Source: Sinohyriopsis cumingii
Lineage: Eukaryota > Mollusca > Bivalvia > Unionida > Unionidae
DNA: 64,000 nt
Direction: 5' to 3'
Assembly: GCA_028554795.2 (NCBI GenBank)
Contig: CM068835.1
Coordinates: forward strand, 58,815,219 to 58,879,218
In this document: positions 1 through 64,000 of the stretch, in pieces
Numbering within the stretch: position 1 is the first letter of the stretch
How the letters are laid out: the number at the start of each line of letters is the position of its first letter
Notes under the pieces: generated by a model
What the model was told of the DNA's origin: nothing
Database searches by the model: none
Seen by the model: only the letters and a program-made list of their open reading frames with translations
Program-made: the position numbers and the translations under genes

Positions 1-165
1 AACTATGAAATGAAAACAATTGCTAATGTCAATATTTAATCATGTATCTAAACTACCAGTCAATAAAAGCACATGCAGGTTTTCTTTGCATCAATAAATT
101 CTGTAAAATGTTCAAATTACCAGATGAATATACTAAATGGTGAGTAGCTTCAGTAAAAATCTTAC

Positions 166-923
166 CTTTGCTCACAACATCAACTTTACTTTGAAGAATT
201 TCTACTTGCTGCTTTATATCACCAACTTGCTCATTTACAATGTCAACCTGCTGTTTTGTATCACCAACTTGCTGAATTACAATGTCCACTTTCTTATCCG
301 TATCACCAACTTGCTGAACTACAATGTCCACTTTCTTATTTGTATCACCAACTTGCTGATCTACACTGCCAACCTGCTGAATTACAATGTCCACTTTCTT
401 ATCTGTATCACCAACTTGCTGAACTACAATGTCCACTTTCTTATTTGTATCACCAACTTGCTGACTTACAATGTCCACTTTCTTATTTGTATCACAAACT
501 TGCTGACTTACAATGTCCACTTTCTTATTTGTATCACCAACTTGCTGACTTACAATGTCCACTTTCTTATCTGTATCACCAACTTGCTGACTTACAATGT
601 CCACTTTCTTATCTGTATCATCAACTTGCTGACTTACAATGTCCACTTTCTTATTTGTATCACCAACTTGCTGACTCACAATGTCCACTTTCTTAATTGT
701 GTCACCAACTTGCTGATCTACACTGCCAACCTGCTGACTTACAATGTCCACTTTCTTATTTGTATCACCAACTTGCTGATTTACAATGTCCACTTTCTTA
801 GTTGTATCACCAACTTGCTGAATTACAATGTCCACTTTCTTATCTGTATCACCAACTTGCTGATCTACACTGCCAACCTGCTGAATTACAATGTCAACTT
901 GCTGCTTTACATCACCAAAATCA
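166..923 (-). CDS. Internal coiled-coil exon of the HEPN_DZIP3-like gene
   Basis: Internal exon bounded on the minus strand by a good acceptor (pyrimidine-rich TTTTCCACAG, AG at 925-924) and a good donor (AAAG followed by GTAAGA, GT at 165-164). It is 758 nt long and open throughout. The peptide is built of about 17 copies of a 14-residue unit of the type QQVGDTNKKVDIVS, with a few 7-residue insertions (QQVGSVD). Each unit is two heptads with Val/Ile in the core positions, so a long parallel coiled coil is expected. The phase fits exon 1 (3303-3921), which leaves one base that joins the GT at the start of this exon. Downstream exons lie left of the window. Function beyond oligomerisation cannot be read. 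The repeat is a 42-bp minisatellite kept in frame, so its copy number probably varies. Confidence 0.72.
190..920. repeat. 42-bp in-frame coding minisatellite
   Basis: Head-to-tail copies of a 42-bp unit (14 codons on the minus strand), recognisable by the recurring segments acaatgtccactttctta and tgtatcaccaacttgctga. Several 21-bp half-unit insertions encode the QQVGSVD variant. Copies differ by a few bases each. The period is a multiple of three, so unit gain or loss keeps the host reading frame. Long plus-strand open frames over this stretch are by-products of the repeat. Confidence 0.9.
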
Positions 924-3302
924 CCTGTGGAAAACAAATATTGTTTATGGACATTGAATAGTCTTAAGGAAAAATTGTCACTTTCAAAACTGTAATTTTA
1001 GAAAATTCATTAAATGAGAATCAATGGTCCCCACAGCAAAATATATGGCTTGAGTATTATAATTAAGGAAAGAGTGTAGGGAGACTACACTGCCAAAATA
1101 TATGGCTTGAGTATTATAATTAAGGAAAGAGTGTAGGAAGACTACACTGCCAAAATATATGGCTTGAGTATTATAATTAAGGAAAGAGTGTAGGAAGACT
1201 ACACTGCCAAAATATATGGCTTGAGTATTATAATTAAGGAAAGAGTGTAGGAAGACTACATTGCCAAAATATATGGCTTGAGTATTATAATTAATGAAAG
1301 AGTGTAGGAAGACTACACTGACAAAATATATGGCTTGAGTATTATAATTAAGGAAAGAGTGTAGGAAGACTACATTGCCAAAATATATGGCTTGAGTATT
1401 ATAATTAATGAAAGAGTGTAGGAAGACTACACTGACAAAATATATGGCTTGAGTATTATAATTAATGAAAGAGTGTAGGAAGACTACACTGACAAAATAT
1501 ATGCCTTGAGTATTATAATTAAGGAAAGAGTGTAGGAAGACTACACTGACAAAAGGATATGAGATACGATTCAGAAACTGCTCCACTTATCTATCAGCCC
1601 ATCCATGCATTCGTCTAAACATACAAATGCATCTACATTTTGTTTTTGCTGTTTCTTGAGGTAACCTCTCTTTTCTGGTGGTAGGTCTCATAATTTTCAT
1701 TTTACAACTACTAGTGTATTGAGTTAATAGTATTATTTCATGGTTTTCTCAGTTGTTTTTAGAAAACTGTATTCATTTCCATAAACCTTCCCTACAAAAC
1801 CACAGCAAAGTGTTAGGAATAACTAAAGTGTAACTCAGTCATTACATTAACTCATTAACTCCTGGAGATTTTTATTTTAGCCTCAAACTGGAGTAAGATT
1901 CACATTTTTGAGGTTACTTCTAAATACCTCCAGATACATCTGCTTCCAAGAGATTTTTGTTTAGCCAGATGCCTAGTTGTGTTAAAGACATTGTTTGAGA
2001 TTGATTATTTCACTCATGCATGTGCAGAAGGGTAATAATTGTTGTTTTTTTGTTGTTGCTTATTGGATCCATCAGTTTTTGTGTCCTGGCCATGTTTCAC
2101 TCCAACTCTCAAACTTATATGTTTTTCAAAGGCAGACATGTCATGTGCGCAGTTAAGACTGGTCTGCTTTAGATCTCATATGAAAAGTCTAAAATCAGGA
2201 CACAAAATCTGTTTCCAAATACCAGCTAATTTTTGGTAATAAAAAAATAGGTGTTAAAAAATGTTTTCCTGCTATATATTGTAAAGCAAAGAAGAAAGTC
2301 CAGATCATTTAGTATTACCGTAGAACTACATTTGTCTAGTTTTCCATTATACCACCCACTTTGGAGTAACGTAAATGATATTGACAGTACAGAGCTCAGA
2401 ATTAGGGTGCCACCTCAAGACATGTACATGTGGCACATGGGGTTTATGAGTCAAACTGGCTTAATAAGTAGTTCAATACTTCCTGAAAGAAATCTTCTAA
2501 CCCATCAAGTTGATAAGTTTAACCAAGTAAATACTGTTTCACCTACAACAGTCCTTTTAATATGATGTCAAAACTATGCAAGTATGTAGTGTTGAAAATC
2601 TGAATTTAAAAAATCGCATATTTGTAATCATGCGTGCCTTTAAGATTTCACTATAACAAAGATAACAAAACACTGAATAGAAAAGAAAACTGAACCATGG
2701 CTACAAATTGCAATTCCATTCTTATGCTTTCTTGGAGGTTTTGTTTTGATGCTAATCTTCCCTTATTTCTTCCTTAAACGTGACTAAAACATATCACAGA
2801 TCCTCTCAGAATTTGTCTGATTTTAATTAAAAAAGTAAAATGACTTAATTTCAGTAAATATTACATAAATAAAAGTAAAGTTTGAATTGTTTTCAAATAA
2901 ATGCTTAAATTTGGACTCAAAACATTTGAAAATCTACAAAATGACTTTGTGATTACATTTATGGATAAACAGTTTAAGGATTAAGGTAAGTCATTTTTAA
3001 CATGTAATTGACATTAAGCAGCTAGCAAATTAAGGAATATTTTTATTCAATTTTATATTTCATACATTTATAAAACATAATAAAAACGTTCCATAAGAAG
3101 AACTGGATGGTTTCATATACGAACTCTGAAAATGCAAACCCTACACATCTCAAGAAATTTAAAACTACAGAAGACAATTTACACTTCCACTTTGAGGCTT
3201 CGTGTTCTTTTTAAAAACTGGAAAATGTACAATCTGTGAAAATTATTCATATTTTGCTGCCCGAAAAATTCCATTTAACTGTATATAAAAGTATACACTT
3301 AC
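924..3302 (-). other. Intron between exons 1 and 2 of the HEPN_DZIP3-like gene
   Basis: The donor GTAAGT (3302-3297) and the acceptor AG (925-924) define a 2.38-kb intron with matching phase. It contains the 57-bp minisatellite at 1037-1557 and otherwise AT-rich DNA. No exon could be supported in 1600-3240: the longest frames there (for example plus strand 2251-2565) lack splice context and recognisable domains. Confidence 0.65.
1037..1557. repeat. 57-bp intronic minisatellite, about 9 copies
   Basis: Nine full copies of a 57-bp unit start at 1037, 1094, 1151, 1208, 1265, 1322, 1379, 1436 and 1493, followed by a short partial copy. Copies differ at only a few positions (for example aattaagg versus aattaatg, and ctgcc versus ctgac). 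The unit is 19 codons, and one minus-strand frame stays open across the array. The array lies inside the intron and is not needed for the coding model. Confidence 0.95.
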
Positions 3303-3921
3303 CTGATAAAATAGCAATTTCCTTCATTCTGTCAATGTAGGCATCCTCAAGGATTTTGTCCATACAGCATGAAAGAATAATATCAATCTCACTTTTGAAG
3401 TTACATTTCAGGGTTTGACTAATGGAACTAAAGTACACATCAAATCTGCTGACAACATCCTTAATATCTGTGCATAGGTTGTTGAAATCTGCAGTGTTGA
3501 TTTTGGCCTGTGTGGCATGGCCATAAAGAGTGTTTCTGAACTCTCTTACTCTCTCTATGTCATCACCCAATGTTGTTCCACCAGGGGGCGGTGTTTTCCC
3601 CCACTGTATGCTGGGAGTTGGGACATTACCACAAAGGTTCCTTATTAGTGTGTACAGTGAGGAGACATCAAATTTTTCAGCAATGGGAATCTCAGGGGAA
3701 GAAGGAGATATACCTAACAACCATGTTTTTATCTTGACATCAAGTTTTCCCAATTTGTTTTGATCTGTCTGAACTCTGTTTGGCAGATCAGACGGTGGTA
3801 CTTCACGTGTTAGCACCTGCCAGAGAACATCTCGTAATACATCAACCACTATCCGGCAAATACGTGCAAAGTTTGTGGTCTCCTGGCTGGATACATAAGA
3901 ACTACTGCCGGAACATGCCAT
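3303..3921 (-). CDS. HEPN_DZIP3-like domain, first coding exon
   Basis: Starts at ATG 3921 with the peptide MACSGSSSYVSSQETTNFAR and ends at a consensus donor (TCAG then GTAAGT). The 206-residue product resembles the HEPN domain that metazoan DZIP3-like proteins carry near the N terminus, a family greatly expanded in molluscs. The HEPN signature R-x4-6-H is visible as RNTLYGH near residue 133, preceded by an Arg/Glu-rich helix. In this family the domain is thought to bind or cleave RNA and is often linked to ubiquitin-ligase or signalling modules in innate immunity; which module this gene carries lies outside the window. Exon 2 adds a coiled coil. A degraded copy of the 5' half of this exon lies at 4225-4343. 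The domain assignment is from recognisable pattern, not a profile search. Confidence 0.72.
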
Positions 3922-3984
3922 GGTTGTTTTGCTGATCTGGTCCTACATGTCACATCTAACAAAGAAATATTGTAATCTATGATT

Positions 3985-3986
<2 letters not shown>

Positions 3987-4066
<80 letters not shown>
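3987..4066. repeat. (TA)n microsatellite
   Basis: About 40 uninterrupted TA dinucleotides immediately upstream of the HEPN gene. The duplicated copy of this region at 4225-4500 has only a short tatatat stretch at the same place, so the array expanded after the duplication. Confidence 0.97.
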
Positions 4067-4070
<4 letters not shown>

Positions 4071-4224
4071 GACCATATGGATGAAGGTCTTATCTGATAT
4101 TGCTCTAAATGAATTCTTCATTGAAAATTATACGTGCGTAGCTTGTAATTAGAGTGTTATTAATGTCACTCTTGGGATACATCAAATGTGGACCAAAAAC
4201 GGCAATGATGTTAGAAGGATGGGA

Positions 4225-4500
4225 CTTCATGGGTTAGCACCTGCCAGAGAACGTCTCTCATCACATCAAACACTATCTGGCAAATGCGTGTAAAGTTTGT
4301 TGTCTCCTGGCTGGATACATAAGAACTACAGCATGAACTTGCAATGGTTGTTTTGCTGATCTGGTCCTACATGTCACATCTAACAAAGAATTGTTGTAAT
4401 CTACGATTTATAATCTCCATATATATTACAAGTGAACATATGGACGAAGCTGTCATCTGATTAAATGGATTCTTCATTCAAATTTGTTATAACAAAAATA
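4225..4500 (-). pseudogene. Duplicated 5' end of the HEPN exon, start codon lost
   Basis: The DNA at 4225-4500 repeats 3801-4140 with scattered substitutions: the first ~40 codons of exon 1, the 5' leader and the upstream flank, in the same orientation. The start ATG of exon 1 reads TTG here. The similarity stops before the Rx4-6H part of the domain. This is a partial tandem duplication that left a dead or leader-only copy just upstream of the working gene. It could still supply an alternative promoter or 5' UTR. Confidence 0.8.
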
Positions 4501-4879
4501 AAATGCATGTATTCTTTTACCGTGTGAGTGGCTTGTCAATAGGGTGCTTGCTATTCAATTCATTTTCAGCATGCATGAATGATGGTCCAATAAGTGCAAT
4601 GATTTTAGGAAAATAAAATTATTATGCCCATCACATTAAAACAGTAAGAGAGAACAAGAAACTCAAATTTAAATTTAAAGTGTATTAGGGGATATATTTG
4701 TACCACATGCAAATGATACATGCTGAAATTATATCATATCGGAATTAGAACAAAAAGTGACAATATGAACAAGATTACTTAGAGTGTTTATATAATTTAC
4801 CTACTATTGCCAGTGTTATATTATTTGCCTTAAACTGATTCTTGATCTTGATTGCATTTTTCTGAAGATATTGTCAATT
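4501..4879. other. Gene-free stretch
   Basis: AT-rich DNA with no open frame, repeat array or RNA gene that I can support. Confidence 0.5.
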
Positions 4880-5570
4880 ACATTTACTCATTAGCAGCAA
4901 CCTGATAATTCCTGAAGATTTCAACTTTCACTTTGACTGTCCTAGAAACAGACACACATCAAAACTCTTAAATTCTATTAACATTTTCAACTTCAAACCG
5001 TCAGCTAACCAAGCCACCCATAAACATGATCACATTTTAGACTGGATTCTTCAAAGACCTGATGATAATATTATAGTCTTCACTGGTGTTCCATAAACTT
5101 GCAGCAGATCACCTCTGCGGGCTATGACATATGAACATTTCAGTCCCTAACCGTCCCCCCATCTCTGTTTGCTGCTAAGAGAAACCACCTTATGAGCACA
5201 TGCATGATATTCAATTAGACCTAACAACTTATTACAGCAATAGAACTTGACAAGTGCTTATGTCTACTGCTTGACAAACATACCCCAGTAACGAAGTGCA
5301 GAGTATCATTTCAAAAGTATTCTCAATGGTATAGTAGTGTTAGGAACCAGGTTTGCTAAATGAGAATGAAAGTGATGTAAGACTGAAAAGATCTGGATTT
5401 TCACCAGCCTCACTATTCATAAGCAGATCTATGAAGCTGCTAAGAATGATGTCAGAAACATAGTTCATGCAGCAAGATCAGCATACTACAATACTAAGAT
5501 CATGTAAAGTTCCAGCTGCAAAGAGCTCTTCGAGATTACTAACAAGCTAATGTCAAGGATTCACCTGATT
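4880..5570 (+). mobile_element. LINE remnant, AP-endonuclease and linker region
   Basis: Conceptual translation in broken frames gives fragments typical of the endonuclease of L2/CR1-like non-LTR retrotransposons: a degraded GDFN-type motif (EDFNFHFDCP), then ATHKHDHILDW with the catalytic Asp-His neighbourhood, then SDHL-like and AARSAYYNTKI/SSSCKELFEITNKL linker segments. Stops and frame changes occur throughout, so it is dead. It may belong to the same family as the reverse-transcriptase fragment at 37.1-38.6 kb, because the pieces are complementary parts of one protein. Confidence 0.6.
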
Positions 5571-5579
5571 CTTCATGTT

Positions 5580-7955
5580 GATTGCATTTTTGTGAAGATC
5601 TTTGGTAACGAAATTCACTTTACAATATTCACGGAAATGCCTCACAATTTGTAATTTTAAACAAAATGAGCTTCAAGGAACAGTTGATGGTAGGCCACTT
5701 ATAAAAGCAATGCTGATTAAGAGTAATGAACAACATGTTAGCAAAAAAGTCTGAAATAATCTGATGGTGAATGGGCATAACGTAAGTTTTAATCTTGATT
5801 CTAAAACTGAAAGTTAACTTTAATAAGGATTGTTATAAAAACATTTGTGAAGAAAATTCATGAAACAACATTCATGGAAACAACCCAATATTCATGTTCC
5901 GAAATCAACCTTTAAGAGATAGTAGTCAGCTCTTACTTGAATTTTGTGTTTATCATATTCTTGTAATATGCACAGTCCTGATAGTAGAATGACTAGATCT
6001 ATAGCACAGGTACCCCCTTATAAAGTGGTAGTCTGGGTCAATAACTGCTGACTGTAAAATGGTCAAAAATGTTTAGTGAGCTTAGTTTATTAAAGACAAT
6101 GACCTCATTTTAATAAATATACTTGCCAGTTATAATTTATATCTACATCTGTATCGAGCTTAAAATAAATAAAAAAATGTTGTAATCACTTGCAAAAATA
6201 AATTTAGGATGCTCTGGAGGCCAACTTTTTTTTAAATTAGAAACTCACAATCACATATTTACCACGTCTACACCCATTTTTCAATTAAATAAATGAACTT
6301 CTATCTCTAACAAATTCACTGAGTAATATCAAGTCAATTTTTATCAATAAAATGTATTGCTGTCAGTTCAAAATATTGGTTGCATATGATCATTAGCACT
6401 AGACTGAGTGCCATCACATAATATAAAGCATGCTTTTACCAATTCCATAGCATGGAATAACTGAGAACAAAATGAAGAACTTAAATGTCTGTAATCCATT
6501 TAAAATCCAATAATTTCCAACACAAACACATTTGTTCACAAAAGGTACTAATCCATATTGAACAAGCGCTATTTAATGTCTCGATGTGCATTTCTTACTG
6601 GAAGTATGTCGTGATTTTAGGTTGTTTGAGGCTGGACTGTTCTCATTCTTTTTAAACGGCAAAGTCTATGATACGTGTATTTCTCAGCTGCACAATTTTG
6701 AAGGGCTCAATGTAAATGGCTTCCAAGCCACATCAATCCTTTCTCAAATGCATATATGGCTTTGGAAACAGCTTGGAATATTTTCGATGGATCCTCCTGG
6801 TCACTATCTATAGTAGATCCTATTTCATGTTGATCAAGATCTAAATTTTCTATTTTAGCACCTAGGAAGAACTGGGTGATGTCATCATCTGTCTTGCATT
6901 CAACGCTGGTCAGTCCTTGACAATTTTGATCCATTGTTGAACACTGTCAAATCAGTTTCAATATCGCCATAGCACAGCATTTGTCATTTCAACATCCTAC
7001 TCTGTGGATCCCTTAAAATCCTAATCCTAATCACAGGATAAGCTTTCCTTGTCTTGAACTCCAATTCAATTAATTCACCCATAAGTATTGATAACACTAA
7101 ACACACCTTTAAATCTGATTTCACTGGAAAGAGACTCTTGGTTTGTTCTAATAGACCTTACTTGTACTGTAGCTACATTATGCAAATGAACATTTATCTC
7201 TTCAGGGCTGCCATGCAACAGATTAGAGAAAGCACTGGGAAGTTCTAAAGTCATGCTGCCACAAATCCTTTATGTGATCTGTTGCAGTCCAGGTATCAAT
7301 AAACAGTGGTAGAAAATAAGATGGTCTTCTGTACAATTAGTCTGAGATTCCCCTGACCCTTGCCACCACATTTTTGATATTTGGACATTTATGTTGGGGT
7401 GTATGGGGTGACAAGGGTCAGAGGAAACTCAGACTACTGTATAATCAGTGACCTGCTGTATAATCAGTGCACTGTATTTATAAAGACGAAGTCACTGATC
7501 TATGGGGTGGCTTTAGCGCAGAAGGTAAATTCGATAGTCAAGTGTACTTTAGCCAAATCCAATATTTGATATGGACCAATGACAAGTATGGCTTACTAGA
7601 GACATGGGTAACTTCGGGTGTTCAGTAGCCTGTTAGTAATGCAATATCTTACCTTACAACAGTGGTTAATTAGGGTTAAACTGTGGCTGTAAAAACACTT
7701 TATGGAAATGTCCAAATCAATTACAGAAGTATTTTATGTAAAGGTTTCAGCTAATATCAAAATATGTTTTTTAATGCTTTTAAATTTTAATTTGGAGTCC
7801 ATATCATATATCCAGAATCACGTTATGATGGGGCGAGCTGAACTGATATACTGAATGAGAAGTTGAATGATTGTAGAGATCACAAATGACCACTGTTTAT
7901 TTGTACCTCAATCAATATATCCAGTGCCTTCAGAGATATAGTTAAAATAATTCAT
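5580..7955. other. Intergenic DNA with one candidate exon
   Basis: AT-rich. The only coding-like segment is the minus-strand frame at 6707-6934, listed separately. Nothing else could be supported. Confidence 0.45.
6707..6934 (-). CDS. Possible small protein or terminal exon, unknown
   Basis: An open frame of 75 codons starts with MDQNCQGLTS and ends in a stop. Its composition looks protein-like (acidic, balanced, with a C-terminal amphipathic stretch FQAVSKAIYAFEKGLMWLG), unlike the Lys/Asn/Ile-rich random frames around it. An AG lies 10 bases upstream of the ATG (GATTTGACAG), so it could be a last exon of a spliced gene. No family is recognised and no polyadenylation signal is obvious close by. 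Treat as a weak candidate. Confidence 0.25.
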   Translation of the reverse strand: MDQNCQGLTSVECKTDDDITQFFLGAKIENLDLDQHEIGSTIDSDQEDPSKIFQAVSKAIYAFEKGLMWLGSHLH

Positions 7956-7956
7956 A

Positions 7957-7960
<4 letters not shown>

Positions 7961-8029
<69 letters not shown>
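7961..8029. repeat. (TA)n microsatellite
   Basis: About 34 uninterrupted TA units. Confidence 0.97.
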
Positions 8030-8035
<6 letters not shown>

Positions 8036-8675
8036 CCTTGATAACAGTTGCCTTAATAACATGTGAACCAACTTATAACAAAGAGTCAGGCATGAATCAC
8101 ATTTTCTTCCTAGAAAATGCAACAATATTGCCCCTATTTATTTAATGTGAAGATATTCTTGATCAAAATTCATAAATGAAACTGATAAATTCCACATTTT
8201 ATCATAACAAATGTCATTTCATGCCTAAATTCAGAAACACGTCACTCTTTCTTGAAAAGGAATCACATATTTTGTTAGATTTTCTTCGCAAACATGTTTA
8301 TCTCATTACATGTACATTATAGATAACAACATATGATGAATGTACCGATCAATTAAAATGACAGTAATGCTGCTAGTGGCAATACTTTCAGAAATTAAAT
8401 AGCAATTAAGCAAATCTTATCAAGTTAAATTCATGTTTTCGTTTTATCTTATAATTTGGTTTAATTGTAATAATCATAAATACAATATACCTTTTAGTAT
8501 TCACATGTGGAAAGTGTCAACTGATTATCACAGTATTGTCCACGCACATTTCCATGAAAACATAATTAAAACAAACTCTGTTTTAATCTCCAAATTGTAG
8601 AAGTGTTAGTTGCATTGATACCATCAAATGAAAGCTAACCTGCATTCTCTTGACATTTTAATTAGTTTTGTATCA

Positions 8676-8902
8676 TACAAAAACGGTACTAACAGATGCC
8701 TCGCTTGGCGCTCAGCATTAAGAGGTTAGTGTTATGACTGGTTGGGCCGGTGTCAGGATAGTGTCACTGGGTGGGACATTATGCTACATGTCTGCGGCAT
8801 GATGCCCCAGTGCTAGACATCACTATAAACTGCCACACTGCAGACATCATAGCGATATGACTGAAAAAATGTTAAAGCTACGTTAAAAATCCAGATCACA
8901 CA
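8676..8902 (+). mobile_element. SINE body, head missing, plus orientation
   Basis: Shares the body found at 9091-9350 and 32357-32672: the segments taacagatgcctcgcttggc, ttaagaggttagtgttatga and gccacactgcagacat, and the end gttaaaaatccagatcacac. The tRNA-like head present in the 32.6-kb copy is absent, so this copy is 5' truncated. It ends in a short CA run. Confidence 0.75.
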
Positions 8903-9090
8903 CACAGAGTTTTGTATCAAATCATTAAATGGGGTAGTAAAAGGCATGCATATCCTACCTAGTGGTCAGTCTTGTCAACATCTGGATTGATTACCTGAAC
9001 TCTGTAAGCACAGTTGACATAATTAAAGTATGTAACAATAATCAGTGGTTTAGCATGCTAATTAGCAATTGTGATCAACAATAGCAATGT

Positions 9091-9350
9091 GTGATTTGGA
9101 TTTTTAACGTAGCTTTAACAATTTTTCAGTCATATCGCTACGATGTCTGCAGTGTGGCAGTTTATAGTAATGTCTAGCACTGGGGCTTCATGCCGCAGAC
9201 ATGTAGCATGATGTCCCACCCAGTCACATTATCCTGACACCGGGCCGACCAGTCCTAACACTAACCTCTTAATGCTGAGCGCCAAGCGAGGCATCTGTTA
9301 GTACCATTTTTGTAACTCTTTGGTATGACTCGGTTGGGGATCGAACCAAT
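9091..9350 (-). mobile_element. SINE copy in inverted orientation
   Basis: Reverse complement of the 8676-8902 copy with about 90% visible identity, extending further into the head (ggtatgactcggttggggat, then gaacc, resembling a degraded box B). About 190 bp separate it from its partner, so a transcript through both could fold into a hairpin of roughly 220 bp. Confidence 0.75.
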
Positions 9351-9359
9351 AGCAAAGGA

Positions 9360-10190
9360 ATCCAGCAAAAGTCACACTATGCTAGTGAAATCTTAATTTC
9401 CTAAATAGGGTTCATTATTGAGAAGCAAGTTCCAAAGTTTATACTAAACTAAATATTTCTGAATTGGCACTCAGAGGTTTCTTTAAAAGTGAGCAAAAAA
9501 GCAAAAGCAGTGACATAATGCACAACATTTTCGCTGATAAACATGTGAAAAGTTTCAAAATCAATTCGAGCAACATTTCAAACAATCTTTCAGCGACTGG
9601 ATATATTGAATATTATGGTAATTTATAAGGGTGAAACAGTACACATGTGCCATGTATCAATACGATTTATGATACACTGTCTGTGACATGATACAGTATC
9701 AATACACATATGAACTTGATGGTATTTCCATCTTCAGAAGGTCTGTCAGAGGTAGTTGGTGCCCTCTTATGTGTGTTGATATACTGTTTGGATTTCCAGT
9801 ATACAAATTACAGACAGACCTATACTTACCATATATTGATATGCCCGTCTCGTTGATGACATTATAACAAAAATACTTTCAAACAGACTATTGTTCATAG
9901 TCAGTGAGTTTTATTCAACGTGTTAGGCCGTTTAAGACAGGCTTCAATTAATCCAGTACAGGACTCCCATTAGCCAACACCTCCTTTTCTTTACTATTGC
10001 ATGGATGCTTTAAAAACATTTAATATCAGTTTCATTTATCACTTAAACCTGATGACATTACATTGTTATCTTCAAAACAGAAGAAATCTTGTATGTTCCT
10101 CATGCAAATAAAATATCATTTAGAACAGGTTTGGGCATTGAAGTGGGGATGAATACCAATAAAATATATCCCATTGTACTTCCTGCAGAT
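9360..10190. other. Gene-free stretch
   Basis: AT-rich intergenic DNA; no supported gene or repeat structure. Confidence 0.45.
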
Positions 10191-10194
10191 GCAA

Positions 10195-10420
10195 ACAAAT
10201 GCCTCCTGTGACCATAGGTGCTTGTTTATGTTAGCGAAGATGTCATGATTTTCATTTAGGACAAATTAGAACATGGGATGAATGCGTGCGTAAAGTTTCA
10301 TGGAAGTCTTTCAAGCAGCTTAGAAGAAGTAACGATAAAACTTGTGCTAATGGATGGATGGGCAACAGACATATTATCACCAAAAAATCATCCCATAAGC
10401 TCTTCTTGTCTATGACAAGT
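10195..10420. repeat. Dispersed repeat family A, copy 1
   Basis: Carries the family landmarks ttttcatttaggacaaatta, catgggatgaatgcgtg, agaagtaacgataa and catcccataagctc, also found at 16320-16640 and in shorter pieces at 12220-12360, 14160-14290 and 30555-31040. No ends or coding capacity recognised. Family identity is unknown to me. Confidence 0.55.
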
Positions 10421-10429
10421 AGAGGTAAA

Positions 10430-11290
10430 ACCCCAATCTGAACAAATATACTAAATTAATTAGTATATTTAATATTTTTTCACTATTATATACAGCATAC
10501 TCTTTGCGTTTACTTGTTTCGTCATCTAGATTGGAGTTTTTTGAAGACCGTTCTCTTTGCTATTCACTTTAGAATTTGCATGGAACTTCCTCAAAGTAAT
10601 TTTATACATATTAAGTTTTAAGAAACAAATGGTGGTAGACTAGTTACAAAGCCAATGTTAATCTGATTTTTCTCCATTCAAAATTGTTAATTTGTTATGA
10701 AATAAAACAGATATGAGAAAATCATCTATACAGTCTGTTTAATTGTCCTCAGACCTAAAGATAATCTGGGAGTGGCATCAAAACCAAATGGCATTAATGA
10801 ATATGTTGAATGAGCAACAACAATTACAAAGAATTTCACTAATGTTTAGAAAACTGAAAGATGCTCTCCTTGTTATCGATCAAAGTAAATAAAAAAGTTA
10901 TATTTGAAACAGTACATGTAGTTGTGTTTATTTTATTGCTAAGCAATGAAAATGAATTTTAGATATCAGTATTGCAGAATAACTTTAAATACACAATTTT
11001 ATATATCACAAACATACTATCTGCTGTGAAAAGTGAAGGCTGGATAATTCATAAGCTGGCTTTCAGACTATGGTTATAAGAAAACAAACTTGTGTTACAG
11101 AATATATATGAACAATAAAATAAAAAACAATTTGCAAAGGACACAAACTGTCTCTAGTATAGATCAAAGTTAATAAGAAAATAAAATGTGAATGTCAGAC
11201 AGTAGTTGTGTTTATCTAATTACTGACCAATGTAAATTAATTCTATATATGTGTAGAATTTTGTTTTAAATACACTTATCCATTAATCAC
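10430..11290. other. Gene-free stretch
   Basis: AT-rich DNA without open frames of note. Two loosely similar segments (10895-10990 and 11155-11280, each containing gtagttgtgttta) suggest an old local duplication. Confidence 0.4.
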
Positions 11291-11316
11291 AAATGCATAT
11301 TATTTTAATGGCCTAC

Positions 11317-11432
11317 CTTAAATTTAATGAATCCACTGTGAGAGGTGACAGAGGAACACTTGATTTACCCAATAATTCCATTACATGTTTTCCCAAGTTG
11401 GTCCCTTGCAACATCTTCAATGACATATCAGC
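11317..11432 (-). CDS. Possible internal exon, unknown gene
   Basis: Minus-strand segment bounded by an acceptor (TTTTGCTGATAG) and a donor (TTTAAG then GTAGGC). It is open in one frame and gives a peptide with DMSLKMLQGTNLGKHVMELL and then VPLSPLTVDSLNL. Composition is protein-like but no domain is recognised. It may belong with the frame at 11705-11950 on the same strand. No other exon of such a gene was found, so this stays a weak candidate. Confidence 0.22.
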
Positions 11433-11704
11433 CTATCAGCAAAATCAAACTGGGCTAAGGCTGCTCACTGGAATTGTCGTCATGGTGAAGCTTGCTCCAT
11501 ATGGAATACCATATCTTGCACAAAAATAAATAGTAGCCAGTATTAAAAAGGCTGCAATGATTTATATCCATTACCCATACTGTAAAGCTAGTATTTCAAA
11601 AGCAAGTAAACAATTTCAGCAAACGGGTATACTATTTGCTCTATATAAATACAGGTGATGATCATATGGGTAAAACCATAAGATACATTCATATGTTTTC
11701 ACAA

Positions 11705-11950
11705 TTATACTAGCAATAGTAATGTTGTACAATAGGAGAAAATACTGTAATATTCAAACTTCCTTCCAATAACTTCTAAACATTTGTGTTCCGCACTGGA
11801 ATATTTATATAGCTTGGAATGTTCTGCATGAGACACAATAACAAGAGTCCCTTGATGGGACTTTTTCTCTACTGTCAGAAAATAATTTCCAGCAATGCCA
11901 TTATCATTTATTCTTTTTAAGCACTGAATGTTGAATACGCCCTTTCTTGC
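11705..11950 (-). CDS. Possible exon with beta-rich peptide, unknown gene
   Basis: An open minus-strand frame with protein-like composition (segments GVFNIQCLKRINDNGIAGNY and GTLVIVSHAEHSKLYKYSS) follows an AG at the end of ACTGTGCAAG. The downstream end lacks a strong donor. Alternating hydrophobic residues suggest beta strands. No family recognised; it could be a fragment of a dead gene. Confidence 0.22.
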   Translation of the reverse strand, partial: ARKGVFNIQCLKRINDNGIAGNYFLTVEKKSHQGTLVIVSHAEHSKLYKYSSAEHKCLEVIGRKFEYYSIFSYCTTLLLLV

Positions 11951-12219
11951 ACAGTATGCCAGCATTTTATTTTAAATATGCCTGTAATTTTTAAGAGTCT
12001 TAGACAAAAGACCTCCTATTTCCTTACACAATTACGCTTCTGGTTCGTGTACGCTCGTAGAATTTGCTTTTTGCCTTTAATCAGTGTGCATTATGTCCCT
12101 TATAATCCTTCAGTACAGGCATGATATGCCCATACTCTTTTATGTGAAATTATTTCATTTAGGCAAACAGAACATGATAAGAAGACTTTTAGTAAGAAGT
12201 CCATGATACTATAACCATT

Positions 12220-12360
12220 CATTCAGGACAAGTAGCAACAACAATTGCTTCAAGATGGCCGTAATGGCAGACACATGTAATATAAGAATGGCACCATTTG
12301 CAATCTGGACAAACTAGATATCATATGAAGTCTTTAGGTGAAACCCAATGTCTATGTTAA
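12220..12360. repeat. Dispersed repeat family A, short copy
   Basis: Contains ttgcttcaagatggccgtaa, ggcaccatttgcaatctgga and caaactagatatcatatgaa, matching the family at 14160-14290 and 30700-30900. Confidence 0.45.
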
Positions 12361-12369
12361 GTGTCGAAT

Positions 12370-13055
12370 TTCGAATTGTATTGAACCTCAAAGTTGAATG
12401 CATTAAGCATTAAACTGTTACCGCATTTAAGTCAGAAAAGTCTTTGTGAAGGGTCACTTCGACCTTTCTTCTTTTCTCCCCCAGTGTCAGAGTTAAAACT
12501 TGAAGGGCTAGAATTTATGACTGAGTGAGATTTGACCAAGGGTATTGCTACGCTGCCCTGAGAATGTAAATATTTGAGCTATCAACCTTAACCGCTTGAT
12601 AGGAACCCATGTCAAATTATCATTTTCAAAGGGAAATTTATATACCCAGTAGTTCACAGATTCTATACTGTCTAAATCTGATGGAAGAAATTATTATTTT
12701 GGGGAAAATTTAGGAACCGCTGCTTACGTTTGGGCAGAATAAATAAAGACGTACACTTTAGAAGCAATGTGAATTTAAGTGACGGCCTTAGTCGGAATTC
12801 GTTAGTCTTAAATTCCTGAGAGAGGAGTAGTTTTGGCTCCGGGGGAAGCCTAAAGAGTATAGTGCTTTCCTCGTTAAACAAGAAAGAGACTAGGTGGCTG
12901 TCTTGTGAGAAAATACAGGGTTTAGTGCTATGACGCACAAGTTCTGAAAGAGAGCATTAAGGTACGCAATTTTAATTTCCAACATAATGTTTTATTTTTT
13001 ATTTTTTTGTTTTATGTAATAAATGTGTTTGTTATGACTAGGTTGCATAGTTTGT
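12370..13055. other. Gene-free stretch
   Basis: No supported feature. A minus-strand frame of 88 codons at 12672-12938 is Leu/Phe/Ser-rich without motifs and is not called. Confidence 0.4.
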
Positions 13056-13060
13056 ATCGT

Positions 13061-13165
13061 TTATTCAATTTCATGGAAAAGTGTTGATGCTAGAGTTGTT
13101 ATGCAATTTATTTTATTCAATTTCATGGAAATGTGTTGATGATAGAGTTGTTATGCAATTCACCT
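13061..13165. repeat. Two-copy tandem duplication
   Basis: A unit of about 55 bp containing ttattcaatttcatggaaa and agagttgttatgcaatt occurs twice head to tail with few differences. Confidence 0.75.
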
Positions 13166-13179
13166 TTTAATTTTATAGT

Positions 13180-14125
13180 TATTATTTAATTGACAGAACT
13201 GATTGCATGCGATACAAAATTTCTTCTGTTTAGGATTTCAAAGGGTTATATGAAATAATTTCCTTTGTCTGTTAGGACGATACTAATTATCGTGAGTTAA
13301 CGATAAGTTCCTATTTATATTTGATTTTGTAATGTTTAAATAATCATGTAGGTTAGAGATTGCTGTGAGTGAACTTGTGAATTTCATGCAATAATAATCG
13401 AACATGTAGTAGCATAGGTAAAAGAATATGGTAATATTCGATAGACGCTCTCTTGTTAATGTAAGACCTGTCGCTGTGAAGCGAGGGTAATGTTCTACCG
13501 TACTGTCAGAATGTACGCAATGTTTGGATAGCTAGTATGCTTCTGAGTAATGAAGTGAGGTAATTTAACGTCCGTGTAGAAAGTGGTACATGCAGAGATT
13601 TTGGGGTAATCTTGTCCTTTAAGGAACAACTTTCTGGGAGAGAGACGGCACAGTACGAAGACGAAAGTCAGAGAAAAAAGAAGGATGAAGTCAAAATAAA
13701 GGACTAGGAAGTCCAGGACGGGATGCAGGGTAGAACATAGGATGTCGAGGAAATAGGAAGACGTTGATACATGCACGGTCAAGGGAGGAAGAGGATGCAA
13801 ATCGGCCGTGGACATTAAGTTCTTTTCACCACTCGTTATTATGATGGAATAAATCCAAATTGGACACTGCTATTAAATTCTGTTGACATAACTTAGACTG
13901 AATTGGAATTAGCACATTTAATTTGTTTAATTAAATTTGCAATTTTTCTTGTCTAAGGGGGCTCGTATTGCTTTATTTCTTCCCAGTATTCTTGCTCAGT
14001 TCTCTGCTGAAATTACATTATCTTTTTTCACTCTCACCGGGCTATAACATCGAGGGTGGTCATCCTCTAGATAACGCCAGCCAAATCCAATCAACCAGCC
14101 CTCTTACTAAGAGGGCGACGTTACA
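13180..14125 (-). other. Possible LTR or other mobile-element remnant
   Basis: The stretch is more GC-rich than its flanks. Read on the minus strand it begins TGTAACGTCGCCCTC, an LTR-like start, at 14125. It holds an exact 19-bp odd palindrome (GCCCTCTTACTAAGAGGGC, 14098-14116). No matching far end, primer-binding site or coding domain was found. The minus-strand 106-codon frame at 13495-13815 shows no recognisable domain. Confidence 0.25.
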
Positions 14126-14159
14126 GTCTATATAACCGTAAATTCTGCAGAGAGGCTAC

Positions 14160-14290
14160 AACAGGATTTTCACAATGACTGCTATGGTGGCCATATTGGT
14201 TATTATATCTGCATCATTTCCATTCAGGACCAACTAGACACTTTATGAATTCTTCAGGTTGAAACGTTATAATTAGTAATAACAACAATT
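14160..14290. repeat. Dispersed repeat family A, short copy
   Basis: Segments acaggattttcacaatgact, ggtggccatattggtta and ttccattcaggaccaactag match the family copies at 16320-16460 and 30700-30900. Confidence 0.5.
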
Positions 14291-14395
14291 GCAAGATGGT
14301 TGTAATATCCTGGGTCAGATTAGAACGATTTGCATTTGGAGGCAACAAGTTATGGGGATGCTCTACATATATTATGTAGTGGTGGGTGTAAGGTG

Positions 14396-14945
14396 AATTT
14401 GATTATATTTGTAACATGCACAATGGATAATGTTGGCATACATCTATATTACTTTCATGTAATGTGGCTGACATGTCTTTGGATATTGTACTTGTGGAAA
14501 TTGCACATGATCTAAGTGCTTGGCCTACTATAATTAGTCTACAGTACACCATCTTTAGCACCTATTAAAATATGGAAATTTATTTTGCCAAACTATACAA
14601 TGCCAACGTCGAAGTGCAATGAAGCAATTACCAAATATATAAATTGTAATAAAATAATCGCCTCTTTTTTAACAATTACCTCTTAAGTCTAGGAAGTGAA
14701 ATTAACCAAGAGGAGCTAGTAGTTTTTTGAGTGGTGTACATATGAAGTTAGGTCAAGCTGTATACTCTATAACAACTATTATATCTATCAATCATATACC
14801 AAAGTAAAGGGAATTAAACGTTCATTGAACAATACCCAAGATATACAAGGTATTTCTTAAATAGCCAGTATATATAGTGAGGAAAACCAGGGAAATTCTT
14901 TTCTTTAAAGATTTAATTATATGCAAAACATGAAACTGTACAATG
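14396..14945. repeat. Diverged direct duplication, left copy
   Basis: Matches 15703-16270 in the same orientation over about 550 bp with many small differences; landmarks are attttgccaaactatacaat, tacctcttaagtctaggaag and ccagtatatatagtgaggaa. Both copies lie close to pieces of family A, so a larger composite repeat of about 1.3 kb may have been duplicated. Confidence 0.75.
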
Positions 14946-15702
14946 CCACCTTACAACAAATAAGAACATTTTGTGCAAATATTATTCTTATTTTCATTTC
15001 ATCATGTATGATGTTTTGAATAAAATGGTACGTTAACATTGTTGATGTGATTGATGAAAATAAGCCAATTATGCTTATTTTATTCATGCTTAAACAATAT
15101 GCCTTCAGGCAGTATAATGCGTGTAATGGCCGTAATAATGTGGAAATTAGGAGTCATACAAAAACGGAATGAAGTAAACTTAAATTTAAAACAACTGCAT
15201 CAAGTGAAAAAAAATATGCAAAGAAAATATTTCTTTTCATTCATTGGTAATGAGAAAAAGAACTGAATGATGACAAAATGAATTCGCCTTCTTCCATATT
15301 ATCTAGGTTTAGAACAAAATTTAACCTTTAATTTTGACCTCCATGAACCTAATCTGCTTTGTCCCTTTTGAAGCTGTAAAAGTATTGCTGACATCTCAGG
15401 ATTAATTGTGGCAAGTTTCATGTTCCTGTCTTTCAGTATAACATTGGTTGCTATTTTTACAACATGCAATGTGCATTTTTAAAATAGCACACTTTCATCA
15501 TGGGGTGGAGTTGAGGTGAGCTTGTGTGATTTTGACACTAATAGCTACTGTTCGTAGAGGGAAATAAATAAGAATTATTCAAAAGGACTGTTTTGATGCT
15601 TGCGGCTGAAATCTTTCAGCCGTTCAATCACAATTAAATCATACAATAATACTAATTATGTGAGTTTTATGTGGGTATTATGAACTTCGGAGAGAGTGAC
15701 AG
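14946..15702. other. Gene-free stretch between the duplicated copies
   Basis: AT-rich; no supported gene. The frame at plus 15051-15266 is Lys/Asn-rich without motifs. Confidence 0.4.
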
Positions 15703-16270
15703 ATGTAAGGTGATGTTGTTTACCGGTACATGTGCAGCATGACAATGGAGAATGTTGGCATACCTCTCTATTACTTCCATGTACTGTATTTGTGGAAGGT
15801 GCACATGATCTAAGTACACGGCTAACTTAAATGCCAGCCGCTATGTGCTGAAAACAGATAGCCCGAGTTAGTATACTACTTTTAGCAGCTATTAAAGTAG
15901 GGAAACTGAATTTTGCCAAACTATGCAATGCCAACTTCTAAAAGTGTAATGAATGAATTACCAAATATGTAAAAAAAATAGTATCAGCTGTTTCTATTTT
16001 GACAATTTACCTCTTAAGTCCAGGAAGTGAAAATTACCAGGTGGAGCTATCAGTTTTTTGAGAGGTACACATCTGAAATAAGGCCAAGCTGTATACCCTA
16101 CATTACGCGCATCAATCGCACACCAAACTAAAGGTGTTAACATTTCTTTGAAAATAACATCCGAAATACAAGGTCTTTCTTAAAAAGTCAGTATAACTAG
16201 TGAGGAAAACTGGAGAAATTCTTTGTGTTTAAAAATTTAACCCTATGCAAACTATGAAACAGTAGATCGC
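15703..16270. repeat. Diverged direct duplication, right copy
   Basis: Second copy of the 14396-14945 segment. It contains a short insertion around 15810-15870 that is absent from the left copy (taaatgccagccgctatgtg). Confidence 0.75.
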
Positions 16271-16319
16271 TACCTATCATAATTAATCTCAGTGGCGGTA
16301 TAAATTGCAATTTAGAATG

Positions 16320-16640
16320 AGCAGCAATACCATGATTTTCAAGATGGCAGTCATGGTGACCATATGGGATGTCAGATCTGAACAATTTTCATTCAAGACC
16401 AAGCATACATCGTTAGAAGTCTTCTAGTCAAACCCGTGCTGATATGACCATCCTTTCCGGATCAGGTGGGATGCGCCATTTTCATTGAGGTCCAATTAGA
16501 CCTTGGAATGAATGTGTGTGTAAACTTTCAAGTGTAATCATCCAAATAGTTTAGAAGTAGCAATATGTGCTGTCGGATGAATGCATGATGATCGGTGGAA
16601 TAAGACAGGCCATCTCATAAGCTCTCCTGGTGTATGAAGC
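16320..16640. repeat. Dispersed repeat family A, longest copy
   Basis: Contains gattttcaagatggcagtca, ttttcattcaagaccaagca, gaatgtgtgtgtaaactttc and gccatctcataagctctcct, covering all landmarks of the family seen in the window. Confidence 0.55.
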
Positions 16641-16649
16641 TAATAAAAT

Positions 16650-18350
16650 GATATGTCCAAAGCTTGATAAAAATTATATTTCTTTACATGATTTCCATAA
16701 AATTAAAAATTCCAGATATTGGTAATTTGTAATGTTAGATGCATGTTTTTTATTTGAAATTGAATTTTGAAAACATCGCAAGGGCACCACAGACTTTTGT
16801 GTTTATTTCCCCGATTAAATATTTTGTCATTTTTCTCAAGGTATCGTCGAATACTACTTAAGTGTTGTTGTAGTAGTATTAGTAGTAGTAAAATAAAACG
16901 TTCAATGTCATATCTGCACAATATTATCTATGTGGTGCCGATTAAAACTAAAGATCTAATAATGGAAATACAAATAACTGCAAAACTAGGCAGATAAAAC
17001 CTTGTAGGACATAGTGTGTCATTGGTGACATGTATTTTTATTTAGTTTAACCCATACACATATATTTCTTTTCTTGGTTGGAGGGGTGTGTAGGGGTGTG
17101 TGTAACATGATCTCTAAAGATTTTATAACATCAGTATTTTGTTTTCTCCTGTCTAGTATTCATTTTACATACTCTAACGTAGCAAACAAACTTTAAATAA
17201 TGATTTAAAAAATGGGAGACGTTCTGGAAATTAAGAATATTAAGACAAACCAAGATTGCTTGGTTAAAATCAGATTTTTTAAAATCTGGATTTCAATCCT
17301 TCCAAGCAAAATTTCAAAAAATCATCCAGATGATTCGGACAAGCAAAATGGTTGTTTGATCCAACCCAGCTGATTTAAACCCACTCCAAAGATTTCATCA
17401 CAAAATAATCCAAATGATTTTTAAATTCGTTTTCACAAGATGATGATTACTACACAGATTTGGTGGCTTAAATTTGTAAATAGCATGAGATAAAGCTTGG
17501 AAAAGCTGGGTGTCATGCAATATTGAAGTCTTGTAAGAGAACAGTTTATGAGTATGAGTCATCACAATAAAGCCAGGAACCAACACGGTGCAACAGTAAC
17601 ACGAAAGCCACCCTGTAACTGAGAAACCAGTCTATTTATATAGTATCAGGAAAATATAAGGCTTCTTCCAGTTCAGTCAAAATCACAGAAACGGCTTTAG
17701 CAAAGGTCATGATATTGAAAACCCTGTGATGCAGACATCATCAAGCATGTAAGCAGCTGCAGACCTACAAGTGGCCAGCGTCATTAATGACACTAACGTT
17801 GCTTTCTATGCTATGGAACACGAGGACTTTGTCAAACTTGTCAACATTCTATGTCCTGGATACTAGCCTCAAAGTTTTAACTTTAGTGTAGTGACTGCCT
17901 TAATCTTGTCTTTTAAGTACTTTAACATAAAACATTATAAACTATGTATATTGAACAAATACAATTGAAAACCATTCATATATTCACTTCATTAACATAA
18001 AATATGGTTTACTTTTTAAATCTGATAAAATAAAAAGTCAGAATTTTTAAATATTTTTTCTTAAACAACATGTTATTTTGCAGGCCTGGGACAAACTAAC
18101 CATTTTGTGTTTAATTATGTTCAATAAGACGAATGTAATCTAAATATTTTTTGTATTACAATGTATATATTATATACTTATATTGAAAATTAGTTGTGTG
18201 CTACTTCCTTCATTTGCATCGTAAATCCGAGTTTGGACTTGATTATATTGTTCTCTGCAGCCTTTGGCTGTGTGATCTTCATTCTTATAGATAGCTTAGG
18301 GCTGTCCTTTATGTAGATAACTATGTAGATAACTGAATTTGTAGAAACTA
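16650..18350. other. Gene-free stretch
   Basis: AT-rich intergenic DNA. A short clustered repetition of aaatctgatt/tccagatgatt-like words occurs at 17210-17420. No gene supported. Confidence 0.4.
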
Positions 18351-18354
18351 CTTT

Positions 18355-19180
18355 TCTTCTTTAGTCACAATGACCTCAATTTTTGTAAGCCCACAATTAA
18401 TATCCATCAACCTAACCCCAATTGAAAGCAATCAGCAAAGTTGGGTACAGGTATGTGATGTAAACATAACGTGATTCGTCAAAAATCAAATGTTTCAAAT
18501 GTATCTTTTTTCAGTCATAATGACCTTGACCTCTGGATGCCTAAAATCAATAGCCATCACCTTTACCCCAAGTAAACGTCGTCCACAAAGTTGGGTGCAG
18601 ATCTGTGATATATAACTAATGTGTTTCTGCAGCAAACATTGGTCTTCTTTCACTCACAGTTACCTTGGTCTTTGACTTTTAACCCCAAAATGGTAAGGTT
18701 TTTCCCTACACCATGTGCATGCTATTCAAAAGGTTTGGTAAAGTACGTGTGTTGTAGATCTAATGGTATTGTGTGGAAGCCATTATATTCTTTCAGTCAC
18801 TGTGAGCTTGAACATTGACCGTTTCATTCTGGGAATGAAAAACTGTTTTCCTTAAAACTGTTGTAAAATCCAGCAACATAGTTTCATAACCACAAAGAAA
18901 ATGGTAGCAAACCGTATTTTTGTGCATGAACCATTTTCTTCTTTACGTCTCAATGACTTTGAATTGTTAATTGTTTACCTCAAAATAGATACGTTTCTTT
19001 CTTAGCAAATATGCAAGCCATCCACACAATTTGTGTTCTGTCGCATGTCAACATTTTAAGTTATTGTAAGGAAACCATTTTTCGCCTTTCGGTCGCAGTG
19101 AACTTAATCTAATTGGCATAGTAATCCAATTCTAGCTATCCCCTCAAGAAATAAAAATTGACCAACGGCTAAGATATGTG
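18355..19180. repeat. Degenerate tandem array of about 145-bp units
   Basis: About six diverged units, each carrying a line of the form cagtcacAgTGACCTTGACC followed by ccccaaaat-type words; copies begin near 18359, 18507, 18646, 18789, 18939 and 19083. The unit core TGACCTTGACCT resembles nuclear-receptor half-sites. No coding potential. Confidence 0.6.
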
Positions 19181-19189
19181 AGGATGTTA

Positions 19190-20395
19190 GTGACTCTGGG
19201 GATTTTGAGGATGGGGCGTGTTCTGGGAAACCCGGTAAATACCAAATGATGCAAACTACCCATTTTCATACTACTTTAGCGATCACGAGCATATCATGCT
19301 ACCAGTCTAAGTCACTGTACAAAGTCAACTTTTGTGTGACGAACAAAACATTGTTTAGATAAAGGCATATCATGTGAATAGGTGTGTAAGCAATTAAATA
19401 TATCGTTCATTTGTTCGCCACAAGCCAGCTATACTCACCAAATTAAAGAGGTTAATTAACACATCAACCCATGGCAACGAGTTAACGTGGCAGGAGGTAG
19501 TAGCCTACTGCCGAGCTCAGTAGCGTCATGGTCATGCATGATACACTAAAGTGGGTGGTATTATAGAAAGGTAGATAGTTGCAGCTCTACAATGATACCA
19601 AATAATCTGGAATTTCTAATTGCACTACAAAATACAGAAGGAAAAACTTTTTTTTTTCCTACCCAAATTTCGTCCGTGGTCGGAATCCGATTTTAGACCT
19701 TTTGGTCTCATATCTAAGGCTAACCGATATGAGCTGCAAAGAGACAGATGAACCTTTACAAAAAGTAGGATAAGATGGGCATTTGGAATAAAGAGTGGTC
19801 TCAAGACAAAAATTAATGGATCCGTTTAGCAACAAAAAATTCCAACTTTTACCCTTTTGCTCATGCGTGAGCCAAATAGCCAGTGAAAAACGATGTTACT
19901 CACACAACTAGGCAGTATTTTATTGGAAGAACACCTGGAAGTTGGTGTTTTCGGATGTATTCAGAAATAGCTTTGAAAATGTGTTTCCTACTCGAATTTC
20001 AGGCGGAAACAACAAAAACATCCAGGGGTTAATGTGTTAATATGTTGGGTTCGAAAGCCAGTTTTTAACCTTACAGCAATTCTTGCTGGATGTTGGGAAA
20101 AGTAGTTCTGTTATTACAGCAATAAAATTGTCACCAACACTCATCAATAATCCTCTGAGTGACCAAAATAAGTGGAGTGTGTTTAAACTTTGAGAAATTA
20201 AACATAAGCTGGTTTTCTGCACATACTGTTTACAACTAAAAAACATACTGATCTGTCATGATATCTGGAAAGTGGATCCTAATGAAATGTGTATTATGGC
20301 TGAAAGCAACATTTTATGAGAAACACTGTAAATATTTGCCGGAAATAACAATAAACAGAACACATGAGTCACAAACATGATGGTCCTCAAGGTAA
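19190..20395. other. Gene-free stretch
   Basis: No supported feature; a poly-T run lies near 19650. Confidence 0.4.
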
Positions 20396-20417
20396 GCAGC
20401 CTGGAATATTAATATCT

Positions 20418-20580
20418 TCTAATAATCTCTGTTCATATGTCTTTCTGTACAGTTTCTGTGTATCCATCTGTATGCAGTATCTATGGAATATTTGAATAAT
20501 CTCTGTTCATATCTTTTTTCTGTACAGGCTGTATATCTATTTATATACCTATGTGTCTGCCTGGTAGTATTTAATCTGAA
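20418..20580. repeat. Two-copy local duplication
   Basis: The words aataatctctgttcatat and ctgtacag recur 70-80 bp apart, marking two diverged direct copies. Confidence 0.55.
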
Positions 20581-20589
20581 TTGTGTACT

Positions 20590-22880
20590 TTAACTATGGC
20601 AAATACACTATAAAATGCCCACCAGGCACGAATTATGACGTTCGGAATCCATGGTTACATGACTGCCGATATACTCGACTATCTTCTCTTACATAATGCA
20701 GAGTGAGTTGAGATGTCAACTGCATGTTCATTCAGACATTATGCGTTTACCATTCTGTAAATATCCAAAATATTTACATACTGTTTTGTTTGTTTGCTTT
20801 TTTTCTTTTTTGTTTTGTATTTTAATTGGGTTTGGGGGGGGGGGGGTGTTGGGGTTGTGAAATGTAGCACTGTTGCTACTCATAGTTTCATATTATGCTG
20901 AATTGAAATACATTACACAACAATAATGGGAATATTCGCTTCAGCGGATATCCCTTTCATCTTTGTCAATAGTATAACAATGTACGACGTTATTTATATT
21001 TTGATGCTACGTCTTACAGCCGATAAGTGGTATTGTGTAGCGTGTTCCAATGTTGATTGACGTCGGAAAGAGAGTCCAAATGTTCAAGAATATCTCGCAC
21101 ACCTGGCAACACAAATTTAAGCTTTCTAACAAATTAAAGTCATGTTGATTTAGACGAACTTTACCTACTCTGATGTCTTTCTTTCGAATAAATTCAAACT
21201 CTCACACAGGCAAATGGGCATATGTTCAGGTTCCGTTGACCTACATTTCATATGGCTGCAATGCAATGGAAGTCGGGAATGCCGAAATTGATTAAAAGGA
21301 TGATAAATATCTTGAACGAAACGAAGCTATCTAAATACTTTCTTCGATATTAGCATATTTTTATTCCTTTCGTTAAAGAAACATTCTCCAGCCTAATCCG
21401 ATTTCGGCATTCACGGCTTTCATCGCTTTCCAACCATCTTAACGGAACATGAAAACGCGTCCATTTTTTGATTCTATTAGGATAATCAATTAGATTTGCA
21501 TGTGTGGCAGAGTATTGATATGGGCTGACATATGTGAGATATTCCTGAAAATGTTATCTCTTGTTCTGCTATCAGTCGACTTGGGACCAACACATAAATA
21601 TCATGTGATACGTCTTACGTTATTGGACTACTTTGTTAACTGATAAGGCGATATAATACAATTTAGTAAACCTACCGTGATAACAGCTTCACTTGATCGA
21701 TCACAGGTGTCACTTATGACAACCCTTTAGATATAAATGTGACCAATGACATTAAATACCATTACAAATCTTCATTGATGATCCTCAAAAGATCTACTTA
21801 TACTGCAAAGGAGCGCACTGTCGTTGAACATGGTGAATAAGGTCCAGAGTCCAGGTAACGAGATGAAGGTCCAAAGTCCGAGCTACTAGACTGGTCTCTT
21901 GTCCTCTCTCTAGAGATATATATTATATACACTAACACACACGTTGCAGGTAACTACATGGTATCACGATACCAATTATTTTTCCATATACCTCAATGCT
22001 AATGTTTTGTGAAATAAATATACGTTCTATCCTACTTTAGCTTGCATGTCACTCACTGTCCTAGAGAACAATGTTAGACTATCAATTTGACAAGGGCAAA
22101 ACCAGGTACCCCATTGCATTTAAGAGAGATAACTCTGCTGGAACTAGACAGGCGTAAGAGTTACCTAGTCACAACAGACATTTTCAGTCATGTGTACCAC
22201 ATTTTAAAAATCATTAAATAAATACAAAATATGATCTAGATATGAATTATCATAATCTCACATGTTGCCGAGAGGTTCAACTTTTTCTAAGTCTAACAAA
22301 AAGTACAACTCCTACATAATGCGCCAATCACAGCTTGTTGTTTATTTCTGATACTCCTCCTACGTGGGGTTGCTCAGTTGGTACCGTTATCCACACGAGG
22401 CCGGGAACCTGACTTCGCTAAGACTAATAGGATTATCTTTTTTGGGATATTTTTTCGGTCCAATAAAGAAAATTATTTCTCGACCTAACGGAAGTGGTCG
22501 AGTAGCATTCCTATTGTTACTGAACATGCAACACAGATCGGTCTGTCTCCTCATTTACATATGAATATATTTATGATTTCAAGGTTTTTATTATGTAAAA
22601 ACTGCATCTTAAGTTAACACGACTTTCTGTATACTCTGTAATTTCGCAAAAGTCGGATTAAAAATGTTCCTGCTTAGTATGCTCCCTGCGTTGCGCCTCA
22701 CTATAGACAAATGTGAAAACGCGGTTATCTACTCTGTACGCTAGAGCGCGCCGATGCATACTTAGACTTTCCGGCGAGTACATAGAACGAGTAATTGACA
22801 AAAGCTGTCATTGTTTATGATGGTGCATACAAGTAAATGCATGTGTTCACATGCCCTTGTGTTTGGATAATGTTTTTGGT
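20590..22880. other. Gene-free stretch
   Basis: AT-rich with a poly-G run at about 20836-20847. No exon, RNA gene or mobile element could be supported. Confidence 0.4.
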
Positions 22881-23227
22881 TATCTTATATCAGGGGTCGG
22901 CACTCTACGGGCCGCGGGCCAAATCCGGCCCGCCACCTCCTTCTGTACGGCCCGCAAGCTAAGAATGGATTTTACATTTTCAAATTCTTTAAAAGTACGC
23001 GCTACAACGGAACGGCTGACTGTCGAGTTTTGTGACGTTGCGACTGAGGAGGTGCGAGAAAGGCCGTATTGGGCGCTACTGTAGCTTTGCGTTCACACGC
23101 TGATTGGTGGCGGCCTCTGCCGTGAGGTTGTGACACTACGCAGTTATAATTCGGCAACTTTTCCAGTGCTACGTGTTCTCTGCTCGGCGACATTTTGTTC
23201 TCGTTTTATTACTCGTACATATCCATC

Positions 23228-24735
23228 ATGTCACTTTCAAAACCAGAAAAGGAGAGAAAAGTGGGCATCGAATGTTGTGTTTTTAAGGCAGAATGGAGTG
23301 TGAATCACTTTGTTACTGAATTATATGACAACGCATTGTGTTAATCGTGCAGTGACACTGTATATGTACTAAAAGAGTAAAATATTCGGCGTCATTACGA
23401 GTCAAAGCACTCGAAACAATATTCTCATCTCACAGCAAAGGAACGATCAGAAAAATGGAAAACTTTAAAACGGAACATTTCATCACAACGCAATTTCTTC
23501 ACGAAAATGAAAAATGAAAATGAGGCTGTAACTAAAGTAAGTTTGCGAGTAGCTCATATGTTAGCTAAGGAAGGAAAGCCGTTTAAAAATGGGGAGATAA
23601 TTAAATCATGTTTGATTGTAGCAGCCGAAGAAATGTGTCCATGGAACGTAGATTTATTTAAATCTCTCGGCCTTTCGGCGATAACTGTTGCTTGAATAGT
23701 TGAGGAAATTGGGACCAATATCATTAGCCAATTAAATAACAAGACAAATGATTGAGTGGTTTTCCTTGGCTCTTGATGAGTCGACAGACGTTACTGATAC
23801 TGTTCAGTTGCTGCTTAGTTTAAAGTGACTGAACAATTAGCTTCTATGAATAGTCTGCGTGGAACAACTACTGCAAAAAATATCTCCAAGGAAGTTGAGA
23901 AAACGTTAACAAAGTAAAATTTGAAGTGGAATCAGCTAAAATGTGTCACAACTGATGGTGGTAAAAATATGTTTGGAAAAGGGAAAGGCTTAGTTGGAAA
24001 TATATACAAGGCTTGTGAAAATGCAAGGTATTCAAAGTCTATGGTTATTCATTGTATTATTCACCAGCAGGTACTTTGTGGGAAATATTTGAATATATCA
24101 TGTGTTCTTGAACCAGTTATGTAAACGGTGAACTTCATTCACTCTCGTTGACTTAACCATCGTCAGTTCCGTGATTTTGTGTCAGAAATGGAAGCTGAAT
24201 ATCCTGACTTGCCCTACCATACAGCAGTTTGATGGCTCCAAATTTGTAAAGTATTGAGATTCTTTGAACTCAGAGGAGAGATTTACATTTATTTACATTA
24301 TGTCCATTCCCACATAAATTTCAACAGATATATTTTCTGAGCTCAAACTACATTTCCAGCAGCGTTTTTCAGATCCTGATGCAAGCGCAGTAAGCATTTC
24401 CATATTTCAAAATACATTTGAATGTTCAATTGAGGAGCTTCCACCTAACCTTCAAATGGAAGTGATTAATATGCAGTGTGATGACACGCTAAAAGGCAGA
24501 TTTCAAGAGAAGAGTGTATCATAATTATATAAATGTCTTCCAAGCGATGAATATGGTCAATTAAGATCATATGCTCGGGGATTTATATCTATATTTGGCA
24601 GCACCTACCTGTGTGAAAAGACATTGTCAAAGCTAAAATACGTAAAATCTCAATACAGGACAGCATTAACAGATGAACATTTACAATCAGTTTTGATGAT
24701 AAGGAGTTTAGGACCTTTGAACTCCAGTTTGGTGA
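23228..24735 (+). pseudogene. hAT transposase pseudogene (GTF2IRD2/ZBED-like)
   Basis: Begins MSLSKPEKERKVG and passes through a degraded BED-like zinc finger (RRHYESKHS), then the hAT segments SLRVAHMLAKEGKPFKNGEI, KCVTTDGGKNMFGKGKGLVG and IHCIIHQQVLCGK, and a C-terminal dimerisation-region fragment (SIFGSTYLCEKTLSKLKYVK, 24588-24647). Numerous stops and frame changes occur between these pieces, so no active enzyme can be made. Intact relatives cut and reinsert hAT DNA. The resemblance is closest to the transposases related to GTF2IRD2 and ZBED proteins, judged by eye. Confidence 0.8.
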
Positions 24736-24738
24736 AAT

Positions 24739-24764
24739 GTTCTCTCTCTCTCTCTCTCTCTCTC
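24739..24764. repeat. (TC)n microsatellite
   Basis: Short TC run inside the hAT element 3' region. Confidence 0.9.
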
Positions 24765-24999
24765 AAAAAAGCAGTTGTATTATTTTCATTAGTAGAGCTG
24801 TATTTCAAACAATTGTGTATTGTTACGTTACATTTTGTTAAATAAATTTGTGAAAAATTGTTTTTTTTTTCCTTCTTGTTATTTATTTAAGTCAACGGAC
24901 ATAAACATCCTTGAGTTTTACCCTTGGCCCACGAAGCCTAAAATATTTATTCCGTGGCCCTTTACAAGAAAAAAGTTTGCCGATCCCTGTCATAGATGC

Positions 25000-25442
25000 A
25001 CGTTTTTCAAGGATGTCATTTTTCATTATTGGATTGTTGGTGTTTTGTATACAATGTGCACAAGTCATCTAGTCTAAATTATAAGATGAATACATGCATG
25101 TATAATAGGAACGTTTTATTTAATCAAAGAAGCCAGAAAATTCATCACTCATTGATAACATCAGACATCAGATAAAGATGGTAACTGTGTGTTGATCGTC
25201 CAGTTTAATTTATTTTACTTATTATGTCATTCATTGAAGGATATGAAAAGTTTACCATGTCACTGAGAAGTAGTAGTGAGGCAGGAACATCTAAGTTATT
25301 TTTTTGGAAGTACCCACACGGCGATTGGTTAATAGTTTTCATTTTCTTAGTGAAAGTAATAAGTTAGGTGTATGTTAAGTATTAAAACTTGTTATTTAAA
25401 TAGAAACAAAATCATGTAATGCTAAACACAATTTGACTGTCA
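25000..25442. other. Gene-free stretch
   Basis: No supported feature. Confidence 0.4.
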
Positions 25443-25518
<76 letters not shown>

Positions 25519-25527
25519 ATATATATA
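25443..25527. repeat. Compound (TG)n(TA)n microsatellite
   Basis: A short TG run passes into a long TA run with one interruption near 25507. Confidence 0.95.
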
Positions 25528-25529
25528 CA

Positions 25530-28500
25530 CGTTTTAGGTGCGTTGTGGGCAGTCATCCCGAAAGTGGGTTTACGGGAAGGACATGATATAGTTTACATTT
25601 CAAATCAAAATACATATACATAGGTTGTATTTCTTAGATAGTAATTATGTATATGTTGAAAATAAGTATATACACTTATGTTATAGTCCTATTTATGTTT
25701 TCGGTTCGTGGGCAGATATATAAATTTCATGGGCAGTTTTGACCTTTAGGTTGAAGATGACAAAGTAACTGCCCAAAAATACGTTCACGAAGAACAAACA
25801 TATAGCATTCTGCCCGCGAATACGGCCCCGGGAACAATATATAGCGTACTGCCCACGAATACGTTCACAAGTAACAAATATATAGCATGACTTTCCGGTG
25901 TGCGCGCGCAAAATGGTTGTCAAGACACGACGATAAACATTAATCTATTAAAGCATCCTTTGCAATGGCCAGCGTACATATAGCGGACGTGAGGTTCGTT
26001 TTTCACAGCTTGTTTGAAATAAATGGATGATTATATATCCAGTGTAACAACTTGTCTTGACAGCTTATGGATGCTAATGTTTGACATTTATTGTGAAGAT
26101 GATTGTTCACTGCTTGTTGATGAATTCGTAGCTTCTGTTAATCGATGCTATAGCTCAATTTAACTGTCATACACTGATATGTTTAAGTCTGCTTGCACAG
26201 TTAACTATGCAGAGTTATGGAAATATAACAAATTGGTTTTAATAAATTTCAGAGTTTGTTTTACTATTACTCAATATTTGTTTCAAGTACTATAAAGGCT
26301 GTGATAGGTTGGGTGGCTTAGATTACAAATCAGGCCCTTCTCACTTGGGGGGTAGGGGGTGGGTACTGCCCATTATGAATATTACTGGTCCTAGATGTCC
26401 AACCTGATATTTATGACATATAGGTTCAACATCTTACTGCCAGCAGAAATGGTGTTCTGTAGTATTTTTCCCAGTCAATAGTTTATGGATATATTATGTC
26501 ATGTACTATGCTTGTTTAATTCTCTCATCTCAGTTCTGACGTTACCATTGAATGCTATAATGTTCCCAGACATCCGGTATTCTTGGTTATTAAAATTATA
26601 TATATACACAGATAACTGAAGGTGAGTTCTCATTATTCCCTAACAATTGTAATTAGTGGGGCTGTAGCAATTGATGGTCTGAGAATTCAAGTTAACTGGT
26701 TCAAAACTTGGGTAAACAACAAACTGTTTTCTTCCTTTGACAGGCATCATAAAGTTTTGCATCTTTGTCACTCTGATGACTGTGGTACACAAGTTACAGA
26801 CTTTGCCTTAGAATGAGCCTGATTTTTGATACTTGTTACTGAATGGGGTGGGGTAGGGAAGTAACAAAATTATTAAAGGTGGAATGTATGCAAACCATGC
26901 TGGAAATAGATATGTGCCAGCAACTGCAACATGTAAGCTTCAATCAATTTGGAAACTATAAGCTTTATCCTGTAAATATTAACAGTTCACACCCTGTATA
27001 AAAGATGATTTTGTGTTTGATTAACTGGAACTGTTAATTTATTATGTTAAGGAATTTATTGTTTTAACCCTAGTAAATGTAATATAATTAGGTCAAAAGT
27101 TCCAGTTTGTTTATTGTTTCCAGAGTTGATTATTGTAACTTGATGAACCTGTTTCTAAGTGTTAAATGAAACGAAAGAGATATTGTTTACTCAAGTGATA
27201 TAAAATAAAAGTTTAAAATGAACTGAAAGAAATATTGTTTATTCGAGTGATACAAAATAAATGTAAAAGTGTATATTCATTAAGAAGTGTATTGTCAATT
27301 GCAAATACATGAAGATTTATCTTATTTTGTTCTTTACTTGCGTACAAAATTATACCTGGATTGGGCAATAATTACTTGGACTCCATTTGGAAAAGAAAAA
27401 TCTATATGTTCTAAATACCTATGTTCATATCATAATGCTCTTTTAATGGATGATTATGCTTTTCAGCTGACGTTACCATATTGCCAAGTGAACTAATAGT
27501 ATGGCCTTCGGTGTGGCCCACTAATCACATTTGTAAATGAATTATGCATACAATAGAGAAATAGCTCTTAAAATATCTTAGGAGTTGAACAATGTGTGTA
27601 CACAAATAAACATGAAGCAAATCTTTGAACTTGTATGCCACACATGCAAGTGAATTGGTGGTTTTCATATGTAACTTGTGTACTCTTATGGCTTTTGTCT
27701 ATATTACTTTTAGCCATTTCTATTCACACACCAGAACACAACCTTTTTTGTCTGATTCAGGTACTAATGCAAAACTTATTTCAGCTGTAACTGAAGTATA
27801 CAGAATTTTTCCTGATACTGAGGCCTACTGTGTAGACAGTATAGCTGTAAGTCATCAAATCAAATGGAAGACAACAGTGTGCAGTTGAAGAAAATGATAT
27901 ATACCCAGTACCATTTAGAGTTATCTTAAAGAAAAGTCACAATGTACACTGATACAAGTAGTTTTAGAAAATGCATTTGTTCCACATACATTTTAACTTA
28001 ACCCAAAAGTTCAGTCTCTTGCCTAAAATTCAATCAGATGTATGCATTTATTCCATAAAACACAAAGATATAATGAACCAAATCATTTTCATTATTGAGT
28101 TAGGTAGTAGGCTATGTTAAAGAGTGCAATCACTTTATCGATTTTTTTTTCCATTACATTTTTATTTATTATAAAATGACATTTCTTAGTGGAGTGCTAG
28201 CAACTGTAACTTGAGGAATATTTTGTACATGCTGGCCTAAGTGTCATGAATATACTGTGCTACATTTTGCTTTATTAGGTATAATACTATCATGAGACTT
28301 GCTTGATTAAATCCTGAATTTGTCAGTTACACTTACAAGTCCACTGGTAGAATTTAAAATCTGTGACAGTTTGGGAACTTTTTTTGCAGTAACTGCAAAT
28401 CACTTTGCCTTCACAGTCAATGAATTCAAGCCATTGATAATTGTCAAACCATTGTGACTGAAAATGTGATTGTCTCTTAGTTGTGTCCTATTTGATAATT

Positions 28501-29930
28501 TTGCTGCCACAGAGTCTGGATTGTGTCTCTGAAGAAATAGTTCATCTAGACTCTGTTGCAGTATTACATTTTATATGTTCAATTTAATGAATTTTCTTTC
28601 TTTGAATCATTCTTATGTCATAACTTGCGAAAATAGTTTAGTTAACAATATTTATTCAAACAGAAAAGATAACCTCACTTGACAAATCATCCTACTAAAG
28701 TGATCATGGCATACACTTTTATCTTTGAAATTCAAATATTGCCCACTCGTTAATTAACATAACTAATATTGCACATTGAAGGTGATCATATGTATCATCA
28801 GTTTTAAAAAAATAAAGACATAATACTATCATTTAATCACTGCATACAGGAAACAGACACTTGTGTCTGTAAAATGCCTTTCATTAGATTACTTTGGTTT
28901 ATTAAAACCAAACAGCGATCCACTCAGGATTTTCTAAGGTAGATACAGAGAATATATTATGGTCATTCAGAACGCTATCAATACATCAGACCAGATTGTT
29001 TTTATTATTATTTAGGCAAAATAACTTAGTAAGTCAGATGGCAAACATGAGGATGGTGATAGGTTATGTGGAATTTGCATTGAATCATCTGATCCCAGAA
29101 GATTTGATACAATGTCACTGGTTGTGGTAATCATCAAGTGCAGTTGCACGGCACCATAAGACTTATCAAGATACCATAAGCTAGAAAGATGAAGAAAAAG
29201 AAAAACGATGACCCAAAGACAAATCCTGCAAACTGTGTGCAAAAACGATTCCACAGATTATAGATGAAAACTTTACTATATTTAGCTTCAAGATATTAAT
29301 AAATTCGGATTACTTCCTCCAGTCTGCTACAGTAATTCATGCCCATTGCACTCATAAATTGATTATAGTCCTTGCAGTATTTTGTGTGGGCCACAATATT
29401 TTAATTGATGCAACTGATGCTCCATTCTCCAGTTCAGTGTTGATTCAAACATAGCAATGTCCCTTTGGGATGTGTGCATAAATAAAGAATGCCTGTCCCT
29501 TCATTACCACACTTGTTGAATTTATCGTGTCTCTCTGAAAACTGTACCATGTGAGAAAGAATTTTATAAACAAACTGGACATAAGTATTGCTAGACATAT
29601 ACTCAGACCTGAGATTTCATAAAAGACTGCTTACTTGTGAGGCATTATTAGTGCTAGGGTTTGAGGTAATAACTTGCTATATGTTTGGTAAGGCAAAATA
29701 AGGGGCCTTATGACTTAAATTGAAACTGTGAAAAAACAAAAGGTTCAAATGCAATAAACTTTTGTTTTTCCTCATTTGTTATATTACAGTGCCATGAAAG
29801 GTCATTTCTTTTATCTTTTTAATCCCTTGCCAATTTTAAGTCATCATCACTAACCAAGTCTCTAAATCAATTCTTGGCATATTTAGCTAAAATGGTGTCT
29901 ACTGTTCCATTATATCATTGATTGTTTAGC
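25530..29930. other. Gene-free stretch
   Basis: AT-rich DNA. A two-copy direct duplication of about 60 bp (gaaagagatattgtttactcaa-like, 27170-27265) and a repeated phrase aatacggcccc/aatacgttcac at 25780-25870 were seen. Frames of 60-87 codons here show random composition and no splice context. Confidence 0.4.
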
Positions 29931-29935
29931 TTGCT

Positions 29936-30075
29936 TGTATGGAGCTTAACACCATTTTTCAGGACATCATAGACTTTACATGGCAGCCAACATATTTATT
30001 GGAAGAAATCAACACACATAACGCTACTGGCAAGCTTTCCCATATACACACATTGGTTGGACTAGAGAGAGTTGA
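29936..30075 (-). mobile_element. SINE fragment of the 33.5-kb family
   Basis: Shares gcttaacaccatttttcagg, catagactttacatggcagcc and actggcaagctttcccatat with the body of the SINE at 33478-33737. The head and the (TTG)n tail are not recognisable, so it is an old partial copy. Confidence 0.6.
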
Positions 30076-30554
30076 TTAGTGATGTGTATGCCTAGACCAT
30101 TCTATAATCCAGGGCCCCATGATTGAATACAGCTTAAAGAAATTAACCCTAATTCAATTTCCTTGTTGCATTTAAATCATAACACCCACCATGCAAAGTG
30201 ACACGTCTCAAGATTTTCAAATTTGTATATGTTTTGCAACTTTTAATTCTGAGTTGATGCATGTGGATGTGGAAATTCAGTTACTGAATACTTAGCTACT
30301 TATATAAGGAGCTCTCACACTGGTAAAAGCATGCAATTGGGATTTTATTTGCAAGAGGGCAATTAATTGTTCAAAATACTGTTTTAGCTAACTACATATG
30401 CGAAGGGTTGATGTATAAAAAAGAGGATCAAGAAATCCTAGCTGGTAAAGATAATTGTATCCAACTTGATAGAAAGTCAGAAGGCCTTTTAATTTTGTAC
30501 AGCAGTTTCATTAAGGAACCAACTATAATACCATTAGAAGTTTATGAGCAGCAA

Positions 30555-31040
30555 AAACCACATTTAGGACCAACTAGACATCAAAACCATATGCATAGTT
30601 CCATTTACGGCCAACCAGACATCAAATAGGTCATCTAGTGAAAGCACAATGTCAAAATGACCAGCCATCTAGGAGAAGTAGCAAGGAAGGGGTTTTCCAG
30701 ATGCCCATTAAAACAGCCATATTGGAGGTTAGATTGGCACTATTTTCATTTACGTCCAACTAGACATAAGAAGTCTTTCACTGATATGGCGATTCATTCA
30801 GGAGAAGTAGTTATAACAAGATTTTCAGGATGGCCACATTGGTGGCCTTATAGGATGTCTGTACAGCACCATAATTCTCATTCAGGACCTGCTAGACATC
30901 AACATAAGTATTTTGTACACATGTTGACACGCTGACACAATTATCCATTCAGAAGTAGCGATAAAAAGTTTCTTAATATGGCTACTGTGGCAACCACATT
31001 GTATGTGTGAGTGGCACCATCTTGTTTTTTCTTCCAGATA
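30555..31040. repeat. Dispersed repeat family A, tandem-like cluster
   Basis: At least three copies of a phrase of the type catttaggaccaactagacatc occur here (near 30560, 30745 and 30880), with gccatattggaggttag and ggccacattggtgg between them. Open frames in this stretch come from the repeat and are not genes. Confidence 0.55.
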
Positions 31041-31049
31041 TTTTCACAC

Positions 31050-32355
31050 AAATATCATATTTAAAGATAACATGAATTCATACAAGATCTTGTCGGTTTA
31101 TTTCATAGCAGATTTTTCCCTCATATTAATATAATCTTTTGAAAACATTTATACATTATAGTTCTAGAAATTTTTCATGCTCTCAGAAACTATTAAAATC
31201 ACAGCAGAAAGTGTTATGTTATATCTTTATTCAGCACTGAAAAATATTTATGAACTCTTAAAGTTTTTTCCCCTATATTAACTTAATTTAATGAAGATTT
31301 TCAGACTATAACCTTTCCACTGGATTTATTTTTTCAAACATGGCGTAAAAAGTATGTTATAGTAACCAATTTTTACATTGCCTTCACCATCGCAGAAATC
31401 TCTATAATCAATTTCCTAGTAAAGAAAAGCCAAGAAAATAAATGGACAATTAATATTCACTTCAGGATCACAGACCTGAGGCAAATATGTCATTGTTAAA
31501 TCAAACATTTTTATTGTGTTTCCTTAGACCTAAATATATATATATATACTTGCTGTTACTCTAAACGAAGGCTGGTGATCCAGTTGATAACCTTTTGGGG
31601 GTTTTAAGGATGTCTTTAAAATTAAGGCCTTAAAAATGTTGAGATCTTATATTAAAAATGACAATTTGAACCTTGCAGATTCATGTCCACAGGTGCCCAA
31701 ATAAAAAAAAAGGGGGGGGGTGCAAGGGGCAAGCTTGTTGGTGTGTTATAAAATAACTGACTTATCATCGGTGTGCTGACAGGTAATGTGTAATTAAATC
31801 ACTGTTGTAATATTAATAATGAGTGAGTCTGCACAAAGGAATTTCATACAGCTAAACTAACTCAACAACTAGAGGCAATTAAGAAATATATCCACATTCG
31901 TGATTCTGTCAAATGGCAGATACAACAGCATCAGGAAGCTCAAGTGGCATTTACAGAAGGTAAAGAGCCGCTATACTTGTTATCTTTTTAGGGATGTGCT
32001 TGGATTTTGCCCTCAAGCTGGAGCAGTCATAGGATATATAATAAATCGCCACGGTCGGAATTTATCCCCAAGCTGGGGTAATCGATGGGTAAAGTCTTAT
32101 CCACAGTCGGGGATTTATTCAAGCTTCAGGTGCAAGTTTTTGTGCATCTCCATGCCCTTGCATAAAACACAGTTACACGTTTTTTTATATAGATATTTTT
32201 CAGTTGTAGACAGGAATAATATGTATTTGCGAGTGTTTGAAATGAATGGGTTCATTATGAATTGAGTGGCACTACATTTCAAAAGCAAAATTGGATTGAA
32301 ATGCAAGAACTGTAGTACGGAATTAGTGTTGGTTCTGGATCGTAGAATGGAATTG
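31050..32355. other. Gene-free stretch
   Basis: AT-rich; a short poly-A/poly-G tract lies near 31705-31720. The plus-strand 121-codon frame at 31900-32265 has no recognisable domain or splice context and is not called. Confidence 0.4.
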
Positions 32356-32356
32356 T

Positions 32357-32672
32357 GTGTGTGTGATTGGATTTTTAACATAGCTTGAATAATTTTTCAG
32401 TCATATTGCTACGATGTCTGCAGTGTGGCAGTTTATAGTGATGTATAGCACTGGGGCATCATGCTGCAAACATGTAGTATGATGTTGCACCCAGTCACAT
32501 TATCCTGACACCAGGCCAATCAGTCCTAACACTAACCTCTTAATGCTGAGCGTCTAGCGAGGTAGCTGTTAATACCATTTTTGTAAGTCTTTGGTATGAC
32601 TTGGCTGGGGTTTGAACCCATGACCTCCCGCTTCTGAGGCGGATGCTCTAACCACTAGGACACCGGAGTGGT
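32357..32672 (-). mobile_element. Complete tRNA-derived SINE
   Basis: Read on the minus strand, a tRNA-like head at the 5' end has a box A region (TCCTAGTGGTTAGAGC), an anticodon-arm-like segment and a box B (GGTTCAAACCC). The body shared with 8676-8902 and 9091-9350 follows, then the end gttaaaaatccaatcacacac. Pol III promoter boxes are intact by eye. The A-box sequence fits several tRNA types, so the parent tRNA is not named. Confidence 0.82.
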
Positions 32673-32679
32673 CAGAATG

Positions 32680-33295
32680 GAATTGTAACAATTACAATGG
32701 AAGCTTTTTGTATTATGCTTGTTGGGGCATTCCTCACTGATGGCTGTCAGTGACATCATCATGGGAATGTGTAACAGCCACATTTTGTAAGAACAAGGTG
32801 TAGTTGGTGAACAATACAGACACTTTTCTGCCATTTCCACTGGCATCATCTCATATGATGTTATTTAAAAAAACTTCCTACAACATACTCACAACATATA
32901 AAACCTATATGCAAATCTGAAGAAAGCTGCTTGTGTTTCTGAAACACATATTCCATACTGGTGGCAAGAATATCCAAATCTACATTACAAAAATGAAAAC
33001 ATTACCATCCACCTAGGAGTTGCAAATGTATGGAATCCTCTTGTTGGGTAGTTTTACTAACAGGCTTTACAGCAGGGCCTTCCATTAGATTTAAATGTGG
33101 CAGGTAAGTTGACAAAGTAGGGTGGGGGGTTGGGGGGACCTACCCCAATGGGGATAATTCATTTTTTTTTTAAAGTAGCATGGTGTAAAGTAAAAGTAGA
33201 TGGGCTGATAAGGAATCCACTGAATTTACAGACTAAAGGTTCAGACATTTGTTTTTAAGAGAAAAATGAAAGAAGGAAACAATACAACAGATATT
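32680..33295. other. Gene-free stretch
   Basis: No supported feature upstream of the 3' end of the DUF4806-type gene; a poly-G-rich patch lies at 33119-33138. Confidence 0.4.
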
Positions 33296-33312
33296 TTAAT
33301 ATGACTTTAATG

Positions 33313-33318
33313 TTTATT
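33313..33318 (-). terminator. Polyadenylation signal of the DUF4806-type gene
   Basis: AATAAA on the minus strand about 65 bases after the predicted stop codon at 33384-33382. Confidence 0.6.
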
Positions 33319-33381
33319 TTCTAGATTTAATTAAGATTATGAATCAGAATCAGTCTCCAACTCCACTGTAAAGTTTATCTA

Positions 33382-36300
33382 TTACTTCTTCTGCTCAGGC
33401 ACCTGCAAATTAAAACAAAATTGTAATGCTTAAATAAAGTCATATCATCTCAGCACTAGTTACATATGCAGAAGTCATGTTGTTGTTGTTGTTGTTGTGG
33501 GGTTTAACGCCATTTTTCAGCACACGATAGACTATACATGGCGGCCAGTATTAATGGTGGAGGAAGAACCCGGGAAAACCCCGGAAAGAACCACCGACCC
33601 TCGAGAAGCTACTGGCAAGCTTTCTCATATACCCACATTGGCTGAATCTTAGACTCGAACCGCCGCAGACAGAGGTGAGATGGCAGTGATCCGTAACGAA
33701 GAGCGCTTTAGACCACTCAGCCACTCGGGGCCCCCAGAAGTCATGTTAATCAGCATTATAAAAATGTATGAAATTTTCTTCACTGCACTTGTGCTTCCCT
33801 TACTATCGTTAAGCCATGATACAAGATAACTTTGCACTTACTTATCATTTCTGGCAAGTGGATGGTGCAATCAATTTGCACAAAGATGAATTTATTTCAT
33901 CCAAATATTTCATGTGAATAAAAATTCCAAATGGAGGCACTTGTCCGATCAGACAAGATATATGCATATTGTAGTTAGCTGGACTCTAGCTTTGATAGTC
34001 CTGGGCAATAGGATAAGCTGATTTTGTTATCAGTTTAGAAATGCATCCGCTTTGCAAATACTATGCTTTAAAAGACGAAACTGAATCCAATATTGATGAA
34101 ATAAGAGTCATTTGGATTACCTTGTTTTTTATCATTCTGCGTTGGTTGGGTGCATATTTGAGGGTCTCTGATATGGTCTCTTCTATTCCATTTGCCTTTG
34201 CTTTGCCATTAGTTTTCAAGCAGGCTTCTGCAAGAGTAATACAATGTTTTAAAAAAGTTTCACAACAAAGGATGCATTGCATTTTTCTAAATGCCAGCAA
34301 TAATCAATGGAATATTTTTAAAACATGTACTTTGAAATGTGGTCTCAAGTTACTTTATCAATTCATTTAAAAATCTCTGGCAAGTCACATGAAAAACACA
34401 ATTTAAATCAAGCCATACTTACTTATCAAAACCTGACATATCACAAGCTCTTGAAATGCTTTTTTCCCTTTACGTCCCTTTGGACTATACTCTGGCCAGT
34501 CTTTTTGTTTTAAGCTTTTTCATCATCCTGCAGACACTATCCCCAATTGTAAACCTGCCAAGGGAGCTCAAGTAGCATATCTGAAAATAATAATAATAAT
34601 AATATTACTATTTTTTGATTTTGATATTATTATTAGTAGTAGTATTTCATGATCGATGTGACAAAATATGCTTGTATATAGTTATTTTTTGCCATGGTTT
34701 TGCAAGCAAATTTAATTTCTCTAACTTGAAAAAAATTTGATAACATTAACTATGCAACACAATGTACTAATAGCAATTATAAACCAAATTAACCACCGTG
34801 AATCTATTAACTTCATAAATGACATTCACTCAAGGATTGAATTAAAGTAGCCACATAATATGTAATAGTGTATATGTAGTAAAATACCTGTTACATGTTC
34901 ATCTCTAAACATGTTTTGGCCTACATCCGTAAGACAAAACAGCCGACCACTACATGTTCACCCCACCCCCAAAAATAATTATACAGGCACTGCAGAACTT
35001 GCATAATGCATATTGAGGTTCACAACAGCAAATAAAGGTTATAACAGTTTTTTTAAATAGAAAATAAAGCCCCAATTTACCATCTTCTTGGAGAGTTTGG
35101 GATTCTCCTCCAACCTCTGGCAAAGGCCCTCTAGTTCCTCCACTGAATCACATGGCAATGCAAGAATTTCTTCTCTATATTCTGTGTCTGGGCCTTGTGT
35201 ATGAACTTGGAGGGCCAGCTGCTCCAACAAATTCTCAATATTTGTGTCCAGTTTCATAAGTACATTGAACTGGAAATCTGTAACAGATTTGTGATGAAAT
35301 TAGTTTTGAAAGATCAAGATCATTATTATAAACTCCTTAAAAAGATCTGTACAGTGAACATGGGTTTAACAATGAAATATATTTATGGAATGAAATACAT
35401 GGTTTTTGTACAGTTTATATGAAAACTTTTCCCATAATCCTTTATTTTTTTATTCCCTGGATATGTTGTTTCACTGCTGGTGTCTGTAAAGTCTGCATTC
35501 AATGTAGATGGTTTAGGCGTCTGACTTACACAAGACAATGGTATACATCAGAAAGAAAAATAAAAAAAAACAATGGAATGATGAACAGTCGACACATCAA
35601 TGAAAAACAATTCATTGTTTATTTGCACAAATAAGTCCTGAACAGTATGTTTTATGACCTATAATTTAATTAATTAACATCTCACAATGTTCTGAAATAA
35701 CAGTATCTAAGCTACAAGAGCTTGTGCTTTCATGTCATAATCTTCCATTTTGCAAACAAATTTTGATGTTGAATCAATGTATATGACCTTAGCATTGAAC
35801 ACTAACATTCAAAATGTCTACAAGATGACAAGACTATTATCAACTGAAGTGACAACAAACCAATGAGTTTTACGTGCATTGAACATAAGCATTTTTAAAT
35901 GCTACAAAATGTGTTTTTAGTGTATGGCCACAAATTACCCAACATTTTGTCAAACATAAAACAGTTCTACTACCTTAGATGAGAATTAAATTCATAAATA
36001 CAGTGTATAATTGACCTACTCGTATTTAGAGAGCTGTAAATGAAATAAGAGATTATATAAAAGTCAACACCTGTAGTATTTGTTTCATTATTCTATAATG
36101 TACATTTTTTTTCCATCCTCAATACTTACTACTTGCAGAGGAACTGGCAGAGAGAAATCTTTATATTCTCCACTCCAGAGTGGATGGGGATGGTGATGGT
36201 GTTGTCCTTCTGGATGCAGCTAAGAGTATAAAGATTATCACTACTCCTTAATTGCAGTAAAAAAGAAACAAAGAAATCAGACTGGATTTTTTGGCATGTA

Positions 36301-36666
36301 AACAAAATGCATACTGGTTGCAATGACCACTGTATATAAAGCAATGATACAATATATCACAAAATGCATTCTTTTTTTAACAAAACATCTAATCTCATAT
36401 ATACAGCATCATGAGTAAGTAAGTACTCTTAAACACATCTTATTAAACAGACAGAAAATGATGAAATTTATACATACTTTTGATAAAGAATTTCCAATTG
36501 TGGCATGGTATAAAAGCAATTGATAAAAAATAAAAAGAGACCAGATAAACTAAATAGAACATACCAGCAGGATAAGAGGAAATCTTGGAGTCTGCAAAAT
36601 ACTCTCCATTTCAGGAGGTTTTGGATGAGATGGCTGACCAGAAAGGTTTCCACTTGAGATTTTCAT
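33382..36666 (-). CDS. DUF4806-type protein gene, spliced, one frame break
   Basis: Minus-strand exons supported by splice sites and phase: 35081-35277, 34423-34580, 34121-34227 and 33382-33402 (last codons VPEQKK and stop). They encode a DUF4806-like core: SVEELEGLCQRLEENPKLSK, YLSSLGRFTIGDSVCRMMKKL, KGRKGKKAFQELVIC and TISETLKYAP, the usual order of this domain common in invertebrate proteins of unknown function. Tentative upstream exons are 36565-36666 (start MKISSGNLSGQPSHPKPPE, donor GTATGT) and 36130-36219 (HPEGQHHHHPHPLWSGEY, donor GTAAGT). Their phase does not join directly to 35277, so an exon is missing or wrong. Exon 34423-34580 is one base too long for its own frame (break within the A-rich stretch near 34505-34520), meaning a sequence error or a recently dead allele. 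Confidence 0.6.
33478..33737 (-). mobile_element. tRNA-derived SINE in last intron, (CAA)n tail
   Basis: The minus-strand head reads GCCCCGAGTGGCTGAGTGG (A box) and GGCGGTTCGAGTC (B box), resembling a class II tRNA such as Leu or Ser. A body follows containing gcttgccagtagcttctcga and cgttaaaccccacaac, ending in a (CAA)n tail at 33480-33498. It lies in the intron between 33403 and 34120. A degraded relative is at 29936-30075. Confidence 0.82.
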
Positions 36667-36699
36667 CTTTTTTCAGTTCTTCATTTTCATCTGAAATGT

Positions 36700-37120
36700 C
36701 AATGAGAACTTGTAAATACTGTATGAGTCCTTGAATACACTGACTCCTTGTGACATACAGGGTTTGCAGAACAATCGCTAGCAATATTCACCACTTTTAA
36801 ATCCAGCTGGTGAATTTTCACCATGAAATGCATCCGAATGCAGTGAATAATCCTGGATTAAAGACAAAATAGTGTACAGAAATGTGGAATAAATTAGTCA
36901 AGCTCCAGACAAAACAAAGATATGATTTATCTCTGATTCATAATGACTTTTCTTGTGCTACACATTTTACCAATGCAAATTACATTGAATTTTGTAAATT
37001 AAATGGTACAATTAAGATATGTATGTCAAAAGGTTACTAATCTTCAGCTTTCCAATTAATGCTAAACACAAGTATCAAGTCATGTATTTAGTCTCTCACC
37101 ACCAATAAATGCATTTTTAA
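36700..37120. other. Gene-free stretch
   Basis: No supported exon or repeat. Confidence 0.4.
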
Positions 37121-37129
37121 GTAATCATC

Positions 37130-38650
37130 CTAGAGTGCACCAAAGTCATGTGAACTTGATCCAATTCCAACATTACTGCTGCTTGAGTGCTTAGATCCAG
37201 TATTGCCTTCACTAACTGATGTTATTAATACCTCTCTCTCATCAGCATAATTTCCATCATTTTTCAAAACTCCCATTGTAAAACCTCTGCTGAAGAAACT
37301 AACACTACACCATAAGGATTTAAAGAACTACTGCCCGGTTTCTAATCTCCAATTCATATAAAAAATCTTACAAAAGGTTGTTCAATCCCAGCTTGCATCT
37401 TGTCTGAATTCAAACAGTCTTTTTAGCAATGTACAATCTGCATATCGCCCTTGCCACAGGACACAAATTGTGTCTGCAAATAGATTACACTCCAGCCCAG
37501 TTGATCTATGTTGTGGTGTTGCACAGGGGTCTGTTCTTGGACCTGTTCTCTACACTCTATACACTCAGCTGCTCTCAAGTGTCATAGATCATCATCCAGT
37601 GTCTCACCAATTGTACACTGATGACACCCAAATATACAAATCTAGCCACCCAACTGAAGTTGATGCTACCATCCAAGGTGTAGAGATGTGCATTTCTGAT
37701 GTGAAATCATGGATGACTTGTAACAAGCTGCAGATGAATGATGATAAAACTGAGGCCATTCTGATTACAACACAAAGACTTTCTCATTCACATCCTTTAC
37801 CTCACACAATAAATATCAGCAACACCAACATTAAATTCACACAATCAGTACAAAACCTAGGTGTTACTCTGGACAGTACTCTCACATTGCACCAACATGT
37901 CATGAACATATGCAAGGCTGCATATCTTGAGCTGAGACACATCAGCTCCATTCTCAGATATCTTTCAGCTGATGCCACTAAAACACTTGTGTGTTCATTA
38001 CTACTTTCAAGACTGGACTATGGTAACTCAATTCTGTCTGGTTCATCTTAATATCTACTGCAGAGACTTCAAAAAGTTCAAAACATAGCTGCTTGGATCA
38101 TACTTCGAGTACCACAATCAGAGCACACCTCCCCGCTGCTCTGTACCCAACACTGGCTATCCATTCGATCCAGAATCAAACACAACATTAGTTCTCTGTG
38201 CTACGTTTCACTGACAGACTCTAGTCCAACATACCTATCCGACCTCACCTATGTGTACACACAAGCAAGATACTTACACTCCTCTTCCGACAATCATATA
38301 CTCATTATTCTCACTATGAAAACAGAGTCACATGGACAGCATTCTTTTGCATACCAGCGCCCAGCAACATGGAATGAATTGCCCACTGAACTTAGACACA
38401 AAGACGCAGTGATCCCATTCAAGAGTGCTCTCAAAACTACTTATTCTGACTGCAAAAACAAACTTAATGACTTAATAATGTTAACTACCTTAAATATTCT
38501 CAGCATGTTTTTTATGTTTTCTAATTTCATGGCGTTTGTTTTTGTAATCATATCATTGTGTATGTTTTTATGTTGTCTAATGTTGCAAAGCACTTAGAGC
38601 TTCTAAAGATTAGGCGCTATACAAAGTTCTCATTATTATTATTATTATAT
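37130..38650 (+). mobile_element. LINE 3' part with reverse transcriptase, L2/CR1-like
   Basis: Reverse-transcriptase motifs in order: VKPLLKK and LKNYCPVSNLQF near 37275-37360 (interrupted by a stop), SAYRP, CGVAQGSVLGPVLY, the catalytic LYTDDTQIY near 37615, TCNKLQMNDDKTE, NLGVTLDSTL and SRLDYGNSIL. A stop at about 38050 is followed by more C-terminal domain (WNELPTELRH, 38370-38400). The 3' end carries the phrase ggcgctatacaaag and an (ATT)n tail at 38628-38648, as in L2/CR1-like elements. It is 5' truncated and dead. The endonuclease piece at 4.9-5.6 kb may be the same family. Confidence 0.82.
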
Positions 38651-38654
38651 TTAG

Positions 38655-39135
38655 CTTGGATGAATATTTTTTAAATCAGTGGCCATAACTAAAACAATGG
38701 GATTTTGTTTTATGATCATAAAAGTATGTTGGACACCATCCATGATGTACAATGCTGTCTGACATTTCTATGCACCTAAGGTTTCCATCTCAAATATTAA
38801 AGCAAAATGCATACCAAATTTGACAGATTGACGAAAATAAAAAAAAGCAATGCTTACCATTTGAAAAGAGGCAATTGTCTCTAGAATATTCTATTCAAAA
38901 TGATATTAATTTTGGACACACGGGATACCACCCCCATGTTTTCCTGACTCGTGATATGTCGGCCTATTCTGTGCACAGCTTTAAAAGATGTAATGTTTAT
39001 CCATCGAGCTAGAGAAATGAAATACATTTACTGTAGATTGTTTCTGTCAGCAGTTAAGTTGAGTAATTAGGTCAGGTTTATAGCTAGTTTACAAAATTCA
39101 ATGTAGAATGCCAATAAATGACAAGATATATTTTT
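38655..39135. other. Gene-free stretch
   Basis: AT-rich; no supported feature. The left end of the first virus-like block must lie in or near here but no terminal repeat was recognised. Confidence 0.4.
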
Positions 39136-39140
39136 GCAAA

Positions 39141-39644
39141 CTAAAGTGATCTTGAAAAAAGATTAGTAAAGTTTAACATTTTATAAAAAAATAAACTATT
39201 ATGTGGAAAAGAAACAACAATGAAATAGGATGCAATGTGTTTACGTCTAGTTTTGGAAGGTACCGTCTCTAAGGTACCGTCATAATTGTACCGTAGTTTA
39301 ATGGGTGGAAAGGCCATTGAAAGGTAAGGGCAGTGCGGAGACCATCGAGTATGTTCCAGAATAGCTGAATCTTTGTAGATACATAGATCCATTCGTAACT
39401 TCAGTCCGCAAGCGAAACACTGTACTTCGTATCCCAATCCTGACTCAGGTCCGAAGTAGACAAATCCTGTTCTAGCTAAAACATATGAAGAAGGTAATCC
39501 TTCCCTATCCGTAGGCCATTTTTGAAACATGTCCAATCGACGGGCACAATCACAATAGTCAGGTAAGAAGACTGGAAAATGGTAGGGTTTGAACTTGGAG
39601 TTCTCGCTGGATTTCTCACTCGCTTCTTGCTGTGGCGAAGTCAT
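39141..39644 (-). CDS. BIR-domain (IAP-like) protein of the first viral block
   Basis: Frame of 167 codons starting MTSPQQEASE. Residues about 34-108 form a BIR domain: the ARRLDMFQKWP start, an LARTGFVYFGP segment, and the zinc ligands C76, C79, H98 and C105 in the pattern C-x2-C-x18-H-x6-C, ending WSPHCPYL. BIR proteins of animals and their viruses bind caspases or IAP antagonists; whether this one blocks cell death cannot be told. It lies 16 bp downstream of the polymerase frame, on the same strand, and has no visible break in the domain. The last ~35 residues are low-complexity and may be readthrough into flanking DNA. No RING finger is seen. A captured host gene inside a viral element is the simplest reading. 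Confidence 0.75.
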   Translation of the reverse strand: MTSPQQEASEKSSENSKFKPYHFPVFLPDYCDCARRLDMFQKWPTDREGLPSSYVLARTGFVYFGPESGLGYEVQCFACGLKLRMDLCIYKDSAILEHTRWSPHCPYLSMAFPPIKLRYNYDGTLETVPSKTRRKHIASYFIVVSFPHNSLFFYKMLNFTNLFSRSL

Positions 39645-39659
39645 CCTTCTGGTGGGTGG

Positions 39660-42600
39660 CTATCCTCTTACAACCAATGTTTTATACCGACATGTCCATA
39701 CGGCAAAGTAAAGTGGGTGGGAAACCGCACTCGCTTCTGCTACACGATTTGATAGACTTTTTCCAAGGGTCGACTGACGATGTGGTGTGTGGGTAAACGT
39801 ACAATCTTGTTGGGTTGATAGGTGGTCACTTTCTCTAGACTGCAAGGCTTCTTTCAATACGCCAAAGTTGACCACTCGACTGGTACGATAATTCAGAGTA
39901 AGTCCTTTCACTTTACACTTCGTGTGCACTTCTTGTTTGTCCCAGTATTCGTAGCCGTAATTTTTGGAACCACCACTGACGAAACTTAGAATCTTGTCAT
40001 CGGGGTGCTCGTCTGTCCAGGCTCCTAAACAGTCTCCTTCGATGTCAGGGTGCTGTTGACTCGGGTGATCGATATAAATGCAACTGTCCACGTCAAAGTA
40101 CAAGACACGTTCCCCTAACAGTTCTAAAGCTTCATACAATTTTAAGCGAGCATGAGCTGTCATGTAAGCTGCAATGATGACATTTCCAAAGGGGTCATCT
40201 TCTACAAAGTTCAGATCTTCTTCGTAATTCACCAAGATCAAATCCTCACGAACGACGTCCACGTGTTTCATGAATTTGGCTTTGTCGTGAATCATCTGAA
40301 AGTAGCGGGAAGGTTCGGTCAAATACTCCGTCTTGGGTAAACACAGTCATTGTGCCATTTTACCCCACAAGCAATTTAACATCACTTTGGCAAACGATCG
40401 CCTGCCTTCGTTTTTCTCAATGTGATCTAAAGTAATGCCTTCTTGTGCCCAGAATTTCTCTCTGAATGTCTTTTGGTCTTCGGGAGTGTGACACCAGGAC
40501 AGATAGCCACTGGCTTCTTGCTTCAGTTTCAAAAAGGCATCCACGTAGTCTGCGAAAATGCCTTTCTGCGTGGGGTCACCCTTGTGGAATTATTGTGTCT
40601 TGGGAAAGTGGCAAATTTCGTACACTTCTAACAGTTGGTATCCCATGTTCAGAGCTTTGAACAATTCTACGCTGACCCATGTCCCCGTCAAGGCCCGTTC
40701 TTCCTGGGTGTGATGACAAGGTTGATCTTGGTTGCACGTTTCAGCACAAGTACGGCACAAAGGAAACATAAGTTTGCCTTGGCAATGGCGAGGTAAGACG
40801 GGATGGTATAGGTTCGTGGGAGGCAAAACTTTGCACTTGATCAAGCCTTCGTAGTGTCGAATGTTTTTTAGGTCGATGTGTTCGGTGAACAATTGTGGGT
40901 GCCCTGCAGGAAAGCAACAATATTTGCACACGTAGGGATACAGTGAACACACGTCCAAGTATTTGATTTTTTCTCCTTTCTCTTCATCAGCTTGGTACAG
41001 CAAACAGGTGGCATTGGTCCTTCCTCCGTACAAACTATCCCTCGGGTTCAGGGGGTCCATGAACTGGCAACTTTCCATGAGGCGTTTAAACTTGGGATCG
41101 GTGTTCAAACGGTGATCGTATTTGTGTTCCCACATTTCCACCACTTGGTATCCTTCCTGTTCTAACTTTAGGCGTCGCTGACAAATGGCCTGGTACAAGT
41201 CTTCCATGGTTCGTTGTAAGAACTGATTTTTAGTGCCGCGGTCAGGGTAACAGACGGGACATCCGTGAAATAAGCAACCGTTAAACTCGTACATGATCTT
41301 GGGGTTTTCTAAGTCCCAGCCATCGACCGAATGCATTCCGATGATCTTTTCGCCCTGTCCATTGCGGGCATGCTGAATCCATTTGTCTTCCTTGTCGCAC
41401 AAGTAATGCAACCAGCATGGGGCTTTGACCGAGTATTGACGTTTGACATAGTTGGTCGTTTGAGGACTGATGACAGCCACAGTGTTTTCAAGCATGAATC
41501 GTTGTTGGTAGACTAAGGAACATGCTTTGGCAATGGTGCAAGCTTCTTTCAAAGGATCAACCCCTCCGTGTTCCATGAACAGTTCTCGAAATTTTCCACA
41601 GCATCGCCGTAAAATGTCCACGTCGGAATGACGATACTTTAGCATTTCTTCCTGAAAGTCAAAAGGGTCGGAGGCGTGAGCCTGGTACCAAGCGTAGAAA
41701 GTTTCTCGTTCGGTACGCATGTTGTCAGGGTCGTAATAGTGAGCCTGAGGCAAATGGGGTAGAACGGCGTGTTGATTGGCTTCTGTATTGAAAAAGTGTG
41801 GAAAGTACCCTTTAGCCATTTCTGTCATTCCAAACATTTTAGGCATTCGACTCAAAGGCATGGCTAAGTAGCTCATCGAATCTTTAAACTGCACTTGTCC
41901 CACTTGCAAGAAAATGATTTTGGCTCCGTTCAAAGTGACTTTAGGACGCTCGGTGCCACGTTCCGTATAGCATCTCAAAAGAAACTGTCCATCGTATCCG
42001 GAGAAATTATGAGCCATCACCGTGGCATGGTGATGACATTCTCCATAATAATGTTCGATGTCCTCTTGGCTCCACGTCTTGTCGATGGGGTCTAAGACCC
42101 ATTGTGTGAAATCGGCTAGTGTGTTCGGTCCTTGAAAGATTTTTTCACGCCCTCCAGGAATCTTACTGCAGTGAGGGCAATAACTCAAGATAGGTTCTTG
42201 AATCACTTCTCGCATGCTCGATGAGCCACGCAGAAATTAGGAATGTGAATACCGGTCTCTTGCATGCATTCGAAATCGAAAAGATGAAATTGCCTTTCTT
42301 CTTCTTGTGACCATCTTCTTTCTCTGGTTGGGATTGGTATTTTTGCATGTAGCATTGGTGTTCCAAGTCCACGATGCAGTGACAAATGTGACATTTTTTC
42401 TTTCCTGAACATACGTGTGCCTTGGTACTGTTGATACATAGACCTTGTCCACACATTGGGCACAATCTCAGGAGTTGACAAGCACATTTCTTCTGTGAAC
42501 CTTGCATCTTCAGATGTTGTTGGTAACAGGCAGGGCTGACAAATGTGCGCAGACAAGCAGGACAATGCACTGGTTCTTGCCCTTCGCTCAGACAGGGTTG

Positions 42601-43700
42601 AGAGGCCAAACATCCTGAGCATTTCGATCCACAATGTTTGTGTTGCTCTCGATTATTATAACCATCATAAGTCACATTTCTCACAGTAATATTTGTATCC
42701 CAGGAATCCAGTGATAGTGGTAATGGTATCGAAATGGTCATCGTGATGATAGAGGTGAATGTATTTTCCATCCTTAAAGTCTTTCCCTCGAAACAACAGA
42801 GACCCGCGCACTTCTTGAGGGTGCACTTTCAAGGTGTATCATGGAGCTAGGGCATCTTGCAATTTTTGTATCTCAGGAATGCCACAGGATGTGTCTTTGG
42901 ACAGGCATGCTTGTTGTAACAGAAGTTCTGCTTCATTTTGTTGTTTGGCTCGGTTCGATTTTCGAATGTTCTCCCAGGCTCTTTTCCATTCTACCATGTC
43001 GTTCTTGTCGGCATAGGTTCATCCCACCACGATGGCTCGGGCTAAACACATGTGGTCTTGAAAATTGTTAATTTGGACAAGACTTGTTTTGGTAATGCGA
43101 AGGGTGTTGACCAATAAGGTCTTTCTACATTGTCCGGTCCCTTGAGGAGGAGAGACGTGGGTCATGTCCAGTGTGGCTTTTCCATCGGTGATGTCAAACT
43201 GGTCATTAGATTGTTGCACGTGTTGAATCTTGTCCATGACTTTGGAAGTGGTCAATTCTGCAGGGCTGCTAAACTCGATCCAAACAGGGGATTTCAAGCC
43301 GTCATGTTGTATGGAAAGTCTCAAGCGATCATCTTCTTTGGGTTGACATTGTCGCTTGAGTGTGGTGAGCAAAGAATCCCACATGTCGGTGATGAACCCT
43401 TCTGCTTTCTCTAACAGTACTTCAGACTTGAAATCTTTAAACTTCACTGTGTATTTGTAAGCCGTAGTTCTAAATTTTCTAGAGGGACGCTTTTCCGTCT
43501 CTCGAATGTCACAGTACTATTCAGGGTTGACTAAGGGTGGTAAACTTTGTTTAGAGGGTTTGGATTCTGGTTCACTCATGTCCTCTTCAAAATCACTGGC
43601 ATGAATTTGTGCCAAGACTTCAGCCCTGGTACGAGGCGATAGATCACGTTTCTGCCTCTTACTTTCTTCTTCTTTCTTCTCAAATGAATTGGATCATTTC
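39660..43700 (-). pseudogene. Protein-primed family B DNA polymerase, decayed
   Basis: About 1,340 codons in the same direction with many breaks. Motifs in order: zinc-finger-like Cys/His cluster (42500-42660), ExoI FDFEC (about 42280), ExoII AHNFSGYDGQFLL (about 42000), ExoIII YRHSDVD (about 41630), motif A YLDVCSLYP (about 40950), motif B KVMLNCLWG (about 40370), motif C YFDVDS (about 40100). This set and spacing fit the polymerases of Polintons/Mavericks and adintoviruses, which start replication on a terminal protein. In-frame stops are at 43517-43519, 43019-43021, 42839-42841, 40590-40592 and 40347-40349. Frame changes lie near 42690, 42300, 42215 and 39800. The gene is therefore dead. 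It shares a divergent promoter region with the zinc-knuckle gene at 43836. Confidence 0.88.
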
Positions 43701-43744
43701 ATCTCGATAGCAAAAAGTCAAATGACTAAAGTTTAAACACCATG

Positions 43745-43835
43745 GACTAATTTATAGTCATAGCAGACCAGCGTATATAAAGGGTATGTGTCTTGTCCTT
43801 TCACTATTCATTTCACTCTCAAACTGAGCACAACG
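43745..43835. promoter_or_regulatory. Divergent promoter between polymerase and zinc-knuckle genes
   Basis: A plus-strand TATATAAA at 43774-43781 lies 55 bases before the zinc-knuckle ATG at 43836. A minus-strand TATAAATTAG-type box lies near 43750-43758, facing the polymerase. Spacing suits short, unspliced leaders on both sides. Confidence 0.55.
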
Positions 43836-44292
43836 ATGGAAGAGACTACCAAGATCGAACGTTTCATCAGAGCTTTGCGAGGGGTCATTAGAAAATTCTC
43901 TTCAGACCAGCCGACGGACTACTCTCCTTCCTTTCAAGATAAAAGTCAAGATACTTGCTATATCTGTCAGAAGAAAGGGCATTGGTCTTCAGAGTGTCCA
44001 GGCCGTCAAAAAAGAAAAAAAAGGGGTTAGAAGAGACAAAAGTCAAGATACCTGTTATTATTGTCAAGAAAAAGGACATTGGTCACCAGACTGCCCAAAA
44101 AAGAAACAAGAGGAGTCAGAAGAAGAGAGGGATTCTTCAGAGGAAGAGGAAGAAGAAGAGGAAGAAAACAGACAGGTGAAGAAAAAGAAACAGAAGAAGA
44201 AAAGAAGGGAAGAAAGTGAGGAGGAAGAGGAGGAAAAGACTATGACGGTGAAGAAATTAAAAAAACAGAGAGTGAACAATGAGACAGAATAA
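43836..44292 (+). pseudogene. CCHC zinc-knuckle protein with frame break
   Basis: The frame from ATG 43836 gives a short helical N-terminal region and a CCHC knuckle (CYICQKKGHWSSECP), then meets a stop at 44028-44030. A second, similar knuckle (CYYCQEKGHWSPDCP, 44053-44097) lies in another frame and continues into a long Glu/Lys-rich acidic-basic tail that stops at 44290-44292. The two knuckles look like an internal duplication of one protein. The switch falls in the A-rich run 44008-44022, where one base would have to be skipped or two re-read. CCHC knuckles bind single-stranded nucleic acid. An AATAAA follows at about 44351, so this mRNA appears to be polyadenylated, unlike its two right-hand neighbours. 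The element is old, so an indel is the likeliest cause. Confidence 0.7.
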
Positions 44293-44478
44293 GTCTATGA
44301 ACTTTTTAAAGTGCTCTGTTGTGAATTGTGAATTGTAAATATTTATAAAAGAATAAATTAATTATAAAAGGTAAGTGTCTTTGGGTTTTGATTTTAAAAT
44401 AAGAACTTACACTCACGCACAGTCATACACAGACAGGTACTATTGGGTAAAATGATTTTTTTTAGTTATTGGCAATTG

Positions 44479-44530
44479 AAAGTCTATCTCTTTTCGAGAG
44501 ACGTGGATGGCCCTGAAAAGGGCCTTTTTT
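44479..44530 (-). terminator. Histone-type 3' stem-loop and downstream element, coiled-coil gene
   Basis: On the minus strand 22 bases after the stop codon: the sequence ACCAAAAAAGGCCC leads into an exact 16-nt hairpin GGCCCTTTTCAGGGCC (44509-44524, 6-bp stem, TTTC loop), followed by ATCC. The purine-rich CTCGAAAAGAGATAG comes about 12 bases later. This is the layout of metazoan replication-dependent histone mRNA 3' ends: a stem-loop bound by SLBP and a histone downstream element that pairs with U7 snRNA. No AATAAA is seen nearby. Confidence 0.82.
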
Positions 44531-44546
44531 GGTGTAAGGGGTGAGT

Positions 44547-45116
44547 TTAAACAATCAACTTTAACTGTCTTAAGCCTTTGCCACGGCCAAGGCCTAATTC
44601 TGGACTGCGTACTGTTGATGATGATTTCGTTGAAATCACTAAGGGTGGTGCAGTAGGCGTAGTCACAGGGTTGGAGTGTTTAGCTTGGGAAGGTCGTATT
44701 CTCTTCAGCCGTAATAAAGAAGTCTGATACATTTGTTTCAGACTTCTTAACTCCGCTAAAATGTCTAACAGTACCGTGACCGTTTGATTTTGACACCCTT
44801 GTTTCTTTGCTGCTGCTTCTTCTTCTTGTTGTTTTTTTCTTACCTCTTCTTCTTGCTGCTGTTGCTGTAGGAGAAAAGCTTGTTCCGCTTCCTTTTGCTG
44901 TTGTATAAATTTCTCCAATTCTTCTTTCTGTCTCTGTCTAAAATTTTCCATGTGCGGTAATGAAGGAGAAGGTGACGAAGGTTCAGGAACAAATTCTTGC
45001 AAGGTAAAAAAATCCACAAAATCCCAATTCACCTCTTCTGAAAGTAAGTCTGAGTTCCCTTGGGTAGTCTCCACCATCAGTGCACCCCAATTGATCGTTT
45101 TCTGAGTTTCCGTCAT
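44547..45116 (-). CDS. Coiled-coil protein of the first viral block, unknown
   Basis: The ATG at 45116 (MTETQKTINWG) is preferred over one at 45149, because 45149 lies only about 15 bases from the TATA box (45164-45171) and so upstream of the expected start of transcription. The protein has 189 residues: an acidic N-terminal part with VNWDFVDFF, a Pro/Ser-rich spacer, a long Gln/Glu/Lys-rich coiled coil over about residues 60-110, a hydrophobic heptad segment (VTVLLDILAELRSLKQM) and a basic Ser/Thr/Pro-rich tail. The open frame is undamaged although the neighbouring polymerase is ruined. No family recognised. The mRNA would end at the histone-type stem-loop at 44509-44524. Confidence 0.7.
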   Translation of the reverse strand: MTETQKTINWGALMVETTQGNSDLLSEEVNWDFVDFFTLQEFVPEPSSPSPSLPHMENFRQRQKEELEKFIQQQKEAEQAFLLQQQQQEEEVRKKQQEEEAAAKKQGCQNQTVTVLLDILAELRSLKQMYQTSLLRLKRIRPSQAKHSNPVTTPTAPPLVISTKSSSTVRSPELGLGRGKGLRQLKLIV

Positions 45117-45336
45117 GTTGAAAAACTGTCGCTTAGATTTACTGCGCACAGGCGCTAGCGAATCTATATAGACTATGTGACGTCACAGACTGCTCTCTTT
45201 GGATTGGACGTGGGCTGACTGAATTTTGTAACGCGTGTTTGGATTGGTCAACAAACTCAATCCGTTTCAATCCTTCCTCTCCCTATAAATAAGTACAGTT
45301 CACTGCATTCCTTCACCTGTTACTCAGCACCCCAAC
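45117..45336. promoter_or_regulatory. Bidirectional promoter: TATA, CRE, CCAAT x2, TATA
   Basis: From left to right: a minus-strand TATATAG box (45164-45171); a 12-bp palindrome TGTGACGTCACA containing a perfect CRE (45176-45187); two GGATTGG words, i.e. CCAAT boxes on the minus strand (45203-45207 and 45243-45247); and a plus-strand TATAAATA (45284-45291). Predicted start points are about 45138 on the minus strand and 45314 on the plus strand. The plan is that of a divergent histone gene pair. Confidence 0.72.
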
Positions 45337-45582
45337 ATGTGGACCGACGTACTATCTTCAACGCTTGTGTCTTCGATGATGTTCCGGACGGACATACCAA
45401 TGTATGTCCGATCCAACTGGACAGTTATCCACAGGACAGACACCAGCCTGTGGATGCGAAGAATCTTATGTGGAGCATCAAGGATGCCTCAAAAGAGTCT
45501 TAATCTATGGTCCTGCAGTCAGGCGCAGCCTAAGGTCAAGAAGAAGATGTCACAGATGCCCTTTATGTTAAGGGTATATTAA
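45337..45582 (+). CDS. Short gene with histone-type 3' end, product unclear
   Basis: The first ATG after the TATA box (45284-45291) is at 45337 and opens an 81-codon frame ending 12 bases before a histone-type stem-loop. The product is Met- and Ser-rich with several Lys/Arg and is not recognised. Another frame is protein-like (FNACVFDDVPDGHTN), and a third is Arg/Cys-rich near its end (RRSLRSRRRC). The true protein may therefore run through a frame break, or an indel has shifted it. The gene boundaries are firmer than the coding frame: promoter on one side, 3' processing signal on the other, only about 280 nt between them. It is divergent from the coiled-coil gene. Confidence 0.4.
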   Translation: MWTDVLSSTLVSSMMFRTDIPMYVRSNWTVIHRTDTSLWMRRILCGASRMPQKSLNLWSCSQAQPKVKKKMSQMPFMLRVY

Positions 45583-45587
45583 CATAA

Positions 45588-45647
45588 AACCAAAGGCCCT
45601 TTTGAGGGCCATTCCTATCTCTCGAAAAGATCTTGACTTTCAATTGC
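45588..45647 (+). terminator. Histone-type 3' stem-loop and downstream element, short gene
   Basis: ACCAAA precedes the hairpin GGCCCTTTTGAGGGCC (45595-45610: 6-bp stem, TTTG loop), then ATTC and, after a short spacer, CTCGAAAAGATCTTG. Over 50 nt it matches the minus-strand signal at 44479-44524 and continues into the shared GACTTTCAATTGCC. The loop base differs from the canonical TTTC by one base. Confidence 0.78.
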
Positions 45648-45745
45648 CTACCCCTTTTTTTATTTTTTTGTTTAAAAAAATAATAAAAAAATAGAGACCC
45701 CTCCCTGTTTCAATTTTCGCCTGTTCCATTTTCATAGACCCATCA
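45648..45745. other. Poly-T/poly-A spacer
   Basis: Low-complexity T and A runs after the second stem-loop. Confidence 0.6.
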
Positions 45746-45777
45746 GGTCGGGACCTTATTAAAATAGGGTCCCGACC
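45746..45777. repeat. Perfect-arm palindrome
   Basis: GGTCGGGACC at 45746-45755 and GGTCCCGACC at 45768-45777 form a 10-bp hairpin with a 12-nt loop, extendable with one bulge. It could be a terminal or origin-like structure of the first viral block, or a terminator. Confidence 0.65.
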
Positions 45778-45990
45778 CTGTTCCATTTCCCCTAGTCCCA
45801 AGACAGTCCCATGATTTATTCCCCATGTTCAATTTCCCTTGTCCCTAGAGTGAATAGTTTTTTTTGTTTCTCCCATGTTAAATTCCCCTTGTCCCTAGAA
45901 TGGATATTTTTTTTTCTCCCATGTTAAATTACATAGTCCCCAGAGTGGATATACCCTTTTTAACATGGAAGTTCCCTAGTCCCTAGACCG
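45778..45990. repeat. Degenerate ~50-bp tandem units at right end of first block
   Basis: Three to four units carrying cccatgttaaatt, cccttgtccctag and gtggatat separated by T runs, ending with an inverted word aacatgg. It looks like a subterminal repeat of the mobile element; no matching copy was found at the left end near 39.1 kb. Confidence 0.6.
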
Positions 45991-46800
45991 TCCCTATTCA
46001 CTACTACCATTGTCATTACCAGCCTGAAACCCAATTTAATGCCATTTGTATAAATTCATTTCAAATAAATAATTGAAGTGTAAAGTCAAGCAAGTATTCT
46101 GTTTGCAGATTTTACATTTTAGATATTATAGTAAAGTCATATTTTCTCTTGTTTAGTAAACTTTATTGCAACTGGTTCCAAAATAGTAAATCTTATTTAA
46201 TGTTCATTCACCAGAATAGGTATTAATACAATCCCGAATTAACTGTATGGTACTAAAATATACCCTGATCTTGTGTGAGATTGTAATATACAGAACTATA
46301 CCTCAAGACAACAATAATATATTGAATTTATATTATATCACGACTGTCATGGTTATGAACTCCAACTTTATTCACGTTTTTTCATAATAAATGATCATCT
46401 TGTGCTATGGTTGAAAAGAAATCAAAGTTCAGTTTAACTCCATTCTCTCCACATTTATCAGTTGTTAAGAGGCATACTCATCCTCAGTGTTATAGTAAAA
46501 TGTAATCTTATTTGGATCAATCTTGGTGGTGTAATATATGAATGGAGAAAGAATATTATCATCCAGATTAAAATATGTTTTATTCAGACTCTACTAAAAT
46601 TTTTAGTTGGATATGGGTTACGGAGCCTGATGTGTACGAACAAAGCAATGTGTACCATGACCTTTTTAATTTAACATTTTAAACTCCTGCAGAAGAAAGA
46701 GATTGTTTAGATCCATTAAACTGTATTAACAAAAACATTTCTTCAGTATGATTTTCCTTTACTTAGTATTGACAAAACTCATATTTTAAAGTTGTTGTTT
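45991..46800. other. Gene-free stretch
   Basis: AT-rich; no supported feature. Confidence 0.4.
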
Positions 46801-46804
46801 TTTT

Positions 46805-46992
46805 GTGTTTGGTTTGGCCTTTTATCGTAAACCAACACAAGTAAGTTATTTAGTGCCAAGGCACTTTAAGTATAGTGCCTTGCCCAAGGACACACCATGG
46901 TAGCTAACCCAGGTTGGTCTGATGGTAGAATTTGAACCTACCTTATTTCACAGGTCCAGAAAGCTAACCACTGAGCCACTACAGCTCCCCAT
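46805..46992 (-). mobile_element. tRNA-derived SINE
   Basis: Minus-strand head: TAGTGGCTCAGTGGTTAGC (A box) and AGGTTCAAATTC (B box). Then a body with gtgtccttgggcaaggcac, a phrase shared by many invertebrate SINEs. Different from the two SINE families at 32.4 and 33.5 kb. Confidence 0.7.
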
Positions 46993-46999
46993 CTTATAG

Positions 47000-48410
47000 T
47001 GGAATGCTGGTATACTTTATGATCAAGAAGGATGGGTTGGGGTATGCATGTTGCATCTGAAAAAGGTGATGGAATTTTTGTTCACATATTTTAGTCATAC
47101 AATATGAATCATTTTCTATAGATTTAAGATTATCAGATCAAGTTAAGAAAAATCATATATTCTGTTTCTTGGGAATGTACTAAAATTCACTGTTATTGTT
47201 TGATTTTTTGGTAGTAAGCTTACTTGGTATTTTTTTCTTTTTAACTTGAATACCTAATTTGTTAACATCCTATTCTAAATCTTCATAGTTCTGTCTATTA
47301 AGTGACAACTGTTGATACATGTAGGGAAGTTTCTGTTTATATCTTTTGATTTTTGTGATTCTGGAAGTTGCAGTATTTGTTGTTGTATTATTAACCATTT
47401 CAGTAATTTAATGAATGCAGAGTATACTGCTCTATAAATGAAATTTAAGGGAAAATAATGTAAAAGTATGTTTCACTGCAAATATAGATTGTTTAAAATA
47501 ATATATCATTTATCATATGACTATTCAATTGTGGTAACTAGTATTCCATCGAATATCTATATATTAAAATATGTCTTTTCATACAGCTGGTGATCATTTA
47601 GATACAAGTCCAATTGAACATAATCAAATTATCAATGCAGGTGTTTTTATTAGTAGTAGTATTGCAAGTATAAGTGTTAGTATTAAGATTTCATATACAG
47701 GTATGATAAGTGTATCATAATGTTTAAATGATGCTCCTTGTTACAACATAAAATATGTTCATTGAAACAAATGGTTCACTGGTAAATTGGCAGCAAAGGT
47801 CTTCACTGAATTATGTTGCATAAACTATTTTACAATAAAACATATATGATGCATCTCAATTATGATGAATGTGAGGAGGAGGATTAATAATAATGCAATT
47901 TAAGTTATCTTCATAACATAAGTTCTAGCAGATGTGTAATTTTTATGTGGTTCATCATCAGTTTGAAACTGGTCTATGATTTCTGGATCTGGACATATCT
48001 GGTCCCCTGCTGTTGTGCTGCTATGGTCTTTACAGTTCATTAGGATATCAGTTACACTTGGTTTACATTTAGAACCCCATGGGATAGAATGCCCAGTTTG
48101 AAACTGAGAGAATGGTTAATTATCCATAATATAACTCCTGCAGTTATTATTAGGTTTGATATCAAGGTCTTTCTTTAAAAGCTTTTCAACTCAGGTTCTG
48201 TTCTACCATACAGATAAATAAAGTCAAATTCAAGGCTTTCAGATTTGTCCAGTTTGTTTCATGTGTTGCGGCAGACAGACTGTATATTGCCACTGTACCA
48301 TATAAATATCAGTGCTTAGTCTACTCTCAGTTGCTGTGGTTTGATTAGTTACAAGTGTCATCACATGTGACTAATTATTGACCAATGTAATGAAACTTGT
48401 ATAATTAGAA
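47000..48410. other. Gene-free stretch
   Basis: AT-rich; no supported exon or repeat. Confidence 0.4.
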
Positions 48411-48414
48411 GGCT

Positions 48415-48869
48415 GGACATAGTACACAATTAATTTTACTATATGTTCTCTACACTTGTTTCTCAGTACTGACCTTTCCACTGTGTGACAATCAATGCAA
48501 ATCATATGTTAATCTAAAATACCTTCAAAGATGACTTCACGGTGAAGTTCTTGTCAAAGGTTGACCTGCTCTTTTTTTAGATCATTGACTGTCAACATAA
48601 CAGCATGTAACCAGAACACATATTTCACTTCCGGATCATCACCAAGGCCTTATTACTCACTGTGCACTGTCGCCAAAATACATACAGACAACAACACCCT
48701 GAGCTCATATTATCAAGAATAAACAGTTACCTTTAAATCCCTACCAAAAATGCATAAATAAAACTCTTCTATCACCACCAAAATGAGAGAGGAAAAAATG
48801 TTCTAAAAATAGACTAGAACTACATTCGTGGGTACTGAACTGGAAGTATTAATTGTGATGTAATTCCTG
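48415..48869. repeat. 455-bp direct repeat, left copy
   Basis: Begins ggacatagtacacaattaat and ends aattgtgatgtaattcctg. It is nearly identical to 51651-52105; I saw two substitutions (near the ctctacac word and at cacatattt). This copy is bracketed by AGGCT on both sides (48410-48414, and again after two extra bases past the shared end), compatible with a 5-bp target duplication. No coding frame and no TG..CA ends. Confidence 0.85.
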
Positions 48870-48871
48870 AC

Positions 48872-50160
48872 AGGCTCCATGTTTTACGCCAATTTTAGTC
48901 AAACTTTTATATTTGCATGCTATACCTATTTCAACTTTATACATGAAGTCTTTTTGAATTTCCTTGCAAGGAAAACATGTGACACCTGTCAGAAAGTATG
49001 TAGTGCTGGTGTTCCACAGGGTGCAAGTTCTGGTCCAAGTGCTCTTGAGAAACCAAAACTAAATTTGCTATATCTTCCTTAATTATAGGAATTTTTCAAT
49101 GCAGTAAAAACCTAATTGTGATACAAGATAAGCCCTGTCTGAAAATATGTTTGAAAGTTACAAATGTTGATAAATTCAGTTTTAATGGCAAATTAAATAA
49201 ACATTTAAATTTTAAAAACTAAATTTTATTGAAAACTGAAATTTTCATACAAGTTTTAAAACACAGTTTGACAAATTTTAGACAGAAAAGTTGACTAATG
49301 AATGATATTTAAAACAAATGGTAGTTTGGGTCTGTATAACTGATAACATTTTCCCCAGGGGTAGTGAAGCATCATAGCTCATAGTGATTTTGGCAGCAAA
49401 CCGCAATATGCCTGTCCAGATGCATATAGGTGTACACACTAAAGAAACACTGACAGGTGCTATGTTCCACATTTATTGTGTCAGGTACTTAGGCAGTTGT
49501 TTCCATAGCTAATAGCACATTCAGATTTAAAGTTCTAATGGGACCACTACCATGTTTTATAGCAAAAATGCATTCCATTTCAATGTCGATAACAACAAAA
49601 GGTGGCAATGGGATAGGAAAATAGTTTCTAGGGAGGTTCTACCTTACTGAAAAATGGTGCTGATCTCTCTCATGAAAACCTAAGCCATGTCTTTGAGGTG
49701 CCATATATCAGTGTGGTGATATGAACTAATCTTGGTCACTTATGGCAGTACACTGCACATGCCCTTATGAAACCATGCTATTACCACCAGACTACTCAGG
49801 AGAGCTTCCAAGCTGATCCAACTCTAACACTCTGTTCCAGATACCAGGCTAGACCTGAAAAGATACAATATGTTTCACTTAATTCTAGAAAACAGTAAGA
49901 TCTATGTAAATGAAGTTAAAATGTGTTAGATATGGTGATTTCAAATTAACATTAAGGTTGCAAGCATGGGGGAAAATATTAAACTTGACAGAGTGACACT
50001 CAGAAATGTGAAGCAATGGCCATGTATTAAAGTGTTAAATTCATCCTAAAAGTATATGAGGTTTCTAGAAGCACATTTAGCCATTTACAAGTTAAATAAC
50101 TAATCATGTAGACTATGTATCATAAAGTTTAAGGCAATGTTGGGGTGGTGAGGTTTGATC
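48872..50160. other. Gene-free stretch between the 455-bp repeats
   Basis: AT-rich; no supported gene. A short segment at 48960-49060 (ggaaaacatgtgacacctgt, then gtgctggtgttccacagggtg) could be a scrap of a reverse transcriptase (AGVPQGA-like) but is too short to call. Confidence 0.35.
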
Positions 50161-50216
50161 ATTGGTGTAAACATTATTACATACCAGTATACAGGAAAGT
50201 CAAGTGACAATGTACT

Positions 50217-50880
50217 AAATTAGAATGTGTTACTATAAGCATTCTTATTCATGAGGGAAATAACAATTTTGGATATTGCAAGTGAATACAGCCAAATGTG
50301 GTCATACAAATCAACTATAAGCACCAATAAATCCTATATCATCAGCTAAATGTGAAATTCTCATCCCCAAAACTTGTAAACAAGGATGGAAATTTGCATA
50401 TGTGGGACATATACAATGTACTTGTTAAGATCAAATGTGCAAACATAATTCAAATGATCTATTTGAACATTTATATGGTATTTTGAAGAGTGTTGGTTAC
50501 CAATTATTAAGCTCATTGATTGAGTGGAATCAGATATCAGCTGATGTTTCAATACCGCACTCTGTCAAAGTACTAAACTGAAATATGTTACCATACATAG
50601 GCATATTCATGATGAAAATAACATTTTGGGATATTTTCAGTGCACATAGCCATAAATGTGCTTTACAGGTTCACTATAGGTACAATGTCAGCCTATATGA
50701 TGTACTGAATGTGAACTTTTGATCCCAAACATTCTAAAATGGATGGATATTTGTACATGTGGGATATGTAACCATGTACAAAGTTAAATTCAAATAATTT
50801 GTTTGAATGCTTCTTATGTAATCTTTAGAGTGTCAGTTAACAAATAGTATTAGTAATTAATAATGCATAAAGCAAGATGG
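50217..50880. repeat. Diverged tandem duplication, about 350-bp unit
   Basis: Two head-to-tail copies split near 50570; shared words include tattcatgagggaaataac / tattcatgatgaaaataac, tggatattgcaagtg / gggatattttcagtg and catatgtgggacatat / acatgtgggatatgt. Old, many indels. Confidence 0.7.
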
Positions 50881-50889
50881 ATCATTAGA

Positions 50890-51450
50890 ATTCCCATAAC
50901 ATCATATAGGCCACAATGCCGCACTACACCAATAATATCTTAACCTAACTGAACAATGAAATGGAATGCATTTTGTATTCAACTTACATCATTTTGCTTT
51001 TTTCTTACATCCAAGGGTAAATATACCTGGGGGAAGCATATTTTATCCCTTTGACCTGTATTTCATTCTCAGACAGCTTAAAATGATTTAGTACAGAACT
51101 TGAGTAGGTTCTAGTATAAAGTTTTCATCGCTGTCCTCTCACTAAATACCTTATAACTATGTTTATAAAGAATTACTGAAGGCTATACAAGCAGATGTTT
51201 GTTACTCAGGAAGTGACCCCATCGTAAACACATAAATTAACTGATTGGACCCCTAATAAATAGTCTGAATGGCCAATACAAATTATAATTTTGTCTTCAT
51301 GTATTTTTAATGAAGGTCTCATTTTGACTACAAAGATATTTTCTCTGACAAAATGTGACAAAAATCCAACATTGGAGCTTTTATATGGTGTAGGAATACA
51401 TACATGCTGATAACATTTAATATGATTCCCAAAAATATTATATATGTGCA
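50890..51450. other. Gene-free stretch
   Basis: No supported feature. Confidence 0.4.
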
Positions 51451-51454
51451 TTTT

Positions 51455-51560
51455 AGGGGTTTTTTAATTATTTTTTTTAATTTTTTAAAAATTTTATTAA
51501 AATTTTTAAAATAAAAATTAATTTTTTACTTTTAATTTCATTTTTATATTTTAAAAGTCA
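51455..51560. repeat. A+T low-complexity tract
   Basis: Nearly pure A and T with interlaced inverted words (aattttttaaaaattttatt). Confidence 0.85.
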
Positions 51561-51650
51561 ATATACATGACATATTAAAATTTCATGTGTCTATCATTAA
51601 TAATAAAGATTTTATACCAATTTAAACTTTGCTCCAATACTGCCCTGACA

Positions 51651-52105
51651 GGACATAGTACACAATTAATTTTACTATATGTTCTCTACATTTGTTTCTC
51701 AGTACTGACCTTTCCACTGTGTGACAATCAATGCAAATCATATGTTAATCTAAAATACCTTCAAAGATGACTTCACGGTGAAGTTCTTGTCAAAGGTTGA
51801 CCTGCTCTTTTTTTAGATCATTGACTGTCAACATAACAGCATGTAACCAGAACACGTATTTCACTTCCGGATCATCACCAAGGCCTTATTACTCACTGTG
51901 CACTGTCGCCAAAATACATACAGACAACAACACCCTGAGCTCATATTATCAAGAATAAACAGTTACCTTTAAATCCCTACCAAAAATGCATAAATAAAAC
52001 TCTTCTATCACCACCAAAATGAGAGAGGAAAAAATGTTCTAAAAATAGACTAGAACTACATTCGTGGGTACTGAACTGGAAGTATTAATTGTGATGTAAT
52101 TCCTG
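51651..52105. repeat. 455-bp direct repeat, right copy
   Basis: Same orientation and length as 48415-48869. The preceding bases CCTGAC match the end of the left copy (TTCCTGAC), suggesting this copy was once the right-hand member of a tandem pair. Confidence 0.85.
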
Positions 52106-52109
52106 GCTG

Positions 52110-54324
52110 TATTTAAAAACTCTAAAGATCTTAAATGTGTGCTAGAGGGTAGGGTTAGCAGTTATACTCCCAATTATGTTTGTGATGAGCAAAAGCAGCT
52201 GCACAAATTTGAGCTTTTAGTTTGGTTCTGGTAGGGTCAAAGGATGCAGGTACATTTTACATTCATTTTTTACTAGAAATAGCTATTTTCAATATTTTTC
52301 TGTGACAAGGCAACTAAAAGAATCAGTATGTGCCTTATGCATGAATAAAGTTCACTAGTACTATAACAAATTAGCATACTTTTCATCACCCCTCTACCAT
52401 CAAGATTTTTTTATATTTACCTCTGTAGCAGACAGAAATAAAAGTCGGCAGCTCATTTGCAGACTAAGTTACGCATATGATCTCCAATGCTCATCTAACT
52501 GTGACAGGCAGTCACCAACAAGCCAACCTATTTCCATGCCTAACTCAAAGTAAATCTGAACCACATTATAGATTTAGCTTATGTGTAAATTTATAAATGC
52601 TAGGCTTGTGATAATTAGGTTCATGCCTTCTACCTTAAAAATTAGAGGGATGTCAAAATACGAAACTATCCAGTGAGACCTATGATGTTAATTTTAATCC
52701 CTATGGGATTTGTGACATAAAAAACCCAAATGCTTTATGTATTAAAAGGTAACTAATGGGGGCAGGATCTGCAGTGAATCAATGGTTAGTATGCTAGACT
52801 CCTGATAAAAATGTTTGTGTTAAAATCCTGTTATCAAGTCAACCAGGTTACCTACTGCAGTGTACCCTTGCCTTACTCCAATTCCCTCAGTACTCAGTAA
52901 ACAACTAGTGTTGCTGTACATAACAAAACCAGTCCATATTGATTTTACATATTTTACTAAATCCTGACAAAAATAATTCTCTAAATAAAGAATGATTAAT
53001 ATGTGATGGTCTCGCATGTAATCAAACTCTTCCAAGCTTTTAATGATATGAACCGATTTATCAATGTTTATCAAATTTGCATGAAAAACTATTTCTTATT
53101 TGTCATCAAATATGTTCAATGTTTTGATCATATAAGCATTTCTGCTACATTAGATCAAAATAATCTTTTTGTCAGAAATAGAGCCCTTATAGTATTTGCA
53201 AGGTCAACCAATCAGATGCAGAATTTGAGTTTAATATGAATGAATATTTTTTTTACAAAATTGCTCTTTTGCTATATCTTGATGAGATAAATCTATTCAC
53301 CAAGTCTGATAAAATTAATGAGAAATAGTTTTAAGAGCAGTAGCAAGAATGGCTAGTGAGATGTAGAACCACCACATTATATGCATAGATTTTGCTTATA
53401 GCCTCAGACATACAAGCAAATAATTAAACAAGTCAGATCTAAATTGGATCATAAACACTGTTGTGCAAATCATAAGAAACTCTGCCAATCAGATGCAAGG
53501 TCACTTCACTACCATACCTTTATCACACTCATAATAAGCATCATTGTGAAACTTGACTATATAAGCCCAATGGCCAAGCATGATCAAACTTGAATCAGCA
53601 GTAGTGGTTATAACCTCATGTATTTGTATGCATCTTCACTTCTTCAATCTAGATCTCATTTATATAAGCATGTATTCTAAGTTTAGTAAAAACTGCACTA
53701 CATGTATAAATATTGCATGCGGTGGTAACATACTCAGATGAAAGATCACCTTATTATTATTAATGGTTAACACTCATCAAACTTCAAGGACAACTTAATG
53801 ATTTTAGCCTATATTGTGGAAGTATGGCTTTTAGGCTGGTTAAAAAACTCAACTAATCTTATACATGATCACATGTATATACTTGGATTTTGCTCATTAT
53901 TAGATTTATCCAAGATGTTGATTTAAGCCCAAAACCAAGTTTTATATAAACAAATTGATCAGAACTATGGACTCCGAAGTAGCTAATTTCTTACTGTTGA
54001 AAGACAGAAGGGGATGTGAAATAAATAACACACTCTGGACCATTACATAAACCCACTTAGCCTTTTGACCAGTTGAGATAAAATATCAACAATATGTTAA
54101 ATAAGATTGATAAATTATGTTTTCTCACATTACCTCTAGCCCTTTTCAACATGGATGGTATTTTTCTTCCACATATGTCAGCTCTTAATTAGTGGCCCTT
54201 TCCCATCATGAATGTTGTAGGTGAAACTCTCAGAATTAGGCTTTTTAAGTTATATCTGTAGAAGAAAAAAAACTATTGGTCTGCATATATCAATGTCACC
54301 ATTTCTGTATTAGATTAAAATACC

Positions 54325-54325
<1 letters not shown>
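52110..54325. other. Gene-free stretch
   Basis: AT-rich; no supported feature. Confidence 0.4.

Positions 54326-54326
<1 letters not shown>

Positions 54327-54356
<30 letters not shown>
54327..54356. repeat. (GT)n microsatellite
   Basis: About 15 GT units. Confidence 0.95.
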
Positions 54357-54358
<2 letters not shown>

Positions 54359-54359
54359 A

Positions 54360-55920
54360 TTTTAGAATTTAAGCAAACTTGTCTCCATGTGTTTATTTTA
54401 AAACTGATGATGATAACACATAACAGGTTCAATGGATAAAATGTTATTTCTTACTTCTTACAACTGCTCATTATATCTGAATTTACATTCAATGTTTGTT
54501 TTAATTAACATATTTGGGATAATGGGCAAATTATTTATTTTGTAGTTTATCATTATATCATTTACCAGTCTTTTATCATTCAAATATGTAAAATATAGTA
54601 CCATTATACTGACTTCATATTCTATATGATATCCCAGCAATACATATTAAGCAGATAAGTGCAAATAAAAATGTTCAGAATGTAAAATTTACTCCAAGCT
54701 CAAAGAAGATCAGCAAAAGACAATATCCAACAAATTACCAAACAAAAGGCGAAGTTAACGCAGTTACCTTTATTATGATGTCTCCAACACCAACGGTACT
54801 GTACAGCTACGTCTTCTGAGTTTTACCGTCATCTTGTCTTTCAAACCAGAATTAATTTCTTGAGCTCTTACAAAATGAAGAAACTTTTAAATACTATAAT
54901 TTAAGCAGCTTCTTTACATGCCATCAGATAAATTATGGCACAGTGTTATGTCTGTCAGCAAAACGCAACTTCACATTTGGACGGCGCGCTGTGTGGGCAT
55001 CGCCGACACAGCAACTGACATGAATTCTCTATTAGCAGACAATGATTCGGAATAAATCCTTCGCAAATCTAACATTCTCGATTTTTCATAGTTCCACTTT
55101 TCATTGTTGCATCTGTTTGATTGTACAATTGCTAATGATGTTCAATGAATCAACTTCAATTCATCTGCTGTCTGAAATCCCGGTTCAGTTGGTATTTTCT
55201 TCCGCGCATGATGCCGTGTAAATAAAAGATACGGTCGACATTCAAAGTGGTTTAGGTTAATTTATTATTTTTCTTTATTAAGGTCATTTGCAGAAAGTGT
55301 TTCGCTAGGGTGAGAAAAAAAAATATAACAAAAAGAAAACTTTCTTTTCCAACGCTAATACTGTATATATTTCAATTTGTGATTGATGCTATAAATAAAA
55401 AAAAAATGATAATAAAGCATTTTAGCCCGTGGCTTCGGCACGGCACTCGTTTTTGTGGGTTTTTTAAAATGTTGTTAGTGTCGTTTTGGGGTTGTTTTTT
55501 GTGTGTGTACCACACTAAAAAACATACCAGGTATTAGGCCTAACGTAGGAAAAGAAATTATCCTCTATTTATTACTATTCTTACTGTCAAATGACGCAAA
55601 AGTGATCAAATTGCTATTAAGATTTTGTTTTGTATAAAACTTACCGCTCGTTTTCCTCGAGATAAAGCAGCCACTTCAAAATGATTATAAAATCTGTGAC
55701 AGATGAAAAACGTGGTTTAAATAATTTGTAATCGTCTGCCTTAAAATACTGTAGGAATTTGCTAATGTATTTCATGGCCCTCGTTTGAATAGATACCAAC
55801 GATCATGTATATCGACCAAAATTTGTATATTCCTGCCCACAATCATGTATTTTGTATTAAACCGTACATTACACGAGCGCTCTGTGGCAAACTCGGGGGG
55901 GGGGGGGGGTCTCTATTATA
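54360..55920. other. Gene-free stretch
   Basis: No exon supported. The part around 54760-55240 is less AT-rich and has more CpG than its flanks, so a promoter is possible but unproven. A poly-G run lies at about 55897-55909. Confidence 0.35.
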
Positions 55921-55922
55921 CC

Positions 55923-56129
55923 CAGAGGCGTAGCTATGATATTTTGCGCCCGGGGACGAACTATAAAACTGGCGCCCCAGCCCCCTCCCCGTTTAATCAC
56001 ATTTTTGAATATTACCCTTGTTTACTTATTATAATGTAACGTTGTAAGCCTCATTTTGGCGCCCCTGTACCTTGGCGCCCGGGGACATATGTACTCCCCT
56101 TCCCCCCCCCCCCCCCAGCTACGCCTCTG
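55923..56129. mobile_element. hAT-type MITE with perfect 8-bp target duplication
   Basis: Ends CAGAGGCGTAGCT and AGCTACGCCTCTG are exact terminal inverted repeats. The 207-bp element is flanked by ATTATACC at 55915-55922 and 56130-56137. The interior has inverted GC-rich words (gcgcccggggac) and poly-C, with no coding frame. It must have moved with the help of another hAT transposase. Confidence 0.92.
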
Positions 56130-56290
56130 ATTATACCTGCTGTATCAGTTGAGAAATATATTGAACAGATCAGGCCCCAATACTCTCGCTCTGAAAAACA
56201 TTAAAATAATTATATGCAGAATATCGGTAGGTCTCCCTCTTGCCGAAAATGTCAGCACCGTATATATTTTGCAAGTAATGTAATGGGTAT

Positions 56291-56293
<3 letters not shown>

Positions 56294-56324
<31 letters not shown>
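56294..56324. repeat. (CA)n microsatellite
   Basis: About 15 CA units. Confidence 0.95.
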
Positions 56325-56326
<2 letters not shown>

Positions 56327-56329
56327 TTT

Positions 56330-57105
56330 GGGAGTGGGGTGGGGGCAATGGACAGATGCCCCATTTCCAAAAAAAAATAAAAAGTATTTTATATTTGTGT
56401 CTTTCCCCCTCAGATGTGTTCTACGTTTTATTAAAACAAAATTTTATATAAAAAATTTAGTTTTTAGAATTTTTGATGGGGTATTTATGTTTCCATAGTG
56501 TTATCTAAAGGGTTGTTCGTCCGAGTCTGGTTTCCCTCACCTTGCTCGAAGTTCCTTCCCTTGAAATGTTTTGTAACCTTTGCTATATGTCGCCTAGGTC
56601 TCAGTGTTTGCTATATGTAATGGTGTTATATTGTGTGTATGCTATATTTTCTTTATGTTTGAGACAGCAAGTATAGATCAAATATCTTTCCCAGTTGTAT
56701 TTCTTCCTTTATGATGTTATATTGTATCTTTTAATTTGTTTTATGGTTTTCTAATTTTGACGATGGAATGGTGTACTATTTAGATTTTGTTTAAAAAAAA
56801 TAATTTCCTATTTTATTATTCGAGTGATAATATGTGTCGTTCCTCATAATAGTCTTTAAAGATGTTGATAGGTAGGTTACGCTCGATCCAAGGTTCACGC
56901 TTCTTTATTCTCTATGTGTTTTTCCTGGGTCGCGTTAGGCCTCCTTTATTTAGTTTATCTGATTATGCTTTATTGAAAGATCCAAACGTATTTATGAGAC
57001 CACATTATTCTATAGTGGTCAACCATGCAGTGCGGGAGAAGTTAGTAGGGTTTTAAACTAAGTGTTATACAGTATGTATTTGTGTCTTTATTTTGTCTGT
57101 TTATG
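56330..57105. other. Mostly gene-free, with one coding-like scrap
   Basis: The plus frame ending at 57056 (from about 56930) gives protein-like residues DYALLKDPNVFMRPHYS before its stop. It may be the C-terminal remnant of a mobile-element protein. No family recognised. Confidence 0.3.
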
Positions 57106-57107
57106 TA

Positions 57108-57373
57108 GCAGCAGGAAGGGCGAATCCGACATTTGGTCCAATCGTCATTTGGTTTAATTGATACTTTCTGCACTCAGCGGATCCGGTGTCGTCAGCGCCT
57201 GGTAAAAAAAAAAACGACGTCGTCGTCGTTGTCATCGTCGAGGGGGCCAAATCGACAATTGTCCGGAACGTCATTTGGTTTAATTAATACCTTCTGCGCG
57301 CCGATCCCAGCGTCGTCAGCGTCCGGTAAAAAAGCGCGACGACCGCGTCGATGTCATCGCCCTCCCTGCTGCT
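57108..57373. repeat. Candidate left terminal region of the second viral element
   Basis: Bounded by an inverted pair AGCAGCAGGAAGGGCGA / TCGCCCTCCCTGCTGCT type (57108-57124 and 57357-57373). Inside are two direct copies of about 85 bp (57142-57225 and 57269-57346) sharing gtcatttggtttaatt and gcgtcgtcagcg, with CG-rich words and A runs. AG...CT outer bases are those of Polinton termini. No flanking 6-bp duplication matches across this short segment, so the partner terminal repeat is expected beyond 64 kb. Confidence 0.5.
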
Positions 57374-57390
57374 AAGTGGCTACTTACAAT

Positions 57391-58065
57391 TTAACCGAAT
57401 ATTTGGTCAAGTCCGATACGATATCGTGTCCGAGGATCATGTAAATTTATCGTTACAAATCCATGTGGGGTCGACTGAGCATGACTAAAAAAGTTTCGAA
57501 AAACATTAAAGTCCATGTCACCGCCGCACCATGTTTGCCAAATATTTCGTAGCGTGTGTGTATCAACGCCGTTGAATACAGCAAGAATATTACAGTTATC
57601 TCTGATTACTTTTGGAATCTGAGTGTATCGTTGAGTGACATATATCACGTCAGTGTTTTTATGCCTGCCTCTGGAAAATATCCTAGCTGGGTTTTTTTGA
57701 TTGTCTAACATAACATCATCGTACACGACTAGATTGTTAACGTCGCCATCAATATCATCGATACCTGGTGCATCATTGATATCTGTAATAAACTCAATAA
57801 CATTTTTTTCAGCGATCGCTGATGCATTCTCGTTGAAATCTTTCAACACCTCGTAGCATCGTTGATCATCCACGCTAGGGGCGATTAAATACAACTTATC
57901 CCACTTCATCCATCTCATTATTAAATTGAGTAACAATTGCGTCTTGCCGGATCCAGATGGTCCGATGATAATCATCCGGATCGAGTTTGGTAATGCTGCA
58001 ACATGCTTATCTGGTTCTCTTGTTTTAGTCGCCGAAAAATCAATTATATTCATATCTCTATACAT
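57391..58065 (-). CDS. FtsK/HerA-type packaging ATPase (A32-like)
   Basis: 224 residues from ATG 58065; the second Met (MNIIDFSA, 58053) is an equally good start. Walker A GPSGSGKT at residues 35-42; Walker B LVVYDD at 112-117; an arginine/sensor region VTQRYTQIPKVIRDN near 144-158. The short length and order fit the genome-packaging ATPases of Polintons, virophages and adintoviruses, which pump DNA into capsids. The frame is intact. It is head-to-head with the PLA2 gene: only 5 bp lie between the first start codons. Nothing lies between it and the candidate terminal region, so it is the outermost left gene. Confidence 0.9.
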   Translation of the reverse strand: MYRDMNIIDFSATKTREPDKHVAALPNSIRMIIIGPSGSGKTQLLLNLIMRWMKWDKLYLIAPSVDDQRCYEVLKDFNENASAIAEKNVIEFITDINDAPGIDDIDGDVNNLVVYDDVMLDNQKNPARIFSRGRHKNTDVIYVTQRYTQIPKVIRDNCNILAVFNGVDTHTLRNIWQTWCGGDMDFNVFRNFFSHAQSTPHGFVTINLHDPRTRYRIGLDQIFG

Positions 58066-58070
58066 AAATT

Positions 58071-58613
58071 ATGGATCTATATTGTGTGAAGTGTAGAGTG
58101 CGTACTGGCACAAATTATATGACAACCGTTACAACAAAAAATAACAGATCGGCGCTTACTGGTAAGTGTGTACAATGCGGTATAAAGAAATTTAGATTTA
58201 TTTCTATTAGACCCGGAGATGTTTTAAAAAAAAAGCGAGGAGGTGATATTGCAGCCAAGTTATCAAAACTCCCCGGAACCCCGTGGGCAAAGGATCCAGG
58301 AGAAAAACACCTCCCAGGATATAGCTACTGTGGCCCGGGAACACGATTAGATATCAGACTCGATGATCAAAATCAGCCCAAACCCGGTGAGTATCCAATA
58401 AACGCTATCGATAAGGCGTGTCATGCTCATGATGTTGCTTACTACAAAAGTAGCGATCTGCAACAGCGTCATATCGCGGACGTAAACTTAATTCACGCGT
58501 TAAATGCTATTCCTGATAAATCCTTCAAGGAAAAATTGGCTTCATGGTTGGTAAAATCGGCTATGAAAGGTAAATTAATGATTGGAAGCGGAGCTTCTCG
58601 CGCTGGTAATTGA
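58071..58613 (+). CDS. Zinc-ribbon plus phospholipase A2 virion-type protein
   Basis: 180 residues. The N-terminal zinc ribbon has C5, C8, C33 and C36 (YCVKC and CVQCG). The phospholipase A2 domain has the calcium loop YCGPG at 86-90 and the catalytic pair H120-D121 in KACHAHDVAYY, followed by the second helix (LQQRHIADVNLI). This is the form found in parvovirus VP1 unique regions and in adintovirus/Polinton virion proteins, where PLA2 activity helps particles leave endosomes. The frame is intact with all catalytic residues. It sits 25 bp upstream of the integrase start, same strand. Confidence 0.9.
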   Translation: MDLYCVKCRVRTGTNYMTTVTTKNNRSALTGKCVQCGIKKFRFISIRPGDVLKKKRGGDIAAKLSKLPGTPWAKDPGEKHLPGYSYCGPGTRLDIRLDDQNQPKPGEYPINAIDKACHAHDVAYYKSSDLQQRHIADVNLIHALNAIPDKSFKEKLASWLVKSAMKGKLMIGSGASRAGN

Positions 58614-58638
58614 AAACGCTAGCGTTTATAATAACAAC

Positions 58639-59583
58639 ATGGAATCCATCTATTATTCTCCGAGAGGATACTGGAAGGGGAAGGCCGCAATTGGTAAGCT
58701 TGCAAGCGCTGCAAAAGTAACGAGGGCCACTGCGGCTAATTGGTTGTCCAAACAAGCTATATGGCAAATCTATCTACCACCGCCTAAACAAATCAACTTC
58801 TCGCGCTTTGATGTCAGCGTACCTAATGAAGTTCATCAGGCTGATATACTATTTCTGCCGCATGACAACGGTTACAAATACGCGCTAACTGTAGTTGATG
58901 TTGCGAGTCGATACAAACAAGCGGAGCCGTTAAAAACAAAGTCAGCAACTGAAGTAGCCGATGCGTTTGAGCGGATTTATCGAAGAGGTCCTCTGCGCTG
59001 GCCAAATCTATTGCAAGTTGATCCTGGTAGTGAATTTCGCGGCGCTGTTTTATCAACGCTGAAACATCATAGCGTCGCGATACGACGAGGTCATACTGCG
59101 CTACATCGTGATCAGGCAATTGTTGAACGATTCAGTCGGACTCTTGCTGAACGGTTATTTGGGTATCAATACGCGAAGGAATTCATCCAAGAAAAACGAT
59201 CTCGTGAATGGGTCAAAAGGTTGCCAGGCGTAATTGCCGCGTTAAATAACGAGATTACCCGAGCAATCAACATGAAGCCCAGCGACGCGATTAAATACGA
59301 GTATATACCCGGAAGATCAAAAATAGATAGCGTTTCCAAGCCGATTCTCGGCGATGTCACCGTGAGATATCTATATGAACCAGGAGAGCTTGAAGGCGGT
59401 AAAAAAAGAGCTACTGATCCTATTTGGAGTGTTACCACACATAACATATCAACGATAACACGATCAACTGATAGACCACCGATCTATAGACTGGATTCAA
59501 CTGCCCCACAGCGGGGGTTTACACGCGAGCAACTACAAGTGATACCTGACGATACTCAATTACCCCCGTGTGGTCTTAACTAG
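58639..59583 (+). CDS. Retrovirus-like DDE integrase, Polinton type
   Basis: Start chosen at ATG 58639 (MESIYYSPRGYWKGKAA) rather than 58582, because it clears the PLA2 gene and gives the N-terminal helix-turn-helix-like ASAAKV..ANWLSKQ usual for Polinton integrases. 314 residues. Catalytic triad D69, D128 and E163 (D-D-35-E spacing) in QADILF, VDPGSEF and AIVERF. The C-terminal part has the small SH3/chromo-like basic region (VRYLYEPGELEGGKKR) expected of target-binding domains. It joins the ends of linear viral DNA to the host chromosome. The frame is intact, and its 3' end overlaps the convergent HNH frame by 8 bp. Confidence 0.9.
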   Translation: MESIYYSPRGYWKGKAAIGKLASAAKVTRATAANWLSKQAIWQIYLPPPKQINFSRFDVSVPNEVHQADILFLPHDNGYKYALTVVDVASRYKQAEPLKTKSATEVADAFERIYRRGPLRWPNLLQVDPGSEFRGAVLSTLKHHSVAIRRGHTALHRDQAIVERFSRTLAERLFGYQYAKEFIQEKRSREWVKRLPGVIAALNNEITRAINMKPSDAIKYEYIPGRSKIDSVSKPILGDVTVRYLYEPGELEGGKKRATDPIWSVTTHNISTITRSTDRPPIYRLDSTAPQRGFTREQLQVIPDDTQLPPCGLN

Positions 59584-59791
59584 CGCCGTTGCGTCTGTTG
59601 CACTCAAGACAGGTCAACCTCACATTGGTTTTGACATGACCGAGACTGTTATCGATCCTGTCCACGGTAAATTGGCGAGCGTCTTTATCCGAATAACGGC
59701 AACGCATTACACAATTACAACTCGCGCAGTGATTATTCTGTTGTTGTCGTAACGCAATTATTAATTCGGCATCAATATCAAAACGCCGCTG
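59576..59791 (-). CDS. HNH-like C-terminal extension of the helicase gene, -1 frame
   Basis: An open stretch of about 70 codons lies in the -1 frame relative to the helicase and ends at TAA 59578-59576. The residues look like a small HNH/zinc-finger nuclease: a CASCNC zinc pair, FTVDRIDNSLGH with the central D-x2-D/H elements, NVRLTC, and LECNRR as the second zinc pair. There is no own start codon in a sensible place. The frame joins the helicase at an A8 run containing the heptamer A AAA AAC. It fills the whole gap between helicase and integrase, stopping 8 bp inside the integrase end, which argues that it is real coding sequence. Fusion by frameshifting and a one-base indel are both possible. 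Confidence 0.65.
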   Translation of the reverse strand, partial: QRRFDIDAELIIALRQQQNNHCASCNCVMRCRYSDKDARQFTVDRIDNSLGHVKTNVRLTCLECNRRNGAS

Positions 59792-61317
59792 TTTTTTTTA
59801 TCCTGTTGGCGGTAACCCGAGAGTTTTCTATCAATGACGCTTGCATCGATGATGTCGTTGTCGTTGGTGACTCCGTCACTGACTCCGTCAATAACAATTC
59901 TTCGAAGCTGATTTATCCTTCGTACTCGGGACACTGCAAGATAGACTAGATTTGACCATTCGATGCGATTATCAACCATCCAAACAATTGTGTCCGTGAT
60001 GGTTAGTCCCTGCGAGGAATGTATTGTTGTTGCGTATCCTAGCGTCCACGGGGATTTATCAGCACATAGCGCGCCCTCGACGACGCTGATATCAACGAGC
60101 ACAATATCATTCAGCACGAGAATTTGTTTTTTTGTCCCTGACGCTGTCGGGGTCGGGATTTCAACTTCAATGTTCTGCCGCCGTGTGTCCGAGGGTCTAT
60201 AGCATAACGGCACTGGGCGCGTTGGAAACTTTTCCTTATGCAACGTAAACAACTTCCGCTGAAGTGTGTCCCTGACTATCTTTCTGCTCGCTACAATTAA
60301 ATCGTTTGGTATCCATGTTTCCCAGAATTCATTTAACGGCGTTTCCGGAATCACCTCGCGGATTATTTCACACTGAATTCTATCCGGCTGTAATCTGATT
60401 AATTTTTTAACCTCGCGCAGTTGTTCATCAAGTGCTCGGTAATCAGTATCGGTTTCTTCATAATAGTCCACAAAACCCTTTAACCAATCATGTGGACCCT
60501 CGCCGACAAATGGTGGTGGTTGGCCATGGTCGCCACACATTATCACCGCTGTATTCGCGCGCAGCAACCACTCAAGAAACATTTGTAAAACATCTAACGA
60601 AACAGTACATATCTCATCCCAGATGATAACCCCAGGAATAAATTTTTCGCCCATTCGATCAGGAGTCCACTCACCGCCGCTGTATCGAAAAAAGCTGTGA
60701 TAAGTAACGGCGTCAACATTTCGTTGTTTTATCTCTCGCGCTAGTCTATGGGTCGGTGTAAGCACGATTATACTTGCCCGCGTTCGAAATAATTCAATTG
60801 CCCGAGTCGTCTTTCCCGACCCGCCACAGCCGCTTAAATAAACTGTTTTATGTCTACAAATTGGATCAGAACACGGTGGTGCATTAGACCATTCTGACAA
60901 TTTATTACCGCGTAAGTAGTTGTTCTCAACGGTGACATCTGCTGACGGGGAATAATCGCGTCGTATTTCATTTTTAATTCTCCATGTACCCCAACTCTCG
61001 TCCGGACTAGTAAACTCGGCTATGTTTTCCTTATACTTCGCGTCTATATAAAATGAATCAACGGCTACTCTAACCGCGGTGTCGGGAAATCTATTTATCA
61101 TCGAGAATAAATTGATAGCGGCATAACCCAGCATAGACGCCCTCAAATGCGGGTATGCTGGGCTGTCTCCATCGCCGTAAGTAACAACTGTACCCAACCT
61201 TGTTCCATTGGACAAGAAAGCTGTTTTGCAGTTTACGTATCTATTTTTCGCCACTGCGTCCTTGATTACGAAATCATATTCTGCGTCATCTATAATCAGC
61301 CGTGAGCAATATCGTTT
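59761..61317 (-). CDS. Polymerase motif C segment plus SF1 (Pif1/RecD-like) helicase
   Basis: Same frame as the polymerase upstream (61318-63060), separated only by TAG. The first Met is at 61254 but the coding sense starts immediately after the stop, so that Met is probably not a real start. It begins with the end of a DNA-polymerase palm: YPHLRASMLGY and the motif-C-like VAVDSFYID. The SF1 helicase motifs follow: Walker A GCGGSGKTT (residues 142-150 counted from the Met), Walker B IIWDEI, motif III CGDHGQPPP, motif V HSSQGLT and motif VI YLAVSRVRR. The zero frame ends at 59763-59761. Polymerase-helicase fusion is known, as I recall, in relatives of Polintons and transpovirons. Confidence 0.85.
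   Translation of the reverse strand, partial: KRYCSRLIIDDAEYDFVIKDAVAKNRYVNCKTAFLSNGTRLGTVVTYGDGDSPAYPHLRASMLGYAAINLFSMINRFPDTAVRVAVDSFYIDAKYKENIAEFTSPDESWGTWRIKNEIRRDYSPSADVTVENNYLRGNKLSEWSNAPPCSDPICRHKTVYLSGCGGSGKTTRAIELFRTRASIIVLTPTHRLAREIKQRNVDAVTYHSFFRYSGGEWTPDRMGEKFIPGVIIWDEICTVSLDVLQMFLEWLLRANTAVIMCGDHGQPPPFVGEGPHDWLKGFVDYYEETDTDYRALDEQLREVKKLIRLQPDRIQCEIIREVIPETPLNEFWETWIPNDLIVASRKIVRDTLQRKLFTLHKEKFPTRPVPLCYRPSDTRRQNIEVEIPTPTASGTKKQILVLNDIVLVDISVVEGALCADKSPWTLGYATTIHSSQGLTITDTIVWMVDNRIEWSNLVYLAVSRVRRINQLRRIVIDGVSDGVTNDNDIIDASVIDRKLSGYRQQDKKNSGVLILMPN
59791..59797 (-). promoter_or_regulatory. Candidate -1 frameshift heptamer A AAA AAC
   Basis: Zero-frame codons GAT AAA AAA AAC put A AAA AAC in the exact register required for -1 slippage, and the -1 frame from 59791 is the HNH frame. 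A weak CGGC/GCCG stem can form 2-3 bases downstream. Homopolymer length error is the alternative. Confidence 0.45.
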
Positions 61318-63060
61318 CTAATCGCAGTTTTTCCCACCTTGTGTGAACTTACCAATTATTCTTCTACCGAGATCTTTTGCCTCGCGGTTTCGTTGGTTGA
61401 ATATCTTTTTGGACCATTCGATGATATATTCCTTGTCGGCATCAATGTGTTTTCTGGACTCGTCAATTATGCTATCTAGACGCTCCGGTTCTGGTAACCA
61501 GACTTCAGTCTGCGCCCGGTATGATATAATCGCGTCACTGACAATCAACAAAACTAGCATTTTACAATCAATCATATACCGTAGCAGCGCTATTGGCAAC
61601 CACTTCTTTTCAGCCATGTGTCTACCGATCCAAATATAGCAACAGCGATGAAGCCCTGCCGCGAACTCAAATGATACTACGCGAGCGAATCCGGTTAAAT
61701 CAAAATCAGGCAGTGGTCCATTAATAGCAACACGAGTCATTTCATGTCTGGGGTGTCCAAATCGTTTGAAATACTCAGCGGCGGATCCATACCCGAGAAA
61801 ACTCGCTGGATAACAGGCAACCATATCAACGGAAATCATAGCGTCGCGGTTGTATTCAGTGTTCCATAGTCCACCGTGATAGTATTCCAAACAACTGGAT
61901 TGTACATCCGGTAGAAATTCCTTGCGTGTTGGGCTCCACGCATTTTTTCTTGCTGCAACATGAGCCGCAACCGATGGAATCGTAAAACAATTTGTTAGCA
62001 GTTGTTCATCATGCTCTTCAAATTCCATGGCGGTTTTTTTAATCTTGTTGTGAAACGCTTCAGTGCGATATAATTCACCGTTTGGTCTTACAAACTGATC
62101 AAAGGTATCCGCATCGTTTTCAGCGCTACGAAGTAACCACACTGACACAGGGTCGTTTTTACACAAACAAGCAATAGCATCAAATAGTTTCCTCTCCGCG
62201 AGAAAACCGTTCTCTTCCAGGAATTCCCCCGGGATATACTTTACTGTTCTATCCCGTGGAAATACTGTGATCGCGGGCGTCCACGCGTGTTCGTTATGAT
62301 CAATAATTTTGATTGGGGCTCCATTTGATTTATACTTCGATTCGTATAATACTTCACCGGTTATCGTTGTAACGGTTATTGGAAATCTTAACGACGTTTC
62401 TAATCTCGCTATGTCGCTGATGGTTGCTCCTCGTTCGCGCACTGTCTCCTCCCACTGGTTGATTTTGCTGCGTCGTAAATCAGTCAATTTGTTTCCTCGA
62501 CATGCATTTGTAAAATGCTCTATTACTGGTTCCGCTACACAATTTATCCCCGTTGACTGTTTCATCGGCGCTAGTTTTCCGATATTAGGTTTCTTATTTA
62601 ACGGGTATATTCCATAAACAACTGCTGTTTCAGGATACGCTCGTTCATAGTATGGTCTGTCAATTCCGGTTAACAGCCCCGGCTTGGAGTCGCGGCTAAC
62701 AATAACTGTTTTCTTGTCGCTGAGAACTTGTTCAAATTTATCACGTATGATCCAATTACCTGATTCCACCCGGACAATGAATTTTACTCTGAAGAAATAC
62801 TTTTTACCGTCAAGTTGTGATATTATCGTTGCTGCGCGGTTGTCGTTCATGGTAGCATCAACAACGCCATCAATTCGAAATGTTGACCAACTATGAGATG
62901 CACCATCACGCTTGAATTCATTGATACAATCGCGTATTTTACCCAACAGGGTTCTATAGTTTATTAACGCTTTTGGTGTGTCCTTGAGGACTCTATCGAG
63001 ATTGAATTTAATATTTTTCCAGGGCTTAATTGCTGCTAATTTCTTGAACTCCTCCTCCAT
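61318..63060 (-). CDS. Family B-like DNA polymerase, N-terminal and palm part
   Basis: Start chosen at the Met of MEEEFKKLAA (63060) rather than 63108, because 63060 leaves a short promoter gap before the divergent gene at 63100. 580 codons to a TAG at 61320-61318. Palm motif A VDMVACYPASF is near 440 codons in; a motif-B-like RRIIGKFTQGG lies just before the stop; motif C is on the other side of the stop in the same frame. No 3'-5' exonuclease motifs are evident in the first 400 residues, which are unassigned. The stop is not followed by a known readthrough context (next codon AAA). Taken with the helicase this is one protein of about 1,100 residues that replicates the element. Confidence 0.78.
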   Translation of the reverse strand: MEEEFKKLAAIKPWKNIKFNLDRVLKDTPKALINYRTLLGKIRDCINEFKRDGASHSWSTFRIDGVVDATMNDNRAATIISQLDGKKYFFRVKFIVRVESGNWIIRDKFEQVLSDKKTVIVSRDSKPGLLTGIDRPYYERAYPETAVVYGIYPLNKKPNIGKLAPMKQSTGINCVAEPVIEHFTNACRGNKLTDLRRSKINQWEETVRERGATISDIARLETSLRFPITVTTITGEVLYESKYKSNGAPIKIIDHNEHAWTPAITVFPRDRTVKYIPGEFLEENGFLAERKLFDAIACLCKNDPVSVWLLRSAENDADTFDQFVRPNGELYRTEAFHNKIKKTAMEFEEHDEQLLTNCFTIPSVAAHVAARKNAWSPTRKEFLPDVQSSCLEYYHGGLWNTEYNRDAMISVDMVACYPASFLGYGSAAEYFKRFGHPRHEMTRVAINGPLPDFDLTGFARVVSFEFAAGLHRCCYIWIGRHMAEKKWLPIALLRYMIDCKMLVLLIVSDAIISYRAQTEVWLPEPERLDSIIDESRKHIDADKEYIIEWSKKIFNQRNREAKDLGRRIIGKFTQGGKNCD

Positions 63061-63099
63061 ATAATTAAAACAAGTATTTAAATAAAAGAATATAGTATA
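63061..63099. promoter_or_regulatory. 39-bp divergent promoter gap
   Basis: The only DNA between the polymerase ATG (63060, minus) and the Cys-rich gene ATG (63100, plus). Very AT-rich with TTTAAATA and TATAGTATA words. Confidence 0.45.
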
Positions 63100-63435
63100 A
63101 TGAATCACTGCAAATGGTTAATGATTGGGTCGATAACCCCGTGCAATAAATCATGTAGAGGTGAATTCTGCGGGTATCATTTACAAAGCGTTCGTAATGG
63201 TTCTCTTGGCCCCCTCCCGTGCTTGGTTTGCCACGTTGGTGTAAGAGGAAAATCGCAGTTGTGTATCAATTGTGGCGGAAAGCGATACAGAGAGTTAAAA
63301 CGTTATTACGATAAACGAATAAAAAATGCCGTCATTGACCCCACCGCTGACTCCGTCAAGGACAAAATCATCAAAACTCCTCAGGACTACATTGAAAGAT
63401 TTATAATTAAACCAAATAATGAATTAGACAAGTAG
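63100..63435 (+). CDS. Small Cys-rich zinc-binding protein, unknown
   Basis: 111 residues starting MNHCKWLMIGSITPCNKSC. Cys/His pairs lie in PCNKSCRGEFCGYHL, then PCLVCHVG and CINCGG, i.e. up to three metal-binding knuckles, followed by a charged helical tail (RYRELKRYYDKRIKN). Similar short Cys-rich genes accompany Polinton-like elements in my memory, but I cannot name the family. Divergent from the polymerase and 14 bp upstream of the HNH endonuclease gene. The frame is intact. Confidence 0.65.
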   Translation: MNHCKWLMIGSITPCNKSCRGEFCGYHLQSVRNGSLGPLPCLVCHVGVRGKSQLCINCGGKRYRELKRYYDKRIKNAVIDPTADSVKDKIIKTPQDYIERFIIKPNNELDK

Positions 63436-63449
63436 TATTATTATACAAA

Positions 63450-63953
63450 ATGGACCAAGAATTTCAGCCGCATCCTGTGCTCGTTAATTACGAGGCATCT
63501 CGCGACGGCGTTGTTAGAAACCGCAGACTGAAGAAGCCGGTTGGTACCGTAAATAATCAGGGGTATTTGACGTTTAGTGCCGGAAAGAAGAAATATTTCC
63601 GTCACAGAATCATCTATGAATGCTTCCACGGATTGATCAAGGATGGTCTCGTTATTGATCACATTAATTCTAATTGTCAAGATAACAGACTGTGTAATCT
63701 GCAAGCTATCTCTCAGAGCGAAAATACTAAAAAAGGCCAAACTGGTAAGTGCTCAAAGCAAGCAAAGGGTGTCAAATCGTTTGATACAACAACTCACGAA
63801 GAAAAAACTTTTCAGTCGATGAATGAAGCCAGTAGATACTTTGACATTTGTATCGCCTCAATACGAAAAGTAGCAGAACGAGTATATCAAACAGCGATCT
63901 CAAAAAGGACCGGACACAGAATTCGATTTTCGTACACAAATATCAGCGAGTGA
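63450..63953 (+). CDS. NUMOD-HNH homing-type endonuclease
   Basis: 167 residues. The N-terminal NUMOD4-like region (YEASRDGVVRNRRLKKPV..NNQGYLTF) leads into an HNH_3 domain: FRHRIIYECFHG, VIDHINSNCQDNRLCNLQ and SQSEN carry the usual His-Asn-His pattern. A C-terminal NUMOD1-like helix-turn-helix (FQSMNEASRYFDICIASIRK) follows. This architecture belongs to phage and organellar homing endonucleases and to large DNA viruses. It stands alone here, with no visible host intron. It may help the element spread or be a passenger. Ends 47 bp from the window edge. Confidence 0.87.
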   Translation: MDQEFQPHPVLVNYEASRDGVVRNRRLKKPVGTVNNQGYLTFSAGKKKYFRHRIIYECFHGLIKDGLVIDHINSNCQDNRLCNLQAISQSENTKKGQTGKCSKQAKGVKSFDTTTHEEKTFQSMNEASRYFDICIASIRKVAERVYQTAISKRTGHRIRFSYTNISE

Positions 63954-64000
63954 CAAGGTCACCGGCGCCTATGGCGCTGACGAATTGTCTGTAATACCTC

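Follow-up and report, generated by a model that had tools for sequence, protein, structure and literature searches.

The question raised by this locus is whether two divergently transcribed genes in a block of viral genes, lying in the 64,000-nucleotide stretch of Sinohyriopsis cumingii DNA analysed here (hereafter designated the window), truly end in the 3' signals of replication-dependent histone mRNAs; to our knowledge, such a hairpin signal is otherwise reserved in animals for histone genes. The proposed gene pair and its signals comprise the following features, of which the shared promoter and its motifs were located by pattern matches only.

44471-44527, minus strand: 57-nt arm of the minus side, containing hairpin, downstream element and GACTTTCAATTGCC
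44484-44498, minus strand: downstream element CTCGAAAAGAGATAG, with the purine core AAAGAG
44509-44524, minus strand: histone-type stem-loop GGCCCTTTTCAGGGCC, with a 6-bp stem and a TTTC loop, 22 nt past the stop codon of the 189-aa gene
44547-45116, minus strand: conserved 189-aa gene, recognised by its 19 homologues and its composition
45117-45336: common divergent promoter of 220 bp
45165-45170: promoter motif TATATA
45178-45185: promoter motif CRE, TGACGTCA
45203-45207 and 45243-45247, minus strand: two promoter CCAAT boxes
45284, plus strand: promoter motif TATAAA
45337-45582, plus strand: 81-aa reading frame with a pI of 10.7, coding status uncertain
45592-45648, plus strand: 57-nt arm of the plus side
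45595-45610, plus strand: histone-type stem-loop GGCCCTTTTGAGGGCC
45621-45630, plus strand: downstream element CTCGAAAAGA, whose purine core reads AAAGAT together with the next base

Both hairpin 16-mers were found exactly at the positions and on the strands that the initial annotation had given them. They are the sole matches to GGCYCTTTTNAGRGCC with two or fewer mismatches in the 64 kb, both of them exact and on opposite strands, where 0.22 such matches were expected and two or more occurred in 2 of 100 shuffles. Moreover, the Rfam model Histone3 (RF00032) covers both sites over its full 46 positions, with E-values of 1.6e-6 (minus) and 9.3e-5 (plus) when the whole window is searched. The minus site, at 35.2 bits, exceeds the gathering score of 34, whereas the plus site, at 30.5 bits, falls short of it; the corresponding E-values in an 8-kb search were 2e-7 and 1.2e-5. 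The ACCAAA flank that had been ascribed to both hairpins lies directly 5' of the plus one, whereas ACACCAAAAAA stands before the minus one, with ACCAAA three A's further back. ACCCA as the 3' flank had to be corrected, since the actual flanks are ATCCA and ATTCC, differing from that form.

The downstream parts proved to be arranged as described earlier, with CTCGAAAAGA at the same distance and GACTTTCAATTGCC in common. Thus, the spacing is identical in both copies, the stem being followed by CTCGAAAAGA at 10 nt, by GAAAAGA at 13 nt and by AAAGA at 15 nt, and the two 57-nt arms, which span hairpin, spacer, CTCGAAAAGA and GACTTTCAATTGCC, are 86% complementary. The purine core of the mouse HDE, AAAGAG, pairs with CUCUUU of U7, as described in an excerpt of PMC7026596; the minus core is identical to this mouse core, and the plus core agrees with it at 5 of 6 positions. 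Duplexes computed, without a control, between the two elements and a human U7 5' end gave -8.1 and -7.6 kcal/mol. For a conserved gene that is not a histone gene, the claimed arrangement of stem-loop plus U7-type purine core, as at replication-dependent histone 3' ends, is supported.

The 189-aa minus gene is conserved and does not encode a histone. The 19 relatives of its product lie on contigs of 0.9-2.3 kb and show 56-81% identity, and the family has a common layout of an acidic start, a Q/E-rich helix-like stretch, an invariant DILAELRSLK, a basic stretch KR.RPS.AK and a basic end. In the protein of the window, the first 60 residues have a pI of 4.05 and include WDFVDF, and the basic stretch reads RLKRIRPSQAK. 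No Pfam cut-off was reached by this protein, and the 19 relatives carry no precomputed Pfam domains. Likewise, no histone match was obtained in Pfam for the minus ORF, the plus ORF or the 20 members of the alignment of the minus family, among which the best Pfam E-value was 0.007. Relatives of the family were found in neither the viral-contig nor the genome-contig collection searched. Judging from its sequence, we infer that the 189-aa product may be a nuclear regulator with an activation region.

Evidence on the 3' end among the 19 relatives comes from a single protein, P0007, and takes the form of protein letters, the other 18 being uninformative on their 3' ends. P0007 is the only relative that reads past the common stop of the 189-aa family, and its tail, PISGPPTSLEKRYYVNCQ, aligns in register with the untranslated PFSGPSTSLEKR*TFNCQ of the window, 13 of 18 positions being identical. 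This alignment scores 67; when the region was shuffled 5000 times by single bases and read in three frames, the scores averaged 19.6 and did not exceed 44. As far as protein letters specify bases, the tail fits 20 of the 21 positions specified by the canonical histone hairpin with ACCCA behind it, and 38 of the 42 hairpin, spacer and element bases of the window itself; the sole hairpin position that it disallows is the sixth stem base, next to the loop (closing pair). Because the identity of P0007 over the gene is 68%, a sequence that is non-coding in the window is about as well kept as the gene, and the in-register alignment with the 3' UTR of the window indicates that the 3' end has been retained in an independent copy. 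These comparisons support the view that an independent relative keeps the histone-type 3' end of the minus gene.

The same arrangement was sought at other loci. Hairpin scans of the viral-contig collection returned 111 and 82 stretches, that is, 193 loci with 194 hairpins of the same consensus, and the full layout of a histone end was present in none of them. AAAGA lies 6-35 nt past the stem in 6 of the 194 hairpins, and one of the 194 has an A-Y-Y-M flank. Only one of those six (L032) also has AAA in front of its hairpin; with a flank of TTTT, it looks like a terminator and was rejected as a histone-type end. By eye, none of the 45 viral-contig hairpins directly preceded by AA has a histone-type 3' flank together with GAAAAGA, and a scan for GGGCCA..CTCGAAAAGA yielded 85 stretches, in none of which the 5' arm could pair at as many as 5 of the 6 positions. 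Relatives of the DNA polymerase B (PolB) of the block were not found in the viral-contig collection. The genome-contig collection gave nine distant PolB loci (L194-L202), at most 37% identical, none of which has a histone-type hairpin; a search of five of them with Rfam returned no Histone3. As far as seen, the trait is thus confined to the lineage of the window. The lack of the hairpin in the nine distant PolB loci speaks against a histone-type signal adopted by the virus, as do the flanks that depart from ACCCA and the one change in the closing pair of the stem in P0007.

The gene pair stands next to viral genes, of which the following were recognised.

39141-39644, minus strand: BIR reading frame
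39141-43750, minus strand: pieces of the PolB family with stops and frame changes, and decayed viral genes including BIR; outer limits approximate
43836-44290, plus strand: remains of a CCHC zinc-knuckle gene, divergent from PolB; the domain search covered 43836-44027

The viral context stated earlier is supported by these adjoining PolB, BIR and CCHC frames. The PolB piece matches PF03175 (E 3.6e-32), the viral or organellar, protein-primed type of DNA polymerase B. Among the best 120 of its 1034 homologues, the closest is a metagenome protein with 85% identity over 61% of the query, and the nearest named animal relatives are from the bivalves Ostrea, Saccostrea, Crassostrea and Mercenaria (44-50%), followed by sea urchin, coral, nemertean and arthropod proteins; judged from these polymerase matches, the host is probably a mollusc. 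Neither an integrase nor a packaging ATPase nor a jelly-roll capsid was recognised by Pfam in seven of the eight ORFs of at least 80 aa in 39.1-45.65 kb (that at 42203-42622 being left out). Judged by its gene content, the block of about 39.1-45.65 kb appears to be what is left, decayed and incomplete, of an endogenised animal DNA virus or Polinton-type element. The CCHC gene, tail to tail with the 189-aa minus gene, has an ordinary AATAAA at 44352; thus, the histone-type signal is specific to the gene pair, and a single viral block holds both kinds of 3' end.

At 43750-43840, flanked by the PolB pieces on one side and the CCHC gene on the other, is another divergent start region, with a TATATAAAG stretch. 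Counting both strands, the window has 182 AATAAA where 128 were expected; on the minus strand, none is present between those at 35618-35623 and 45659-45664, an interval that takes in all the minus-strand viral genes. Left of the viral block, frames at 37300-38620 resemble, by eye, the remains of a LINE-type reverse transcriptase (37686-38051 is without a Pfam match), and a 224-aa frame at 3247-3921 on the minus strand has a DZIP3-type HEPN domain (PF18738). A separate Polinton-like block at 57391-63953, which may extend past the window, contains an A32-type ATPase, a phospholipase A2/DUF5679 protein, an rve integrase, an AAA helicase, an HNH endonuclease frame and, at 61318-63060, a 580-aa frame without a Pfam match. 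The integrase and ATPase at 57.4-59.6 kb belong to this separate block and not to that at 39.1-45.65 kb.

The complementarity of the arms over 57 nt, framing a segment of 1.18 kb, would also be seen if they were mere inverted repeats, either of a small transposon in the viral block or as viral terminal repeats, with an incidental likeness to histone ends. However, the hairpins match Histone3 together with their flanks and the element, and both hairpin and element persist at the gene end in P0007. Since PolB and CCHC lie outside the arms, the arms cannot delimit the element as a whole; simple transposon ends were rejected because the arm ends show no exact target-site duplication of 2-10 nt and further copies of the arms are absent from the window. 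We thus regard mere inverted repeats as very improbable. Alternatively, a host histone gene pair might have been passively captured with its promoter and both 3' ends, leaving signals that are relics useless to the virus. With its TATA and CCAAT boxes, its compactness and the short leaders, the divergent promoter here resembles those of divergent histone gene pairs. Against relics speak the minus gene, which is conserved and unrelated to histones, and its 3' end, kept in P0007 at 13 of 18 aligned positions though non-coding in the window. Passive capture of a histone pair is possible as an origin, but it leaves the conservation after the gene had changed unexplained, and as an account of the present signals it appears quite improbable.

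In a narrower reading, the minus gene alone would be served by the signals, and the plus transcript would be non-coding or polyadenylated at the AATAAA at 45682, about 70 nt beyond the plus hairpin. Besides this nearby poly(A) signal, the narrower reading is favoured by the score of the plus site below the Rfam cut-off, by its core matching at five of six positions and by the plus frame itself, for which the homologue search gave none. The codon-usage score of this frame, -10.8, is worse than those of the other two frames (-9.6 and -7.5), other frames lead in codon usage in the first two thirds of the plus region, and a supportable frame was not found when the region was viewed in all three. 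On the other hand, the plus hairpin is perfect and preceded by ACCAAA, and the frame that begins at the first ATG past the plus TATA runs for 81 codons and stops 12 nt short of the hairpin, the chance of 80 open codons being about 0.012 from base composition. Restriction of the signals to the minus gene is, on these grounds, unlikely. Of the two genes claimed originally, the minus one is substantiated by its 19 relatives, whereas coding by the plus frame, which lacks a homologue and is not favoured by codon usage, is weakly supported and uncertain; the plus transcript may have decayed, may lack a coding function or may undergo alternative polyadenylation. A 46-50-nt unit with CCCATGTTAAATTCCCCTTGTCCCTAG is repeated two to three times in tandem at 45815-45961, right of the plus hairpin, and perhaps marks the edge of the viral block.

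Collectively, it is likely that a genuine histone-type 3'-end signal was adopted by a PolB-bearing lineage of animal DNA viruses, and the evidence suggests that the virus borrowed the S-phase, tail-less mRNA pathway of the cell. We also lean, with some reserve, towards the fuller proposal that such a lineage took over the SLBP/U7 snRNP pathway for a divergent non-histone pair, yielding tail-less, replication-linked messages from the first non-histone protein-coding genes known to be expressed in this manner. Under this takeover, two viral transcripts would run apart from one compact promoter and both would be ended by the host histone pre-mRNA machinery, SLBP acting on the hairpin and U7 snRNP on the GAAAAGA element. 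Histone mRNAs are cleaved about 5 nt past the stem, and the viral transcripts would be cleaved at the same distance. The products would be short, intronless, non-polyadenylated mRNAs present mainly during DNA replication. Use of SLBP and U7 and the coupling of the viral transcripts to S phase are predictions from the DNA letters, and the plus transcript, too, would encode a protein. Presumably, one host histone 3' end was captured, and a subsequent inverted duplication gave both genes the same end. If true, the viral pair would show that the histone-end pathway can be hijacked, would offer a natural experiment on which signal parts are sufficient on genes other than those of histones and would explain how a virus could make the expression of its genes depend on DNA synthesis; RNA-seq after poly(A) selection would miss viral transcripts of this kind.

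The closest known counterpart of these ends is the metazoan replication-dependent histone 3' end (RF00032; SLBP plus U7 snRNP), with which they share the hairpin sequence, its place just past a stop codon and a purine-rich downstream element 15 nt from the stem; on the minus side, moreover, neither AATAAA nor ATTAAA was found from the stop codon down to 43901. Unlike that system, the genes here are non-histone, the flanks are ATCCA and ATTCC, and processing is a prediction. Replication-dependent histone genes of a cnidarian have a stem-loop and a purine-rich element and are without a poly(A) signal, according to an excerpt of PMC5011920. In the bivalve Lucina pectinata, the palindrome is present in all histone mRNAs, and nearby purine-rich elements are reported, in the excerpt of PMC6210712 considered, only for H1_A, H2A_X, H3 and H4, lying directly before the palindrome in H4. 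Among the titles and abstracts of open-licence papers listed, up to 20 per search, none pointed to a histone-type end on a gene of a virus or transposon, in agreement with the earlier statement that no such viral pair is known. Adintoviruses and Polinton/Maverick elements (animal MELD viruses) resemble the block in their PF03175 polymerase, with relatives in bivalve genomes among the best 120 of 1034, and in a nearby BIR-domain gene; they differ in that the block is without a recognised integrase, ATPase or capsid and in that histone-type ends occurred in none of the nine distant PolB loci. Adomaviruses and tailtomaviruses, as described in part of a preprint (PMC11071296), carry histone-like genes ('Histoid'), one of these viruses coming from a clam data set, and are likewise animal DNA viruses with histone-related material; in their case the protein is histone-like, whereas here it is the mRNA end alone that is of the histone type, on a gene for a non-histone protein.
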